From: a virus
Strand: one strand, 5' to 3'
IMG/VR virus record: IMGVR_UViG_3300031800_000537
Span: 1-53,326 of that record
DNA: 53,326 nucleotides
In this document: piece by piece, positions 1 to 53,326 of the stretch
How positions within the stretch are numbered: the stretch's first letter is position 1
How the letters are laid out: each line of letters begins with the position of its first letter
Notes under the pieces: model-generated
Seen by the model: only the letters and a program-made list of their open reading frames with translations
The model's database searches: none
What the model was told of the DNA's origin: nothing
Program-made: the position numbers and the translations under genes

Positions 1-74
1 GTTGCCACACGCCCATCGGAAAACTGCCCGTTTTCTTCGCAAGCCTTGCAAGTTGTTTTAATAAGTGTTTTCAT
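1..74 (-). CDS. hypothetical protein, N-terminal part only
   Basis: The first 24 codons of a minus-strand gene run off the left edge. The start is supported by a GGAGG six bases before the ATG. The fragment contains a Cys-x-x-Cys pair (CKAC), which could bind metal, but too little is present to assign a function. Confidence 0.6.
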   Translation of the reverse strand, partial: MKTLIKTTCKACEENGQFSDGRVA

Positions 75-251
75 TTAATCCTCCAATTTTTTTACTCGGT
101 AGTTGTTGCTGTCGGTATCGGTATGTGAGTAGCTTAATTCCATTTCGTCGCCTTCCCCTTGCAGGGCAAGCTCTATTGCTTCCTCTTTACTGTCTGCAAT
201 TATCGTCCAAATGGCATAATGCACTTCGGGTATTGTTATTTCGTATTTCAT
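75..251 (-). CDS. small hypothetical protein (58 aa)
   Basis: A short acidic protein beginning MKYEIT and ending KKLED. Its stop codon directly abuts the next ATG (TAA-ATG), and the codons for its C-terminal Leu-Glu-Asp supply the Shine-Dalgarno of that next gene. The protein is not recognised. It is supported by the SD-like GGAGAA upstream of its own ATG and by its place in a tightly packed run of small genes. Confidence 0.65.
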   Translation of the reverse strand: MKYEITIPEVHYAIWTIIADSKEEAIELALQGEGDEMELSYSHTDTDSNNYRVKKLED

Positions 252-254
252 AAT

Positions 255-410
255 TTAATTCTCCAATAAATAATTTGTCGGTGTGTTTCCTTTTAATTGT
301 ATCTGAAATTCATCTTTCCAAATTGTAATTACATCGCCTTGCTCAAGCCTCCCTTGGAGTGCTTTAATTTCTTCTTTAACTTGTCGAATCTGTAATACTT
401 TCTTTTCCAT
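255..410 (-). CDS. small coiled-coil-like hypothetical protein (51 aa)
   Basis: I start it at MEKKVLQ because GGGGG lies 6 nt before that ATG, although the frame is open 10 codons further. The N-terminal half is charged and probably helical (Lys/Glu/Gln rich). It ends LLEN, the last codons again providing the SD of the downstream gene. Function unknown. Confidence 0.6.
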   Translation of the reverse strand: MEKKVLQIRQVKEEIKALQGRLEQGDVITIWKDEFQIQLKGNTPTNYLLEN

Positions 411-411
411 T

Positions 412-597
412 TTATTCCCCCAATACATTGAACGGTTCATTCTCTAGTGCATAATCTTCAATCTCATCGAGCATTTCCACCAGCCCCCAAAGTTCGCTAT
501 CTTTGTCGTCCCAAAGTTTAGCAATCAATAGCTGCCTTTGTCTTTGCAACAGCATCATATCTACGTTTTTTACTTCGATTATGTGTAGTTTTTTCAT
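412..597 (-). CDS. small hypothetical protein (61 aa)
   Basis: An acidic protein with an N-terminal strand (KKLHIIEVKN) and a C-terminal run of Glu/Asp. GAGGG precedes the ATG by 7 nt. It belongs to the small-gene run at the left edge. No family is recognised. Confidence 0.65.
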   Translation of the reverse strand: MKKLHIIEVKNVDMMLLQRQRQLLIAKLWDDKDSELWGLVEMLDEIEDYALENEPFNVLGE

Positions 598-598
598 T

Positions 599-769
599 TT
601 AATCCCTCACTTTCACTTCAAGGATTTCGTACCCCATTGCTGCTGCTTGGTGTTCGTAAGCCTTGAGGACTGCCTCTATGTCCCTAAACACTCCCTGCGT
701 TAGTGTCCACAAGGGGTTGCTGCATCTTACGGGTTCGCTGTACTTAATTTTCATCCAATACTGTTTCAT
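599..769 (-). CDS. small hypothetical protein (56 aa)
   Basis: Starts MKQYWMKIKY. AAGGAG precedes the second of two nearby ATGs; the first ATG is out of frame and hits a stop after three codons. The stop overlaps the leader of the next gene and the start overlaps the preceding gene by 4 nt (ATGA), indicating translational coupling. Function unknown. Confidence 0.65.
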   Translation of the reverse strand: MKQYWMKIKYSEPVRCSNPLWTLTQGVFRDIEAVLKAYEHQAAAMGYEILEVKVRD

Positions 770-918
770 CGTTTCATCTCCTTAAAGTGCTTGTCTATAA
801 TGTCGTGTAGGTCTAATACTTCATCGCTATAAAAGCCCCTTCTTTTCTCGCTCCAATCTTGGAGTGCTGTTTTAATATCTTCCTCCATTTTAATCCATTG
901 TTGTTCTTTTGTGTTCAT
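766..918 (-). CDS. small hypothetical protein (50 aa)
   Basis: Encodes a charged, probably helical peptide starting MNTKEQQW. It ends in a TGA that overlaps the ATG of the following gene. Shorter than common ORF cut-offs, but supported by the gene packing and the coupled stop/start. Function unknown. Confidence 0.6.
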   Translation of the reverse strand: MNTKEQQWIKMEEDIKTALQDWSEKRRGFYSDEVLDLHDIIDKHFKEMKR

Positions 919-921
919 AAT

Positions 922-1005
922 TTATACTTGTGCTAATAATATCATAGCTTTAATCCACATCAGTCCAAACAGCGAGGTAACGATATATTGTGTGCGTAGT
1001 TTCAT
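922..1005 (-). CDS. 27-aa single-pass membrane peptide
   Basis: A tiny gene encoding one hydrophobic segment (residues 8-26) after a basic N-terminus (MKLR). It has a perfect GGAGG six bases before ATG, contributed by the end of the preceding glycosylase gene. Such peptides in phages can be holin-like or regulatory; the role here is unknown. Confidence 0.5.
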   Translation of the reverse strand: MKLRTQYIVTSLFGLMWIKAMILLAQV

Positions 1006-1752
1006 TTAATCCTCCAATACATAGCTCCAATATCTGCTGTCAGTCTGGTCTTGTTTTCTGTCCCACAAGATTGCACGGGCAATCGTTGATGGCACATTCC
1101 ACATGGCGCACATACCTAGCCAGTAATCTTCAATTTCCTTGTAGCGTCGAGCATCTTTAGTCTGACTCAAGCCGTATGCTTGAAACAGGTGTGTATCCAT
1201 GCAAGCTACCTTTGCCTCGTTGGGATAAATCATCTCTAGGGCAAACGATACTTTAGCGATTCCAAGGCCAAGGATACTCTTAACCAATCTATCACGGAAT
1301 GTTTGCCAGTTGCCTTCTTGGTACTTGTACCAATCGGGGTCGCTCCAAAATTTGTGGGCAAACTGCGAGACAAATCTTGTACGATTTTTATGCAAGCCTA
1401 CTCGACTCTCAACGAGTAGTCGTTCAAGCTCATCATCGCGGTTTACCCATTTAGTCCAATCCTTAACGGCTTCATAGCCTCTCACGTTGGATTCCCAACT
1501 GGTATGGACAGACATAAATGCAAAGAGCCAACGCCGAAATACCTCTGTGTCGTTCTTGGGCTTTACGCTTTCCCAATAACTTTTATATCGCTCAACTTCC
1601 TCTGTATTGAAGGAGTTGAATAAGGCATCGACCTTGACGAAATCTACGTCATTACGAATCTTTGTCGGTTTGCCTTTGGAGTCCCAAAGGTTGAATTGCT
1701 CTAGCCCTCTTTCGATTTTGGGGCTTCCGATAAAATCTAACTGCGCTTGCAT
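1006..1752 (-). CDS. HhH-GPD DNA glycosylase-like protein (OGG1-like)
   Basis: The 248-aa protein has a helix-hairpin-helix-type segment (LGLGIAK, residues 161-167) followed 19 residues later by Asp186 in MDTHLF. That matches the Lys...Asp spacing of OGG1-type base-excision glycosylases, with Lys167 as the candidate nucleophile. It would remove damaged bases, perhaps 8-oxoguanine, from phage or host DNA. The N-terminal 100 residues are not recognised. A TTGACT/TAGCAT promoter ends 6 nt before the ATG, and AGGAGG fills that gap, too close to the ATG to act as a normal SD. Its last codons supply the SD of the next tiny gene. Confidence is good for the fold and moderate for the substrate. Confidence 0.7.
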   Translation of the reverse strand: MQAQLDFIGSPKIERGLEQFNLWDSKGKPTKIRNDVDFVKVDALFNSFNTEEVERYKSYWESVKPKNDTEVFRRWLFAFMSVHTSWESNVRGYEAVKDWTKWVNRDDELERLLVESRVGLHKNRTRFVSQFAHKFWSDPDWYKYQEGNWQTFRDRLVKSILGLGIAKVSFALEMIYPNEAKVACMDTHLFQAYGLSQTKDARRYKEIEDYWLGMCAMWNVPSTIARAILWDRKQDQTDSRYWSYVLED

Positions 1753-1758
1753 CCTCCT

Positions 1759-1787
1759 ATGCTAAACGAGTTCTAAACTTCAGTCAA
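1759..1787 (-). promoter_or_regulatory. sigma70-like promoter, leaderless type
   Basis: -35 TTGACT at 1782-1787, 17-bp spacer, -10 TAGCAT at 1759-1764, then 6 nt to the ATG of the glycosylase gene. Transcription would start at or next to the ATG. The -35 overlaps the end of the dCMP deaminase gene. Confidence 0.65.
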
Positions 1788-2232
1788 GCATTATTTTGCG
1801 TAATTCTATTTTGTAATAATTAAAAATCTCCCTAGCCTGAACATCTCTCTCGTATTCTTCGGAATAAACGACAAGGGGGATGCCGTAAGCCGCTATCATC
1901 GTCGCACAATAAGAGCAAGGTAATAATGTAACAGCAATAAGTCTAGCTTCCCCCTTCTTGAACAGCGACATACAGTTAGCCTCGGCATGAATCATATATT
2001 TGCGCCTGTTATCCCTATCAGACCAAAAATCTTCGGTGGGGTTTACGCCTGACGCTAAACCATTGTAACCAAGACCAAGAACCATGTTCTCTTTATTTAG
2101 GGCGCAAGCCCCAACCTTCATGTACGGGTCTTGGCTGCGTAACGAGGCGGCTTTAGCTATGGTTAGGGCGTATTCTTCCCAAGGTAATCTAGTGGGTAGG
2201 GATTGGGTTGAGTTCGTTTTCATACAATACAT
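1780..2232 (-). CDS. deoxycytidylate (dCMP) deaminase
   Basis: Converts dCMP to dUMP, feeding dTTP synthesis. The zinc site is visible: HAEAN (His ligand plus catalytic Glu) and PCSYC (two Cys ligands) about 28 residues later. About 150 aa is normal for the phage/bacterial family. Two in-frame ATGs lie 9 nt apart (MYCMKTN); I cannot decide between them because no SD is present. It overlaps the preceding PD-(D/E)XK-like gene by 44 nt. It fits the other nucleotide genes in the window (RNR, dNMP kinase, dUTPase-fold protein). Confidence 0.9.
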   Translation of the reverse strand: MYCMKTNSTQSLPTRLPWEEYALTIAKAASLRSQDPYMKVGACALNKENMVLGLGYNGLASGVNPTEDFWSDRDNRRKYMIHAEANCMSLFKKGEARLIAVTLLPCSYCATMIAAYGIPLVVYSEEYERDVQAREIFNYYKIELRKIMLD

Positions 2233-2737
2233 AGTTTAGGGGGTATTGCTGACCATAGCGTTTTTTTCTCGCTTTTTTAATTAGGTTGTCTTTTGTCTCC
2301 CAACCAAAAAGATGCACTTCTTTCGGCTTTTTTTTGTCATAGCAAACGCCCAAGTAAACATCCACGTTTTTCATCTTCTCAAGGTCTTTCTTTTTTTCAC
2401 ACGGCACTTTTAAGTGTGGGTCTTTCATAACCATCCCGTTCCCGTGGTCAATGAATGATTTTACGTCAACTTTGCCGCCCAACGCATCTATTACCATGTC
2501 GTAGCCATCGTCGCCGTGCTTATCGAAAATCCTTTCGTCTATTTGGACTCCAAAATGCTTGGCTACCGCTATTTCTCCTATTAGTCCCGATGCGTGTGTA
2601 GCTTCCGAACTGCCAGCCTTATCGGAAAGATGCGCGTGTCTGCCGCGACCAAAATATCTTTCCTTCTCGTTCCGTTTTTTTCCTATTTCTTCGGCTTTAT
2701 TTATTTCTTCGTCTGTTAGTTTTACAATTACTCTCAT
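2189..2737 (-). CDS. putative PD-(D/E)XK-fold nuclease-like protein
   Basis: In this 182-aa protein the segment GEIAVAKHFG, followed by DGYDMVI and then VDVKS, has the E...D...xK order of the PD-(D/E)XK core. The basic N-terminus precedes a glycine/histidine-rich loop. A nuclease role in DNA processing is plausible but unproven. It overlaps dCMP deaminase downstream and starts within 4 nt of the phosphomannomutase stop, so it sits in one co-transcribed block. Confidence 0.5.
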   Translation of the reverse strand: MRVIVKLTDEEINKAEEIGKKRNEKERYFGRGRHAHLSDKAGSSEATHASGLIGEIAVAKHFGVQIDERIFDKHGDDGYDMVIDALGGKVDVKSFIDHGNGMVMKDPHLKVPCEKKKDLEKMKNVDVYLGVCYDKKKPKEVHLFGWETKDNLIKKARKKRYGQQYPLNYVLYENELNPIPTH

Positions 2738-3462
2738 AGATTCTCCAAAATTTTTATTGTCTCCTCTGGCCCCGTAACTGGAAAAACCTCCCCGTCACCA
2801 TTGGCCCTAATGTCTTGCGCTATATCGTAGTCGTTTCCGCCTTCATTCGTTTTGTCGCCAAAGAACATCATCCTACCTCCTATATTAGCACGAATATATT
2901 TGCTTGCAAGTGATTTGTTTTTTCCTTTGGGTTGTATGTCCATGCTTATTCTGCCGCCTATAAGAATATCTATATTTGGATATTTGTCTCTCAAACTAGA
3001 CGCTATACTCTCCCTTTCCCCGTGTATCTTGTCCCATTTGAAGTAAGCCTTTCTTTCTTCCATATTTGAATCTCTCCCCGCGACGGAAAAATTCATCATG
3101 CCTGACCTGTGTTCTAAATAGTTATTTTTCTTAACGGGATACGGGGAACTCATTTGGAACTTACACAAATCTGAAATAAGCTCAATAGGCGGCTTCCATT
3201 TATTTTGGTAAATCAATTCCTTCTTGCCGTTGACGACCCAAAGCTCATTAGCCATGCTGCAAAAAACACCCTCCAACCTCTGAAGTATGCTGGGTACTAT
3301 TTGGTGTTCTACCTTGTCGAGTCCACTACCAGCAACTATGTAGACATCTTTATTTGCCATCCAAGAGAGGAAACTAACAATGTGACCCATCTGCATCTTT
3401 TTTTGAGGAAGGGTTAGCGTGCCGTCAACATCAAATAGATAGCTTATATTTTCTTCGCCCAT
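2734..3462 (-). CDS. eukaryotic-type phosphomannomutase (HAD family)
   Basis: Predicted to interconvert mannose-6-phosphate and mannose-1-phosphate, the precursor of GDP-mannose. The 242-aa length and the motifs match the alpha-PMM branch of HAD enzymes: FDVDGTLT at residues 10-17 (Asp11 nucleophile, Asp13 acid/base), NFSVAGRD in the cap, SMDIQPKGKNKS, and GDKTNEGGNDYDI near residue 200. This is unlike the larger bacterial ManB type. It could feed the GDP-fucose/GDP-heptose-type enzymes of the 30-52 kb array although it lies far from them. It overlaps the nuclease gene upstream by 19 nt. Confidence 0.85.
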   Translation of the reverse strand: MGEENISYLFDVDGTLTLPQKKMQMGHIVSFLSWMANKDVYIVAGSGLDKVEHQIVPSILQRLEGVFCSMANELWVVNGKKELIYQNKWKPPIELISDLCKFQMSSPYPVKKNNYLEHRSGMMNFSVAGRDSNMEERKAYFKWDKIHGERESIASSLRDKYPNIDILIGGRISMDIQPKGKNKSLASKYIRANIGGRMMFFGDKTNEGGNDYDIAQDIRANGDGEVFPVTGPEETIKILENL

Positions 3463-3803
3463 CCTTCGGCCACCATCATTTCGTTTATTATTTTGCCTTC
3501 ATACTTTTCACTTCTGAAGTAATAGCCAGTAATATGCAACTCTCCTATACATCTCCCATATTTGCCAACTCCATGAGAAATGAGCAAAAATTCATCTTTA
3601 TTTGCGGCGATTGCGTCTTCAAGCACCTTCTTGGCTATAAACCCTTTTTTCTTTTCTTCTTTATTTCTGGTGCGAATTTCGGGAGTATCTATACCAGCGA
3701 GCCTAATGCGTTTTTTAACCCAAATATCAAACCCAAGGTCAACCATAGCATCAACGGTGTCGCCGTCGATTACTCTTACTAGCTTGCATTTATATTTGTG
3801 CAT
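3444..3803 (-). CDS. thermonuclease-like (SNase) protein
   Basis: A small staphylococcal-nuclease-fold protein of 119 aa. VIDGDTVDAMVDLG followed by RIRLAGIDTPE are the calcium-binding and active-site Arg/Glu motifs, and there is a C-terminal EGWAK segment. No signal peptide is seen, so it acts in the cytoplasm, perhaps in host DNA or RNA degradation. Its ATG abuts the stop of the upstream membrane-protein gene (TAA-ATG), so the two are probably coupled. Confidence 0.85.
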   Translation of the reverse strand: MHKYKCKLVRVIDGDTVDAMVDLGFDIWVKKRIRLAGIDTPEIRTRNKEEKKKGFIAKKVLEDAIAANKDEFLLISHGVGKYGRCIGELHITGYYFRSEKYEGKIINEMMVAEGWAKKI

Positions 3804-4031
3804 TTAATTTATCCACTTAATATAGCCGTAGATGTTCATAGTTACCAAGGCAAAGGACATCACCGCTGTGGGCCATGCTCTTTTCTCCACGCAATATAAT
3901 CCGACCAAGGAGTTGCCAACAATCCACACTAGCCAACAATAATTGCTCATATTTGCGTTGAGGTAGTATCCATACAATACCAAAAGTGCGCCCAACCAGC
4001 CCAGCGCGTGATGTTCGTATAGCTGTTTCAT
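3804..4031 (-). CDS. small three-helix membrane protein (75 aa)
   Basis: I start it at MKQLYEHH, preceded by CAGGAGG 5 nt upstream and overlapping the previous stop by 4 nt. Three hydrophobic segments are visible (about residues 8-25, 29-46 and 50-70), with Trp/Tyr-rich borders ending YGYIKW. It faintly recalls small PnuC-like membrane proteins, but I would not assign a transport substrate. Confidence 0.65.
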   Translation of the reverse strand: MKQLYEHHALGWLGALLVLYGYYLNANMSNYCWLVWIVGNSLVGLYCVEKRAWPTAVMSFALVTMNIYGYIKWIN

Positions 4032-4606
4032 CCGAGCCTCCTGCTTTCGTAGCTGGCGGGGTAAAGTTTCTTCTCTAAAGAATAACACGATTGCAGCAAA
4101 TCTTCCCTCACTCCTAAAAGGTGTCTTATTTCTCCTACTTGATAATCCAATAGCTCCTTGAAGCCTACTTCGGATAAATCTACTTCGCATTTATTTCCAG
4201 CGACAACGCCGAAGGTAAAAACAAGCCTCTCGTCTTCTCCAAACCTGTATCCTTCTGGATATAGATATTTTGAACAAAACATAAATAAATTTCTTTTAAG
4301 GCGAGATATTTTTTTTGTACTTCCCATAGTGTATCCAATTACAAACGCTTCGTCTTTTAGCAAAAGACCCCTGCCAAGAAGAATGTGAATACAGTCATGG
4401 GTAAATAAATCGACAGCACCACTAAAAAATTCAGACGTAAACCATTTAGGATTCTCGATTAATTTAATCCTTAACGGAACCTCGTCTTGGCGCAGCGTGA
4501 AGTCCTTCATCTGCTCCAAGGACTTTTCCAACGTAAGCAACTCGTCGCCCACAAGGCGGGGGTGCCATTTTTCGAAGTCCGTTAAGCACACTCTATTTTG
4601 CCCCAA
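4028..4606 (-). CDS. conserved phage-type hypothetical protein with HDxxH motif
   Basis: A 192-aa soluble protein. Near residue 69 it carries HDCIH followed by GRGLLLKDEAFVIGYTMG. The His-Asp-x2-His pattern could bind metal. No enzyme family is recognised with confidence. It overlaps its neighbours at both ends (25 nt and 4 nt), consistent with one transcript. Confidence 0.6.
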   Translation of the reverse strand: MGQNRVCLTDFEKWHPRLVGDELLTLEKSLEQMKDFTLRQDEVPLRIKLIENPKWFTSEFFSGAVDLFTHDCIHILLGRGLLLKDEAFVIGYTMGSTKKISRLKRNLFMFCSKYLYPEGYRFGEDERLVFTFGVVAGNKCEVDLSEVGFKELLDYQVGEIRHLLGVREDLLQSCYSLEKKLYPASYESRRLG

Positions 4607-5115
4607 TCCGTATACGGTCTATTTGCAACCCAGTTTATTTGCCTTCCCGTGTCTCCGTTAAACCAGTAGTGGGCAACATGAAGTTCTCTAGGCTGTGCAG
4701 ACTCATACTCAAGGTCGTCCAAATCTAAATAATAAACGTCATAGATAGAGTCTATGAGATTTGTATCATCTTTAGCTCTAACGTGCATTTCAACAAAATC
4801 AGTAGCATCGTCAAGAGTAGAGAAATATAATTTGCCGCCATCCATCCAGCCAGCATAAGGACGCCACTCCTCTTCTTCGAAAGTCATATACTCTCTTTCG
4901 GGGGCGAAAGAGCCTCTTGTGTTATAGCTAAACGTCCACTCCCCTTGCTGCCTCTCGTAACAATAAACAACGTACTCCCAACGCTTCCACCCTTCGCTTG
5001 TCTTAGAGCTTTCCCTCTCTGGCCCCTTCTCGTCGTCCTCATATTTGCAGGTGATTGCGATGGCTGGTATTGCTACCACAGGAACAGCCGCTTTAATAAA
5101 TTGTCTCCTATTCAT
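4582..5115 (-). CDS. exported hypothetical protein with Tat-type signal
   Basis: The N-terminus MNRRQFIK followed by a hydrophobic Ala/Val/Ile stretch to residue 22 is a twin-arginine (RRxFIK) signal. A Cys follows at residue 23, but the preceding residues are a poor lipobox. The mature part is acidic and Trp/Tyr rich with no recognised domain. Export of a folded phage protein through the Tat pathway is unusual. Its promoter has the -10 box 5 nt before the ATG. Confidence 0.65.
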   Translation of the reverse strand: MNRRQFIKAAVPVVAIPAIAITCKYEDDEKGPERESSKTSEGWKRWEYVVYCYERQQGEWTFSYNTRGSFAPEREYMTFEEEEWRPYAGWMDGGKLYFSTLDDATDFVEMHVRAKDDTNLIDSIYDVYYLDLDDLEYESAQPRELHVAHYWFNGDTGRQINWVANRPYTDWGKIECA

Positions 5116-5120
5116 AATCT

Positions 5121-5148
5121 ATTATAAAACATTATATTTGAAAATCAA
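5121..5148 (-). promoter_or_regulatory. sigma70-like promoter, leaderless type
   Basis: -35 TTGATT at 5143-5148, 16-bp spacer, -10 TATAAT at 5121-5126, then 5 nt to the ATG of the Tat-signal protein gene. The -35 overlaps the stop codon of the upstream oxygenase gene. Confidence 0.6.
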
Positions 5149-5831
5149 GACATATGAGCGCATAAAATAAACATATCAAGGTGTCCTTGTTGGGTTGTGT
5201 TTGCCACCACAGGGCTTCCCCAGTGCCACACTTTGCTATCGTCTACCACCACCATTTCGCCATCGTCAAGTTCATATTTCAAAAATGGCTCGCTTTCGTG
5301 TGTATTAAGTGGCCCACCTTGGTCAACCTCGTATCTATTTTTGTAAAGATGCACTTCCCCACCGCTGATGTTGTGTCTGTTTATTGAAACCATGCCTACT
5401 CGGTCAAAGCCATCTTGGTGAACGCCTTCTGGCGCAAGCTCGGACTTTCCGTTAAGCGTGACGCAGCGCATTTGATGAACGTCAATCTGCTGCCCGTCTA
5501 CCATGTTATTTGCGCGTTTAAAGGTTAGGCATATTTCCTTGAACCCATCGCTTTGCAACACTTCTTCTTCAACGTTTTCAAATTTGCGCTTCATTCCCCC
5601 TTGGTGCTTATTATACTCCGTACTCTGCGTAAACTCTTTTACGGGAAGCTGCCTTATTTCCGCTCCCTCATTAGCGTCCCAAAAACTGGTGCGAAGCTCA
5701 ATTACGGAATAACGCCTGAGTCTGAACTTGCCGTCCTTGTGGTCTGTCTCCGGAAGCCTGTTAAATGAATCTTGTAGCTCTGCTACAGCAGATTTACTTA
5801 TTTTTATTAATTCTATAATAGTTTCATTCAT
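5145..5831 (-). CDS. 2-oxoglutarate/Fe(II) dioxygenase (PF10014-type)
   Basis: Uses 2-oxoglutarate, O2 and Fe(II) to hydroxylate a substrate. The iron ligands are visible: His138 and Asp140 in GVHQDGFDR and the distal His203 in VWHWGSPV. The region VSINRHNISGGEVHLY matches the family that includes amino-acid hydroxylases (for example isoleucine hydroxylase). The N-terminal 100 residues fit this family of about 230 aa. The phage substrate is unknown; a free amino acid or a small molecule is likelier than DNA. Coupled to the following small gene by a 4-nt overlap. Confidence 0.8.
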   Translation of the reverse strand: MNETIIELIKISKSAVAELQDSFNRLPETDHKDGKFRLRRYSVIELRTSFWDANEGAEIRQLPVKEFTQSTEYNKHQGGMKRKFENVEEEVLQSDGFKEICLTFKRANNMVDGQQIDVHQMRCVTLNGKSELAPEGVHQDGFDRVGMVSINRHNISGGEVHLYKNRYEVDQGGPLNTHESEPFLKYELDDGEMVVVDDSKVWHWGSPVVANTTQQGHLDMFILCAHMS

Positions 5832-6031
5832 TGTTCGTCTGTCGGGTCTGCGTAGGGAAACGGCTCTCTTTTTCGATTACCCGAATCTAATTCTTTTCGC
5901 ATTTGCTCGCATCTTCCCCACGCTTCTTCTTCTTGTATAGTTTTATAATCTCTAGGGTCATATTTGCCCCAACAGAATACTTCCCAGCACAGTTTCAGTC
6001 TGGTTCTCCAGCTTAGTTTGGTTTTGTCCAT
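5828..6031 (-). CDS. short paralogue of the 52661 gene (67 aa)
   Basis: Contains RTRLKLCWEVFCWGKYDPRDY, which resembles LVRLKLCWMVLTKGNVYDDQ in the C-terminal half of the protein at 52661-52936. It lacks that protein's N-terminal Cys/Trp domain, so it looks like a truncated or domain-only version of the same phage family. Function unknown. It overlaps its neighbours by 4 nt and 1 nt. Confidence 0.65.
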   Translation of the reverse strand: MDKTKLSWRTRLKLCWEVFCWGKYDPRDYKTIQEEEAWGRCEQMRKELDSGNRKREPFPYADPTDEQ

Positions 6032-6576
6032 TATCTAAGCTCCTCCCTTAAAAGTCTCCACCTGTTGCTGTCTATTCTCTTTTCGCCAGTGTCAATCTCT
6101 TTTATCATCTCAATGACCTCTTCGATTGAATCGTAAATATATTTGTGCGGCAACATGCCCATCATCCAGAGCGGGGTCTTACTTTTGCCCCCCTCCATAG
6201 AGATGAAAATCGGTTTCTTCATCCTAACCGCCGTCACAATTTCCTCTGCGCTTCCCCAGCTAGCTACGTCTGGCAAGAGGTGGGCTATTATGAAATCCGA
6301 CCTGTCTACTAAATTTAAATCGTAGCTACGAACAATAGTCATCCTTTCCGCTATGTCATTATAATAGCCGTGGGCCATGCAATGCTCTAGTGAGAGGCGT
6401 TCTTCTTCGTCTTCACTCACATCTTTAACGAAGGGCTTTTTGTAGGGGTTAAAGATTCTAATCCCGAGGGGCTCAAGTTGAGCTTCGGTGTAGTCGCGCC
6501 AGTCCCTTCCCTCGGCGTATTGCATGTGGCCTACGAGGTAGGTTCGGGTTTTGTTAAGTAAGTTCTTTTGCTTCAT
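6031..6576 (-). CDS. nucleoside 2-deoxyribosyltransferase-like protein
   Basis: TRTYLVGHMQYAEG at the N-terminus, followed by RIFNPYKKP and later DFIIAHLLPDVASWGSAEEI, gives the layout of nucleoside 2-deoxyribosyltransferase / MazG-associated nucleotide-hydrolase-fold proteins. The Glu of SAEEI is the candidate nucleophile. It would cleave or transfer nucleoside bases, fitting a salvage or host-nucleotide-breakdown role. The gene starts inside the last codons of the bS21 gene (23-nt overlap), a strong sign of co-translation. Confidence 0.7.
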   Translation of the reverse strand: MKQKNLLNKTRTYLVGHMQYAEGRDWRDYTEAQLEPLGIRIFNPYKKPFVKDVSEDEEERLSLEHCMAHGYYNDIAERMTIVRSYDLNLVDRSDFIIAHLLPDVASWGSAEEIVTAVRMKKPIFISMEGGKSKTPLWMMGMLPHKYIYDSIEEVIEMIKEIDTGEKRIDSNRWRLLREELR

Positions 6577-6799
6577 GTTTAGAAGGCCTGTAAGTTCCGT
6601 TCTCGTAAGCTTCTCTTAGGGACTGCATCTTTGTTGCATATTTGGCATTGCGGGCTTTTCGGTATTTTTTTCTACTAGGCTTCTCGTAATACCTTTTGTC
6701 TCGGATGATCTTGATTATGCCCTCCCTACTTACTCTTCTCTTTAAGCGTCTTAATGCTCTTTCGACTGGTTCGCCTTTTTTAACTTTAATTTCCACCAT
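6554..6799 (-). CDS. rpsU: 30S ribosomal protein bS21
   Basis: A phage-encoded small-subunit protein. VKKGEPVERALRRLKRRV followed by a Tyr-Tyr-Glu-Lys-Pro-Ser segment and a Lys/Arg-rich tail is the bS21 signature. bS21 sits near the anti-Shine-Dalgarno region of 16S rRNA and is readily exchanged. The C-terminus (KHEAKELT) runs beyond the usual basic tail and overlaps the next gene by 23 nt. The ATG is nested 14 nt inside the preceding 57-aa gene. It may bias host ribosomes towards phage messages, many of which look leaderless here. Confidence 0.9.
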   Translation of the reverse strand: MVEIKVKKGEPVERALRRLKRRVSREGIIKIIRDKRYYEKPSRKKYRKARNAKYATKMQSLREAYENGTYRPSKHEAKELT

Positions 6800-6959
6800 A
6801 TTTCTTTTTAAATTTTTTTATCACTTCCCTATTAACGTCCCGCAAAACCCATTTGGAGTTAGAGAGGGAGTCGTCCATCTGCCCCGCTTCGCTTGCGCGT
6901 TCTTCGTAACGTCTCTCCAAAGAAAGCAAAACAGCCCGAATTTCCGCATAAGTAAGCAT
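6786..6959 (-). CDS. small hypothetical protein upstream of bS21 (57 aa)
   Basis: Starts MLTYAEIRAV and is rich in charged residues, probably helical. Its 3' end overlaps the bS21 start by 14 nt, so it may couple to bS21 translation. A late-promoter-like AGTGTAAAAT box lies 6 nt before the ATG. Function unknown. Confidence 0.6.
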   Translation of the reverse strand: MLTYAEIRAVLLSLERRYEERASEAGQMDDSLSNSKWVLRDVNREVIKKFKKKYGGN

Positions 6960-6965
6960 TATTGA

Positions 6966-6975
6966 ATTTTACACT
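6966..6975 (-). promoter_or_regulatory. variant TGTGTAAWTW box (late-promoter candidate)
   Basis: AGTGTAAAAT on the minus strand, 6 nt upstream of the ATG at 6959. It is the weakest of the seven boxes of this type in the window (one base off at the 5' end, spacing 6 not 5). Confidence 0.35.
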
Positions 6976-6983
6976 AGCTTTCA

Positions 6984-7538
6984 TCATGTGTACTGAACAA
7001 AGGAGCGCAGCTTTGCGGCTATGTCTTTTTCGGCGGTGAGTTTGATCCACTGGGCGTTAAATAGCAACTGTCTGCTGCCACTTTTTAGGTATAAATCTGT
7101 TGGGACTGTGCTGTTTTTAAGTTTAAGCGACTCGAAGCCTTTCCACGTGAACCCTTCCAAAACGTCTTGAAGCTTTTCGAATGCTTCGTAACACCTTCTT
7201 ATTTCCGTTAGCTTCTTGGAGGCTCCTCTTGAGTTATCGCGGCGGTGGATTTTTCTCTTTTTTACCTCGTCAAGTCCGTCCTTAAGCTCTTTGGATTTTA
7301 GGCGCACAAATTTGACGTCTCCGTCTTTTTTTGAAATCGGATAAAAAAAGGCACCCTTCTCGTCGATGTGTATGTGTGGGACTGAGAGAAGTTTTTTTAC
7401 TATATCAACACTGGCTCTTTTAGCCTTCTTTTTTTTGTTATACCAATAAGCCGCCTTTTTAGCTACCTCTACAAAATTATTAGCAACAACGACCCTAACA
7501 GGTTTACCGCTGTACACTATTTCATATAGTTCTGACAC
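6984..7538 (-). CDS. hypothetical protein (184 aa, GTG start)
   Basis: I place the start at GTG 7538, because a TTGACC/TAGACT promoter occupies the sequence just upstream and the TTG of its -35 box would otherwise be read as a start codon. The protein is basic with a Lys-rich middle. No domain is recognised. If the longer frame is used it gains 12 residues and overlaps the upstream gene by 4 nt. Confidence 0.55.
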   Translation of the reverse strand: MSELYEIVYSGKPVRVVVANNFVEVAKKAAYWYNKKKKAKRASVDIVKKLLSVPHIHIDEKGAFFYPISKKDGDVKFVRLKSKELKDGLDEVKKRKIHRRDNSRGASKKLTEIRRCYEAFEKLQDVLEGFTWKGFESLKLKNSTVPTDLYLKSGSRQLLFNAQWIKLTAEKDIAAKLRSFVQYT

Positions 7539-7545
7539 TAATGAT

Positions 7546-7574
7546 AGTCTAAACCCTTTCTGGGCGGAGGTCAA
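7546..7574 (-). promoter_or_regulatory. sigma70-like promoter, leaderless type
   Basis: -35 TTGACC at 7569-7574, 17-bp spacer, -10 TAGACT at 7546-7551, then 7 nt to a GTG start at 7538. It overlaps the 3' end of the upstream gene. Confidence 0.5.
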
Positions 7575-7768
7575 GGGGATCGTTCAGAATTTTTCAAAAT
7601 ATTGTAGCCTTTATGCGCTATATAGTTTATTTCTATAGCATCTTCCCAAGTCTTATTTTTTTCGTTTCTATTTTTATTTATTAATAAAAGAGACTTTTTG
7701 CCTATTTTTTCAAAGAGATCAAGGGCTAGCTGTACTTTTTTATCGTGACTTTCACCGCAACATGCCAT
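7571..7768 (-). CDS. small hypothetical protein (65 aa)
   Basis: Start set at the ATG of MACCGESHDKK because a TGTGTAAATA box ends 5 nt before it; a TTG 14 codons upstream is the alternative. A Cys-Cys pair follows the start and the rest is Lys/Asn rich. No family is recognised. Confidence 0.5.
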   Translation of the reverse strand: MACCGESHDKKVQLALDLFEKIGKKSLLLINKNRNEKNKTWEDAIEINYIAHKGYNILKNSERSP

Positions 7769-7773
7769 GTGTA

Positions 7774-7783
7774 TATTTACACA
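7774..7783 (-). promoter_or_regulatory. TGTGTAAATA box (late-promoter candidate)
   Basis: Exact TGTGTAAATA on the minus strand, 5 nt before the ATG at 7768. Same geometry as the boxes at 28596, 29966, 12521 and 11220. No good -35 hexamer is visible. Confidence 0.5.
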
Positions 7784-7790
7784 TTTTACG

Positions 7791-8360
7791 TCAGGGAAGA
7801 CGATTTTCAATCTTTGAAATGATCCGTAGGAAAAAGCCCAAGGCTCTAGCGAAAAGCACTAGGAAAAATCTTAATACGAAACCGACACACCACCGCGGTT
7901 TGTACCACCACTTCTTTTTGGCAGCGACTTCTTTCATTAACACCTCTCGTGTTCGCTCTTGGAATTTTACTCGGTCTGTGTTCTTATTTTTTTTCCATTC
8001 GAGAAGTTCGATTTCTTTTAAATCCCCCTTCCAGAATAGGGTTTTGAATGACATAACGAAATCGTATTTGTCTTCTAAATGTACCCCGTGGAAAATCAGT
8101 TCTCCTGTGTACTCTTTTTTTTCTATACCTGTAGAAAAGGGTTCTATGGAATCTTCTTCAACTTTGAAATCCATCTTCTCTTCGTAGATCTGCCCGTCTG
8201 ATTCTATTGAAAACGCGCTAAAAAGATTTTCAGAAAGGGTCTGATTTTCGGAAAAAGTAAATATCGCCTCCTTCCAATCGGGAGGATTTTCCATTTCTTC
8301 CGTCAACTCTTCCGGTATAGGCAGCGGATACTCGACCTTGACTTGGTTTAAATCAAACAT
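7791..8360 (-). CDS. membrane-anchored protein paired with the ECF sigma factor
   Basis: A 189-aa protein whose ATG (MFDLNQ) lies inside the last codons of the ECF sigma gene (8-nt overlap), so the two are translationally coupled. Most of it is soluble and acidic. A hydrophobic segment near the C-terminus (about residues 158-180, flanked by Trp/Arg) should anchor it in the inner membrane. The order sigma then membrane protein is the usual order for ECF sigma / anti-sigma pairs. No zinc-binding anti-sigma (HxxxCxxC) motif is present, so an anti-sigma role is an inference. Confidence 0.6.
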   Translation of the reverse strand: MFDLNQVKVEYPLPIPEELTEEMENPPDWKEAIFTFSENQTLSENLFSAFSIESDGQIYEEKMDFKVEEDSIEPFSTGIEKKEYTGELIFHGVHLEDKYDFVMSFKTLFWKGDLKEIELLEWKKNKNTDRVKFQERTREVLMKEVAAKKKWWYKPRWCVGFVLRFFLVLFARALGFFLRIISKIENRLP

Positions 8361-8955
8361 CCCAGTCCGTCCTTTGAAGTTCTTTCCTAAGATAGTAAAC
8401 CCTCGACATAACCGTTCCGACTGGGACATTAGCCTTGCGGGAAGCCTCTTCGTAAGTCATCCCCCTTAGTAAAACTAGATCGGCTATTTGCTGTTTCTCC
8501 TCGGATAAGGAGCTCATTATTTTATTAAATTTTTTAGACTTAAATGAGAATCCATCTTTTTCCTCCAAATTTTTAGCTGGCGTTTCTATTTCTGGGCGAA
8601 TTTTAGCTAAGAGAAACTCTTCTCCTGACTCGCCGCTGTCATTGGGTTTGCAAACGTCCTCGAAGAAGACTTCTCTCTTTCTTTTTCTTACGTAATCGTA
8701 GAATGAATTGAAAGCTATTCTGATAATCCAAGTGAGCAGCTTGCTTTTATTTTGAAAAAGGCCAATTTTTTTCCAAACTTTTATCCAAGTTATTTGCGCT
8801 ACCTCTTCGGCAAGAAGGTAATCGCCGCATTTCGATAATATAAAAGATTTTACCCTATTGTTATGTTTCTCATAGACAAAATTAAAAGCTTCAGAATCTC
8901 CCTCTTTAAGCAGCCGACAAAGCTCTTTTTCGCTTAGTGATTCATAATCAATCAT
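8353..8955 (-). CDS. ECF-type RNA polymerase sigma factor
   Basis: A 200-aa sigma70-family protein with regions 2 and 4 only. Region 2 runs from about residue 20 (EAFNFVYEKH, EEVAQITWIKVW, LLTWIIRIAFNSFYDYVRKRKR). An acidic linker of about 50 residues follows, then region 4 (LSEEKQQIADLVLLRGMTYEEAS, VPVGTVMSRVYYLRKEL). This is the ECF layout with a long linker. It would redirect host RNA polymerase to a subset of phage or host promoters. A TTGACT/TAGCTT promoter lies 5 nt before its ATG, and a putative membrane partner follows it. Confidence 0.88.
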   Translation of the reverse strand: MIDYESLSEKELCRLLKEGDSEAFNFVYEKHNNRVKSFILSKCGDYLLAEEVAQITWIKVWKKIGLFQNKSKLLTWIIRIAFNSFYDYVRKRKREVFFEDVCKPNDSGESGEEFLLAKIRPEIETPAKNLEEKDGFSFKSKKFNKIMSSLSEEKQQIADLVLLRGMTYEEASRKANVPVGTVMSRVYYLRKELQRTDWDV

Positions 8956-8960
8956 ACAGA

Positions 8961-8989
8961 AAGCTAAGCTTTTTTCTGGGGGAAGTCAA
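8961..8989 (-). promoter_or_regulatory. sigma70-like promoter of the ECF sigma gene
   Basis: -35 TTGACT at 8984-8989, 17-bp spacer, -10 TAGCTT at 8961-8966, then 5 nt to the ATG at 8955. It implies a leaderless message for the sigma factor. Confidence 0.55.
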
Positions 8990-8999
8990 GAGGTATTGT

Positions 9000-9359
9000 T
9001 TATTTGCCCTTGTATGTTCTTTTTCCGGAGCGCTCAATTTTTCTCCAAGAACACTCATTGTAAAGAAATCTGCTGAGGGCATTCGCAAACACTGTCACGG
9101 ATCTTTCAGTCTTGTCCCAAAAAAATGCGTGGGCAAATTCGTGTATGCAGGTGTTTAGTTCTGATTGTTTTGTTAAATAGGGGTTAATGTATATGCGGGG
9201 TCTTTTATCGTCTGGAGCGTAACACACGCCGTCTGCTTCGTCGTAGTGTTTACCGTGGGGCTTCTTAAATAGAACAACATACTCTATGCCTTTAGAGTTC
9301 TTAAAGGTGAAGAGCTTATCATCTTTTTTCTTTGCTCGTTTTTTCTTCTTGGCTGCCAT
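9000..9359 (-). CDS. small zinc metallopeptidase-like protein
   Basis: A 119-aa protein with a very basic N-terminus (Lys-rich first 14 residues) and the zincin motif HEFAHAFFWDKTE, where His-Glu-x-x-His plus the downstream Glu give a plausible zinc site. The layout recalls SprT-like or phage zincin proteins. The Lys-rich N-terminus could contact DNA. Substrate unknown. Confidence 0.65.
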   Translation of the reverse strand: MAAKKKKRAKKKDDKLFTFKNSKGIEYVVLFKKPHGKHYDEADGVCYAPDDKRPRIYINPYLTKQSELNTCIHEFAHAFFWDKTERSVTVFANALSRFLYNECSWRKIERSGKRTYKGK

Positions 9360-9364
9360 GCGTA

Positions 9365-9787
9365 TTATCTGAAAAGGGGTTTCTTTCTTCGTTTTTGCAT
9401 TCTTCGCTGCTGCTTGCCATATTTTTGCAGCTGTTTCTGGAGCGCCTCGTCACGGACATGAACAGTAGGCAACCATTTTTTAAGAACGTCGCAAACTTTT
9501 ATAAGCCAGTCAACGCATTCTTGGCTCACATCCTCATCGTGATCGAGCATTATCTCGTCTGGCACCCGAGTTTTAGAGAGAAAAGATTTAAAATGTTCTA
9601 GGGTCTGCGCTTGATAATAGTCAGCTTCAACGCTGTCTTTTTTGCAAAGGCAGAGCTTGTAATTAAGGTTCTGACCGCTCTTTCTACGCCGTCTCTCTCT
9701 CCAACCATGCAGTCGCACCATCTGGATCAACTCATCATTCGAGGCGTCTGGCTTTATTCGCCTTGTGTTTTTTTTCTTTTTTGGCAT
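9365..9787 (-). CDS. basic hypothetical protein, weak receiver-like segment
   Basis: A 140-aa protein with Lys/Arg-rich ends. The central stretch EIMLDHDEDVSQECVDWLIKV followed by LPTVHV faintly resembles the Leu-Asp-His-Asp core of phage 'cyclic-phosphate processing receiver' proteins. That similarity is too weak to assign. It overlaps the gene upstream by 34 nt. Confidence 0.5.
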   Translation of the reverse strand: MPKKKKNTRRIKPDASNDELIQMVRLHGWRERRRRKSGQNLNYKLCLCKKDSVEADYYQAQTLEHFKSFLSKTRVPDEIMLDHDEDVSQECVDWLIKVCDVLKKWLPTVHVRDEALQKQLQKYGKQQRRMQKRRKKPLFR

Positions 9788-10044
9788 TCTATCATCCTTT
9801 TCGTAAAATATTTTGCGAGTTTTTTGTCGAACTCTCTTATTTGAGCCGCTTCAAAGTGGCCTTTGTTTTCCAGATACTCCAGTCTTTTTTCTAGCCTCTC
9901 TAGCTTTTTTATGTCACCGTCATCGTCGCTTAGTTCCCAAGCCTCCTTCATCGCTTCTTCAGATTTGGCCTGCCACCAAGTCATAGACTCGTTTAATACT
10001 TCGACCTCTTTGGCTAGTTCGTCAAGTTCTTTATTGCTACTCAT
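9754..10044 (-). CDS. coiled-coil hypothetical protein (96 aa)
   Basis: Almost entirely charged heptad-like sequence (Leu/Glu/Lys), with an acidic break near residue 42. A long helix or coiled coil is likely. Coupled to the gene upstream by a 4-nt overlap. Function unknown. Confidence 0.6.
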   Translation of the reverse strand: MSSNKELDELAKEVEVLNESMTWWQAKSEEAMKEAWELSDDDGDIKKLERLEKRLEYLENKGHFEAAQIREFDKKLAKYFTKRMIECQKRKKTQGE

Positions 10045-10382
10045 AGTAAAAAATCAGAATTATCCTCCTCGTCGTCGAGTCTATTAGTAACTGTAATTAC
10101 GAATTTCTTATTCGCATCTTTTATCTCCACGCAGAAATCTTCATGCCCTATCTCTATTGACTTTTTTTTTAAAAATTTATAAAAACAATCATGACAAATA
10201 AAGCGGGTTTTGTCATTTATGGTTATGTTGAAGTAGACAAGCTTTTGAGCTCTGTAAAGAATATCGTAATCCCTCTTCGGGTAGGAGAGATGACATCTTT
10301 CGCATGATGCTTCACCCTTAATCTTGTAAGGGCGAATAACTGTGAGCTTAACCATGTCATTATTTACACCCGTCAACATCAT
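10041..10382 (-). CDS. zinc-ribbon-like hypothetical protein
   Basis: Two Cys pairs (CERC and CHDC, about 37 residues apart) suggest a structural zinc site; the rest is beta-rich with an acidic tail. Two start options exist. A strong AAAGGAG lies before the double ATG at 10382/10379. A second ATG at 10355 (MVKLTV) is preceded by a GGTGTAAATA box with 5-nt spacing. The gene may therefore be made in two forms from different transcripts. Function unknown. Confidence 0.6.
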   Translation of the reverse strand: MMLTGVNNDMVKLTVIRPYKIKGEASCERCHLSYPKRDYDILYRAQKLVYFNITINDKTRFICHDCFYKFLKKKSIEIGHEDFCVEIKDANKKFVITVTNRLDDEEDNSDFLL

Positions 10383-10512
10383 CGCTTTCTCCTTTTTTGT
10401 AATAATGGTTAAAAATTTCGTCTGAATCTATCTCCGGCTCTCGGCCAAGATGTATCGCCACTAAAAAAGAACCAACAAACCAAAGTATCACTTCTAAGAT
10501 ATGAGCTTCCAT
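10360..10512 (-). CDS. small membrane-anchored hypothetical protein (50 aa)
   Basis: Starts MEAHILEVILWFVG with a hydrophobic helix at residues 4-21, then an acidic tail. Its 3' end overlaps the zinc-ribbon-like gene by 23 nt and contains that gene's SD. Too short for usual ORF cut-offs. Function unknown. Confidence 0.55.
   Translation of the reverse strand: MEAHILEVILWFVGSFLVAIHLGREPEIDSDEIFNHYYKKGESDDVDGCK
10361..10370 (-). promoter_or_regulatory. GGTGTAAATA box (late-promoter candidate)
   Basis: One mismatch from TGTGTAAATA, 5 nt before an in-frame ATG at 10355. It overlaps the stop codon of the upstream 50-aa gene. Confidence 0.4.
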
Positions 10513-10515
10513 TAT

Positions 10516-10677
10516 TTACCTTTCTTCTACGATAAGCTCTTCGCCCTTCTGCTGTATTTTTTTTCTATGTTTTTCCGCCATGGACTTGCCTTCCTCTGTA
10601 AACGGGAAGGCTCCATAGATGTAGCCATTCTTGTCGAGAATTACGTAAGCTTTTTCTTTATTTTTTATTTTCGGCAT
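10516..10677 (-). CDS. small hypothetical protein (53 aa)
   Basis: Starts MPKIKNKEKAYVIL. The centre (DKNGYIYGAFPFTEEG) looks like a small beta hairpin and is followed by a basic helix. Its start lies inside the preceding gene (20-nt overlap). Function unknown. Confidence 0.55.
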   Translation of the reverse strand: MPKIKNKEKAYVILDKNGYIYGAFPFTEEGKSMAEKHRKKIQQKGEELIVEER

Positions 10678-10846
10678 TTTTATGATTTTCTAAAAGTTCC
10701 CTGACTAATTTAAGGTGATACGTGATCCACCCGTCTCCATCGAGGGATCTGTCCCACTCAGGTTTGCTCGCCTCGATCTTATCGTCAATTTCGCTTTTTT
10801 CTATCACCTGATTAAGGAGATCGAGAGCTTGGTTTAAGTCCTTCAT
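10658..10846 (-). CDS. small hypothetical protein (62 aa)
   Basis: An acidic helical protein beginning MKDLNQALDLL. It is the first gene of the run 10846-9365, with a TGGACT/TATTAT promoter ending 9 nt before its ATG. No family is recognised. Confidence 0.6.
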   Translation of the reverse strand: MKDLNQALDLLNQVIEKSEIDDKIEASKPEWDRSLDGDGWITYHLKLVRELLENHKNAENKK

Positions 10847-10855
10847 CTAGCTACT

Positions 10856-10884
10856 ATAATAGATGAATTCTGACATAAAGTCCA
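10856..10884 (-). promoter_or_regulatory. sigma70-like promoter, short leader
   Basis: -35 TGGACT at 10879-10884, 17-bp spacer, -10 TATTAT at 10856-10861, then 9 nt to the ATG at 10846. Confidence 0.45.
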
Positions 10885-10893
10885 GAACTTTTG

Positions 10894-11214
10894 TTATTTT
10901 AGTAATTCTGGGAGATCCTCAAACGAGGACCGCAGAAAAATACTCTCTCTAAGCGGGGATTTTGGGTCAACCATTTGCTCCATTGAAAAACCCTCTGCTT
11001 CCGCCCACATCCATTTCCTGACATCTATCACGAAGCTTTCTATCTTAGCTTTGCCCTCTCCTGCTCCACACATGCCAATGGCAGCAACCTTTTCGTTTTC
11101 CCTGTTTACGAGTAAAAATAGTTGCTTTTCGCACTCGACAATCTCGATTTCAAACCCTAAAACTCTACAGCGGGTTCTGCACATGTTGGCCTTGGCTTTC
11201 AGTAGATGATTCAC
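10894..11214 (-). CDS. hypothetical protein (106 aa, GTG start)
   Basis: Begins at GTG and encodes an alpha/beta protein with four Cys in the first 50 residues (MCRTRC, ECEK, GMCGAG). A TGTGTAAATT-type box sits 5 nt before the GTG. It is divergent from the signal peptidase gene. Function unknown. Confidence 0.55.
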   Translation of the reverse strand: MNHLLKAKANMCRTRCRVLGFEIEIVECEKQLFLLVNRENEKVAAIGMCGAGEGKAKIESFVIDVRKWMWAEAEGFSMEQMVDPKSPLRESIFLRSSFEDLPELLK

Positions 11215-11219
11215 ACAAT

Positions 11220-11229
11220 AAATTACACA
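11220..11229 (-). promoter_or_regulatory. TGTGTAATTT box (late-promoter candidate)
   Basis: TGTGTAATTT on the minus strand, exactly 5 nt upstream of the GTG start at 11214. Identical to the box at 12521-12530. Confidence 0.5.
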
Positions 11230-11278
11230 ATCATTTATTTCTTATGAAAATAAAGAATGACGGGCTATAATAGGAAAG

Positions 11279-11830
11279 ATGAAACATGTTCCAAAGTGGT
11301 TAAGGCACCCCCTCTGGCTAGTGGCTGTTATTTTGTTCGTATGGTATATCTCTTTCGGCTATAAATATGGATTTATTTACAGTCAAGGTATTAGCATGCA
11401 ACCCACCATTGAGAACGGGGAGTGGATTATAATGCAGAAAAGATCTGCCATGGGGGAAGGGTGGACGCCAGACAGATACGACGTCGTTATTGTTAACGAC
11501 GCAGGGTCTGGGGAAAGTCTTTCTAAAAGAATTATAGGTTTACCCGGCGATACCATAGAGGTTAGGGAAGGAATTATATATTTAAATAAAAGAGAATTAA
11601 AAGACCCATTTGGAAGGGGGAAAATACTGATCTATCTTGTTGATGAGAACGGTAACAACTTAAGATATTGGGACGGGCCAGAGGAGGGGGAGCCGGTCAT
11701 AGAATTAACAAGCCACAAGGAAGAAAAAATTGAGAAGGGGTGCGTGTGGCTTATTGGCGACAACAGGTCAGAGTCTTGGTACGGTATATTACCAATAAAA
11801 GACATAAAAGGACTAGCGGTGATCTTTTGA
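11279..11830 (+). CDS. lepB: signal peptidase I (type I leader peptidase)
   Basis: Cleaves signal peptides from exported proteins at the outer face of the inner membrane. One N-terminal transmembrane helix (residues 11-28) precedes GISMQPT with catalytic Ser39 and LSKRIIGLPGD with general-base Lys83. GDNRSES lies near residue 160, so all the boxes of family S26A are present. At 183 aa it is a compact version. It is one of very few plus-strand genes in this half of the window. TATAAT lies 7 nt before the ATG, so the mRNA may be leaderless. The exported trypsin-like protease and the Tat protein nearby are candidate clients. A phage-borne copy is unusual. Confidence 0.88.
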   Translation: MKHVPKWLRHPLWLVAVILFVWYISFGYKYGFIYSQGISMQPTIENGEWIIMQKRSAMGEGWTPDRYDVVIVNDAGSGESLSKRIIGLPGDTIEVREGIIYLNKRELKDPFGRGKILIYLVDENGNNLRYWDGPEEGEPVIELTSHKEEKIEKGCVWLIGDNRSESWYGILPIKDIKGLAVIF

Positions 11831-12042
11831 AAAATGATATAGACAGGCTAGTTTTGAACGGAATGGTGGTAGAAATATACTACGACAAGGACGGGTACTG
11901 GGAAGGGGATAAAATTTACATATACGACTGCACGGAGGAACTCCCAGAGGAAGAGGCCAACGCTATGGTAGATTATCTATATCAAGAAGGGTTTGTGATG
12001 GACAGGAGAACGAAAATGACAATCGTGAGGGGCGGGCTTTAA
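11827..12042 (+). CDS. small hypothetical protein after signal peptidase (71 aa)
   Basis: I start it at a TTG that overlaps the signal peptidase stop (TTGA). An ATG at 11863 is the alternative. The sequence is acidic and Tyr rich (EIYYDKDGYW, YIYDCTEELPEEEA). No domain is recognised. Coupling suggests a linked role with the peptidase. Confidence 0.5.
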   Translation: MKNDIDRLVLNGMVVEIYYDKDGYWEGDKIYIYDCTEELPEEEANAMVDYLYQEGFVMDRRTKMTIVRGGL

Positions 12043-12236
12043 ATAATATAGAAGGGGCCGTTGTCCCACTTCTCCCAATCTTCACACTCGCATGCTTTCG
12101 CCTTTTTTAAGCGAGAGTGGCATACCGCCAAACGCTGCTTGTGATCCGGAAATTCTTTTTTCATTTTTTCGCTACTCATGCAGCTAGAGACGAAAGAGCT
12201 TTTCTTCTGGTTTCCTTTTGGTGATGGTAGCGGCAT
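12039..12236 (-). CDS. small conserved phage-type protein (MPLPSPKGN family)
   Basis: A 65-aa protein: MPLPSPKGN, then SSCM, EFPDHKQRLAVCHSR. The order Pro-rich start, a Cys, then Glu-Phe-Pro-Asp...Gln-Arg...Ala-Val-Cys recurs in small proteins of many marine and other phages. Its role is not known to me. It converges on the plus-strand gene ending at 12042. Confidence 0.65.
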   Translation of the reverse strand: MPLPSPKGNQKKSSFVSSCMSSEKMKKEFPDHKQRLAVCHSRLKKAKACECEDWEKWDNGPFYII

Positions 12237-12239
12237 TTT

Positions 12240-12515
12240 TTATTCCTCTGTCCAAACGAACCCACCCCTGCTTGCGTCGAAGACCTTTCTTCTGACTTTG
12301 GGGGCTTCCTCTGGTGGGGAAGGCTCCTCTTTTTCAGCGGTGGCGAAATAAGCCTTACTGCGTCCTTTGGGGTTATCGTGACAATCACAAGAGCATTTGT
12401 CTAAGTTGCATAAACCCACTTTACAGAGCCAGTGTTTGAATTTTATCCACCATTTACCGTGGTCCGGATCTTTTTTAGGGAACTTGCCTGTTCCTGAACT
12501 CCATGTGCTGCTCAT
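12240..12515 (-). CDS. Cys-rich hypothetical protein (91 aa)
   Basis: A central cluster of five Cys (CKVGLCNLDKCSCDC) plus nearby His suggests metal binding. The second half is Pro/Glu rich and probably disordered. A TGTGTAATTT box ends 5 nt before the ATG. Function unknown. Confidence 0.6.
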   Translation of the reverse strand: MSSTWSSGTGKFPKKDPDHGKWWIKFKHWLCKVGLCNLDKCSCDCHDNPKGRSKAYFATAEKEEPSPPEEAPKVRRKVFDASRGGFVWTEE

Positions 12516-12520
12516 AAGGT

Positions 12521-12530
12521 AAATTACACA
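12521..12530 (-). promoter_or_regulatory. TGTGTAATTT box (late-promoter candidate)
   Basis: TGTGTAATTT on the minus strand, 5 nt upstream of the ATG at 12515. It overlaps the last codons of the upstream oxygenase gene. Confidence 0.5.
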
Positions 12531-13084
12531 AGAGTTATAAAAGCGTCCTCGTAAAAATCAAATATCATTACTACCCTGTCCTTCTTCGTGTTGTTTTGCG
12601 CTTCGTGTTCGATGGTGTCGTCAAATATAAGTAGCTCCCCTTCTCTCCAAGTCTTCGTTTCCCCTCCTACCCTTAACCAGCAATCCTTTTCGGGAATTAT
12701 CACTCCGTCTTTAGTGGGCTTTGGTACAGACAGGGCTAGATGGGATCGTATGATTCGATTATCTGCAATATAACCAGTATGGGGGTATATGTGCGCGCCA
12801 GCCCTGAGCCAGCTAAACCCGACTCCATGAAGGTGGCTCTGGTCTATTTCACTGATTAATGAGGTGGTCTCAGGGTAATCAGAGGGAGAGTTGAAAAGAA
12901 ACCTCCCATCTGCGTAAAGAACGCGAACCATCCATTTTCCATTATGAATTACCTCTGGGGCATCTTTGGTAACTGCCCAAGGGTGGAACTTTCTGCTGCC
13001 AAACTCATTAAATTCCTTGAGCGCCGTGGGGTAGATTTTAGTAATTAAATCAGCGTGCTTTAATTTTTTAGCATTTATAAACAT
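12524..13084 (-). CDS. aspartyl/asparaginyl beta-hydroxylase-family oxygenase
   Basis: A second 2-oxoglutarate/Fe(II) oxygenase, unrelated in type to the one at 5145. AHIYPHTGYIADNRIIRSHLAL supplies the first His and the 2OG-binding Arg. CWLRVGGETKTWREGELLIFDDTIEHEAQN supplies the distal His, as in the PF05118 family. The 186-aa length suits the bacterial/phage catalytic domain. I start at the ATG at 13084, where a TTGCGT/TAGTAT promoter ends 6 nt before it; a TTG two codons earlier is possible. The substrate may be a protein Asp/Asn or a small molecule. Confidence 0.8.
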   Translation of the reverse strand: MFINAKKLKHADLITKIYPTALKEFNEFGSRKFHPWAVTKDAPEVIHNGKWMVRVLYADGRFLFNSPSDYPETTSLISEIDQSHLHGVGFSWLRAGAHIYPHTGYIADNRIIRSHLALSVPKPTKDGVIIPEKDCWLRVGGETKTWREGELLIFDDTIEHEAQNNTKKDRVVMIFDFYEDAFITLV

Positions 13085-13090
13085 AAACAA

Positions 13091-13118
13091 ATACTACCAC
13101 ATAAAGGGGGAAACGCAA
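13091..13118 (-). promoter_or_regulatory. sigma70-like promoter, leaderless type
   Basis: -35 TTGCGT at 13113-13118, 16-bp spacer, -10 TAGTAT at 13091-13096, then 6 nt to the ATG at 13084. Confidence 0.5.
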
Positions 13119-13211
13119 CGCGCACCCGCAAGCACGCGCTGCGTCGTTACTCCACCTTGGTCATCCCCTTGGCACCCAATAATCTTTTTTAGAAAGATTA
13201 GGCGTGGAAAT

Positions 13212-13364
13212 TTATTTTTTGCACACGCAATCGCAATCGACAACTGAGCAACTGTCGGATGAACAACAGCCTGCCTCGCAGGAACAGTCCGGACATCCGG
13301 AATTTCCCCAGTTACAGCCGATTACAAAAGCGCCAGCAAACAAAATTACTACTAATTTTTTCAT
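13212..13364 (-). CDS. small Cys-rich lipoprotein (50 aa)
   Basis: MKKLVVILFAGAFVIGC is a clear lipoprotein signal with lipobox VIGC (Cys17). The mature peptide of 34 residues holds ten Cys in total, including CPDCSC, CC and CDCVC. It should be lipidated and held in the envelope. The Cys density suggests disulfides or metal binding. It directly follows the exported protease gene on the same strand. Small phage lipoproteins can act in lysis (Rz1-like) or superinfection exclusion, but no homologue is recognised. Confidence 0.65.
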   Translation of the reverse strand: MKKLVVILFAGAFVIGCNWGNSGCPDCSCEAGCCSSDSCSVVDCDCVCKK

Positions 13365-13370
13365 TTTTTA

Positions 13371-14306
13371 TTATTTTCTATGGTGAATTACACGCAGCCT
13401 GAATGGAAACATCTTTTTAGTCGCCTCTTTTTTTGCATCTTTAGCCTCTTCTTTTTCTTTCGGAGTGTTTTCGATGGGCATTTCCTTTAGCTCGGCTTCC
13501 GTGGGCATTGGTACGTTTTTATCTAGGGCCCACATCATTTTGTTCTCTTGGCAGTACTCGACCATCCTGCGTATAGGTACGATTAAATTGAACCCTTCTC
13601 CTGCTCCTCTAACCAACATTCCTACATATCTGGCGTCATTTTTTAAATATACTCCACCGCCACTAGAGCCCGGAAACGCCGTACAAGTAGTCTGGTCGAA
13701 GATGCGCTTGTTTAAATCTTTTAAAATTCTACCGTGTTGTGAGTAAATCCCGTCTGTCATGCTATTCGCCCCCATTTGGCCTAGCAGGGAACCAACGTGT
13801 AGGAGATCCGTGCCCAACGAGGGGATCTTTTCGTCCAAATAAAATACCACGCTGTCGTGTACGAAATTAAGCTTACGAACACGCAACAGCGCAAGATCGT
13901 GGCCATCTTCACTTTCCGAATACTTCAGTACTTCCGCGTCCATCTGAAGACGACCAACGGTTCTGCCGTTTTGGCGAATCTCTTTAATGATTACAGGATC
14001 TTTAAAATGTACGATAGTTTTATACGTACCATCAACTAGGATGCGCTTCGTGAGGCGGAGATTGTCTACGACATGAGCGGCGGTCCACACAAAATTTACT
14101 AAGTTCCCTTCCGAGTCTTTTCGGGTAAAAATTACCCCTGACCCCTCTCCGGCCATAAAGCCGGACTCGGCTCGGATTGTAACAGAGACGTTCTGGAGGT
14201 GTTCTGCTGTCGATTGCTTCTTTTCAGGAGCAAATTGCTTCTTTTCTACCGCAAGCGAAGAAATCGCGAGGGAGAAACCTAGGATTAGGGTTCCAAGTAC
14301 TTTCAT
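13371..14306 (-). CDS. exported trypsin-like serine protease
   Basis: A 311-aa S1-family protease with a signal peptide (residues 1-19, Ala-x-Ala-like end near LAV). The catalytic triad is visible: His78 in WTAAHVV, Asp137 in HDLALL, Ser215 in FPGSSGGGV. No PDZ domain follows; instead there is a Glu/Lys-rich tail from about residue 265. It should act in the periplasm or outside the cell. It lies close to a signal peptidase I gene and upstream of a Cys-rich lipoprotein gene. Possible roles are cleaving host surface proteins or processing exported phage proteins. Confidence 0.85.
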   Translation of the reverse strand: MKVLGTLILGFSLAISSLAVEKKQFAPEKKQSTAEHLQNVSVTIRAESGFMAGEGSGVIFTRKDSEGNLVNFVWTAAHVVDNLRLTKRILVDGTYKTIVHFKDPVIIKEIRQNGRTVGRLQMDAEVLKYSESEDGHDLALLRVRKLNFVHDSVVFYLDEKIPSLGTDLLHVGSLLGQMGANSMTDGIYSQHGRILKDLNKRIFDQTTCTAFPGSSGGGVYLKNDARYVGMLVRGAGEGFNLIVPIRRMVEYCQENKMMWALDKNVPMPTEAELKEMPIENTPKEKEEAKDAKKEATKKMFPFRLRVIHHRK

Positions 14307-14394
14307 AAATGCCTAGTATATAATAAATGTTGAGAAAGGCTTTGTCTAAAGTTTTTTATTTAGCCCCTCTTTCCTTCTGTATAAATCGTCACAC

Positions 14395-14829
14395 TTATTG
14401 TTCTATCTTTTCGTTTATGCTGGAAGACGATCTTATTTTCTCCCCAAGTCCATCTATCATTTCAATGTTGTATTTTTTTGCAACCTTTGCCTCTGGTATC
14501 TCTCCCACCGCTCTGTCTCCGCCGTTAGCAAATACTATTTCACAGTCGGGGTAGGATAGTCTCAGGCTCTTAGCAAGCACCCCGAGAGACGAGCACACCG
14601 TTATATTGTCGTCTACGCTTAGAAACGGTAAGTCTACATATTTGATGGCTCCAATTATTTCCAGTCTGTCTTCCTCTCTTAGAAAGGCTCTGCCCTTCTT
14701 AATTTTTGCCTGTATGTCGTTGTTAACTATAACGACTAACTTGTCCCCAAGAGCTTTCGCAAGCTGAAACATTTCCAAATGTCCAACATGAATAGGATCA
14801 AAATACCCGCTGACTATTACAATTTTCAT
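14395..14829 (-). CDS. HIGH-type nucleotidyltransferase (TagD/HldE-C-like)
   Basis: A 144-aa cytidylyl/adenylyl-transferase-fold protein. SGYFDPIHVGHLEMFQLAKALGD carries the HxGH nucleotide-binding motif, and EEDRLEIIGAIKYVD matches the family core. It would activate a sugar- or alcohol-phosphate with CTP or ATP. It is related to but distinct from the protein at 45314. An SD-like AAGGA precedes the ATG. Substrate unknown; heptose-1-phosphate or glycerol-3-phosphate are the usual ones. Confidence 0.8.
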   Translation of the reverse strand: MKIVIVSGYFDPIHVGHLEMFQLAKALGDKLVVIVNNDIQAKIKKGRAFLREEDRLEIIGAIKYVDLPFLSVDDNITVCSSLGVLAKSLRLSYPDCEIVFANGGDRAVGEIPEAKVAKKYNIEMIDGLGEKIRSSSSINEKIEQ

Positions 14830-14836
14830 AATCCTT

Positions 14837-15037
14837 CTATCTCCAAATGTTTTTGTCTTCTTTTCTTTTCCTTCTCATGTAGTCGCGCTTTTGTTTTCTG
14901 CGCTTCGCTCTGTCTCTGGAATCGTATTTATCTTTAGCCCTCTTGGCTGCTTCTTTGCCCTTTTCGGATTCTAGATATTTTTTCTGCGACTCATATATGT
15001 CGTCCACCAACTTTTTTTTTCTTCTTTTTCTTTTCAT
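14837..15037 (-). CDS. very basic small hypothetical protein (66 aa)
   Basis: About 45% Lys/Arg with interspersed Glu/Asp, starting MKRKRRKKKLVDD. Likely helical and nucleic-acid binding. The repeated GTGGACGATATA motif lies 8 nt before its ATG, so it may have its own promoter. Function unknown. Confidence 0.55.
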   Translation of the reverse strand: MKRKRRKKKLVDDIYESQKKYLESEKGKEAAKRAKDKYDSRDRAKRRKQKRDYMRRKRKEDKNIWR

Positions 15038-15045
15038 CTCTATAG

Positions 15046-15068
15046 TATATCGTCCACTTATTATTTTT
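15046..15068 (-). promoter_or_regulatory. repeated motif GTGGACGATATA, copy A
   Basis: The minus-strand core GTGGACGATATA is at 15046-15057, preceded by an A-rich stretch with TAATAA. It continues as TATACTATAG, giving a possible -10 box, to the ATG at 15037. Other copies are at 22800 and 29372. Confidence 0.45.
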
Positions 15069-15081
15069 TCTAAGTTTTTTA

Positions 15082-15158
15082 TGGTACCCCCGGAAGGACT
15101 CGAACCTTCGACCCTCTGTTTAGAAGACAGATGCTCTATCCAACTGAGCTACGAGGGC
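15082..15158 (-). tRNA. tRNA-Arg (anticodon UCU)
   Basis: A 77-nt cloverleaf on the minus strand. The 7-bp acceptor is GCCCTCG with CGGGGGT, the anticodon loop is CTTCTAA, and the T-arm is GAAGG-TTCGAGT-CCTTC. Discriminator A and encoded CCA are present. It reads AGA codons, which are frequent in this window. Confidence 0.95.
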
Positions 15159-15161
15159 GGC

Positions 15162-15235
15162 TGGAGCGGGTGGCGAGAATCGAACTCGCGTTATCAGCTT
15201 GGAAGGCTGGAGTAATACCATTATACGACACCCGC
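15162..15235 (-). tRNA. tRNA-Gly (anticodon UCC)
   Basis: A 74-nt cloverleaf. The acceptor GCGGGTG pairs with CACCCGC, the anticodon loop is CTTCCAA, and the T-loop is TTCGATT. Discriminator T and encoded CCA are present. Its 5' 15 nt overlap the end of the methyltransferase CDS. It reads GGA/GGG. Confidence 0.95.
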
Positions 15236-16114
15236 GGTTAATTCATGAGGCTTGACCCTAAGGATATTCCCTTTTCTGTCCGTTACCAAGATAAGCTCCT
15301 CGGGTTCGAATTTTCGCCAGTTTTCGACCCCGTCAGCAGTCACCGTTTCAGGTGAGTTTGTCCACGAGCCATCTTCACCACGCCACATGGGCCACGGGCA
15401 CTGCCTCTCAAAATTACTCTGGACGGCGGGTAAAACGGACACAAAATCTAAACGAACATACTCATAGCTAGAAAGATCAACATACCACAGGGCCGCATCG
15501 AAATCAATTGAAAGACCTCTGTGCTGAGGCATCCGAACAGGAATCTCTGGATCTTCCCAGAAGACGCCGCAAAGATCGAAAGGAAGACCTTTCTCTGTAA
15601 AAAAGTTCTCAACAGCTTCCCTGACTCCAAACAATGGGTTGTTGTAATCATGACCGGCAAAAATAGCGTCCTTTTTCAGCTTCGGAAACCAAGCGTTTAG
15701 ATCTTCTGTTACTGACTCATACGAATGGTCTGCGTCCAGAAAAACAAAATCCAAGGATTGATCTTCGTATAGTTTAGCGGCCTCAACAGAGGGCTTCCTT
15801 ATAGGGTTGATTACATGTTTAACGCGTTTAGTATTTTTCAAAAAAAGATCGTAAAGCTTTCCTTTCTTAATTACGTCCATCTCTTTGTGGTTTGCTCCGT
15901 CTTCGCTCCCCTCCCAAGTATCCACGCAATCGAATTTAATATTCTTTTTGCTGTTTATGATATTTACAGCCATCTGAACCGAACTGCGACCAGCCCATGA
16001 CCCCACCTCTACAAAGTGCGCTCCGTCTTTATTGTATTTGACGACCTCTCTGTAAAGCTGGTCGTCGCTAGGTCCGCCCCACCATCCTTCTATTTTCTCA
16101 TAAAAATGTTTCAC
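15221..16114 (-). CDS. class I SAM-dependent methyltransferase
   Basis: A 297-aa protein with a Methyltransf_24-like Rossmann core: FVEVGSWAGRSSVQMA (SAM-binding glycine loop, about residues 33-48), DCVDTWEGS (acidic residue for ribose), DFVFLDADHSYESV, and AGHDYNNPLFGVREAV. About 110 extra C-terminal residues with Trp-rich stretches are not recognised. Such enzymes often methylate sugars. The last five codons and stop lie inside the tRNA-Gly gene. The ATG overlaps the sugar dehydrogenase stop by 4 nt, suggesting a shared sugar-modifying role. Confidence 0.8.
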   Translation of the reverse strand: MKHFYEKIEGWWGGPSDDQLYREVVKYNKDGAHFVEVGSWAGRSSVQMAVNIINSKKNIKFDCVDTWEGSEDGANHKEMDVIKKGKLYDLFLKNTKRVKHVINPIRKPSVEAAKLYEDQSLDFVFLDADHSYESVTEDLNAWFPKLKKDAIFAGHDYNNPLFGVREAVENFFTEKGLPFDLCGVFWEDPEIPVRMPQHRGLSIDFDAALWYVDLSSYEYVRLDFVSVLPAVQSNFERQCPWPMWRGEDGSWTNSPETVTADGVENWRKFEPEELILVTDRKGNILRVKPHELTAGVV

Positions 16115-17079
16115 TCTACCACTGCCCTTCCCTTGTCTCCTTCCCAGTCTCTCTCTGGCCTGTCTACCTCTAAGTTTCTGGTGATGGCTGCGTCAATTAT
16201 GTAGCTCGTCATTCCTGCGTCAATCATCTGGGTAAGCAGGGCTTCCATGTCTTTCGGGAAACAGGTGCCTCCAAACCCCCTTTTTCCGTCTGGGCCGGGA
16301 ACCATGGTATGGCTTTCAGACACTCTGTCGTCAAGGCATACTAGTTCTCTCACTAGGTCATACGACACGCCTTTCTTTCTACAGAACTCTTCTAGTTCGT
16401 TAAAAAATGAAACCTTTGTGGCTAGGAAACAGTTTTTCATGTCCTTGCACATTTCTGCAACGTCTGACGGCGCAAAATGCACCACAGGTGGATTTGAGAG
16501 CCTCTCGTTTTTGAACGCCAGCTTGAGGAGAAGTATTACTTTTTCTTTGAAGTCGAGATTGTTGGGATCATATGTTCCAACCACCCAGTCTTTGCTTTGT
16601 TTGACATCTTCAACCCAGTTTTTTTCAGTTAAAAATTCCGGCATGAAGTTAACACCGTGCTCCTTACAGAACCCCACTGGAACCGTAGACCTAACTATGA
16701 TGGGGGTGTCGCCAACGTTATCTTTTAGTTTTTGGATAACACTTTCTACTATGCCCGTATGGCAGCGGCCATTTTTCTCCATCGGGGTTGGGACGCTAAC
16801 AAAAATGAGGTTAGCATTTTTAAGGTCTGATATGTCTGGACAATATATACTGTTGCTTCCTGTGAAATCTTCGTCCTTGATTTCCCTAACGTCATGGATA
16901 AGAACCCTAACATTCTCGCATCCGAGGAGGCTGGTGGCTTTTCCTACATATCCATAACCAACTATGCCTATGCTCATGTTTTTGGCAACAAGGTGTCTTT
17001 TTTTCTTCAATATAGCTTTTTTTTCTTTTTCTAGCTTAGAAATCTCGTCTGCCGTGGGGCTCTCTTCAGTAGTTTGCAT
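16111..17079 (-). CDS. UDP-glucose/GDP-mannose dehydrogenase-like, C-terminally short
   Basis: Oxidises a nucleotide sugar to its uronate using NAD+. It has the Rossmann motif GIVGYGYVGKAT (about residue 37), PTPMEKNGRCHT, FMPEFLTEKN, and the catalytic Cys in GFGGTCFPKD. At 322 aa it is clearly shorter than the usual 390-440 aa. It ends about 45 residues after the catalytic Cys, so most of the C-terminal nucleotide-sugar-binding domain is missing. I start at MQTTEES because a leaderless-type promoter points to that ATG and a terminator occupies the sequence further upstream. The first 35 residues are a charged helix. Confidence 0.8.
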   Translation of the reverse strand: MQTTEESPTADEISKLEKEKKAILKKKRHLVAKNMSIGIVGYGYVGKATSLLGCENVRVLIHDVREIKDEDFTGSNSIYCPDISDLKNANLIFVSVPTPMEKNGRCHTGIVESVIQKLKDNVGDTPIIVRSTVPVGFCKEHGVNFMPEFLTEKNWVEDVKQSKDWVVGTYDPNNLDFKEKVILLLKLAFKNERLSNPPVVHFAPSDVAEMCKDMKNCFLATKVSFFNELEEFCRKKGVSYDLVRELVCLDDRVSESHTMVPGPDGKRGFGGTCFPKDMEALLTQMIDAGMTSYIIDAAITRNLEVDRPERDWEGDKGRAVVE

Positions 17080-17087
17080 TATATATA

Positions 17088-17117
17088 ATAATATAGAGCA
17101 TAAGGGGTAAAAGTCAA
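17088..17117 (-). promoter_or_regulatory. sigma70-like promoter, short leader
   Basis: -35 TTGACT at 17112-17117, 18-bp spacer, -10 TATTAT at 17088-17093, then 8 nt to the ATG at 17079. The -35 lies in the T-rich tail of the preceding terminator. Confidence 0.55.
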
Positions 17118-17160
17118 AGAAAAAACCCGCCGCGCAAAGCCAACGAAACGCGACGGGTTT
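17113..17160 (-). terminator. rho-independent terminator of the ACP operon
   Basis: On the minus strand a 12-bp stem (AAACCCGTCGCG with CGCGGCGGGTTT, one mismatch) is followed by TTTTTTCTTT. It lies about 95 nt after the ACP gene and ends transcription of the 18.9-17.3 kb block. Confidence 0.8.
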
Positions 17161-17254
17161 CATAAAGCGAACCTAGTTATTTATCACATACTGTCAGTGG
17201 CTCGCATTAATTATGACGGGGTGGCTGATGTTTAATTCAATCTCGCTTCGTCCT

Positions 17255-17992
17255 CTACTCAACTTGCTTACCGCCCTTGGGTAGCTTAATCTTCGGCTCG
17301 CCTTCCTCCTCATCCAGCTTCTTCATCTCTTTTTCTGCGTCGATCACGGTCATACCCGCGTCGCTGTACTCACCTTGACTGTATTCATCAGTGAAAATCT
17401 TAGTCGTCTCTAGCCCCATTTTCTTTTGTTCCTTAGCCTTTACTTTAGCTTGTTTCGCTCTTTCCTCGTCTCTCTTGGTTATGTCCTCTGGGAAGAGCGT
17501 CTTGTCAAAAAGAAAGTCCCTGAGGTGGCCGACAGTTTGTATCTTATTAAAATCCATCAGCGTGTTGTCTATCTCCACACCGTATTTATCTTCTAGATCG
17601 AGAAGCATCTCGATGGCCTCAAGCGAATCCAAATCAAGATCCTCCTTGAGTTTAGACTTCAGGGTGACTTTCACCCCCTCTTTCGCCACGTTTAACGAAA
17701 TTTCCTCCTTAAGCACCTTAGTGAAAAGCTTCTTGTCGGGACAGAGGCCCATTTTTTCCTTGCCAGACGCGGCATGTTTTGCCTTCTTATCTGCAATAAT
17801 CTGACCCTTGTTTACCACCTTACCCGCCTCCGCGCTAGTGCCCTTCTTGCCTGTCATCCCTTTGCGCGCACCGTAAATGATGTCATCTGGCCACGTGCTG
17901 GGGTCAGAACTGTCTACCACTGGCTTGTGGCTAACAACATTACGGGACACCTTGTTTCCTAATTTTACTGGTTTCTTTTTTTTAGGTTTCAT
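17255..17992 (-). CDS. acyl carrier protein domain with long N- and C-terminal extensions
   Basis: The central part (about residues 85-165) is an ACP: EDLDLDSLEAIEMLLDLEDKYG contains the Asp-Ser-Leu motif whose Ser123 would carry 4'-phosphopantetheine, followed by the usual helix pattern to LRDFLF. Around it lie a Lys-rich, probably disordered N-terminus of about 80 residues and a charged C-terminal tail of about 80. Typical ACPs have about 80 residues in all. A holo-ACP synthase gene lies two genes upstream in the same overlapping set, so the phage can activate its own carrier. No acyltransferase or synthase lies in the window, so the cargo is unknown. Confidence 0.85.
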   Translation of the reverse strand: MKPKKKKPVKLGNKVSRNVVSHKPVVDSSDPSTWPDDIIYGARKGMTGKKGTSAEAGKVVNKGQIIADKKAKHAASGKEKMGLCPDKKLFTKVLKEEISLNVAKEGVKVTLKSKLKEDLDLDSLEAIEMLLDLEDKYGVEIDNTLMDFNKIQTVGHLRDFLFDKTLFPEDITKRDEERAKQAKVKAKEQKKMGLETTKIFTDEYSQGEYSDAGMTVIDAEKEMKKLDEEEGEPKIKLPKGGKQVE

Positions 17993-18236
17993 TCTTTTCC
18001 TTTATTAGGGTTAGCTCCAATTTGGAGCACATAATTTTATACTGCTCTATATATTCAGGTTTAACCTGATTTGCTGCGCATGTCAATTTGTGATGTAGCG
18101 CGGGTAGTTTTACCGCAGTTATGGTGTTCATGTCTATCTCCTTCATACCTCCAAGCGGAAACAAATAATTCACTACATATAAAACAATCCCTTTCTCTTC
18201 GTCTGTTAAGGTCTCTAGGACATGCCTATAAATCAT
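17982..18236 (-). CDS. hypothetical protein between AcpS and ACP genes (84 aa)
   Basis: Starts MIYRHVLETLTDEEKG. A helical protein with two Cys and a His-His pair. It overlaps AcpS upstream by 4 nt and ACP downstream by 11 nt, so all three should be co-translated. It could be an ACP partner, but no family is recognised. Confidence 0.6.
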   Translation of the reverse strand: MIYRHVLETLTDEEKGIVLYVVNYLFPLGGMKEIDMNTITAVKLPALHHKLTCAANQVKPEYIEQYKIMCSKLELTLIKEKNET

Positions 18237-18613
18237 TCCCAGCTTTCCACGATTGTCGTCGCTGTCGCGTACTCTCTAGTATGACTCACGCTTACGTACA
18301 CATCGCATTCTAATTTGCAGAACGTTTTCAGGGCGTGCTCGCTGAATTGAATATAGGGCTGGCCAGACTCTCTTCTCCTAAGTTCTATGTGCTTCCATTC
18401 CATCCTAGCTCCTATGCCGTGCCCGAAACATTTGGCGGTGGCCTCCTTAGCCGCAAACCTAGCGGCAACATACTGCGCTGGGTTTCGATGAGACAAACAG
18501 TATTCTTTTTCGTCTGTCGTTAATATTTTATTTAAAAATCTGTCACCCCACTTCTCCAAAAGTCGTTGGACTCTAGCTACATCAACTATATCTGTTCCTA
18601 TCCCTAATATCAT
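18233..18613 (-). CDS. acpS: holo-[acyl-carrier-protein] synthase (4'-phosphopantetheinyl transferase)
   Basis: Transfers 4'-phosphopantetheine from CoA to the conserved Ser of an ACP. At 126 aa it is the normal AcpS size. It has GIGTDIVDVARV (Asp8 for metal) and ARFAAKEATAKCFGHGIG (Glu of the metal site, CoA-binding helix), ending VSVSHTREYATA. It lies two genes upstream of a phage ACP, its obvious substrate. It could also act on host ACP. Coupled by 4-nt overlaps to both neighbours. Confidence 0.93.
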   Translation of the reverse strand: MILGIGTDIVDVARVQRLLEKWGDRFLNKILTTDEKEYCLSHRNPAQYVAARFAAKEATAKCFGHGIGARMEWKHIELRRRESGQPYIQFSEHALKTFCKLECDVYVSVSHTREYATATTIVESWE

Positions 18614-18888
18614 AATATTTCCACTATTAATTGGCCGCTCATTGTGATTTGAACGCTTTGATTATCGTTTAGTTCTTTAATTAGACGCTTGTCGCGCTCA
18701 TCTATTTTATGAGCTAGGGCACCAAAATAGGCCACTAAAGCTTGCCTTTTTTGCGTTCTCTCGCATTTACAGCAGCTTCTTGAAATATCTCTAAGGCTCA
18801 TAAGCGTATTTATAACATCACTGTCAGCGAATTTATCTCTATGCTTATCAACAAAATGAAAAAATTTTGACCCATCAATGACTACCAT
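18610..18888 (-). CDS. hypothetical protein (92 aa)
   Basis: A mostly helical protein with a Cys-Cys-x-Cys cluster near residue 39 (SCCKCE), starting MVVIDGSKFF. It overlaps acpS by 4 nt. No family is recognised. Confidence 0.55.
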   Translation of the reverse strand: MVVIDGSKFFHFVDKHRDKFADSDVINTLMSLRDISRSCCKCERTQKRQALVAYFGALAHKIDERDKRLIKELNDNQSVQITMSGQLIVEIL

Positions 18889-18889
18889 T

Positions 18890-19231
18890 TTAATATAGTT
18901 TTTTTATTATAAAAAATAAAGACAGACTAATCAAATTAATTACCGGAAAATACAAAAATGAAAAGTCACCGCTTAGGGTGGCTACTGCGGACAGCCAAAC
19001 AGAAAGACAAAGAGGGCAAGTGATAAGGCTTATCCAGAAGGAGTCGCGGTATTTAACCCTCAAAAAATCCAAATAATCTACCTCGCCGTACAGGAGGTCG
19101 TTCTCGTAGGCTATAATATGAAAATGCAGAGAGAGGCCAAACGCCTTGGCGTAATGTGTAAACGCATCGGTTTCGAACCATATTATTAGGGCCAGCGCGA
19201 CCCAACAAGATAAGACAATAAGCTCCGCCAT
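18890..19231 (-). CDS. small membrane protein with CPLC motif (DUF1360-like)
   Basis: A 113-aa protein with an N-terminal transmembrane helix (residues 3-19), a soluble middle, then SLITCPLCLSVWLSA within a second helix and a third helix at the C-terminus. The CPxCxSxWL arrangement occurs in small phage/bacterial membrane proteins of the DUF1360 type. Role unknown. Confidence 0.6.
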   Translation of the reverse strand: MAELIVLSCWVALALIIWFETDAFTHYAKAFGLSLHFHIIAYENDLLYGEVDYLDFLRVKYRDSFWISLITCPLCLSVWLSAVATLSGDFSFLYFPVINLISLSLFFIIKKLY

Positions 19232-19232
19232 A

Positions 19233-19664
19233 CTATGTTATTTCCCTGAGACTCAGGTTCTCTAAGGATTTTTCTACTACAATAGTCGCTATCTCATCGC
19301 CCTTATCGACGCGAAAAGAATTATGTGACCCAAACAGGGCTGAGCGAGCCTTCATTGATTCTTTTTTTAAATATAAAAAATCCGGAACAGTTACGTTGAT
19401 GAGGGTAATCTTCACTTCTCCGCCTGAACTCATGACCTTGGGTGCACAAACCACCCCGCACTCTAAGAGCAAGTGGCATGACGGGTAAACCTTGACGGTT
19501 AGCCCCGGTGAAGGGAACAGCATTATACCTGTACTCACCTCCGCTCTCTCAAACGGCTGAACAGTCTTGCCCTCATTAGCGAACAACTTAAACACCGGCT
19601 TGCTTGCGTCAAGCTGTTCCGGGTCACGGGTATGGGGGTCTAATTTGGTAAAATTTAAAACCAT
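19233..19664 (-). CDS. divergent dUTPase-fold protein, active-site residues missing
   Basis: A 143-aa protein whose order of elements follows trimeric dUTPase: VSTGIMLFPSPG (motif I region), VKVYPSCHLLLECGVVC (where PRSGLA...HG is expected), SSGGEVKITLINVT (where the DYRGE segment is expected) and FRVDKGDEIATIVVE (motif IV, normally GDRIAQ). The Ser of motif II and the catalytic Asp of motif III are not conserved. It may be an inactive or repurposed member, for example a binding protein. The identification rests on pattern only. Confidence 0.55.
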   Translation of the reverse strand: MVLNFTKLDPHTRDPEQLDASKPVFKLFANEGKTVQPFERAEVSTGIMLFPSPGLTVKVYPSCHLLLECGVVCAPKVMSSGGEVKITLINVTVPDFLYLKKESMKARSALFGSHNSFRVDKGDEIATIVVEKSLENLSLREIT

Positions 19665-19669
19665 AAAGC

Positions 19670-19746
19670 TGGCGGGAGCGACGGGACTCGAACCCGCGAC
19701 CTCTGGCGTGACAGGCCAGCGCTCTGGCCGATTGAGCTACGCCCCC
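19670..19746 (-). tRNA. tRNA-Asp (anticodon GUC)
   Basis: A 77-nt cloverleaf. The acceptor GGGGGCG pairs with CGCTCCC (one G-T), the anticodon loop is CTGTCAC, the T-loop is TTCGAGT, and encoded CCA follows discriminator G. It lies between the dUTPase-fold gene and an AT-hook-like gene. Confidence 0.95.
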
Positions 19747-19772
19747 CTTCTCCTTCTTTAATCGCTAGTCTC

Positions 19773-20018
19773 TTACAGATCGCTGGCGGCTACCTTGTAG
19801 GTTCTCCTAGGTCTTCCGACTCCGTAGGTAGATTTGCCAACTTCAGTAAGCTCGCCGCGATCAACGGCGGAACGCACCTTCATCCGGATGGAGGCGTCTG
19901 TCAGGGTCTTTCCAGACGCTTCTGAAACGTCCTTAACTGTAAACACGGTAGCATTTGTTGGCCACGTGACGTGAACAGAGGGTCTTCCTCTTTTTGGTTT
20001 TTGTGTATTTTCATTCAT
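19773..20018 (-). CDS. small putative DNA-binding protein with AT-hook-like N-terminus
   Basis: KPKRGRPSVHV at the N-terminus resembles an AT-hook (Arg-Gly-Arg-Pro). The rest (FTVKDVSEASGKTLTDASIRMKV ... GELTEVGKSTYGVGRPRRTYKV) looks like a compact winged-helix. It is first in the minus-strand block and sits at a divergent promoter, so a regulatory role there is plausible. Its -10 box is 8 nt before the ATG. Confidence 0.6.
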   Translation of the reverse strand: MNENTQKPKRGRPSVHVTWPTNATVFTVKDVSEASGKTLTDASIRMKVRSAVDRGELTEVGKSTYGVGRPRRTYKVAASDL

Positions 20019-20026
20019 ATCTCATT

Positions 20027-20055
20027 ATGATAGACTAACCGCTGAGCCTTTGCAA
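20027..20055 (-). promoter_or_regulatory. sigma70-like promoter, minus arm of divergent pair
   Basis: -35 TTGCAA at 20050-20055, 17-bp spacer, -10 TATCAT at 20027-20032, 8 nt to the ATG at 20018. Its -35 lies 7 bp from the -35 of the opposing promoter. Confidence 0.5.
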
Positions 20056-20062
20056 GTTTTAT

Positions 20063-20091
20063 TTGATAAAAAAATGAAAGGAGGATATGAT
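20063..20091 (+). promoter_or_regulatory. sigma70-like promoter, plus arm of divergent pair
   Basis: -35 TTGATA at 20063-20068, 17-bp spacer, -10 TATGAT at 20086-20091, 9 nt to the ATG at 20101. It starts the plus-strand half of the window. Confidence 0.55.
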
Positions 20092-20100
20092 AGGGTAAAG

Positions 20101-20742
20101 ATGAGTGGCAAAATTGTAAAAGGAAATCACGACGCAGTTGTAAAAGGAAATCAGGCCGCAGTTCAACGACGGCAACGAGGAGCACAGAAAGCGGAATTTG
20201 ATTACGAAAAATACAAAAACGACCCAAGGATTCTGGATAGGTTCGCCGCTTGGTATGTGCGCTCAGCAAGAGAGGGATCTCTTCCAATTAAAATGTTTTT
20301 CGACAACGTAGCCTTCTTTAACAAGGGGGGAGTGGGGGATGAGGGAACCGAATTCCTTGAAACGGCTGCGATAACGCTATACCGCCAAGAACAATTGCAG
20401 GTCCAGCTAATCCTTTCCCCCGCTAATTCTGTGGTTCCCAAGCATAACCACCCAAATGTAGATAGCTACGAAACCTTTATTGGCGGCCCCGTCCACCTCG
20501 AAACAGACCAACTGGGTGATGGCACGATGGTGCTCGCTACACCAAAGGAGAGTATTTTTGCACTAGAGGACGGAACCTGTAGCGTCTTTCTTCGTAGCGT
20601 AAAAGTTCCATCTTCAATGACACACGGAGGCCCCGTTGGCGACAGCCCCGCCGCGTTCCTTACCATCCAACACTGGAAGAATGGCGTAAAACCAACATTC
20701 GTTCATTTAGACTGGGCTGAAGATGGAGCCGAAACCGTATGA
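20101..20742 (+). CDS. cupin-like protein
   Basis: A 213-aa protein. VVPKHNHPNVDSYETFIGG has the His-x-His...Glu arrangement of a cupin metal site, and a later THGG...AAFLTIQHW strand could close the barrel. The N-terminus carries a short internal repeat (KIVKGNHDAV / AVVKGNQAAV). The start at 20101 is set by the promoter just upstream; the open frame extends 17 codons further without support. The metal and substrate are unknown. Coupled to the next gene by a 4-nt overlap. Confidence 0.6.
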   Translation: MSGKIVKGNHDAVVKGNQAAVQRRQRGAQKAEFDYEKYKNDPRILDRFAAWYVRSAREGSLPIKMFFDNVAFFNKGGVGDEGTEFLETAAITLYRQEQLQVQLILSPANSVVPKHNHPNVDSYETFIGGPVHLETDQLGDGTMVLATPKESIFALEDGTCSVFLRSVKVPSSMTHGGPVGDSPAAFLTIQHWKNGVKPTFVHLDWAEDGAETV

Positions 20743-21173
20743 CTATCTTAGACGCCACCACTCATTTATTCGAATGGTTTAAAACCCACGACTCCTTCGA
20801 GGAAAAAAACGTCAAGGATGTTATTCTTATATCCGATACTCCAGAAAGAGACAAGGCGGCCTTTTTGTGCTGCTTGGACGAGCTTGTGTTAAATGAGGTT
20901 CTTGGAGTAACAGAGATAAAAGAAAGAAAAATTTGGGTACTTAAAAAGAATCTGCAAGCCTACGATCAATCTGTTGATGTTCCTTACCCTTTGGCTCTAG
21001 AAGTAGCAGGCTGCATCCACAGAATGTGCGATGTTTTGGGTGACTACAGCGATGAGGCTGACCCCAAGGCTCTTAGCACTAAAGACATAATGAACCTAAC
21101 ATTCATATGCAAAACCCTGCAAGGGCCGCCTCCTGATTCGCTGGAAGAACCACCCCCAGAAGTTTCTCTTTGA
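20739..21173 (+). CDS. hypothetical protein (144 aa)
   Basis: An acidic, mainly helical protein with a possible winged-helix-like N-terminal half and a Pro-rich tail (GPPPDSLEEPPPE). Overlaps the cupin gene by 4 nt. No family recognised. It is the last gene before the 470-bp non-coding region. Confidence 0.6.
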   Translation: MTILDATTHLFEWFKTHDSFEEKNVKDVILISDTPERDKAAFLCCLDELVLNEVLGVTEIKERKIWVLKKNLQAYDQSVDVPYPLALEVAGCIHRMCDVLGDYSDEADPKALSTKDIMNLTFICKTLQGPPPDSLEEPPPEVSL

Positions 21174-21620
21174 CTTTTTGATAGAAGGACATTACTATCT
21201 ATCAAAAGGTGCGAATCCTTTTCAGCCCGCCGAGAGCAAACGGTAGGGTTTCCCCAGATGAGGCCTTAGGGGCCAGAGCTTGGCAAAGCTTATATTCAAG
21301 GGAATGCCTAGGAAGTTATACATCCTATAAAAAACTAGCGGGTAGTTCCCGCTGCAATGCCCCGGCGTGTTGTGGTTAATCACTGTAATGAGTTTTCAAG
21401 CACAGTTTCTCATCCTGTTACAAGGAAGGTGGTTCCAGTTTTATTACTGGTTGTGTACGGTCTTCTGAATGTCCCATCAGACTTTTAAATCACTGGGTCC
21501 AGAGAAAGAAGAAGCATGCTACATGGAATCCCCTACAGGGGGTTTCATGTCTCATCCGAAAAAGAAGTATCATGCTAATGGATACAATAAGACTTGACTG
21601 GGTTAACTTTAGATTGTAAT
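21174..21620 (+). ncRNA. probable large structured non-coding RNA, class unknown
   Basis: No plausible ORF occupies this 470-bp gap, the only long one in the window, yet it is full of inverted repeats. These include a 10-bp stem 21176-21185/21198-21207, an overlapping alternative hairpin at 21204-21222 with a T-loop-like TGCGAAT, GCGGG/CCCGC at 21338-21352, CCAG/CTGG near 21440, and a 13-bp hairpin with a 4-nt loop at 21521-21550. I see no tmRNA, RNase P, 6S or group II signature. The strand is taken from the surrounding genes. A large phage RNA of the GOLLD/ROOL kind is one possibility. The ends are approximate. Confidence 0.6.
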
Positions 21621-21644
21621 TTTTTTTAATATATATAAGCCAGA

Positions 21645-22253
21645 ATGAAAACATTGTTTATTGGAATAAGTGGAGTAGCCGCATCAGGTAAGGATTTATT
21701 TTTCAACCTCCTAAAGAACGAGTTGGGCAAAAGAGGAATCCCTGCTCATAAATACTCACTAGCACACTCCCTTAAGGAGGAAGTCAATGGGTACCTCAAG
21801 AAACACCATCGAGTAGATATATTTAACTGTACTAGAAGAGAAAAAGATTCTGTTAGACCATTTTTAGTATTTCACGGAAGCATGAAGAGGGCCGCGTCTG
21901 AGGGCAGACATTGGATAGAAATTTTAGACAAAAAGATAAAAGAACAAAACTTAGCGGGAGTTATTTGTGTTACAGATATAAGATACAACGAATTCGAAGG
22001 GGACGAAGTAGACTGGATAAAGGGGGAGCTTGGGGGCTCACTTGTTCACATAAAACGGGAAGGGATAGAGCCAGCAAACGAGGAAGAAACACGGCAAGAC
22101 CCGTCTTTAATAAATAAAAGTAATTATAAAATCGAATGGCCCACGTTACAGGGGTGTCAAAAAGACATAGAAAGCCAGCTAACAAAGGAATATATAATAA
22201 AATTCTCTGATTGGCTGCTAAATGAAAATCCCAGACGACTTCCTAGCGAATGA
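21645..22253 (+). CDS. deoxynucleoside monophosphate kinase (T4 gp1-like)
   Basis: A P-loop kinase of 202 aa that phosphorylates dNMPs for phage DNA synthesis. GISGVAASGKDLF is the Walker A loop, the REKDSVRPFLVFHGSMKRA segment forms the substrate/LID side, and VTDIRYNEFEGDEVDWIK matches the gp1 family. It follows the structured RNA and overlaps the sigma factor gene downstream by 32 nt. TATATA lies upstream of its ATG. Confidence 0.8.
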   Translation: MKTLFIGISGVAASGKDLFFNLLKNELGKRGIPAHKYSLAHSLKEEVNGYLKKHHRVDIFNCTRREKDSVRPFLVFHGSMKRAASEGRHWIEILDKKIKEQNLAGVICVTDIRYNEFEGDEVDWIKGELGGSLVHIKREGIEPANEEETRQDPSLINKSNYKIEWPTLQGCQKDIESQLTKEYIIKFSDWLLNENPRRLPSE

Positions 22254-22797
22254 AGTAAAAGAAAAAGACTGCGAAAATAGCTTGGTCGAACTCATAGGTA
22301 GACATTCTAATCTGTGCTACAAAGTATGCCAAAAATATATGCCAGTGATGAATGCATCCGGAATTTTTGTAGATGACGTGCTTGGCGACAAAGACTACAT
22401 AATTTATCATTCCGCCAAGACTTTCGATCCCACTCGGAAAACTAAATTTTCAACTTGGCTAGGCAATCAGGTTAGATATCATTGCCTTAATAAAATTAAT
22501 AAAAATAAAAAATACGTAACAACAGAAGACCAAGAACTAAGTTTTCTTATAGATAAAGACGAGCAAAAGGATAATACAGACGAACTCAAAGACTACATCT
22601 CGAATTTGCTAAAAAGAATAAAAGACAAACGTATTAAACAAATTTTTGAATTAAGGTATTTTAGTGACGAAGAAAAAATGACTTGGACCGCCGTCGCGAA
22701 AAAGGTTAAGGTAAGCTCACAAACAGCGATAAATCTGCACAACAGGGGGTTATCCATTTTAAAGAAGAGAATTAAGAAAGAAGCTGCTGTTCGTTAA
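22222..22797 (+). CDS. sigma70-family factor (phage late-sigma-like)
   Basis: A 191-aa protein with a sigma region-2-like part (residues 50-95, including KTFDPTRKTKFSTWLGNQVRYHCLNKINK) and a region-4 helix-turn-helix (TWTAVAKKVKVSSQTAINLHNRGLSILKK). The linker is short and acidic. Size and layout recall T4 gp55-type late sigma factors or other minimal phage sigmas. It is a candidate reader of the TGTGTAAWTW boxes found in this window. It starts inside the kinase gene. Confidence 0.8.
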   Translation: MKIPDDFLANEVKEKDCENSLVELIGRHSNLCYKVCQKYMPVMNASGIFVDDVLGDKDYIIYHSAKTFDPTRKTKFSTWLGNQVRYHCLNKINKNKKYVTTEDQELSFLIDKDEQKDNTDELKDYISNLLKRIKDKRIKQIFELRYFSDEEKMTWTAVAKKVKVSSQTAINLHNRGLSILKKRIKKEAAVR

Positions 22798-22799
22798 TG

Positions 22800-22825
22800 T
22801 ATATCGTCCACCAAGTAATTTTTTT
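22800..22825 (-). promoter_or_regulatory. repeated motif GTGGACGATATA, copy B
   Basis: The core at 22800-22811 reads GTGGACGATATA on the minus strand, within a 26-bp stretch that matches copies A and C including the TAnTA and T-run. Here it points back into the sigma gene, so it would drive antisense RNA if it is a promoter. Confidence 0.4.
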
Positions 22826-22836
22826 AGAAAATAATG

Positions 22837-22865
22837 TTGACATAGATAAATAATGAGACTACTAT
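22837..22865 (+). promoter_or_regulatory. strong sigma70-like promoter
   Basis: Perfect -35 TTGACA at 22837-22842, 17-bp spacer, -10 TACTAT at 22860-22865, 8 nt to the ATG at 22874. The best consensus promoter in the window. Confidence 0.75.
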
Positions 22866-22873
22866 AGAAAAGT

Positions 22874-23167
22874 ATGAGTACTGAAAATAATAATCAAACC
22901 AACGACAGCGAATGGAGAAAGCGCGAAATGGGCGCTCTCTGGAAAAAGGTGGGAAGAAACCAAACCTTCCTCTCCGGTCAGATCAAGCTCAAAGCCAGCG
23001 ATGGTAGTGAGGAATTAGTTCGGATCATTGTTTTTAACAACAAAAACAAGAAGTCCGATAACGCCCCCGACTTTGTAATCTACAAGTCCGAGGACAGACG
23101 AGAACAATCCTCCGAGGATTCCGACGCTACGGAGAAGGAAACAGTAGAGGCTGACGGACTATTGTAG
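22874..23167 (+). CDS. conserved phage-type protein (DUF736-like)
   Basis: A 97-aa protein: EWRKREMGALWKKVGRNQTFLSGQIKL, then VRIIVFNNKNKKSDNAPDFVIYKSED. This beta-rich pattern (Gly-Ala-Leu-Trp-Lys-Lys ... Leu-Ser-Gly ... Asn-Lys-Lys ... Ala-Pro-Asp-Phe) recurs in small phage and plasmid proteins. The acidic C-terminal tail is reminiscent of single-strand DNA-binding proteins, but that is only suggestive. It is driven by the strongest promoter seen here, so it is probably made early and abundantly. Confidence 0.65.
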   Translation: MSTENNNQTNDSEWRKREMGALWKKVGRNQTFLSGQIKLKASDGSEELVRIIVFNNKNKKSDNAPDFVIYKSEDRREQSSEDSDATEKETVEADGLL

Positions 23168-24244
23168 ATGAGCTTTGCTGTAAATGCACCAATTAACTCC
23201 GTTTCTTTTGGTCAAACGTCAACAGCGTTGCTGAGGGAGATGAAGAATAGATCGCTTGACCCTTCGATATTTCCTATCGGGGGGCAAGTAGATCTTTCTA
23301 CCCAAGAACCTAATCAAGAATTCGACCAGTGGGTGCAAAAGAATTGCCAGAAAGCTCCTGCTTCTCACAATAGGGACGTCCCCGTATTTAAACTATGGCA
23401 TCTCAATGGCTCACTCGAATCATTCAGCAACAAACAAGTCCTTCTTTCTTTTTATGAGCTAGACGAACCCACCGCAGCTGAAACAAACGTAGCAAGAAAC
23501 CATACTGTGCTATTCTCCTCCGAATATACCTGCGAAGCCTTCAGAAACAGGGGGGCGGAAACTCATTACGTCCCTTTGTTCTTTGATAAACATAATTTTA
23601 AAAATACTAATAAAAAATACTTCGACGACGAAAGGATAACCTTTAATATAGTAGGAAAAGTTGAAAAAAGAAAACGTCATGAAAAAACAATCCGCGCATG
23701 GGTTAAGAGATTCGGAAACGACAAGAAGTATTTCCTTCAATGCGCTGTCTACAACCCGTTCTTCAAAGATGAAGACAACAACGCAATCATTAGCAATATA
23801 TGCGAAGGCGAAAAATATTTTAACGTGAGCTTTCTTGGTTTCATGGGTAAAAATGCTATCTACAATGACTTTTTAAACTCTGCTGACATTGTTCTCGGCA
23901 TGTCAGGCGGAGAAGGGTGGGGCCTTCCGGAGTTTCATTCGGTGGGGCTCGGAAAACATGCTGTAATCATGAACGCTCACTCCTACAAAGGGTGGGCTAA
24001 TGAAAACAACAGCACCCTAGTTAATCCCGGCCCAAAAATGGAAGCATACGACGGAGTGTTCTTCCATAAAGGTCAACCATTTAACCAAGGAAACATCTTC
24101 GATTACGACGAAGACGAGTTTATCGCCGCCTGCGAAGAGGCAATCAAAAAAGTTGAAAACAATAGAGTCAACGAAGAAGGGCTCAAGATACAAGAAGAGT
24201 TCACCGTTGGTAAGACCTTAGATAGAGTACTGGAGTTTGTCTAA
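23168..24244 (+). CDS. GT4/GT-B-type glycosyltransferase
   Basis: A 358-aa enzyme. The C-terminal half has FNIVGKVEKRKRHEKTIRAW and GMSGGEGWGLPEFHSVGLGKHAVI, the Glu-rich nucleotide-sugar-binding stretch of GT-B retaining transferases. The N-terminal half begins MSFAVNAPINSVSFGQTS with a Gly/Ser-rich loop. It lies away from the main transferase array and abuts an FmdB-like gene. Donor and acceptor unknown. Confidence 0.8.
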   Translation: MSFAVNAPINSVSFGQTSTALLREMKNRSLDPSIFPIGGQVDLSTQEPNQEFDQWVQKNCQKAPASHNRDVPVFKLWHLNGSLESFSNKQVLLSFYELDEPTAAETNVARNHTVLFSSEYTCEAFRNRGAETHYVPLFFDKHNFKNTNKKYFDDERITFNIVGKVEKRKRHEKTIRAWVKRFGNDKKYFLQCAVYNPFFKDEDNNAIISNICEGEKYFNVSFLGFMGKNAIYNDFLNSADIVLGMSGGEGWGLPEFHSVGLGKHAVIMNAHSYKGWANENNSTLVNPGPKMEAYDGVFFHKGQPFNQGNIFDYDEDEFIAACEEAIKKVENNRVNEEGLKIQEEFTVGKTLDRVLEFV

Positions 24245-24598
24245 ATGCCTATTTATGTGTTTCAGCACCCCGAAACCGAAGAGGTTACCGAGGAGGTTCA
24301 AAGAATGAAAGACCCCCACGTCTACATCGACGAGGAAGGGGTAAAGTGGCAAAGGATATGGGCCATACCTAACGCTTCCTCAGACGTGAACATAGACGCC
24401 TTCGATCCGAATGTTTTCAATGATAAACATAGGCATAACGACAAAGCATCTTACGGAGACATACAGGATCACGCCAAAGAATTAAGCCAAATAAGGAAAG
24501 AGAAATCAGGACTCGGGCACGATCCAGTACAAAGGAAGTACTTCGACGACTGGAGTACGGGAAGAAAAGGAAAGAAGCACCCTGCGGACAAGCGCTAG
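24245..24598 (+). CDS. FmdB-like small phage protein without zinc Cys
   Basis: MPIYVFQHPETEEV ... YIDEEGVKWQRIW resembles the N-terminal beta domain of FmdB-family regulatory proteins but lacks their Cys pairs. The C-terminal half is charged and disordered-looking. 117 aa. Starts 1 nt after the glycosyltransferase stop. Function unknown. Confidence 0.55.
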   Translation: MPIYVFQHPETEEVTEEVQRMKDPHVYIDEEGVKWQRIWAIPNASSDVNIDAFDPNVFNDKHRHNDKASYGDIQDHAKELSQIRKEKSGLGHDPVQRKYFDDWSTGRKGKKHPADKR

Positions 24599-24700
24599 GC
24601 ATACACCTTCTATTTTCCTTTGTTTCCTAATATCTTTCTTCACTTTTTCCTTTCATTTTTGTTAGAACCGATGTAATATCTTATTGTCAGCAATGCAAGA

Positions 24701-27154
24701 ATGAACTCCCTAAAGGTCACTCAGGTAAAGAAAAGAAACGGAAGACTTCAGAAGCTCAACATCAACAAAATTAACCTTTGCGCTCAAAGAGCATGCGAAG
24801 GGTTAGATGATGTATCAGCTAGTGAAGTAGTTATCGACGCTAACGTTCAGCTTTTCGAAAAGACACCCACTAAGGACATCGACAGGGCTCTCATCATGTC
24901 CGCGAGAGCCAAGATCGAAAAAGACCCCAATTATTCCTACGTAGCCGCCAGATTATTGCTGGGTAACATCCATAAGGAGGTTTTCGGCAGCAGCGTAGAC
25001 AAAGACGCGTTTGACCACCAATACAGACTCTCGTTCATCAGGAATATTAAACTCCTAGTTAAAGAGGAGGTTTTAGACGAGAAGCTCCTCGACTTTGACC
25101 TGAAGAGATTATCTTCGGTTCTAGTCCTAGAAAGAGACTACAAATTTAAGTACCTTGGGTTACAGATATTATATGACCGCTATTTTCACTCTCTAGAGCA
25201 GAGAAGGCTCGAATCTCCACAATCTTTCTGGATGAGAGTAGCTATGGGCCTAGCAATTAATGAAGATGACAAAGAAGAAAAAGCAATTGAGTTCTATCAC
25301 TGCATATCTAACTTCAGATTATGCTGCTCAACTCCCACGCTATTTAACAGTGGTAGCACTCATTCTCAGCTTTCTTCTTGCTATCTTAACACTTTCGATG
25401 ACTCTATTGATGGGATCTTCGAAGGACTCTGGCAAGAAGCAAGGAAATCCAAGTTCGCTGGCGGACTAGGGTTCGATGTTACCCCGTTTAGAGCTTCTGG
25501 CTCTTACGTTAAGGGAACCAATGGCTTATCAAGCGGATTAATCCCTTGGCTAAAGCTTTACAACGACACTCTCATTGCCGTTGATCAGGGAGGAAAGAGG
25601 CCCGGTGCTGGCTGCGCTTACCTTGAGCCTTGGCACCTAGACATCGAAGACTTCCTAGATCTAAAGAAAAATACTGGCGAAGAAAGAAGGCGATGCCACG
25701 ACATGAACACAGCTAACTGGCTCCCTGACCTTTTCATCAGAAGGGTGAAGAAGGACGGAGATTGGTACCTGTTCAGCCCAAGCGACGCGAGAGACCTGCA
25801 CGACCTGTACGGAGAGAAATTTGACAAAAGATACAACCACTACTGCAGGGAAGCGGACAAAGGAGAAATAACCAACTTCAAAAAATTGCGAGCCAAAGAC
25901 CTCTGGAAAAAGATGCTTCGCTCCCTATATGAAACCGGTCACCCTTGGATGACCTTTAAAGACAGCTCTAACTTTCGTTATTCTAATAGCCATGAAGGTA
26001 TTGTGCATAGCTCCAACCTCTGCACTGAAATTTTCCTACATACTAAGCCCTCTCAATACGAAAATGGGGAAAAATCCGTAGTGGGGGAGACTGCCGTTTG
26101 CAATTTGAGTTCAGTGAACCTCAAAGAACACCTAATGGAAAACGGTAAACTAGACTTTGAACTATTAGCTAACACCATTTCTATACAAATGAGGATGTTA
26201 GATAATGTAATTGATTTAAATTTTTATCCGACCAAAGAAGCAAAGAAATCAAACCTAAAGCACAGACCTGTGGGTGCTGGCAGCATGGGGTGGGCAGACG
26301 TTTTTCACTCTTACGGGATTAACTATTCCTCAGAGGAAGCAGTTAGACTTTCCGACGAATTGTACGACTATATGTCCTTCCATTGCCTGCTTAATTCCAG
26401 CGTCCTTTCAGCAGAGAAGGGAAAGTACGAAACCTACGAAGGATCGAAGTGGTCCAAGGATAAACTTCCCATAGATACATACGAAGAATTAATGGATTAC
26501 ATCGGTGAAGACCCGATCACCTTCAACGAAAAGACCTACGTTCCCGAGTCAAACTGGGAGTACCTTCGCAAGCATATTAAAGACCATGGAATGCGTAACA
26601 GTAACACAATGGCGATTGCTCCCACCGCCACAATCTCCTACATTCAGGGGTGTAGCCCCGGCACAGAGCCAGATTTTTCCATCCTGTTTGTCTATGAAAG
26701 CAAAAGCGGAAACCTTCTTATTATAAATGAATGGTTTGTAAGGGAGTGCAAGAAGCTCGGCATATGGGACCAGAACTTCATGGAAAGTATCAAAGCGGTT
26801 GATGGGGACGTCTCTAGACTCAACGGCGAGCTCCCCGAAGAACTGAAGAGCCAGTATCGCACCGCCTTCGACCACGATCAGTTCAAATTAATCGATTCTG
26901 CTGCTGCAAGACAAAAGTGGATTGACATGGGTCAGTCTTTAAATTTATTTAACAATAAAACTTCATTAAAGTACTTGAATGATTTATACATTCATGCTAG
27001 AAATAGAGGTCTGAAGAGTACGTATTACTTAAGAAACAAAAGCGCAAGCCAAATCGAAAAGTCCACGGTTGCTGCTGTAAGGGTCGAGATCGCCGACGAG
27101 GAGTCCGTCGCCTGCAGCATAGACAAAGGGCCAGATTGTGAAAGTTGTCAATGA
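24701..27154 (+). CDS. nrdA: class I ribonucleotide reductase, large (alpha) subunit
   Basis: Reduces ribonucleotides to deoxyribonucleotides. It has an N-terminal ATP-cone (VKKRNGRLQKLNINKI, residues 8-90), then LCCSTPTLFNSG with the first active-site Cys, GLGFDVTPFRASGS, the Asn-x-Cys-x-Glu radical motif in SSNLCTEIF, and TATISYIQGCSPGTEP. A C-terminal redox tail ends CESCQ. 817 aa is full length, with no intein or intron. It is followed by a 58-aa gene and nrdB. A weak TTGTTA/TATTGT promoter may lie just upstream. Confidence 0.95.
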   Translation: MNSLKVTQVKKRNGRLQKLNINKINLCAQRACEGLDDVSASEVVIDANVQLFEKTPTKDIDRALIMSARAKIEKDPNYSYVAARLLLGNIHKEVFGSSVDKDAFDHQYRLSFIRNIKLLVKEEVLDEKLLDFDLKRLSSVLVLERDYKFKYLGLQILYDRYFHSLEQRRLESPQSFWMRVAMGLAINEDDKEEKAIEFYHCISNFRLCCSTPTLFNSGSTHSQLSSCYLNTFDDSIDGIFEGLWQEARKSKFAGGLGFDVTPFRASGSYVKGTNGLSSGLIPWLKLYNDTLIAVDQGGKRPGAGCAYLEPWHLDIEDFLDLKKNTGEERRRCHDMNTANWLPDLFIRRVKKDGDWYLFSPSDARDLHDLYGEKFDKRYNHYCREADKGEITNFKKLRAKDLWKKMLRSLYETGHPWMTFKDSSNFRYSNSHEGIVHSSNLCTEIFLHTKPSQYENGEKSVVGETAVCNLSSVNLKEHLMENGKLDFELLANTISIQMRMLDNVIDLNFYPTKEAKKSNLKHRPVGAGSMGWADVFHSYGINYSSEEAVRLSDELYDYMSFHCLLNSSVLSAEKGKYETYEGSKWSKDKLPIDTYEELMDYIGEDPITFNEKTYVPESNWEYLRKHIKDHGMRNSNTMAIAPTATISYIQGCSPGTEPDFSILFVYESKSGNLLIINEWFVRECKKLGIWDQNFMESIKAVDGDVSRLNGELPEELKSQYRTAFDHDQFKLIDSAAARQKWIDMGQSLNLFNNKTSLKYLNDLYIHARNRGLKSTYYLRNKSASQIEKSTVAAVRVEIADEESVACSIDKGPDCESCQ

Positions 27155-27327
27155 AAACTATAAAAGAACAAATCTTATCAGCTATGTACAAGAGCGTAGA
27201 TAGACAAAACCGTCATATCGCCAACGCCAACCATCAGAGCGCAGAATCAGAGAAGTGGCTGCAGGTAAATTTAAGACACAATTTTAATGAGATAAGCAAA
27301 AAGGAAAACGATGGCAGGCAGCAGTAA
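27151..27327 (+). CDS. small hypothetical protein between nrdA and nrdB (58 aa)
   Basis: Starts MKTIKEQILSAMYK. Its ATG overlaps the nrdA stop by 4 nt and its end overlaps nrdB by 17 nt. Polar and helical with several Asn/His. An accessory role in ribonucleotide reductase is only suggested by position. No family is recognised. Confidence 0.5.
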   Translation: MKTIKEQILSAMYKSVDRQNRHIANANHQSAESEKWLQVNLRHNFNEISKKENDGRQQ

Positions 27328-28330
27328 GACAGGACTACTCTTAGGTGAAGAGGTAGCAGGGGTTAATCAAATTCTACCTCACAAACACAAGTTTGCGTGG
27401 GACTTGTTCCTCAAAGGCACGGCTAACAACTGGTCTCCAGCGGAGATCAACATGAGTGAGGACGTAGACCAATGGAAAAGCGGTATGCTCACTAATGACG
27501 AAAAACTCTTAGTCAAGCGCTGCTTGGGCTTCTTTGCGGGATCCGAGTCTCTAGTTGCTAACAATCTTTTGCTTACTGTTAATCGATGGATAACAGATGC
27601 AGAATGTAGGCAGTATATTTTAAGGCAAGCCTACGAAGAGTCCTTGCACAACTGGACAGTCGTTACATGCTGCGATAGTTTTAGTCTTAGAGTCGCCGAA
27701 GTTTATGAAGCATACCTAAACATACCATCCATAAAGGCTAAGGATGATTTTCTAATGGAGATTACCACAGATGTTAACCGCCCAGACTTTTCCACAAAAA
27801 CCGTAGAAGGTAAAAGGGAATTCCTTAGGAATCTTGTCACGTTCTACATCGTATGCGAGGGGACATTCTTTTTTAGTGGCTTTGCCATGCTTCTCGCGCT
27901 AGGCAGACAGAACAAGCTGCCGGGGTTGTCTGACCAGATTCGCTACACACTCCGCGATGAGAGCCTACACATCCAATTTGGGACATATTTAATTAATACC
28001 ATAAAAGAACAGTACCCCACGGTATGGACTAAAAAGTTCGAAGCAGAGACCGTTGAACACGTCAAAAAAGCTATCGAACTTGAGGTGCGGTACGTCCACG
28101 ACGTATTACCCCGTGGCATACTGGGGCTGAACGCTGATATGTTTGTTGAATACATGGAATACATCGGGAATAGGCGACTCGAAGGCATAGGTATTGATTA
28201 CCGCTTTCAGGGAGACAGCAACCCATTCCCTTGGCTATCCGAAGTAGTAGACACTCAAGCAATGACCAATTTCTTTGAAAGAAAAGTTAAAGACTATCAA
28301 AGCTCCGGTTCTCTCGTAGACGATTTCTAA
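27311..28330 (+). CDS. nrdB: ribonucleotide reductase small (beta) subunit, subclass Ic-like
   Basis: Provides the radical or metal cofactor for NrdA. The six metal ligands can be placed at Glu79 (FFAGSESLV), Glu110 and His113 (YEESLHNW), Glu183 (VCEGTFF), Glu217 and His220 (RDESLHIQF). The first ligand is Glu rather than Asp, and the residue four after His113, where the radical Tyr normally sits, is Val117. Both are features of subclass Ic (Chlamydia-type Mn/Fe) proteins. 339 aa, full length. An SD-like AAAGGAAAA precedes the ATG. Confidence 0.93.
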   Translation: MAGSSKTGLLLGEEVAGVNQILPHKHKFAWDLFLKGTANNWSPAEINMSEDVDQWKSGMLTNDEKLLVKRCLGFFAGSESLVANNLLLTVNRWITDAECRQYILRQAYEESLHNWTVVTCCDSFSLRVAEVYEAYLNIPSIKAKDDFLMEITTDVNRPDFSTKTVEGKREFLRNLVTFYIVCEGTFFFSGFAMLLALGRQNKLPGLSDQIRYTLRDESLHIQFGTYLINTIKEQYPTVWTKKFEAETVEHVKKAIELEVRYVHDVLPRGILGLNADMFVEYMEYIGNRRLEGIGIDYRFQGDSNPFPWLSEVVDTQAMTNFFERKVKDYQSSGSLVDDF

Positions 28331-28347
28331 TTTTTTTGAAACAAATA

Positions 28348-28545
28348 ATGAAACCACTAGCAATAGTAACAGTAGGGATGCTCCTTTTTGCAGCATCAGG
28401 TTGTTCGAGTACAGTAACCCTTGGCCCGAAGGCTAACGAGAACGAGGTTCTCGGAGCCACGGCTGGCACAGGCGGCGTGAGTTTAACGCTCCCGCTTATC
28501 AGGGGGGAGGTGACTCCTACGACACCCACAGAAACTAAGAAGTAA
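28348..28545 (+). CDS. small lipoprotein (65 aa)
   Basis: A signal peptide with lipobox AASGC (Cys near residue 19) is followed by SSTVTLGPKAN and a Gly/Thr/Pro-rich tail. It should be lipidated in the envelope. It lies just before a terminator and before two small membrane-protein genes, an arrangement that could be a lysis or spanin-like cassette. That is inference. The ATG at 28348 is preferred over a TTG four codons earlier. Confidence 0.65.
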   Translation: MKPLAIVTVGMLLFAASGCSSTVTLGPKANENEVLGATAGTGGVSLTLPLIRGEVTPTTPTETKK

Positions 28546-28564
28546 CAAAAAGTTGCTCCACCAC

Positions 28565-28596
28565 CCCGCTTTTTTTTTAAAGCGGGTCTTTTTTTT
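28565..28596 (+). terminator. rho-independent terminator after nrdB/lipoprotein
   Basis: The stem CCCGCTTT/AAAGCGGG with an all-T loop is followed by TCTTTTTTTT. It ends the plus-strand transcript through nrdA-nrdB. Its T-run runs straight into the TGTGTAAATA box of the next gene. Confidence 0.85.
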
Positions 28597-28605
28597 GTGT
28601 AAATA
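28596..28605 (+). promoter_or_regulatory. TGTGTAAATA box (late-promoter candidate)
   Basis: Exact TGTGTAAATA, 5 nt before the ATG at 28611 and directly after a terminator. This is a clean case where a new transcript must begin if the downstream gene is expressed. Confidence 0.6.
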
Positions 28606-28610
28606 AGGGT

Positions 28611-28895
28611 ATGGACTACCAAATTCTTGTTAATATATCGGTGGGCGTGGTCACGCTTATGGGCGGATGGGTTTTCAAGATGATTCTTGGCACCTTAAAT
28701 GAAATTAAAGCAGAGCACCACGACCTGATGAAAAGCCACCATTCTGACATCGACAAACTAAGAGAAAAGCACAACAACCTAGCCCTTTCTCTCGGTAAGG
28801 AATACGTTAGCAAAGAAGACTTTAAGATGTTCTCTGAGAGAATGAACGACAGATTTGATCGTCTGGAAGAAAAGATAGATGGCCTTAACAGATAA
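28611..28895 (+). CDS. membrane-anchored coiled-coil protein (94 aa)
   Basis: One N-terminal transmembrane helix (residues 5-27) is followed by a long charged coiled coil ending in a heptad (MNDRFDRLEEKIDGL). The layout fits phage inner-membrane spanin or holin-associated proteins, though other coiled-coil anchors look the same. It is followed by a 40-aa membrane protein whose start overlaps it. Confidence 0.65.
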   Translation: MDYQILVNISVGVVTLMGGWVFKMILGTLNEIKAEHHDLMKSHHSDIDKLREKHNNLALSLGKEYVSKEDFKMFSERMNDRFDRLEEKIDGLNR

Positions 28896-29001
28896 ACCTA
28901 TGTTTTGGAAGACCGCAAAACTCTACGCATTGATCTGGCTGATAGCGTTTGGCTTCGGGGTTTTTCTATCATGGGCATTCGTAACATTAGTTTCAAATTG
29001 A
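28879..29001 (+). CDS. 40-aa single-pass membrane protein
   Basis: Starts MALTDKPMFW inside the end of the coiled-coil gene (17-nt overlap). One hydrophobic helix spans residues 15-38. Possibly a small holin-like partner; no homologue recognised. Confidence 0.5.
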   Translation: MALTDKPMFWKTAKLYALIWLIAFGFGVFLSWAFVTLVSN

Positions 29002-29006
29002 AGCCC

Positions 29007-29357
29007 TCATGACTCAAAAGATTTTCCGCAACCACAGGTAGTCTTGGCCTTTGGGTTTGTTACCTTGAAACCCCCGTCATTAAGATCATCCGAAAAATCC
29101 ACCACTGAACCACGGAGATGATCCGCACTAATTTTGTCCACCACAACGAACAACCCTTCGAAGTCAATCCTATGATCCCCTTCCCGTTCCTCGTCAAAAA
29201 CCAAACCATACTGCATTCCAGAACAGCCTCCTTGTTCTACGTATACCCTTAGCGCATTTTTAGCAGTATCTGCCTCGGATTCCAATAAGCGCCTTGCTTC
29301 GGTAAAAGCGGCTGGAGTTAAATCAATGCACTTTTTAACTGGAAGGGTCTCTCTCAT
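29007..29357 (-). CDS. IscA/ErpA-type iron-sulfur cluster carrier
   Basis: A 116-aa A-type carrier with the three conserved Cys: Cys45 in EQGGCSGMQY and Cys108 and Cys110 in TTCGCG. It delivers Fe-S clusters to apo-proteins. The start MRETLPV is chosen because the longer frame runs through the repeated upstream motif. It lies on a short minus-strand island opposite the plus-strand genes. It probably supports host or phage Fe-S enzymes during infection. Confidence 0.9.
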   Translation of the reverse strand: MRETLPVKKCIDLTPAAFTEARRLLESEADTAKNALRVYVEQGGCSGMQYGLVFDEEREGDHRIDFEGLFVVVDKISADHLRGSVVDFSDDLNDGGFKVTNPKAKTTCGCGKSFES

Positions 29358-29371
29358 GCTCTTATTAATTA

Positions 29372-29397
29372 TATATCGTCCACCTATTACTTTTCTA
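29372..29397 (-). promoter_or_regulatory. repeated motif GTGGACGATATA, copy C
   Basis: The core is at 29372-29383, reading GTGGACGATATA then TAAT towards the IscA-like gene (ATG at 29357). The T-run flank seen in copies A and B is also kept. Confidence 0.45.
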
Positions 29398-29628
29398 CTC
29401 TTTTTTTCCCCAGTCAGTCCTATTCCACATCCTTTCATGGAAGTAGTAGAGGAACATCTTGGTTAGTATTTCTACCCCAGCTATGGCGGTGGCCCAGCTT
29501 AACTTCCCAGTTATAAGCCAAGAGATAATAAACGTATCCATTGTCGCAGTGACCCTCCAAGTCAAGGCCTTAAATAGTGACCTTCTACTCGAGTCTTCCT
29601 GAGTCGGTAATTTTAATTTGAACTTCAT
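29395..29628 (-). CDS. DUF2061 membrane protein
   Basis: A 77-aa protein: SLFKALTWRVTATMDTFIISWLITGKLSWATAIAGVEILTKMFLYYFHERMW. The order Lys-Ala-Leu-Thr-Trp-Arg ... Thr-Gly ... Glu ... Lys ... Tyr-His-Glu-Arg-x-Trp is the DUF2061 signature, with two transmembrane helices. Start set at the ATG after GGGGGG. The family's biochemical role is unknown. Confidence 0.85.
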   Translation of the reverse strand: MKFKLKLPTQEDSSRRSLFKALTWRVTATMDTFIISWLITGKLSWATAIAGVEILTKMFLYYFHERMWNRTDWGKKE

Positions 29629-29960
29629 GGCTCGCCCCCCTTTACTTGTGTTATGTCTCGGACTAAGGCGAGAGTGTTCTCGCACCTAATACCTTTTGTT
29701 ATTATCGTATTTGAGTAATTAAAACCCGTGTCTAGCCTCAAGCCTTCTTCTTGATTCTCTGTTATAAAATCGTCTACAAAATCAAACCATCCATGTTGCT
29801 TGAGATATTTCCAATAAAAATCTATTGCTTTTTTTTCTGTTTCGAGTAATATACTATATTGTAGCTGTGTCTTTGCAACTAGCGTCAAGTACCGAAAGTA
29901 AAGCCCCTCAGAGAGGGGTTCACACGACAGTGGTGATACGATTATTAGGTTCGAATTCAT
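29625..29960 (-). CDS. hypothetical protein (111 aa)
   Basis: Starts MNSNLIIVSPLSCEP. The frame is open much further upstream, but that part would run through a divergent promoter and the opposing glycosyltransferase gene. Its 3' end overlaps the DUF2061 start by 4 nt. A TGTGTAATTA box lies 5 nt before the ATG. No domain recognised. Confidence 0.6.
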   Translation of the reverse strand: MNSNLIIVSPLSCEPLSEGLYFRYLTLVAKTQLQYSILLETEKKAIDFYWKYLKQHGWFDFVDDFITENQEEGLRLDTGFNYSNTIITKGIRCENTLALVRDITQVKGGEP

Positions 29961-29965
29961 AGTTA

Positions 29966-29975
29966 TAATTACACA
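29966..29975 (-). promoter_or_regulatory. TGTGTAATTA box (late-promoter candidate)
   Basis: TGTGTAATTA on the minus strand, 5 nt before the ATG at 29960. It sits back to back with the sigma70-like promoter of the glycan array. Confidence 0.5.
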
Positions 29976-29982
29976 TATTGTT

Positions 29983-30010
29983 TTGATTTTTTTGCGAAAT
30001 TGCATATTAT
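29983..30010 (+). promoter_or_regulatory. sigma70-like promoter of the glycan array
   Basis: -35 TTGATT at 29983-29988, 16-bp spacer, -10 TATTAT at 30005-30010, then 5 nt to the ATG at 30016. It is the only clear promoter at the head of the 22-kb array. Confidence 0.6.
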
Positions 30011-30015
30011 AAGGT

Positions 30016-30777
30016 ATGAAGCCCAAAGTTTCTCTGTATACGTCCCTATTTAAGGGGGCAAAGCACCTAAAAGGGTTCCTAGAAGACGTCGAAAGACAGA
30101 CCATCTTCAAGGAGTGCGAGCTAGTTATAATCAACGCAAATTCCCCAGAAAGAGAAGAGGAAGAGGCTATCCTTAAGCCCTACCTACACAAACATAGAGG
30201 CCACGGCAACGGTCTCATCAAGTACTCAGTCCTTGATAGCGACCCCGGAGTTTACGCCGTTTGGAACAAGTGCATCAAGGAGTGCTCCTCAGATCTCATT
30301 TCAAATGCGAATGTGGACGACAGAAAGCACCCAGAACACCTAGAAATGCACTATCAAGGCCTAAAGGATAACCCAGACATAGACTTAACGTATGCGGAGG
30401 TAGCCGTTACATACAAGGCCAACGAAACCATGGAAAAAAACAGTGTCGTGTTGATACAGAACTTTCCAGAGTATTCGTTTATAAATTTAATAAAATATAA
30501 CATGCCACATAATAATCCAGTGTGGAGGAAATCCATTCACGAAAAACATGGATACTTTAGGGAGGACATGATTTCCGCAGCGGACTTTGACATGTGGCTA
30601 AGGGCAGCGTCAAACGGAAGTAAATTTAAAAAGGTAAGCGGAGTGCTTAGTCTATATTATAAGAACCCAGAGGGCGTTTCAACCAAGGGAGAGACCTTGA
30701 GCGAAGCAATAGAAGAGGTCAATAAACTAAGGGAAGAGTATTCTCACAAGATAGACTACAGAGAATTAAGGCTATGA
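30016..30777 (+). CDS. GT2-like glycosyltransferase
   Basis: A 253-aa GT-A-fold enzyme: PKVSLYTSLFKGAKHLKGFLEDVERQT at the N-terminus and CELVIINANSPE, typical of GT2 transferases. The usual Asp-x-Asp is represented by NANVDDRKHPEHL (about residue 98). ISAADFDMWLRAASNGSKFKKV matches the acceptor-side helix. First gene of the sugar array, leaderless-type start. Donor unknown. Overlaps the next gene by 4 nt. Confidence 0.8.
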   Translation: MKPKVSLYTSLFKGAKHLKGFLEDVERQTIFKECELVIINANSPEREEEEAILKPYLHKHRGHGNGLIKYSVLDSDPGVYAVWNKCIKECSSDLISNANVDDRKHPEHLEMHYQGLKDNPDIDLTYAEVAVTYKANETMEKNSVVLIQNFPEYSFINLIKYNMPHNNPVWRKSIHEKHGYFREDMISAADFDMWLRAASNGSKFKKVSGVLSLYYKNPEGVSTKGETLSEAIEEVNKLREEYSHKIDYRELRL

Positions 30778-31613
30778 TAATCCCAGTTTGCACAGTAGTT
30801 ACAGAAAATTGTTACACTGAATTCTTATTGTTCAGGACATCCATAGAAGCATTTCACGACTGCGAATGGTTCATATCGTGTGACCCGTGGGTCAAGGAAC
30901 AACTTGAGGAAAGCGAAAAAGTCCATGCGCATTGCCTAATAGAGTCCGACAACTGCGATCACGTAATAAACGACGAGGAGCAGAACAAAAACTTTACGAA
31001 GCTAATCTTGACCAAATTCGACATATGCAACGAGGGACTAAAGCATCACCCATTCGTTCTCCTCATTGATGATGATATGATTTTTACAAATCCCATTGAC
31101 GACGTGATCCTAGAGCTACTTAGTAATAAAGTGGTCGATGCCTGCGTTACGCCTCACATGACAGATGGGTATGGCGACGAAAAAGTAACCGGGTACTTTA
31201 ATTGTGGCATGGTTTTTATATCCAACCCACAGTTTATCGAACACTGGGCCACCTTGACAGCTAACCACGATCAGCTTGGCTTATATTACGAGCAAAAGCC
31301 CCTAGAACTAATCCTTAAGTCTTTCGTTACGATTAACCTACCCCTTAACTACAACATCGGATGGTGGAGATTCCTTACTCCACAAACTCAAAAGAGGCTT
31401 GACCTCTTCAACATAAAGGATCAAAGTCTATATTTTGGCAGGAGACCGGCGATTAATTTTCACGTGCACACGCTCAAAAATCTAAAATACCATAACCAAG
31501 GACAGTTCCTTAAGGATCTTTTGTTCGACTCACTCCCTCAATGCTTCAACCCAGCTTACAGAAAAATAATAGAAAAATACGAGGAACTTAATAATGAAAA
31601 TATACAAAGCTAG
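30774..31613 (+). CDS. GT-A-fold glycosyltransferase
   Basis: A 279-aa enzyme with VLLIDDDMIFTNPIDD (Asp-x-Asp metal/donor site, about residue 98) and GYFNCGMVFISNPQFIEHW, as in GT8/GT77-like nucleotide-diphospho-sugar transferases. The C-terminal INFHVHTLKN supplies a further His typical of the metal site. Overlaps both neighbours (4 nt and 20 nt). Confidence 0.75.
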   Translation: MIIPVCTVVTENCYTEFLLFRTSIEAFHDCEWFISCDPWVKEQLEESEKVHAHCLIESDNCDHVINDEEQNKNFTKLILTKFDICNEGLKHHPFVLLIDDDMIFTNPIDDVILELLSNKVVDACVTPHMTDGYGDEKVTGYFNCGMVFISNPQFIEHWATLTANHDQLGLYYEQKPLELILKSFVTINLPLNYNIGWWRFLTPQTQKRLDLFNIKDQSLYFGRRPAINFHVHTLKNLKYHNQGQFLKDLLFDSLPQCFNPAYRKIIEKYEELNNENIQS

Positions 31614-32415
31614 AACAGCTTGGACAGACTCCTTCCCCGAACTGCTATCCATGTGGGAAGAAAAAGGGTGGGTTGAGGTAATACAGACAGAAAATAGATG
31701 TACTTGGGTAGAAAACGAAGGAGACATACTTCTCTATGAGCACGACACCCTCGGCCAGCTTCCAATGGACTGGAACTATGGTCTTTTTGCTACTTCAGTT
31801 CATCACGGGTCTAAAAGCAGCCCATGGATACTCTGGCCTAGACACCCAAGAAATCTAGAACTCCTACTCGAAGAAGAAGGGGTACTCAATCACAACCAGA
31901 AGGACATAGAGTCTATTTTTCTAGGTAAAGTAGAAAACCCAATTCAGAAAGAGAGAAGGACCGCCCACGACTGGAGTAGATGCGTCGAAGAATTCTCAAT
32001 GCCTGTCGAGCTCGGTATATCTGGGAACTATAAACTACCAAACATGGACTACCTTAAGAGAATAAGGAGAGCCAAGTTCGGCCTGTGTCTTCCCGGCTAT
32101 GGGTCCAAGTGTCAAAGAGAAGTAGAACTTATGGGAGTAGGCACAGTTCCCATTATAACGAAAGGGGTTGACACCACATATTTCCGGACCCTCATAGAGG
32201 GGGTACATTATCTTTACGCGGAAAATCCAGATCATGTTAAGAAAATAATAGATAGCTGCTCCGTGCAAAAATGGAAACAGATGCAAGCTAACTGTCTAGA
32301 CTGGTACATGCATAGCTGCTCGAGAGAGGGGTCTCTTGAAACAACCCAACTAATAATCATGAGATATCTGAACGAAAGCGGTAGGAGCTCAGAAATAGCC
32401 TTTGATGATGAGTAA
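31594..32415 (+). CDS. exostosin/GT47-like glycosyltransferase
   Basis: A 273-aa protein whose C-terminal part (YLKRIRRAKFGLCLPGYGSKCQREVELMGVGTVPII ... IEGVHYLYAEN) matches the donor-binding half of GT-B exostosin-type transferases. The N-terminal half is not recognised. It lies in the array between two other transferases, overlapping each. Confidence 0.7.
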   Translation: MKIYKARTAWTDSFPELLSMWEEKGWVEVIQTENRCTWVENEGDILLYEHDTLGQLPMDWNYGLFATSVHHGSKSSPWILWPRHPRNLELLLEEEGVLNHNQKDIESIFLGKVENPIQKERRTAHDWSRCVEEFSMPVELGISGNYKLPNMDYLKRIRRAKFGLCLPGYGSKCQREVELMGVGTVPIITKGVDTTYFRTLIEGVHYLYAENPDHVKKIIDSCSVQKWKQMQANCLDWYMHSCSREGSLETTQLIIMRYLNESGRSSEIAFDDE

Positions 32416-33319
32416 GATTAAACCACGACACGAGAGCCCGGCGGAAGAGTATAAAAATAAATGCTTAAGCTCCGAAGAACTAAACATCGAGCTTAAAGCT
32501 CTTGTGCTTAACGGCACCCCAACCAGCGCCGCTAAGATGGGCATGGTCGAAGCGATGTCTGTTTACCACTACCTACTTCGCAAAGAAAAAGGACACAAGA
32601 CTGAATATCATGGCATAGGGCAGCTTATGTTCGTTAACGCTGGGATTTTCCCACCAACGGTTGAGTCGTTTGATCAGTTCAATGAGACCTACCTCTCCTA
32701 CTTCTCCGATCTAGATTTATTTGGAATGTGGATATGGGGCCCAGAACCCTGCGGGGAATACGAGAAATTAGTGTACGACGAATACACAAAGGATGCATCC
32801 CTGTGTTTCGGAGGGGACTGGATGCCCTTCTTCCGCGAAAAGCCTTGGACGGCAGAACTAAAAGGCAAAAGAGTGCTTGTTATAAGCCCGTTTGCAAACA
32901 CCATAACCAAACAATATGAAAAGCGTGAAAAAATTTGGGAGAGCAACCCAGACATACTACCATCCTTCGATCTTAAAACTATAAAATGTCCGCTCTCAGC
33001 AGGGATAAGTGATTCACCATTCACAGACTGGACAGAAGGTCTTCACGCCATGGAAGACATAATGGATAAAACAGATTTCGATGTATGCTTTGTCGGTGCT
33101 GGAGCATGGGGCCTACCTCTAGCTGTTCACGCTAGAAGGCTAGGCAAAATAGGAATCCATGGGGGGGGAGACACCCAACTCTTGTTCGGCATAAAAGGAA
33201 AAAGATGGGACGACAACCCAGACATAAGCGACAAGCTATACAACGAGCACTGGGTTAGGCCATCCCGAAATGAAACCCCAACAAACAGAAAGTTTATTGA
33301 AGATGGATGCTACTGGTAA
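32405..33319 (+). CDS. probable GT-D-fold glycosyltransferase
   Basis: About 304 aa. The segment GKRVLVISPFANTITKQYEKREKIW followed by FDVCFVGAGAWGLPLAVHARRLGKIGIHGGGDTQLLFGIKGKRWD has the layout of the GT-D/DUF1792-like transferases found in surface-glycan clusters. The N-terminal helix AAKMGMVEAMSVYHYL is consistent. Either of two adjacent ATGs may be the start. Overlaps neighbours on both sides. Confidence 0.65.
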   Translation: MMSKIKPRHESPAEEYKNKCLSSEELNIELKALVLNGTPTSAAKMGMVEAMSVYHYLLRKEKGHKTEYHGIGQLMFVNAGIFPPTVESFDQFNETYLSYFSDLDLFGMWIWGPEPCGEYEKLVYDEYTKDASLCFGGDWMPFFREKPWTAELKGKRVLVISPFANTITKQYEKREKIWESNPDILPSFDLKTIKCPLSAGISDSPFTDWTEGLHAMEDIMDKTDFDVCFVGAGAWGLPLAVHARRLGKIGIHGGGDTQLLFGIKGKRWDDNPDISDKLYNEHWVRPSRNETPTNRKFIEDGCYW

Positions 33320-33623
33320 AACGCTAGAGGAAAAAGTAAAAGAACTAGAAAAACTACGAGGGAAGCTGGAGAGAGAGCGGAAGAAAGACCTCGCAGAAAA
33401 AGAAAAATTTTACGAAGGCCAAATGGACGTGCTCTCAAAACTTCAAGTCGGCCCAGAAGAGCAAGCAAAAGTGCAAGAACAAATGGACGGCATAAGGGTT
33501 CAGCAAGTAGAAGATCATAATAATATAATAAGAAACAGCGAAATTAAAATTAACTCCGTTTACGCTCAAATAAATTTACTAACTGAATTCATCTCCGACG
33601 GATATAAACTAGAGAAAAAATGA
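33303..33623 (+). CDS. coiled-coil protein in the glycan array (106 aa)
   Basis: Start at MDATGKT, overlapping the previous gene by 17 nt; an ATG 11 codons earlier is possible. Nearly all Lys/Glu-rich heptads (residues 8-45) and a second helix pair, resembling prefoldin-like hairpins. No enzyme motif. Could scaffold the transferases, but this is only positional. Confidence 0.55.
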   Translation: MDATGKTLEEKVKELEKLRGKLERERKKDLAEKEKFYEGQMDVLSKLQVGPEEQAKVQEQMDGIRVQQVEDHNNIIRNSEIKINSVYAQINLLTEFISDGYKLEKK

Positions 33624-34393
33624 AAAAAATATTTTTAGTAATAGCAGACTATAAAGACGAAAAGCAAGACCTTTTCGAGAACAAGATCTCCCCAATAAAC
33701 GAAGCATACTGCCTCAAGCATGGGTTCGAGTACATGTTCGTAAAAAAGGACACTCCCCCCATGATAAGAGATAACCCTACTTGGTGGAAGTTTACCATAC
33801 TTCAGGAGCTCTTAGATAAAAACCAGCTAAATGACGGCGACGTTTTCACCCATCTAGACGCGGACATGGTCATAGTCGACGACAGCACGTCGTACCAGAC
33901 CAGCAAGTCCTTTTCCTACTCGATAGACAATGGAAACAGCCATTGCATGGGCAACTACACAATGACCATAAACGACTGGTCGAGGAAACTTGTAGAAAAC
34001 ATACTGAAAGACGAACAGCTTGAAAAAATGAACAACGATCCAGAGTGGAAGTCTTATTGGGCTACTGGCGGAGGAGTTATGAGAGAGCAGGGTGTCTGGT
34101 ATACCCTAGCTGGAGTTCAACCGCATAGCTGGGTTCCCTTCCCCGACTTGCCTAACTCCGGATTCCATTCGAAAACTACTCCCGAACCAGTCTACTCCCT
34201 AGAGGAGCTCGAAGAACACGTGGAAATCAGAGGTCCAGAATGGAACTGCACGCTTCTTGCCGAAGAAGCAGACGACTATATTAGTCAATCCTTACAAAAA
34301 TATAATATAGTTCGAAGTAAAAAGGAAGATATAATAATTAGGCATTTCGCTGGAGGCCAACGTTGGCGAGAAGAATATCTTAACAATGGATAA
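33620..34393 (+). CDS. GT34-like glycosyltransferase
   Basis: A 257-aa GT-A enzyme. KIFLVIADYKDEK starts the fold, DGDVFTHLDADMVIVDD is the Asp-x-Asp site (about residue 79), YWATGGGVMRE the acceptor loop, and DIIIRHFAGGQRW the C-terminal His. This resembles galactosyl/xylosyl-type GT34 transferases. Overlaps neighbours by 4 and 8 nt. Confidence 0.72.
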   Translation: MKKIFLVIADYKDEKQDLFENKISPINEAYCLKHGFEYMFVKKDTPPMIRDNPTWWKFTILQELLDKNQLNDGDVFTHLDADMVIVDDSTSYQTSKSFSYSIDNGNSHCMGNYTMTINDWSRKLVENILKDEQLEKMNNDPEWKSYWATGGGVMREQGVWYTLAGVQPHSWVPFPDLPNSGFHSKTTPEPVYSLEELEEHVEIRGPEWNCTLLAEEADDYISQSLQKYNIVRSKKEDIIIRHFAGGQRWREEYLNNG

Positions 34394-35303
34394 ACTAAGA
34401 ATAAATTTTGTAGACTTCTGGCCCAACTTTGAGAAACGTGATAATTATTTTTATCACCTACTCTCCACCGAGTTCGACGTGGTTATAGACGAAGAAGAGC
34501 CTGAAATTCTTTTCCACTCTTCCGATTATCTCAACGAACAAAACCACAAAAAATACGACGACGGGAGGGCTATAAAAGTTTACTACACTGGTGAAAACGA
34601 AAGACCGGACTTCAACGAAAGTCATTTTACTTTTACGTTTGATTATTCTGACGACCCAAGGAATTATAGGTTACCACTATGGCTTCTTCATCTAAATTGG
34701 TTTAACGTGCCCCACAATGAAGAGAGGGATCAATCCTATTTGCATTCTTTAGATCTTTTTCTAGACAAAAAGATAGACATAGACAAAATAAGAGAAACAA
34801 AAAAAGAATTTTGCACATTCATATCGTCTGTTGCTAAAGGTCGCCGAGTTGATTTTGTACCAAAACTACACAACGAATACAAGCCTATAGCATGCGCCGG
34901 CGGCTTGTTTAATAATGTACGCGGTAAACTTAATGGACGTGGAGATCAAAGGTGGAAAATAGAATTTTTAGATTTATTTAAATTCAACATAAGCTTCGAG
35001 CACACAAGACACCCCGGTTATGTTACAGAAAAAATAATTCACCCCATGTTTGCCAACACTATACCTATTTATTGGGGGAGTAGACGGGTAGAGGAGGAAT
35101 TTAACCCGAAGAGCTTTATTAATGGAAATAAATACCACAATGATGAAGAACTTATTGACGTCATAGCAAAGATAGACAGCGACGAAGATCTATATATATC
35201 AATGCTAAACGAACCTTGGTTCAACAACAATGAAATACCAGAGTACGCAAAGCCAGAAAACGTCATGAAATTTTTCAAGGAAAAAGTATTGGCATCCCTA
35301 TGA
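34386..35303 (+). CDS. alpha-1,3-fucosyltransferase-like (GT10)
   Basis: A 305-aa GT-B enzyme that would move fucose, or a related sugar, from its GDP donor. The N-terminal KVYYTGENERPDFNES followed by TFDYSDDPRNYRLPLW, and the C-terminal ISFEHTRHPGYVTEKI then IPIYWGS, are the GT10 acceptor and GDP-fucose motifs. The array also carries a GDP-fucose-synthase-like gene (47554), and a phosphomannomutase gene lies at 2734. The N-terminal catalytic Glu is probably Glu in TGENERP. Confidence 0.88.
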   Translation: MDKLRINFVDFWPNFEKRDNYFYHLLSTEFDVVIDEEEPEILFHSSDYLNEQNHKKYDDGRAIKVYYTGENERPDFNESHFTFTFDYSDDPRNYRLPLWLLHLNWFNVPHNEERDQSYLHSLDLFLDKKIDIDKIRETKKEFCTFISSVAKGRRVDFVPKLHNEYKPIACAGGLFNNVRGKLNGRGDQRWKIEFLDLFKFNISFEHTRHPGYVTEKIIHPMFANTIPIYWGSRRVEEEFNPKSFINGNKYHNDEELIDVIAKIDSDEDLYISMLNEPWFNNNEIPEYAKPENVMKFFKEKVLASL

Positions 35304-36013
35304 GGCTCAACGTAGACAAAATATTTTGCTGTCACCACCCCTCTGAATTTCTCAAGAGCAGGAAGGAAAAGTTAGTAAACTTTTTCAAAGAAAACGACAT
35401 AGACGTCGAGTGGGTTGAAGGCTTCCCTCCCGAAGAAGCCGAAAACTACGATTACAGCAGGTTAGTACACAGGACAATGACTAGAGGGCCAATGGAATGC
35501 AGAACCGACGCCGCAAAAGCCAAAGACCTTTCTCGTAAAGGCGTATCTCTCATATTAAAGCATAATTATTGCTACGAGCAACAAATTGAAAACAATTACA
35601 AAAACATATTGATACTAGAAGACGATGTAGATCTTTTCTCCGGCTTTTCTGAAGAATATTTTAATAAGTGCATGCGAGAATTCGAGGCCGCCGGTTTAGA
35701 AATGCTATACTTGGGCTCGTGCTGTGAGATGAAGCATCCGGAAACCAGACCAGATAAGTATGTTTACTACGACCATTGTACGAAACCACTTCCATCTAGA
35801 TGTACCCACTGCTACGTAGTCAGTACAGAAGGGGCCCGCAAAACACTAAAGCACTCCTTCGGTATGTTCGACTCTGTAGACTGGCAATTGAACTGGATAA
35901 TAGAAAAAGAAAAAATAAAAAATAGCTGGGCAGAGCCCAGCGTAAGACAGCTAAACCTTGGCTCATCTCTTAATTCAGAGGGAGACCTAGAAAACCTACA
36001 GGTAGATGAATAG
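35300..36013 (+). CDS. GT25-family glycosyltransferase
   Basis: A 237-aa protein of the LPS-type GT25 family: GVSLILKHNYCYEQQIENNYKNILILEDDVDLFSGF with the Glu-Asp-Asp metal site (about residue 108), then SRCTHCYVVSTEGARKTL and DWQLNWI. It would add galactose or a similar sugar. Overlaps neighbours by 4 and 8 nt. Confidence 0.85.
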   Translation: MRLNVDKIFCCHHPSEFLKSRKEKLVNFFKENDIDVEWVEGFPPEEAENYDYSRLVHRTMTRGPMECRTDAAKAKDLSRKGVSLILKHNYCYEQQIENNYKNILILEDDVDLFSGFSEEYFNKCMREFEAAGLEMLYLGSCCEMKHPETRPDKYVYYDHCTKPLPSRCTHCYVVSTEGARKTLKHSFGMFDSVDWQLNWIIEKEKIKNSWAEPSVRQLNLGSSLNSEGDLENLQVDE

Positions 36014-37124
36014 ACCCAAAACTAAAATAGCATTCGTTAAGTTCGCCGGCATGGCTTCCGGCGGGGTTGAAAAATATCTCCAAACCATTGCGTGCATGTT
36101 GCCTAAAGAGGAATTTGAAGTAGATTATTTTTACACAAACGCCGCTCCCTTCATCAATTCCGATTTCGTACACCCAGACAATGATCCCGAAAGACTCAAG
36201 CTGGTAGACTCTCACGGCGTTAGGACTATCAAGGTTCATGTGGAAGCAAAGTACGGCGACCCGGAGCCTTACGAATGGGTAAACACAGATTTTTGGGAGC
36301 TATTTGACGAGTCTAAGTACGATGCAGTAACAACCGCAGGAGCGGGATGCCTAGAATATCCATATAATTTAATCAACAAAACTAAAATAATAGCAACCAT
36401 CCATGGCTTTCACGGTTATGACAGACCCAATATTTACAGGGCTATTCTTTTGTGCGATTGGCAAGCAGGCGAATGGGCAAAAAACGGTGGAAATACAAGC
36501 AAAGCCGTTATTATACCCGGCTTAATAGAAGCTCCCCCAAAGAAAGAAAGCACAATCAGAGAGGTCATGAGCATACCGCAGGATGCCTTTGTGTATGGGT
36601 TCCATCAGGGAAACAGGGAGGACATATTCTCGCCAGCGTCCCTACAAGCATACGACCTAATCAAAAACCCCAATAACTACTTTGTCATAATGGGCGGAGC
36701 AAACAAACACAGGGAACTAGGCAGGCAACTCAACTGCCCTAATATAAAATTTATAGACTTTTCGAGCTCGACAAAAGATATACATAATTTTTTAGGAGGC
36801 ATAGATGTCTTCGCTCACGCCAGAGCAGATGGAGAAGTGTGCTCTGGAGCTATAATAGAAGCCCTGTACCACGGTAAACCTGTTATATCCCACCCAGCGT
36901 TAAACATGGGGCACGCCGAACAAATAGACGGATGCGGGAAACTGGTTTACACCCTAGAAGAATACGCAAAAGAGATGCTCAAACTAGAAAGAGACAAAGA
37001 TCATTATAATAACATGTCGAAAAATGCACTTGAAAAATATCGAAAAAAATACGACTATAACGTGATAAAAAGAAAAATATTAGATGTCTATCTCGAATTA
37101 AGACACTTAAACGAAAGCGAATAA
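36006..37124 (+). CDS. GT4-family glycosyltransferase
   Basis: A full-length 372-aa GT-B enzyme. The N-terminal FAGMASGGVEKYLQTIACML is the acceptor-side glycine loop, ATIHGFHGY comes at the hinge, and DVFAHARADGEVCSGAIIEALYHGKPVI (with the two Glu) forms the donor site. Part of the array. Confidence 0.85.
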   Translation: MNRPKTKIAFVKFAGMASGGVEKYLQTIACMLPKEEFEVDYFYTNAAPFINSDFVHPDNDPERLKLVDSHGVRTIKVHVEAKYGDPEPYEWVNTDFWELFDESKYDAVTTAGAGCLEYPYNLINKTKIIATIHGFHGYDRPNIYRAILLCDWQAGEWAKNGGNTSKAVIIPGLIEAPPKKESTIREVMSIPQDAFVYGFHQGNREDIFSPASLQAYDLIKNPNNYFVIMGGANKHRELGRQLNCPNIKFIDFSSSTKDIHNFLGGIDVFAHARADGEVCSGAIIEALYHGKPVISHPALNMGHAEQIDGCGKLVYTLEEYAKEMLKLERDKDHYNNMSKNALEKYRKKYDYNVIKRKILDVYLELRHLNESE

Positions 37125-37128
37125 AAAC

Positions 37129-37707
37129 ATGAACGAAATAAAAGACGATGTAAAAAGGTATCTTGGGGAGGTTTCTACCATATGTAGCTCTATAGACCAA
37201 GAAGACATAAGGAACTTCTGCGAAGGCATAAAAAATATCAAAGAAAATGGGGGGCGTTTATTTATCATGGGCGTCGGCGGTAGCGCCGCGAACTCTTCCC
37301 ACGCAGTAAATGATTTCAGAAAAATTCTAGAGCTGGAGACGTACTGCCCCTTCGACAACGTTTCCGAGCTAACAGCCAGAATAAACGACGACGGCTGGGA
37401 CACATCCGTATCAAACTGGCTTAAAGTCTCTAGGATAAACGAGAAAGACGGGGTGATGGTCTACTCTGTTAGTGGGGGAGGAGAGAACACGTCTCAAAAT
37501 CTAGTTAAAGCCATGCTTGCTGCGAAAGAAGTTGGCGCAAAAGTATTCTCCATTACTGGAAGGACTGATGGGGAAGCTAACAAGTTGGCGGATTATCCGG
37601 TGGTTGTACCAAATGTTTCCGAGGAGAGAGTAACTCCCCATACCGAAGAATGGCAGGGCGTAGTATGGCACCTAGTAGTTACCGTATTAAAGGATAATTT
37701 AAAATGA
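37129..37707 (+). CDS. SIS-domain isomerase, GmhA-like (sedoheptulose-7-P isomerase)
   Basis: A 192-aa SIS protein: GRLFIMGVGGSAANSSHAVNDFRKIL, then YSVSGGGENTSQNLVKAML and TPHTEEWQGVVWHLVV. The Ser-rich loops and C-terminal Glu/His fit GmhA, which converts sedoheptulose-7-phosphate to D-glycero-D-manno-heptose-7-phosphate. It is followed by a transaldolase that can make sedoheptulose-7-phosphate and by a heptose-kinase-like gene, which strongly supports this reading. Overlaps the next gene by 4 nt. Confidence 0.8.
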   Translation: MNEIKDDVKRYLGEVSTICSSIDQEDIRNFCEGIKNIKENGGRLFIMGVGGSAANSSHAVNDFRKILELETYCPFDNVSELTARINDDGWDTSVSNWLKVSRINEKDGVMVYSVSGGGENTSQNLVKAMLAAKEVGAKVFSITGRTDGEANKLADYPVVVPNVSEERVTPHTEEWQGVVWHLVVTVLKDNLK

Positions 37708-38411
37708 AGGTAAAACTTTTCGCAGATGGAGCAGTCATTTCAGAGATGGTTGACTGTTATAACAATGGAACAGTGCAGGGGTTCACAACCAACCCCACCT
37801 TAATGCGTCAAGCAGGTATTGAAGACTACGAAAGCTTCGCTAAAGAAGCGTTAGAAAAAATTCCTGATGCACCTATTTCATTTGAAGTATTCTCTGATGA
37901 TTTTCCAGACATGCACCGTCAGGCCTTAAAGCTAAATGAGCTAGCTTCAAACGTCTACGTGAAAATACCAATAACTAACACCAAGGGAGAAAGCAGCCTC
38001 CCACTGGTCGAGTCACTTGTTCTACATGGCGTCAAAGTAAATGTGACAGCTATCATGACGGCTAATCAGGTGCGTGATCTCGCCCCCGTGCTATCTGCGG
38101 GTGTCCCTAGCGTGGTTTCTGTTTTTGCTGGCAGGATTGCAGACTCCCTCCGAGACCCAGAGCCCATAATGAGAGAATGCAGGCTGCACCTAAGCTACTA
38201 TAAACTAGAGCACAAAGCGGAGTTGCTCTGGGCAAGCTGTAGAGAAGTTTACAACATAAAACAGGCAGACGACTGCGGGTGTCAGATCGTTACCGTAAGC
38301 CCATCTATCTTAAAGAAACTAAAATTAAAAGGCAAAGACCTAAAGGAATACTCCCTAGAGACAGTACAAATGTTCTACGACGACGCTTCTCAGGCCGGAT
38401 ACAAACTATGA
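37704..38411 (+). CDS. talC: transaldolase (small TalC/F6PA type)
   Basis: A 235-aa class I aldolase: LFADGAVISEMVDCYNNGTVQGFTTNPTLMRQ, Schiff-base Lys in VYVKIPITN, NVTAIMTANQ, and SVFAGRIADSLRDP. It transfers dihydroxyacetone units and could make sedoheptulose-7-phosphate from fructose-6-phosphate and erythrose-4-phosphate. In cyanophages talC diverts carbon to the pentose-phosphate route. Here its place between GmhA- and HddA-like genes argues for supplying heptose precursors. Confidence 0.88.
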   Translation: MKVKLFADGAVISEMVDCYNNGTVQGFTTNPTLMRQAGIEDYESFAKEALEKIPDAPISFEVFSDDFPDMHRQALKLNELASNVYVKIPITNTKGESSLPLVESLVLHGVKVNVTAIMTANQVRDLAPVLSAGVPSVVSVFAGRIADSLRDPEPIMRECRLHLSYYKLEHKAELLWASCREVYNIKQADDCGCQIVTVSPSILKKLKLKGKDLKEYSLETVQMFYDDASQAGYKL

Positions 38412-39388
38412 TTATAACTCGGGCTCCATTTAGAATAACCCTTGGCGGCGGAGGCACCGACCTGCCCTCGTTCTACGAGAAGAACGAGGGGTTTGTATTG
38501 ACCATGGCAATAGACAAACACATCTATGTCACATTTAAAAAAAATATCCTAGAGCCCAAAATAAGACTGCAATATTTGAAGACTGAATTCGTAGATACCC
38601 CAAGGGAACTAGAACATGAACGAGCAAGAGAAGCCCTCCTATTGCACGGGATTACAAGAGGCGCAGAGATAAGCAGCATAGCAGACCTGCCGTCTCGGGC
38701 AGGGCTGGGGTCTTCCGGTAGTTACTTAGTAGCCCTACTCACCGCGTTAAGATGCTACAAAAAACTGTCTCCTGAACCAAAGATCATAGCTGAAGAGGCT
38801 TGTCGTATAGAAATCGACACGCTCAAGGAGCCAGTAGGAAAACAAGATCAATATATAGCTGCTTTTGGCGGGGTGAAAAGCTTATATATAGACCGCCATG
38901 GGAAAGTCGAAGTAGAAGAGTTGGACTTATCACAGAGCAGCATGCAGGACTTCTTATCCTCTGTCCATATTTACTATACCGGCGTATTGCGGTCTGCATC
39001 AGAGATCTTAAAGGAACAGTCTTCCCTGCAAAATAACGCAGAAGAGAACCTAAAGCAAATAAAAGATATAGGCTATGAAGTGAAAGAGAGCTTGCTCAGC
39101 GCAAACTTCGACAACTTTGGCCTACTCATGGATAAACACTGGCAATTAAAAAAACAATTATCAAAAAAAATTAGCCTTCCCTCGATGGATAAGCTTTATA
39201 ATATAGTTAAAGAAAGATTCGGCGTTCTTGGTGGAAAAATAATCGGCGCTGGAGGGGGAGGCTTTATCATGCTGTACGCCTCCAAGAACCGTGCAGAGCT
39301 CGAATCTTTTATGAAGGAAAACGGATATCCGAGAGTCAGCTATAATATAGATTACTCTGGATGTCAAACGATAGTAAACTTTGGATAA
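38408..39388 (+). CDS. hddA: GHMP kinase, D-glycero-D-manno-heptose-7-P kinase-like
   Basis: Phosphorylates a sugar phosphate at C1. 326 aa from the ATG overlapping the talC stop (ATGA). ITRAPFRITLGGGGTDLPSFYEKNEGF is the HddA-type N-terminus. IADLPSRAGLGSSGSYLVAL is the GHMP ATP-binding loop, followed by GKQDQYIAAFGG and GGKIIGAGGGGFIML. With the GmhA-like and transaldolase genes it forms the first three steps of a GDP-heptose-type pathway. Confidence 0.85.
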   Translation: MIITRAPFRITLGGGGTDLPSFYEKNEGFVLTMAIDKHIYVTFKKNILEPKIRLQYLKTEFVDTPRELEHERAREALLLHGITRGAEISSIADLPSRAGLGSSGSYLVALLTALRCYKKLSPEPKIIAEEACRIEIDTLKEPVGKQDQYIAAFGGVKSLYIDRHGKVEVEELDLSQSSMQDFLSSVHIYYTGVLRSASEILKEQSSLQNNAEENLKQIKDIGYEVKESLLSANFDNFGLLMDKHWQLKKQLSKKISLPSMDKLYNIVKERFGVLGGKIIGAGGGGFIMLYASKNRAELESFMKENGYPRVSYNIDYSGCQTIVNFG

Positions 39389-39394
39389 AATAAA

Positions 39395-40096
39395 ATGGAG
39401 AACTTAGAACTTGAAAATAAAATGGACGAATTGCAAGTCGCAATTAAAAACGACGGCAAACGAATAGGGGCATGGGATAATCACGAGACTTACCACAAAG
39501 CGTGCACGTCAGAAGTCTCCGTAGATGGACTATGGCTAGAATTCGGCGTCTATCGCGGGAGAACTATTACAACCATAGCGAAAGAAACCTCCAGCATGGT
39601 GTATGGATTTGATAGTTTCGAGGGATTGCCAGAGAATTGGGATCACGAGAACCCAAAGGGGGTATACGGATTAAACGGATCAATTCCACTCGCTGCAATT
39701 ACCGGAGAGAACGACGATAACCCGGGCATGTATGACCCACGCCCCACGATAACCACGGAGCCTTGGCAAGAAAACATTGTCCTAATAAAGGGGTGGTTCG
39801 AGGAGACGCTCCCCTTCTTTCTTAAAGAACATAAAGAAAAAGCAGCCTTCGTACACATAGATAGCGACGTGTATAGCTCCGCACAAACAATACTTTCCCT
39901 TCTAAAGGAAGGGGATCGCTTCCAAGACGGAACGATACTTTTGTTCGACGAGATAATCGATTACCCAACCTACAGGGAGCATGAAATAAAAGCATTTGCT
40001 GAATTTTTACTAGAAACTAATTACAAATACGAATGCCTATATCACCAAAGCTTGGGAGATTACAGCCAAGCGTGTTTTAAAATTTTAGAAAGATAA
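39395..40096 (+). CDS. TylF/MycF-like O-methyltransferase
   Basis: A 233-aa SAM-dependent enzyme: LWLEFGVYRGRTITTIA (SAM loop), YGFDSFEGLPENW, IVLIKGWFEETLPFFL, AAFVHIDSDVYSSAQTIL (metal-binding Asp) and ILLFDEIIDYP. This matches the macrocin-type sugar O-methyltransferases. It would methylate a sugar hydroxyl, fitting its place in the array. Confidence 0.87.
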   Translation: MENLELENKMDELQVAIKNDGKRIGAWDNHETYHKACTSEVSVDGLWLEFGVYRGRTITTIAKETSSMVYGFDSFEGLPENWDHENPKGVYGLNGSIPLAAITGENDDNPGMYDPRPTITTEPWQENIVLIKGWFEETLPFFLKEHKEKAAFVHIDSDVYSSAQTILSLLKEGDRFQDGTILLFDEIIDYPTYREHEIKAFAEFLLETNYKYECLYHQSLGDYSQACFKILER

Positions 40097-40101
40097 AAAA
40101 T

Positions 40102-40857
40102 ATGGAAAGAGAACAGGGATCGAGAACGAAAGATAAGGAAGCAAACGAGGACTGCGTCCACGATGGTCATCTTGGTGGCTGTGCTATGAATGGTGACGGC
40201 GCTGGGTATTGCCCAAGAACGTGGTCGCACTTAATAAAAAAATACAACATTAAATCCATGGTAGACGTGGGTTGTGGAGCAGGGTTTTCCGCAGATTATT
40301 TCAAGGATCTAGGGGTAGAAGTGTTGGGAGTGGAAGGGTGCAAGGAAGCCGTAGAAAGGTCATTGCTCCCAAAAGAAAACGTGGTCCTCCATGATTACGA
40401 AAATGACGGCCCATACGTACCGGATAGAGACTTTGACTTTTGTTGGTCAAACGAGTTCGTAGAACACGTCGAAGGGGACTGCGCTCAAAACTTTCTAGCA
40501 ACATTCAAAAAATGCAGAATGATTGCCATGACATTTGCCGGCCCCGGCCAAGGCGGACACCACCATGTAAACGAACAGCCAATCGATTACTGGCTAGATC
40601 GCCTCTCGGAAATTGGTTTTACCTACGACGAAAAAGAGACTAAAGAGTGCAAGGAGTTCGCTAAGTTAGATATGATCAAATATTGTCCGTATGGCGGTAA
40701 CCACTTTGTTGCTAGGGGTCTCCTCTTTCACAGGAATGGAGACCCGCTTCCCAAAAATGAGTCATATTCTTATGCAATGCCAGACGTCCCCCCTTTGAAA
40801 CCGCACTGGGATAACTGGGTTCTCTACAAGAAAGGAGGTAGATTTGAGAACGATTAA
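40102..40857 (+). CDS. class I SAM-dependent methyltransferase
   Basis: A 251-aa protein. MVDVGCGAGFSADYFKDLGVEVLGVEGCKEAVE is the SAM-binding motif I/II, and DFDFCWSNEFVEHVEGD is motif post-II. A His-rich loop (GQGGHHHVNEQPIDYW) and several Cys follow. Probably a sugar methyltransferase. Overlaps the next gene by 14 nt and contains its SD. Confidence 0.8.
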   Translation: MEREQGSRTKDKEANEDCVHDGHLGGCAMNGDGAGYCPRTWSHLIKKYNIKSMVDVGCGAGFSADYFKDLGVEVLGVEGCKEAVERSLLPKENVVLHDYENDGPYVPDRDFDFCWSNEFVEHVEGDCAQNFLATFKKCRMIAMTFAGPGQGGHHHVNEQPIDYWLDRLSEIGFTYDEKETKECKEFAKLDMIKYCPYGGNHFVARGLLFHRNGDPLPKNESYSYAMPDVPPLKPHWDNWVLYKKGGRFEND

Positions 40858-41758
40858 ATCTAATATCAAAATAGCGATGTTTTGGGAGTTCTATGAAGAC
40901 GACCCCAATTACTGGAGTAGCACCAGCGGCATCAACCACCACCTTAAAAAAATGGTCGACACGGTTGATAACTATCACATCCCCAAAGAAGACAAGTCCT
41001 TAGGCTTTAAGGAGTTCTTGGAGCGAGGCGAACAATACGACGCCTGTATACTATGGAACGCTGGGAGCCTAAGGGAAGGCACTCCATACTGGAGAAAAGA
41101 CGTCCTTAAAGACTGCTTATTAGTTTTAGAAGCGGGTGACGAGCCTCAGGCTTACCAGCAGCACATTGAACTCAGCAATCAATCAGACTTGGTTTTGACC
41201 ACTGATTTAAGATGCACTTGGGCATACAAGCAACGAGGTATTAACGCCCATTGGTTTAATTCTTGGTGCAACGAACAGGTTTTCCATCCGAGAAAGTCAA
41301 ACGATCCCGAGCCAGACTTAAGCGTCATAACAACCATGTATGGTGACCGCAGATTCGAACCCGAAGTAGCGTCTGCCCTTGGCGATAAGTACCTCAAAAA
41401 GAACGACTTAGAAGGCAACGAGAACGGGGATTTTTTTCGTAGAGGCAAGATAATTTTTCAACAAGCAAGATGGGGAGAGATTACTAGAAGAATCTTCGAA
41501 GGCATGGGCTGCCGTAAATTAGTATTTACTGACTACCTTCATCCAGATACAGGTATATACGAACTATTTCAACAGAGAAAAGACATAATTTACTACGACA
41601 ACGCTAATGAATGCATCCAATTGATGAATTATTTTCTAGAACACGACGAAGAAAGAGAAGAAATTGCGGACAATGGATATAAAAAAATACTCGAACATCA
41701 TTCTTCCGAGAAGAGAGCGCAAGAGTTGCTCGGCCTCATAGAAAAGTTAATTAAATGA
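40844..41758 (+). CDS. CgeB-like glycosyltransferase (TTG start)
   Basis: Starts at TTG after a strong GGAGGT. 304 aa. The C-terminal part (KIIFQQARWGEITRRIFEGMGCRKLVFTDYL ... GIYELFQQRKDIIYYDNANECIQLMNYFLEHDEERE) matches the Glyco_trans_1_2 (CgeB-type) donor domain, and the N-terminal half is a matching GT-B domain. Confidence 0.78.
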   Translation: MRTIKSNIKIAMFWEFYEDDPNYWSSTSGINHHLKKMVDTVDNYHIPKEDKSLGFKEFLERGEQYDACILWNAGSLREGTPYWRKDVLKDCLLVLEAGDEPQAYQQHIELSNQSDLVLTTDLRCTWAYKQRGINAHWFNSWCNEQVFHPRKSNDPEPDLSVITTMYGDRRFEPEVASALGDKYLKKNDLEGNENGDFFRRGKIIFQQARWGEITRRIFEGMGCRKLVFTDYLHPDTGIYELFQQRKDIIYYDNANECIQLMNYFLEHDEEREEIADNGYKKILEHHSSEKRAQELLGLIEKLIK

Positions 41759-42696
41759 TCGTATCCAAATGCCCAATGAGAATATCCCTAGCTGGTGGCT
41801 CCACCGACCTAGAAGAGTACGTGGACACCAATGGCTACGGTAGTGTCATAAGCTTTCCGTGCACTCTATATTCTTACATCAGTATTTTTCACGACAAGAA
41901 TGGATACAATAATTTTTTCAATAAATATATAATAAACTACACATCAAGAGAGCAAGTTGACGACATAAGCGAAATAAAAAATGACGTCGCTAGAGAGGTG
42001 CTTGATCACTTCAAGTGTGAGCCATTAGCTATGAGCTTTCACGCGGATGTATTCTCAGAAGGATCTGGCCTAGCTTCCTCTTCTGCTTATTTGATAGCCT
42101 GCATCAAGGCAGTCTCGGTTCGTAAAGGAGTTGTCCTTTCCGAGTTTGATATATGTAATTTAGCTCTAAAAATAGAAAAAAAATTCAACCCGCTTACCGG
42201 CTATCAAGACGTATATGGCTGCGGGCTTGGCGGACTAAAAAGAATGCACTTCCACGAAGGGGGGAGAGTAAAGGTCCAGTATCTCAAGAAGAGTATGTTT
42301 ACTTTTTTTGATATGTATCTTGTATACACGGGCATAAAAAGGAAGTCCACCAAGCTGCTTGAAAGTTTAGACTTGAAAAAAATTGATAAAATATTACCTT
42401 TAGTAGACGAGATGGAAAGAAGCATAAACAACTACGACGCTCAAAGCTTCCTTGATATTATCAAAGAAGGGTGGGCAAAGAAGAAGGAAACCTCCCCGAT
42501 GATAACGCAAAACGCTATCATATCTGACATAGACGATACCCTGAGGAGAGACAAGGGTGTGCTAGCCCATAGGCTGTGCGGCGCAGGAAACGGTGGATAC
42601 TTTTTAGTGTTTAAGAAGGCCAACACCCCAAACGAATTAAAAAATTGTCTTAAAATCGAAATGTCGAAAGAATCAATCACATGCAAAACAATATAG
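41755..42696 (+). CDS. second GHMP-family sugar kinase
   Basis: A 313-aa kinase: KCPMRISLAGGSTDLEEYVDTNGYGSVISF, SEGSGLASSSAYLIACIKAV (ATP loop) and LAHRLCGAGNGGYFLVF. It is related to but well diverged from the HddA-like kinase at 38408, so it probably acts on a different sugar phosphate or anomer. Overlaps its upstream neighbour by 4 nt and nearly abuts the fusion gene downstream. Confidence 0.82.
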   Translation: MIVSKCPMRISLAGGSTDLEEYVDTNGYGSVISFPCTLYSYISIFHDKNGYNNFFNKYIINYTSREQVDDISEIKNDVAREVLDHFKCEPLAMSFHADVFSEGSGLASSSAYLIACIKAVSVRKGVVLSEFDICNLALKIEKKFNPLTGYQDVYGCGLGGLKRMHFHEGGRVKVQYLKKSMFTFFDMYLVYTGIKRKSTKLLESLDLKKIDKILPLVDEMERSINNYDAQSFLDIIKEGWAKKKETSPMITQNAIISDIDDTLRRDKGVLAHRLCGAGNGGYFLVFKKANTPNELKNCLKIEMSKESITCKTI

Positions 42697-42698
42697 AA

Positions 42699-45317
42699 AT
42701 GAACAAAAATAAAATAGTTATAACCGGCGGGCTAGGATATATAGGAGTCGAATTGTGCAAGCTTTATTCCGGCGAGGCTTGGCGTAAAGACATCGTCGTT
42801 ACAGACAACAAGTTCGCTTCTGAAAGAGTAAAACAATTAAGAGACTGGGGGATGAAGTTTGTTCAGGTCGATATCCTAGACGAAGACGCGATGTCAAGCA
42901 TCCTAAAGGACGCGGATGTGGTGATTCACTTGGCTGGCGTCACAGACGTAGCCTACACCAAGACGGAAGGAGATTCTGAGAAGGACATGAGGATAACCGA
43001 GGTCGCAGTGAACGGAACTCGTAATATAATAAAGCTTACAAAAGAAGATTGCAAAATAGTGTTCCCGTCCACGCATGTTGTTTATGAAGGGTTCGGTGAA
43101 ACAAAATTAGACATAAAAGAAGACGAAGACACTACACCACTTTTGACCTATTCCAACGGTAAGGTCAGATCGGAGAAAGACCTTGCAGAGTCTAACAAAA
43201 ATTATGTTATCCTAAGGTTAGCTACCGTCTGCGGTTATTCTTCTGACACAATGAGAATGAATATCATGCCGAATCTATTCTCAAAGATAGCCTCGCAAAA
43301 CGGAAGCATCAAATTATTCTCTGGAGGTGTTCAGCTTAAAAGCTTGGTTCCATTGATTGATGTTGCTAGGTGTTTCAAATTCATGGCTGAAAACGAGTCC
43401 ATTAGCAGGGAGACCTTCCACTGTTCTAAGGAGTCTATGACGGTCAAGGACGTAGCAATGATTTGCAAAGAATTTAACCCAGACTTAGACATAACAGAAA
43501 CAGACGACGAAATCCCCAACCTTGGCTATACCATTTCCAACGAAAAGCTTTTGTCGACAGGGTTTGAGTTCCTCTACGACGTAAAAGACTGTATTAAGGA
43601 GATGATAGAAAACTGGTCTGAAAAAGAAATAAGACCAGAGCTAGAGTATACAGTGCAAGGAGGGAACGAATACGTTGACGACAGAGGCAGGATAAATAAC
43701 TACGAACTAACTGAACCTATTAACCTCATAGGGTGGATAGAATCTACCGCTGGTTCAATTAGAGCAAACCATTACCACCCGATACAGGAGCAAAAATGCC
43801 TCCTTATAACAGGACAGTACATAAGTATAGTCAAAGACCTCACCGTTCCAAACGCTCCGATCATCACCAAGCTGATAAATCCCGGAGACATCGCGATAAT
43901 CAAGCCAAACGTAGCACACACAATGGTTTTTACTGACGATTCCCTCTTCTTGAATCTTGTCAGAGGGGAGAGAGATCATGAAAATTACGGTATCACACAC
44001 ACTATACCCTATGAACTCGTGAGCAGAAAGTTCGCTGATAGACTTATAGAGAGCTACGCATCAGAGTGCAGAAGCTGCGGGAACACCAGTCTAGAGAGGG
44101 TAGTTTCCTTGGGTGAGTCTCCTCTTGCAAATAACCTGCTCGATTCGGCAGACCAAGAATCAGACACCTACCCCCTTGAAGTCGACTACTGCCCAAGCTG
44201 CCACAACTGCCAGCTAAGCTCAATCGTTCCCCCGGGAAAAATGTTTGACAATTATTTGTATGTATCTTCTACTTCCAAAAAATTTAGGGAACACTTCGAG
44301 AAGGTTGCGTTGGATTATATAGAAAGATTCAGGCTGGGGCACAACTCAACCGTTGTAGATATCGGAAGTAATGACGGCATTGCCCTAAGACCCTATCTAG
44401 AACACGAATACGACATCAACGTGATTGGTGTCGAGCCAGCAAAGAATGTGGCAGCAATAGCAAACGAAAATGGCATCAGGACAATCAACTCTTATTTTGA
44501 TTCAGATGCAGTAGAGGAAATCGGCCCGGGTACAGCGAGCCTAGTAACCGCCTCAAACGTATTTGCTCATTCCGATAAGCTGAAAGAGATAACGCGTGAC
44601 GCCTTTTCCCTGCTCAGGTTTGACGGAACCTTCGTTGTAGAGGTTCAATATTTGCTGGACACCATGAAAGACCTCACCTTCGACAATATTTACCATGAGC
44701 ATGTCAATTACTGGTCGGTCACCTCTATCAAAAACTTTTTTGAAAACTTGGGCTATCAGGTTACCCGCGTAGAACATATAGATACACATGGAGGTTCCAT
44801 AAGGGTATATGTAGGCCGGACAGACTTGCCGGGGGCCTGCCAAGGTTTTCCTCTAGGGATGACAAAGATGGACAGAGATACCGTTGCGGAGTTCCTTCAG
44901 GTCGAAGGAGAAGTAGGACTCCTAGAACGCAGGTCTTATTTAGCATTTGGAAAAAGCATTGAAAAAATAAAAATAAACGCCAGAAACAACATGAACGTCC
45001 TAAAGAGTATCTATAAAAAAATCGCGGCCTACGGATCACCCGCTAAGGCGACAACGGCGCTCAACTATTTTGGAATTGATAATAACGATATTGAATACAC
45101 CATTGAAGATAACGAATTAAAACACGACAAGTTAATCCCCGGAGTAAACATTCCCATTAAAAGCAAGGAATACTGTAATGAAAACCTTCCCGACCTCATA
45201 ATCGTGTTGGCTTGGAATTTCTTTGACGTTATTGTAGAGAACAATCAAGAACTAGTGGACAAAGGAGTAAAGTTCATCAACGTAAAGGAACTACAAAATC
45301 CAGAAATGTTAATATGA
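42699..45317 (+). CDS. three-domain fusion: SDR epimerase/dehydratase - cupin - sugar C-methyltransferase
   Basis: An 872-aa protein. Residues 1 to about 300 are an NAD(P)-dependent SDR sugar enzyme (TGGLGYIG loop, FPSTHVVYEG, catalytic YSNGK). Residues about 310-450 are a cupin of the sugar ketoisomerase/epimerase kind (SIRANHYHPIQEQKCLLITGQ, later PNVAHTMVF). Residues about 455-872 are a C-methyltransferase of the NovU/TylCIII type: zinc Cys set CRSCGN ... CPSCHNCQ, SAM motif VVDIGSNDGIAL, YHEHVNYWS and THGGSIRVYVG. All three activities on one chain would dehydrate/epimerise, isomerise and C-methylate a nucleotide sugar. A second ATG six codons upstream is possible. Confidence 0.85.
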   Translation: MNKNKIVITGGLGYIGVELCKLYSGEAWRKDIVVTDNKFASERVKQLRDWGMKFVQVDILDEDAMSSILKDADVVIHLAGVTDVAYTKTEGDSEKDMRITEVAVNGTRNIIKLTKEDCKIVFPSTHVVYEGFGETKLDIKEDEDTTPLLTYSNGKVRSEKDLAESNKNYVILRLATVCGYSSDTMRMNIMPNLFSKIASQNGSIKLFSGGVQLKSLVPLIDVARCFKFMAENESISRETFHCSKESMTVKDVAMICKEFNPDLDITETDDEIPNLGYTISNEKLLSTGFEFLYDVKDCIKEMIENWSEKEIRPELEYTVQGGNEYVDDRGRINNYELTEPINLIGWIESTAGSIRANHYHPIQEQKCLLITGQYISIVKDLTVPNAPIITKLINPGDIAIIKPNVAHTMVFTDDSLFLNLVRGERDHENYGITHTIPYELVSRKFADRLIESYASECRSCGNTSLERVVSLGESPLANNLLDSADQESDTYPLEVDYCPSCHNCQLSSIVPPGKMFDNYLYVSSTSKKFREHFEKVALDYIERFRLGHNSTVVDIGSNDGIALRPYLEHEYDINVIGVEPAKNVAAIANENGIRTINSYFDSDAVEEIGPGTASLVTASNVFAHSDKLKEITRDAFSLLRFDGTFVVEVQYLLDTMKDLTFDNIYHEHVNYWSVTSIKNFFENLGYQVTRVEHIDTHGGSIRVYVGRTDLPGACQGFPLGMTKMDRDTVAEFLQVEGEVGLLERRSYLAFGKSIEKIKINARNNMNVLKSIYKKIAAYGSPAKATTALNYFGIDNNDIEYTIEDNELKHDKLIPGVNIPIKSKEYCNENLPDLIIVLAWNFFDVIVENNQELVDKGVKFINVKELQNPEMLI

Positions 45318-45796
45318 ATAAATACGAGAAGCTAAAAGAAAAAGGAATAAAGCTGGGCTTTGTTTGTAGCTGTTGGGATCTAATGCATGCAGGGCATTGC
45401 CTTTTCATAGAAGATGGGAAGAGGCAATGCGACTATCTTATTGCAGGCCTACAAACAGACCCCACCATAGATAGGCCGCAAAAAAACAAACCGATACTGA
45501 GCCTCGAAGAAAGAAAAATAATACTAGAGTCCAATAGGCACGTCGATGAAATCGTAATGTACGAGACGGAAAAAGACCTAGCCTTCGCGCTAGAGAGAAT
45601 AAGGCCAGACGTCAGGGTCCTTGGTAGCGATTATTACCTCATCGAAAACGGCGGTCCAGCTTACTTTACCGGCGCAGGAACAGAGAAAGACATATACTAC
45701 CACGATAGAAGCAAGCACGGCTGGTCTACTAGCGAGATTAGGAGAAGAATATTTAAGGCCGAGCTCGAGAAAGGCAATGGGATGAGTGTTTCGTGA
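45314..45796 (+). CDS. HIGH-type nucleotidyltransferase (sugar-1-P activation)
   Basis: A 160-aa cytidylyltransferase-fold enzyme: LGFVCSCWDLMHAGHCLFIEDGKRQCD (HxGH motif), then LEERKIILES and VRVLGSDYYL, ending WSTSEIRRRI (ISSTxLR-like). It could couple a nucleotide to heptose-1-phosphate, as the C-terminal half of HldE does. It overlaps the fusion gene by 4 nt. Confidence 0.8.
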   Translation: MNKYEKLKEKGIKLGFVCSCWDLMHAGHCLFIEDGKRQCDYLIAGLQTDPTIDRPQKNKPILSLEERKIILESNRHVDEIVMYETEKDLAFALERIRPDVRVLGSDYYLIENGGPAYFTGAGTEKDIYYHDRSKHGWSTSEIRRRIFKAELEKGNGMSVS

Positions 45797-46641
45797 AGAT
45801 AGCCATCATATCTGAAGATGATTTTGGATTTTCGAAAGGGCTTAAAAGAACCAATCATGATGTAAGCCTATACGATTGCCCCTCTATCAACGACCTCTGT
45901 AGTGACGTAAGCGACGGATACAGGCCGGACTGCATTTTCCTAATGGAAGACGGCAGAGTCCCCCCGGCGTTCTGGGACAAAAACAATATTAAACTTCATT
46001 TTAACTTTTCTCCGACTCTAATTTACTTTACAAGGGAGTGCCTCGAACCCACAGACAGTGATCTAAAAAAAATAGAATCCAGCGACTTGGTTCTAACCCA
46101 AAACATGCATTTAATATCAGACCTAGCCTTTAATGACATAAATGTATTTAGGTTTCCGTACTGGGTAGACACAAGTGTGTTTTTTTCCACCGATTCCCTT
46201 AAGGAATACGACTGCGTCAGTTCTACAAGCGATTTAGATACAGCAAACAAGTTCGAAGCCGCTCTTTCCTCTAAGGGGCTCAGTTTTTTGAATAACCCAA
46301 TTTGTGATCCTGACTTTTTGAATAGCGGTAAAGTTTTTTTGAATTTTGAGCAAAAAGTAGTAGTTCCTCGGGCTTTTTTTGAGGCTTCCGCGTGTGGGCT
46401 ACCCATTTTATCGTCTTACTTAAACGAATGCTCCGTAGTAGAGTCTCTCTTCGAGGAAGAAAGAGAGATTCTTTACTTTTCTTCCCTTGACGAATGCGCC
46501 AACAGGGCGTATCTTTATGCTAGAGATGAAAGAGAGAGAAGGGTCGTGGCTAGAAAAAGTTTTTATTTAATTGAAAAGTACCATACAATAGAGAAGAGAG
46601 TCCGAAAATTTATAAAAGAAATTAAGATTTTAAAATCATGA
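45793..46641 (+). CDS. GT-B glycosyltransferase (CgeB-like, GTG start)
   Basis: Starts at GTG overlapping the previous stop. 282 aa. LVLTQNMHLISDLAFNDINVFRFPYWVD belongs to the N-terminal domain. VVPRAFFEASACGLPILSSYLNECSVVESLFEEEREILYFSSLDECANRAYLYARDERERR is the Glyco_trans_1_2 donor domain. Divergent from the one at 40844. Confidence 0.75.
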   Translation: MKIAIISEDDFGFSKGLKRTNHDVSLYDCPSINDLCSDVSDGYRPDCIFLMEDGRVPPAFWDKNNIKLHFNFSPTLIYFTRECLEPTDSDLKKIESSDLVLTQNMHLISDLAFNDINVFRFPYWVDTSVFFSTDSLKEYDCVSSTSDLDTANKFEAALSSKGLSFLNNPICDPDFLNSGKVFLNFEQKVVVPRAFFEASACGLPILSSYLNECSVVESLFEEEREILYFSSLDECANRAYLYARDERERRVVARKSFYLIEKYHTIEKRVRKFIKEIKILKS

Positions 46642-47561
46642 AAGCATTAGTAACTGGAGGAGCGGGATTTATAGGAAGCAACCTTGTCGATTATTTGGTC
46701 TCAAAGGGGCACGATGTAATTGTCCTTGACGACGAATCAGCAGAATCCAATGAGGAATTCTTCTGGAGAGACGGCGCGAAAAGAGTCTCCCTAGATATCT
46801 GTGACGCCGACGGGCTGGACGAACTCTTTTCCAGAGAGAAAGAGATACATGGCCAAGCAATAGACTGGGTTTTCCACCTTGCTGCCGAATCCAGAATCCA
46901 ACCTACGCTTGAGCGCCCACAAAGAGCCTGTGAGGTCAACTTCGTCGGAACCTGCAATGTTCTCCAAGCAGCCAGACTTCATGGTACAAAACGAGTAGTC
47001 TATTCATCAACCTCCGCGGGCTATGGGTTGAAAAACGAACCCCCGCTAGTGGAGACGATGAGTAGGGAATGCCTCAACCCGTACTCTGTAACCAAAGTGG
47101 CGGCAGAAGACTTGTGCAAAATGTACCATTCTCTGTGGGGGCTCGAAACAGTTATCCTGAGATACTTTAATGTCTACGGTGAGCGCCAACCCATTGCGGG
47201 TCAATACGCTCCAGTCATTGGTATATTTCTTAGACAAAAAGCCGCCGGTGAAACAATGACTATTGTCGGCGACGGCGAGCAAAGAAGAGACTTCACTCAC
47301 GTTAAGGACGTTGTTTCTGCAAACTATCTATCAGCAACCACAACCGACGAGAAAGCCCTTGGCGAAGTGTTCAACGTAGGGACGGGCACCAATCACAGTG
47401 TCCTCGAGGTTTCTGAACTAATCGGCGGTGATCATTCCTTTATACCAAAAAGACCCGGGGAGGCGGACACCACCCTAGCAGACATAAGCAAGATAAGAAA
47501 CATCCTAGGCTGGGAGCCCACAGTAAAGCTCGAAGACTGGATAAAAGAAAACAATGTATAG
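46638..47561 (+). CDS. NAD-dependent sugar epimerase/dehydratase (GalE/WbpP-like SDR)
   Basis: A 307-aa extended SDR: VTGGAGFIGSNLVDYL, FHLAAESRIQPTLERP, YSSTSAGYG, catalytic NPYSVTKVAAED (Tyr-x3-Lys), RYFNVYGERQ and FTHVKDVV. It interconverts or dehydrates a nucleotide sugar. The family cannot be narrowed from sequence alone. Overlaps neighbours by 4 and 8 nt. Confidence 0.85.
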   Translation: MKALVTGGAGFIGSNLVDYLVSKGHDVIVLDDESAESNEEFFWRDGAKRVSLDICDADGLDELFSREKEIHGQAIDWVFHLAAESRIQPTLERPQRACEVNFVGTCNVLQAARLHGTKRVVYSSTSAGYGLKNEPPLVETMSRECLNPYSVTKVAAEDLCKMYHSLWGLETVILRYFNVYGERQPIAGQYAPVIGIFLRQKAAGETMTIVGDGEQRRDFTHVKDVVSANYLSATTTDEKALGEVFNVGTGTNHSVLEVSELIGGDHSFIPKRPGEADTTLADISKIRNILGWEPTVKLEDWIKENNV

Positions 47562-48531
47562 TGATTACATAACACCAGAAGTTGGCGTAAATAAAATCTT
47601 CATAGCTGGCCATCAAGGTATGGTTGGCTCAGCGATTGCCAAAAAACTAGGAGAAGGGTATATCCATGCTAAAAAACGAGTCCTTGATCTGCAAAGACAA
47701 GATAAAGTAGAGAGCTTCTTTGCTGAATATCGCCCAGAAATCGTTATCTTAGCGGCGGCGAAGGTTGGCGGAATTCACGCCAACAACGCGTACAGAGCAG
47801 AATTTATTTATAATAATTTACAAATCCAAAACAACATAATCCACTCCTCTTGGTTATTCGGAGTCAAAAAATTAATATTCCTAGGCAGTTCCTGTATCTA
47901 CCCCAAGTTTGCAGAACAGCCCATTAAGGAAGAGTACCTACTCTCATCGCCGCTGGAATACACAAACGAGCCATACTCTGTAGCTAAGATTGCTGGAATT
48001 AAAATGTGTGAAAGCTACCACAAGCAATACGGTTGTAACTTTATTGCCGTAATGCCATGTAACCTGTACGGACCCAACGATAATTTCCACAATGAAGACT
48101 CTCATGTTCTCCCCGCATTAATTAGGAGATTTCACGAAGCCAAACAGAACAATGAGCCTCATGTTGAGGTCTGGGGCACGGGGAAAGCCCAGAGAGAATT
48201 CATGCACGTCGACGACTTAGCTGATGCCGTTGTCTTTACCCTCCGAAAGATAGACGCAGAGCACATTTACAGCCAAAACATTTCTCATTTAAACATAGGC
48301 ACGGGCCAAGAAATATCCATAGCCGAACTCGCGAAGAAAATCGCACATACAGTTGGTTACGAAGGAGAAATAAGACACCAGCTTGATAAACCCGACGGGA
48401 CATTACGCAAACTGCTAGATGTCACCAGACTCCATAACTTTGGGTGGAAACACAAGATAGAGCTAGAAAATGGACTTAGCGATACCTACGGTTGGTATGG
48501 CGAACAGGACGCGGCAAATTTGAGGCTATGA
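47554..48531 (+). CDS. fcl: GDP-L-fucose synthase-like epimerase/reductase
   Basis: Normally converts GDP-4-keto-6-deoxymannose to GDP-L-fucose by 3,5-epimerisation and reduction. 325 aa. FIAGHQGMVGSAI (NADP loop), AAAKVGGIHANN, LGSSCIYPKFAEQPIKEE, catalytic YSVAKIAGIKMCESY and MPCNLYGPNDNF are all canonical. No GDP-mannose dehydratase gene is in the window. Homologues in Campylobacter act on GDP-heptose instead, and the heptose genes here make that a real alternative. Overlaps the ALDH gene by 4 nt. Confidence 0.88.
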   Translation: MYSDYITPEVGVNKIFIAGHQGMVGSAIAKKLGEGYIHAKKRVLDLQRQDKVESFFAEYRPEIVILAAAKVGGIHANNAYRAEFIYNNLQIQNNIIHSSWLFGVKKLIFLGSSCIYPKFAEQPIKEEYLLSSPLEYTNEPYSVAKIAGIKMCESYHKQYGCNFIAVMPCNLYGPNDNFHNEDSHVLPALIRRFHEAKQNNEPHVEVWGTGKAQREFMHVDDLADAVVFTLRKIDAEHIYSQNISHLNIGTGQEISIAELAKKIAHTVGYEGEIRHQLDKPDGTLRKLLDVTRLHNFGWKHKIELENGLSDTYGWYGEQDAANLRL

Positions 48532-50078
48532 ACTATCATTTTATGCAATTCGAAGGTAGAAATTACATTGACGGTGAATGGAAAGCTACCCCAAGCATGT
48601 ACTCCAAGATTAATCCGTCCACCGGAAAGCCTCAAGGAGAGTTTCCGCTAAGCGGTCCAAGTGACGTTAGCGAGGCCGTACTATCTGCTCGAAAAGCGTT
48701 CAAGAACTGGAGAAAAGTGAGTCGCTTTGTTCGTTCAGACTACATGAACAAGGTCGCCCAGCTTATTGAAAGAGATAGGGAGAAGTTGGCTACGGTTATT
48801 TCCTTAGAAACAGGTAAGAACTATAACGAGTCCATAGCAGAAGTTAATGAAGCTTTACACATGGCTCAGTTTGCCTTCGGGTCAGGGCGTTATTCTCACG
48901 GTGAGGTTGTTTCCTCTGAAATCTCAGACAAAGACGCTTACATGATACGTAAGCCGAAAGGTGTAATAGCAATTATAACCCCATTTAATTTCCCCTTGGC
49001 GATTGGAATGTTCTGGAACGCCGCCCCCGCCCTTGTAGAAGGAAATACAATAGTAATTAAACCAAGCGAAGATGCTCCAATGTCTACCCAAATGGCTGTC
49101 GAGATTTACGAGGAAGCTGGCATTCCACGTGGAGTCATTAATTTGGTGCACGGCCACGGTGATACTGGCAGCCTTTTGGCTCACGCTGATATCGATCATA
49201 TTTGCTTCACTGGTTCTGCGGAAGTTGGCCAAGATATTCGAATGGTAGCAGCGGAAAGCTGGCATAAGACCACCTCTTGTGAGATGGGTAGCAAATCAGC
49301 CTGTATTATTTTTGATGATGTAGAAATGGATTTAGCCGTTGAAGCCGCCGTTGCAAGCGCATTTAAGCTATCAGGTCAACGATGCGTCTCCTCTGGCCGC
49401 ATGATAGTACAAAGGACTATGTCGGATGAGTTTGCCAGACGCTTTGCCGAAGAGGCTTCTAAATTAAGAACAGGTAATCCATTTAAAAAAGTTTTCTCAT
49501 CAAGCGGAGACCCGGGATGCGTAGGATGGGAAGACTATGTTCCCGACGAAAGCGTTTATTATGGTCCGATCATTAATAAGCAAGGGTTTGAAAAAATAAA
49601 AAAATATAACGACATGGTCTTGAATGATCCGCTGGCAGAAGTTCTGTTAGACCCTGTTTATGAGGACATAAATGATAGAGCTTTCTTTTCTAGCCCGATG
49701 GTCTACAAGGTCGAATGGCGCGGCGTAGACGCCCCCTACCTCAGGAACGAAGTCTTTGGTCCTCACGTTGCAATTGTTCCTTTTGATACTTTAGAAGATG
49801 CAATTCATATTTATAATGATACTGATTACGGTCTTGCGCTAGGCGTGCTTACTAATGATTTCCGCAAAGCACGAGTCTTGCGAGACGAATGCGACGCAGG
49901 GATGATTTATTGGAACGGTGGTTCTATCGCCGCCGAGTCACACCTCGCCTTTGGCGGCGTTAAAAAGTCAGGCAACGGTTTTCCAAGCGCAGCCAGAACA
50001 TTTAGAGCGGTTACCCATGAGATCAGCTGGACGGTTAACCATGCAGACAGATTAACTTTCCCACAAGGAATGAAATAA
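48528..50078 (+). CDS. NAD(P)-dependent aldehyde dehydrogenase
   Basis: A full-length ALDH of 516 aa that oxidises an aldehyde to an acid. Asn154 in ITPFNFPLA, Glu252 in SCEMGSKSA and catalytic Cys286 in SGQRCVSS are all present, as is FTGSAEVG. A C-terminal EVFGPHVAIVPF follows. The frame starts at the ATG overlapping the fcl stop. An ALDH is unusual in a phage. Its substrate is unknown, and the sugar cluster suggests an aldehyde arising from sugar or side-chain metabolism. Confidence 0.9.
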   Translation: MNYHFMQFEGRNYIDGEWKATPSMYSKINPSTGKPQGEFPLSGPSDVSEAVLSARKAFKNWRKVSRFVRSDYMNKVAQLIERDREKLATVISLETGKNYNESIAEVNEALHMAQFAFGSGRYSHGEVVSSEISDKDAYMIRKPKGVIAIITPFNFPLAIGMFWNAAPALVEGNTIVIKPSEDAPMSTQMAVEIYEEAGIPRGVINLVHGHGDTGSLLAHADIDHICFTGSAEVGQDIRMVAAESWHKTTSCEMGSKSACIIFDDVEMDLAVEAAVASAFKLSGQRCVSSGRMIVQRTMSDEFARRFAEEASKLRTGNPFKKVFSSSGDPGCVGWEDYVPDESVYYGPIINKQGFEKIKKYNDMVLNDPLAEVLLDPVYEDINDRAFFSSPMVYKVEWRGVDAPYLRNEVFGPHVAIVPFDTLEDAIHIYNDTDYGLALGVLTNDFRKARVLRDECDAGMIYWNGGSIAAESHLAFGGVKKSGNGFPSAARTFRAVTHEISWTVNHADRLTFPQGMK

Positions 50079-50497
50079 TGATGAGTGAACACCCAGAAGC
50101 AGCCATGTATAATGAACTAGCAAAAAATATGGAATTCCACGAGTCCAGCAGGTTGGCATCTAAAGGAGAAAAGAGAGTTGCATTGATTGACATTGACGAA
50201 ACAATTTGCTTTTACTCAGGTAAACGTAGGTACGACTTAGCGGAACCCGACAGCGAAGGCATTGCAAAGATAAATAAACTATACGATGACGGCTGGCACA
50301 TTGTTTATTGGACCGCCAGAGGGGGTTCTGAAAAATCTAAAGCATCAGGGAAGTGTTATTATGATTTTACTTGGAAACAACTAGAATCTTGGGGGTGCAA
50401 GTTCCACGATTTATCCACGGGCACAAAGGGGGAACACATAAAGCCCCCTTATGATTTAATCGTTGACGACAAAGCGAAAAGGATTGAAGAATTATAA
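50078..50497 (+). CDS. HAD-superfamily hydrolase
   Basis: A 139-aa phosphatase-like protein: VALIDIDETICFYSGKRRYDLAEPD (Asp-x-Asp motif I), YWTARGG (motif II) and PPYDLIVDDKAKR (motif IV Asp-Asp). It is compact, with no large cap domain. It could dephosphorylate a sugar phosphate, for example heptose-1,7-bisphosphate as GmhB does, which would fill a missing step here. Its start overlaps the ALDH stop (TAATG). Confidence 0.78.
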   Translation: MMSEHPEAAMYNELAKNMEFHESSRLASKGEKRVALIDIDETICFYSGKRRYDLAEPDSEGIAKINKLYDDGWHIVYWTARGGSEKSKASGKCYYDFTWKQLESWGCKFHDLSTGTKGEHIKPPYDLIVDDKAKRIEEL

Positions 50498-50498
50498 A

Positions 50499-50969
50499 AT
50501 GAATACTTTTACGAAATGGTTTTTGCTCAATTCTGTTGTGGTTACAGCCTCTTTCTTTGCTGAGACAAAAGGAGCACTCTCTACGATGATCAAGAATGAC
50601 GTTAGTTATTTAACTGTTGTAATCATGGTATTGTATGTCATTTTTACGGCATTCGTTGGCAAGCTATGTTACTTAGCGGACAAAGTAGACTCAAAAAAGG
50701 TTAAGAGTGAGACAGCCAAGCTTTCCAGACAAGCAGAGGTGGGTTGGTTCGTAGCGGAACACTTCTTTTCGCTTGGCCTGTTAGGTACCGTTTTTGGCTT
50801 GTGCGTGGCTACGTCTGGCAACCTTGACGAAACCGCGCAAGTAAGCTCCATTGTAGCAGGCCTGAAGATTGGACTGAACACTGCGTTCTACACTACTATC
50901 TGCGGTATTGTCTTTAGCCTGCCCCTACAAGCCCAACTAATGATTTTGAGATATAAATTAGAGGAATGA
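50499..50969 (+). CDS. MotA/TolQ/ExbB-like ion channel subunit
   Basis: A 156-aa protein with four hydrophobic segments. The last two contain HFFSLGLLGTVFGLCVA and SSIVAGLKIGLNTAFYTTICGIVFSLPLQ, the conserved channel-lining region of MotA/TolQ/ExbB proteins. It lacks the long cytoplasmic loop of ExbB. It should form a proton or sodium channel with the ExbD-like protein encoded next (4-nt overlap). Confidence 0.82.
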   Translation: MNTFTKWFLLNSVVVTASFFAETKGALSTMIKNDVSYLTVVIMVLYVIFTAFVGKLCYLADKVDSKKVKSETAKLSRQAEVGWFVAEHFFSLGLLGTVFGLCVATSGNLDETAQVSSIVAGLKIGLNTAFYTTICGIVFSLPLQAQLMILRYKLEE

Positions 50970-51574
50970 TTAACAAAGGGTACAAAAAATTCTTTTCATT
51001 CAGACCGTTTATTGACGTGCTGTTCTGTTGCCTGTTGATGCTTGTGGCCATCTTGTTCCTTCTCAAGAGCGAAGAAGAGCAAACGAAAGTACGCCCACCC
51101 AACGTACTGTATGAGGTTATTCTAACATGGGACGGGGACAGCGAAGATGATCTAGACCTGTATGTTAGATCCGCATCAGGACACACCGTAGCGTTCAACA
51201 ACAGAGAAGGCGGTCAGGGCAGCCTAATTAGCCTAGACCATGATGCACTGGGCAGGCGCAGCAACAATAGCCTAGCGCAAGGAGTAGAGGGCAAGGTGGT
51301 CGCCTTCAACGAAGAGATAGTATCATTCAGAGGGGTAACAGAGGGAGAGAATATAGTCACGGTGCATGTATACGCCAAGAGAGACGACAAACCCACCAAG
51401 GGCACAATTAAACTGATAAAGGTTAAGCCATTCAAAGAGGTGATCGTTAAAGAGAGGGAGTTCACAACGACGGGGGAAGAAAAAATAGCTTTTAGATTCA
51501 AAACAGACAAGGACGGAAACATACTTGACGTGAACGAACTAGAGGCAAACCTAAGAGACCCATTGCCTCAATGA
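50966..51574 (+). CDS. ExbD/TolR-like protein with periplasmic beta-sandwich domain
   Basis: A 202-aa protein. A short cytoplasmic N-terminus precedes one transmembrane helix, FRPFIDVLFCCLLMLVAILF, in which Asp17 matches the proton-carrying Asp of ExbD/TolR/MotB. The periplasmic part does not resemble TolR or a peptidoglycan-binding domain. Its LTWDGDSEDDLDLYVRSASG and the following Asn-rich loop recall DUF2135/YfaP-like domains. It pairs with the ExbB-like protein upstream. Confidence 0.75.
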   Translation: MINKGYKKFFSFRPFIDVLFCCLLMLVAILFLLKSEEEQTKVRPPNVLYEVILTWDGDSEDDLDLYVRSASGHTVAFNNREGGQGSLISLDHDALGRRSNNSLAQGVEGKVVAFNEEIVSFRGVTEGENIVTVHVYAKRDDKPTKGTIKLIKVKPFKEVIVKEREFTTTGEEKIAFRFKTDKDGNILDVNELEANLRDPLPQ

Positions 51575-52125
51575 GATTAGACCATATAGCATATAGAGTA
51601 AAAGACAGGGCCAAAAGCGCCGACTTCTTTAAAGAAGCCTTTGGTTATAAGATTGGCACAGAATTTCAAATAGAATTTGATGACGGGTCTAAGGCTGACT
51701 GTCTAGCTCTAGTACCACCAGAAACAAGAAACACAGACACTAGCCTTTGGACCTATTATTCTTTGCAGGCTGCCCCTTATGGTGAGCCCATCAAGTCTGA
51801 GTACCATGCTCCACCAGAAATTTTTATTAGTGACGGAACAGAAGGCTCGATTGTAGGCGATTGGGTGGCGGAAAGAGGTGGTGTAGGAGGCATCCATCAT
51901 ATGGCCTATCAAGTAGACAGCGTGGAAGCTGTTATGAATGAGTGGAAAGACAAGGGATACGCTGAATTTTACACCGAAGAGCCCATTACCTGCAAAGACC
52001 CAAATCTTACCCAAGTATTTACAAAACCATCGAAGCTAACAGGGGTAATATACGAATTCATTAATAGAGAAGGCGCAGGATTCTGCAAAGACAGCGTTAA
52101 ACAATTAATGGAAAGCACAAAATGA
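51571..52125 (+). CDS. VOC-superfamily (glyoxalase/dioxygenase-fold) protein
   Basis: A 184-aa protein with two beta-alpha-beta modules. The metal-ligand positions look filled: His in RLDHIAYRV, His in GIHHMAYQVDSVE, and Glu in GVIYEFINREG. The fold covers epimerases, glyoxalases and ring-cleaving dioxygenases. The layout is closest to HPPD/methylmalonyl-CoA-epimerase-like single proteins. Substrate unknown. Overlaps neighbours by 4 nt. Confidence 0.75.
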   Translation: MRLDHIAYRVKDRAKSADFFKEAFGYKIGTEFQIEFDDGSKADCLALVPPETRNTDTSLWTYYSLQAAPYGEPIKSEYHAPPEIFISDGTEGSIVGDWVAERGGVGGIHHMAYQVDSVEAVMNEWKDKGYAEFYTEEPITCKDPNLTQVFTKPSKLTGVIYEFINREGAGFCKDSVKQLMESTK

Positions 52126-52655
52126 TCTACGTTCTCTACGGTCAACCGGGCTCGGGCAAAACTACCTTGGGTAGACTGCTCGCCGAGCACCTCGACACGC
52201 CATTCATCATTGATGGCGACGAGTTTAGAGAAATGTTTACAAATAAAAATTACGGCAGAGAAGGGCGTGAAGAAAATATCAAAAACGCAAACGCCGTAGC
52301 AACTTATCTAAATAAAAAAGGCAAAGATGGCAACTGGAAAGCTGTTTATATTAACGACGGAGAAAATAGCTGGAAAAGTCACCCCATAAATAAAGAAACT
52401 CATGTGGTTATGTGCTTGGTAAACCCTTACGAGCATTTGCGAGAAGAGTTAACGCAAAATAATTTCTGGGGATCGGCGCATGATGATGGTTGGGTTCGTA
52501 ACCAAGTAGTCAAAATATTATTAGAATCAAATAGGGAGCTCAGAAAAGAACACCACGTAGAAGATTTCGAGGAGGGCAATCCAATCTATATAATAAATAC
52601 AGACAGAGACGTGGAGGACAGTTGGCAAGAGTTAAAACATCAATTAGAATTATAA
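52122..52655 (+). CDS. adenylylsulfate-kinase-like P-loop kinase
   Basis: A 177-aa protein: VLYGQPGSGKTTLGRLLAEHL (Walker A), FIIDGDEFREMF and GREGREENIKNANAVATYL, as in APS kinase (CysC), where Asp-Gly-Asp and the Arg/Asn loop bind APS. The C-terminal half departs from CysC. It may make PAPS for sulfation of the glycan or phosphorylate another small molecule. Confidence 0.7.
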   Translation: MIYVLYGQPGSGKTTLGRLLAEHLDTPFIIDGDEFREMFTNKNYGREGREENIKNANAVATYLNKKGKDGNWKAVYINDGENSWKSHPINKETHVVMCLVNPYEHLREELTQNNFWGSAHDDGWVRNQVVKILLESNRELRKEHHVEDFEEGNPIYIINTDRDVEDSWQELKHQLEL

Positions 52656-52660
52656 GTAAA

Positions 52661-52936
52661 ATGGCTGATAAACAAAAATTCATTCAATGTGATTGTTGGG
52701 GCGAAGGTATGCTCGTTACCAAGTTTGACGACGAAGAAGAAATGTACTTTAGCTACTGGCGTCAGGGTATCAATCCCATCAAATTACCTTGGCTGGTGCG
52801 ACTGAAACTGTGCTGGATGGTGCTGACGAAAGGCAATGTCTACGATGACCAAGTCGTTCTAAATAAAGAAAAAGCTATGGAGCTTGCGTTATGGATTCAA
52901 GACGAACATGATAGCTCCGGTAGCTCAACGGGTTAG
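52661..52936 (+). CDS. conserved phage-type protein, end overlaps tRNA-Ile
   Basis: A 91-aa protein beginning MADKQKFIQCDCWGEG, a beta-rich segment with Cys/Trp, then PWLVRLKLCWMVLTKGNVYDDQVVLNKEKAMELALW. The second half resembles the 67-aa protein at 5828. This type recurs in many phages without known function. Its last seven codons and stop lie inside the tRNA-Ile gene. Confidence 0.7.
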   Translation: MADKQKFIQCDCWGEGMLVTKFDDEEEMYFSYWRQGINPIKLPWLVRLKLCWMVLTKGNVYDDQVVLNKEKAMELALWIQDEHDSSGSSTG

Positions 52937-52990
52937 AGCACACGCCTTATAAGCGTGAGGTTGTGGGTTCGAGGCCCACTCGGAGTACCA
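52914..52990 (+). tRNA. tRNA-Ile (anticodon UAU)
   Basis: A 77-nt cloverleaf. The acceptor GCTCCGG pairs with TCGGAGT, the anticodon loop is CTTATAA, the T-loop is TTCGAGG, and discriminator A with CCA is encoded. It reads AUA directly, whereas most bacteria use a CAU tRNA modified by TilS. AUA is common in the plus-strand genes here. Confidence 0.93.
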
Positions 52991-52998
52991 CTTTAGGC

Positions 52999-53028
52999 TT
53001 GACGTGTCCTCAGGAATCATGCTATCAT
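52999..53028 (+). promoter_or_regulatory. sigma70-like promoter, leaderless type
   Basis: -35 TTGACG at 52999-53004, 18-bp spacer, -10 TATCAT at 53023-53028, then 6 nt to the ATG at 53035. Confidence 0.6.
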
Positions 53029-53034
53029 AGGTGT

Positions 53035-53326
53035 ATGAGAATAACAATTGAACCAACCGAAGACCAGTCTGGCAGAAGCGCGGACACCATGCACTCGAAG
53101 GTAAGCATAAGCATTGCCAGCGACGATTTGGATATTGGCGAGGCGATGGAACAAGTAGTGAAAGCCCTGCAAGCGTGGGGATTTCACAACGAGAGCATCG
53201 CGAAAGAGCTCGATTATGAACTCGCGCATGAGCTTGGGCTGAAGAAGGAGCCCCCCGAAGAAACCGTTATGGTTATGAGAGAGGCTGTGGAGCGAGCCAG
53301 TGACGCAATGAAAAATGATGAAAACT
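53035..53326 (+). CDS. hypothetical protein, 3' end beyond window
   Basis: 97 codons are visible, starting MRITIEPTEDQSG and open to the right edge. An acidic alpha/beta protein; LDIGEAMEQVVKALQAWGF looks like an amphipathic helix. Leaderless-type promoter. No family recognised from the visible part. Confidence 0.6.
   Translation, partial: MRITIEPTEDQSGRSADTMHSKVSISIASDDLDIGEAMEQVVKALQAWGFHNESIAKELDYELAHELGLKKEPPEETVMVMREAVERASDAMKNDEN

Follow-up and report, generated by a model that had tools for sequence, protein, structure and literature searches.

An acyl carrier protein and an AcpS-type holo-ACP synthase encoded in one operon of a phage genome fragment

Why would a phage carry both an acyl carrier protein (ACP) and the holo-ACP synthase that would modify it, and what might such a protein carry? 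The question is raised by a 53-kb IMG/VR fragment (record IMGVR_UViG_3300031800_000537) of a large uncultured phage, analysed over its whole length and called the window here; structural genes were not recognised in it. The viral relatives used for comparison were metagenomic contigs, the majority of them fragments, with the exception of Prochlorococcus phage P-HM1. Two of them are referred to as the sister (IMGVR_UViG_3300032360_001735, 70 kb; G001/L002) and the cousin (IMGVR_UViG_3300027627_000440, 35 kb; G002).

Layout of the operon and identity of its products

The operon lies on the minus strand, where the gene for a dUTPase-like protein, beginning at position 19664, is followed by genes for a 113-aa protein, a 92-aa protein, AcpS, an 84-aa protein and the ACP, and then by a terminator (Table 1). 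The AcpS and 84-aa genes overlap by 4 bases, and the 84-aa and ACP genes by 11 bases. The 71-nt terminator stretch had a minimum free energy of -24.5 kcal/mol (z = -2.9 against shuffled sequences). The original prediction had placed AcpS, the 84-aa protein and the ACP in one overlapping gene set with a terminator after it, and the coordinates, the overlaps and the z value all agree with that arrangement. No family match was obtained for the dUTPase-like protein of the window, the name being read from the ordinary-looking sequence of the cousin protein. The 113-aa protein was weakly DUF1360-like (PF07098, E 0.026, below the cut-off).

Table 1. Features of the AcpS/ACP operon in the window.
Feature	Coordinates	Strand	Remarks
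Terminator, Rho-independent	17122..17161	(-)	Closes the operon ahead of a UDP-glucose dehydrogenase gene
ACP with charged arms on both sides, 245 aa	17255..17992	(-)	PP-binding match
C-terminal arm, 74 aa, 35 charged residues, net charge -1	17255..17479	(-)	Partly helical in a low-confidence model
ACP core domain, residues 81-171	17480..17752	(-)	96% identity to sister, dN/dS 0.012
Ser123 codon, predicted 4'-phosphopantetheine attachment site	17624..17626	(-)	D-S-L motif
N-terminal arm, 80 aa, net charge +13, predicted unstructured	17753..17992	(-)	Low-confidence model
84-aa orphan between AcpS and ACP	17982..18236	(-)	Predicted all-helical, lineage-specific
AcpS-type holo-ACP synthase, 126 aa	18233..18613	(-)	Family and PDB matches
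92-aa protein	18610..18888	(-)	Overlaps AcpS start; 83% identity in sister, 31% in cousin, same operon position
113-aa predicted membrane protein	18890..19231	(-)	In operon of sister and cousin; hydrophobic sequence
Diverged dUTPase-like protein, operon head	19233..19664	(-)	32% identity to cousin L004:8902-9384

The synthase matched the Pfam family ACPS (PF01648) with an E value of 1.9e-20 and TIGR00516 with an E value of 1.1e-31 over residues 1-124, scoring 109.7 bits against a cut-off of 59.8. By this full-length equivalog match it is classed as a canonical single-domain, group I 4'-phosphopantetheinyl transferase. Its best solved relative was 5vbx (E 2e-22). Across seven phage AcpS proteins the columns D8, R14, E57 and K61 were invariant; in AcpS, Asp8 and Glu57 bind metal and Arg14 faces the ACP, and these residues were kept in the alignment with 5vbx as well. 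The lysine of the KEA..K motif was also kept in the phage AcpS.

The ACP matched PP-binding PF00550 (E 1.1e-5, above the gathering score) and PHROG 5934, 'acyl carrier protein' (E 9e-9), and a profile built from the window ACP and its phage relatives matched solved ACPs in the PDB with an E value of 1e-12. Against the housekeeping family TIGR00517 it scored 36 bits, under the cut-off of 70.45, and at its length it is not a short single-domain protein. Translation and alignment bear out the predicted placing of Ser123 in an Asp-Leu-Asp-Ser-Leu context. The D122-S123-L124 motif was invariant in all nine phage ACPs aligned, and Ser123 aligned with Ser36 of E. coli ACP. Four acidic residues of the E. 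coli protein, Asp35, Asp38, Glu41 and Glu48, corresponded in the alignment to Asp122, Glu125, Glu128 and Asp135 of the window ACP; in E. coli ACP these residues serve recognition by AcpS. The full-length model of the ACP was poor (pLDDT 46) and gave no match in a fold search. It predicted, at low confidence, helices at residues 87-100, 111-117, 124-137 and 154-165, with D-S-L at the start of helix II (124-137). This helix order is compatible with the ACP fold and is not taken as proof of it.

Charged extensions of about 80 residues had been described on each side of the ACP domain, and the measured arms (Table 1) match that description. The N-terminal arm was the least constrained part of the protein (dN/dS 0.28 between window and sister), the C-terminal arm having a dN/dS of 0.11. 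The 84-aa protein had no Pfam, PHROG or NCBIfam match, and the sole relative found was the copy in the sister contig (87% identity; dN/dS 0.22). Its model, with a pLDDT of 67, had no significant fold match in the PDB.

Two further features of the window were noticed outside the operon. A dense cluster of glycosyltransferase and sugar-nucleotide genes occupies positions 30016-48531, with a GT10 fucosyltransferase, sugar kinases, epimerases and an 878-aa epimerase/C-methyltransferase fusion. A MotA/ExbB-like protein paired with a TolR-like membrane protein is encoded at 50463-51574, and the same pair was found at L010:917-2015 and, by eye, in the 316-kb phage G005.

Conservation and origin of the gene pair

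The sister contig is collinear with the window over nearly its whole length and keeps the whole gene set and order of the operon. The full ACPs of the two contigs are 75-81% identical, the dS of the ACP core is 1.6, so synonymous change is near saturation, and dN/dS across ACP and AcpS ranged from 0.012 to 0.09 (0.061 for AcpS). Since the order is kept despite near-saturated synonymous change, the gene set is not a product of chance ORFs, and the AcpS/ACP pair is under strong purifying selection.

In the cousin, where gene names were partly read from sequence, the order is dUTPase, homologues of the 113-aa and 92-aa proteins, AcpS, a 78-aa ACP (ACP1), an HNH-like gene, a 97-aa ACP (ACP2) and a glycosyltransferase-like gene. 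The cousin AcpS is 60% identical to that of the window, and the 97-aa ACP is about 45% identical to the window ACP core. Both cousin ACPs are armless and no homologue of the 84-aa protein was found in the cousin, so neither the arms nor the 84-aa protein would be needed for the basic function. The 84-aa gene was also considered as the counterpart of cousin ACP1, which occupies the same place, and was rejected as such, there being no detectable similarity. Judged from these comparisons, the conserved unit is AcpS plus ACP, and the arms and the 84-aa protein represent either a gain on one branch or a loss on the other.

In a tree of 57 AcpS proteins, phage membership required five label changes, three of them forced by well-supported branches; entry of AcpS into phages more than once is therefore most likely. 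The AcpS of the window, sister and cousin formed one clade (support 100/99), placed with moderate support (89/85) beside AcpS of Kapaibacteria and Ignavibacteria, which hints at a donor or host from that part of Bacteroidota. Such a grouping would also fit a reading in which acpS and the ACP gene were passengers from a bacterial chromosome, useless to the phage, and some IMG/VR AcpS matches were indeed host pdxJ-acpS flanks. We consider this explanation highly improbable. The operon is conserved in three contigs, its neighbours are not host pdxJ or fab genes, and genes for a phage-type DNA ligase, a sigma factor and a homologue of T4 rIIA (E 6e-115) are present on the sister. The constraint on ACP and AcpS, measured at near-saturated synonymous sites, already contradicts the passenger reading.

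ACP and AcpS genes in other phages

It is not new for one phage to encode both an ACP and a phosphopantetheinyl transferase: Prochlorococcus phages P-HM1 and P-HM2 were reported in 2010 to have an ACP gene as well as one for the corresponding synthetase (Sullivan et al. 2010, PMC3037559). In P-HM1, PHM1_027 is a 158-aa ACP (PP-binding E 5e-7) whose gene is located in the baseplate block, and PHM1_077 is a 152-aa 4'-phosphopantetheinyl transferase. As in the window, both genes are present in one phage genome, and in the P-HM1 ACP the core keeps the D-S-L motif and the same acidic recognition residues and is followed by some 60 residues of charged tail. However, the two P-HM1 genes lie about 22 kb apart, the transferase matches PF01648 over residues 73-125 only (E 2.5e-8) in contrast to the full-length AcpS of the window, and neither a comparable long N-terminal arm nor the 84-aa protein is present. 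What sets the window apart from P-HM1 is a full AcpS within the ACP operon, arms flanking the ACP core at either end, and the gene for the 84-aa protein.

Among other phages, the ACP of Erwinia jumbo phages (Eneladusvirus) was detected by LC-MS/MS of phage proteins, and the authors call phage ACPs rare (PMC7760394). It is likewise a phage ACP, but it differs from that of the window in lying near a spanin-like gene, with no phosphopantetheinyl transferase mentioned in that paper. ACPs have been annotated as possible auxiliary metabolic genes in several phages (PMC5463345, PMC10152775, PMC11705849, PMC8224337). In the parts of these papers that deal with the ACPs, Erythrobacter phage vB_EliS-R6L, Vibrio phage R16F, Alteromonas phage R22Y and Rhodobacteraceae prophages share with the window an ACP in a phage genome, whereas the ACP stands alone or as acpP with fabF and fabG, and a phage AcpS is not described there. 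Bacterial housekeeping AcpS and AcpP have the same catalytic and recognition motifs as the window pair, but host AcpP is a single short domain, in contrast to the two-armed window ACP with its synthase gene in the same operon. The window pair is real, functional-looking and uncommon.

AcpS with ACP was found in at least four further phage groups, and the combination recurs in several unrelated large phages. Most AcpS-bearing phage records also hold an ACP (G000, G001, G002, G005, G008, G010, G011 and G012; the match in G009 was weak). The ACP gene directly precedes a ketosynthase gene of the FabF type (TIGR03150, E 1e-99 in L145) in four T4-like contigs (G010-G013). AcpS was found in three of these contigs, and in G012 and G013 a desaturase gene comes directly after the ketosynthase. 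These ACP-ketosynthase loci, two of them with a desaturase, apparently constitute a phage fatty-acid module. In G008, a 233-kb record, a desaturase gene adjoins that of the ACP and AcpS lies elsewhere. In the 316-kb G005, a gene for a DltA-like amino-acid adenylation protein is followed by those for ACP and AcpS. In G004 (L008, 141 kb), AcpS and five desaturase genes were found and no ACP was detected. Fatty-acyl partners near the ACP make fatty-acyl cargo the commonest theme in other phages, though not the sole one, since the DltA-like pairing in G005 indicates that the cargo need not be fatty acyl.

Several loci were noted during the survey in their own right. ACP-ketosynthase contigs near AcpS and genes of the gp32/gp59 region were seen at L145:601-7167, L143:128-7922, L144:3373-5611 and L045:1339-2789. 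Genes for a DltA-like adenylation protein, a 72-76-aa carrier protein and AcpS stand in a row at L047:14-2392 (G005) and L011:2608-4951. At L046:245-1674 (G009), a weak ACP-like protein adjoins a diverged ketosynthase on a contig with a short AcpS. Genes for 2-oxoglutarate oxygenases, which are numerous in large phages, were seen by eye near AcpS or ACP in G002, G005, G007 and G008. Many viral AcpS matches were set aside because they lay, certainly or probably, in flanking host DNA (L017-L023 and L038; pdxJ-acpS and similar arrangements). MaAM05, with secDF, scpAB and smc near acpS, and the unannotated OR84xxxx records look contaminated and were not counted as phage examples. MW495066.1 (L013) and OR84xxxx are labelled as phage, carry secDF, smc-scpAB and acpS or fabF-like genes, and have the look of bacterial contamination.

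Possible cargo and role of the phage ACP

The original prediction held that the phage makes a dedicated 4'-phosphopantetheinylated protein. That the phage would make such a protein of its own is well supported: both genes are complete, their layout points to co-transcription, purifying selection on them is strong, and the ACP retains the acidic residues for AcpS recognition. Two qualifications apply, namely that the arms are lineage-specific and that the pairing was already known. We infer, with good support, that the phage AcpS would act on the phage ACP.

It had further been stated that no ketosynthase or acyltransferase is encoded in the window. Searches for six families, the ketosynthase (PF00109), AMP-binding (PF00501), desaturase (PF00487), hexapeptide (PF00132), PlsC-type (PF01553) and GNAT (PF00583) families, gave no match in the window, sister or cousin, all three of which are fragments. 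The statement is thereby confirmed, but it carries little weight, because the window is a 53-kb fragment without a recognised structural gene. Looking beyond the window for acyltransferases gave none in the sister or cousin contigs.

With moderate confidence, we favour a reading in which AcpS loads the ACP and holo-ACP carries an acyl group for the benefit of the phage. During infection, host CoA would supply the 4'-phosphopantetheine that AcpS attaches to the phage ACP at Ser123. Holo-ACP would then carry an acyl group, most likely fatty acyl, received from or passed to host fatty-acid and lipid enzymes, the transfer being made by host enzymes or by phage enzymes encoded outside the fragment, and the group would be delivered to an acceptor that benefits the phage. 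The charged arms would probably localise or dock the ACP, and an AcpS of its own would keep the newly made, highly expressed ACP from staying apo. We infer only weakly, for the cargo by analogy with other phages, that it may be fatty acyl, and the acceptor and the role of the arms are named as weakly. A membrane lipid is a candidate acceptor because a membrane protein is encoded in the same operon, and a glycan is another because glycosyltransferases are encoded nearby. Weighing against this reading are the empty searches for acyl-handling families in the three fragments, the DltA-like pairing in G005, and G004, in which AcpS was found and no ACP was detected.

The sugar genes could also point to a different cargo: a small group, aminoacyl, hydroxyacyl or the like, that holo-ACP would hand to a phage glycan, so that the virion or the host surface is decorated. 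Cousin ACP2 lies directly 5' of the glycosyltransferase-like gene, the UDP-glucose dehydrogenase gene stands just past the terminator in the window with about 20 sugar-nucleotide and glycosyltransferase genes at 23-48 kb, and G005 combines its DltA-like protein with ACP and AcpS. However, the terminator sets the ACP apart from the sugar genes in the window, and no hexapeptide or GNAT acyltransferase and no adenylation protein was found in the window, sister or cousin, so we regard this cargo as unlikely.

Host ACP binds SpoT and MukB, and the ACP of the window might similarly be a protein-binding device and not a metabolic carrier, its arms recruiting it to a complex where the phosphopantetheine or acyl arm regulates a partner. 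The published ACP-SpoT interaction is a precedent (PMC3340395). The long charged arms, the C-terminal one partly helical in the low-confidence model, are in keeping with such a role, as are the failure to find a metabolic partner in the window or its relatives, the LC-MS/MS detection of the Erwinia jumbo phage ACP (PMC7760394) and the baseplate position of the P-HM1 gene. Against it, the ACPs of the cousin have no arms although the operon is kept there, and in the window protein constraint is weakest on the N-terminal arm; a purely binding role appears rather improbable to us. A more elaborate proposal seems distinctly doubtful: the locus would encode a dedicated carrier system, docked by the arms and separate from that of the host, in which the 84-aa protein lends specificity to the acylation or aminoacylation of virion proteins or phage glycans.

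Beyond this locus, the recurrence of carrier-protein sets across large phages is the finding of greatest interest. Our survey suggests repeated gain of AcpS and ACP in such phages, sometimes with a ketosynthase, a desaturase or an adenylation protein, and the operons surveyed offer concrete, testable material on the role of phage ACPs. Should phage genes indeed be the source of holo-ACP, a central step of fatty-acid, lipid and secondary metabolism would be under the control of some phages and not borrowed from the host.
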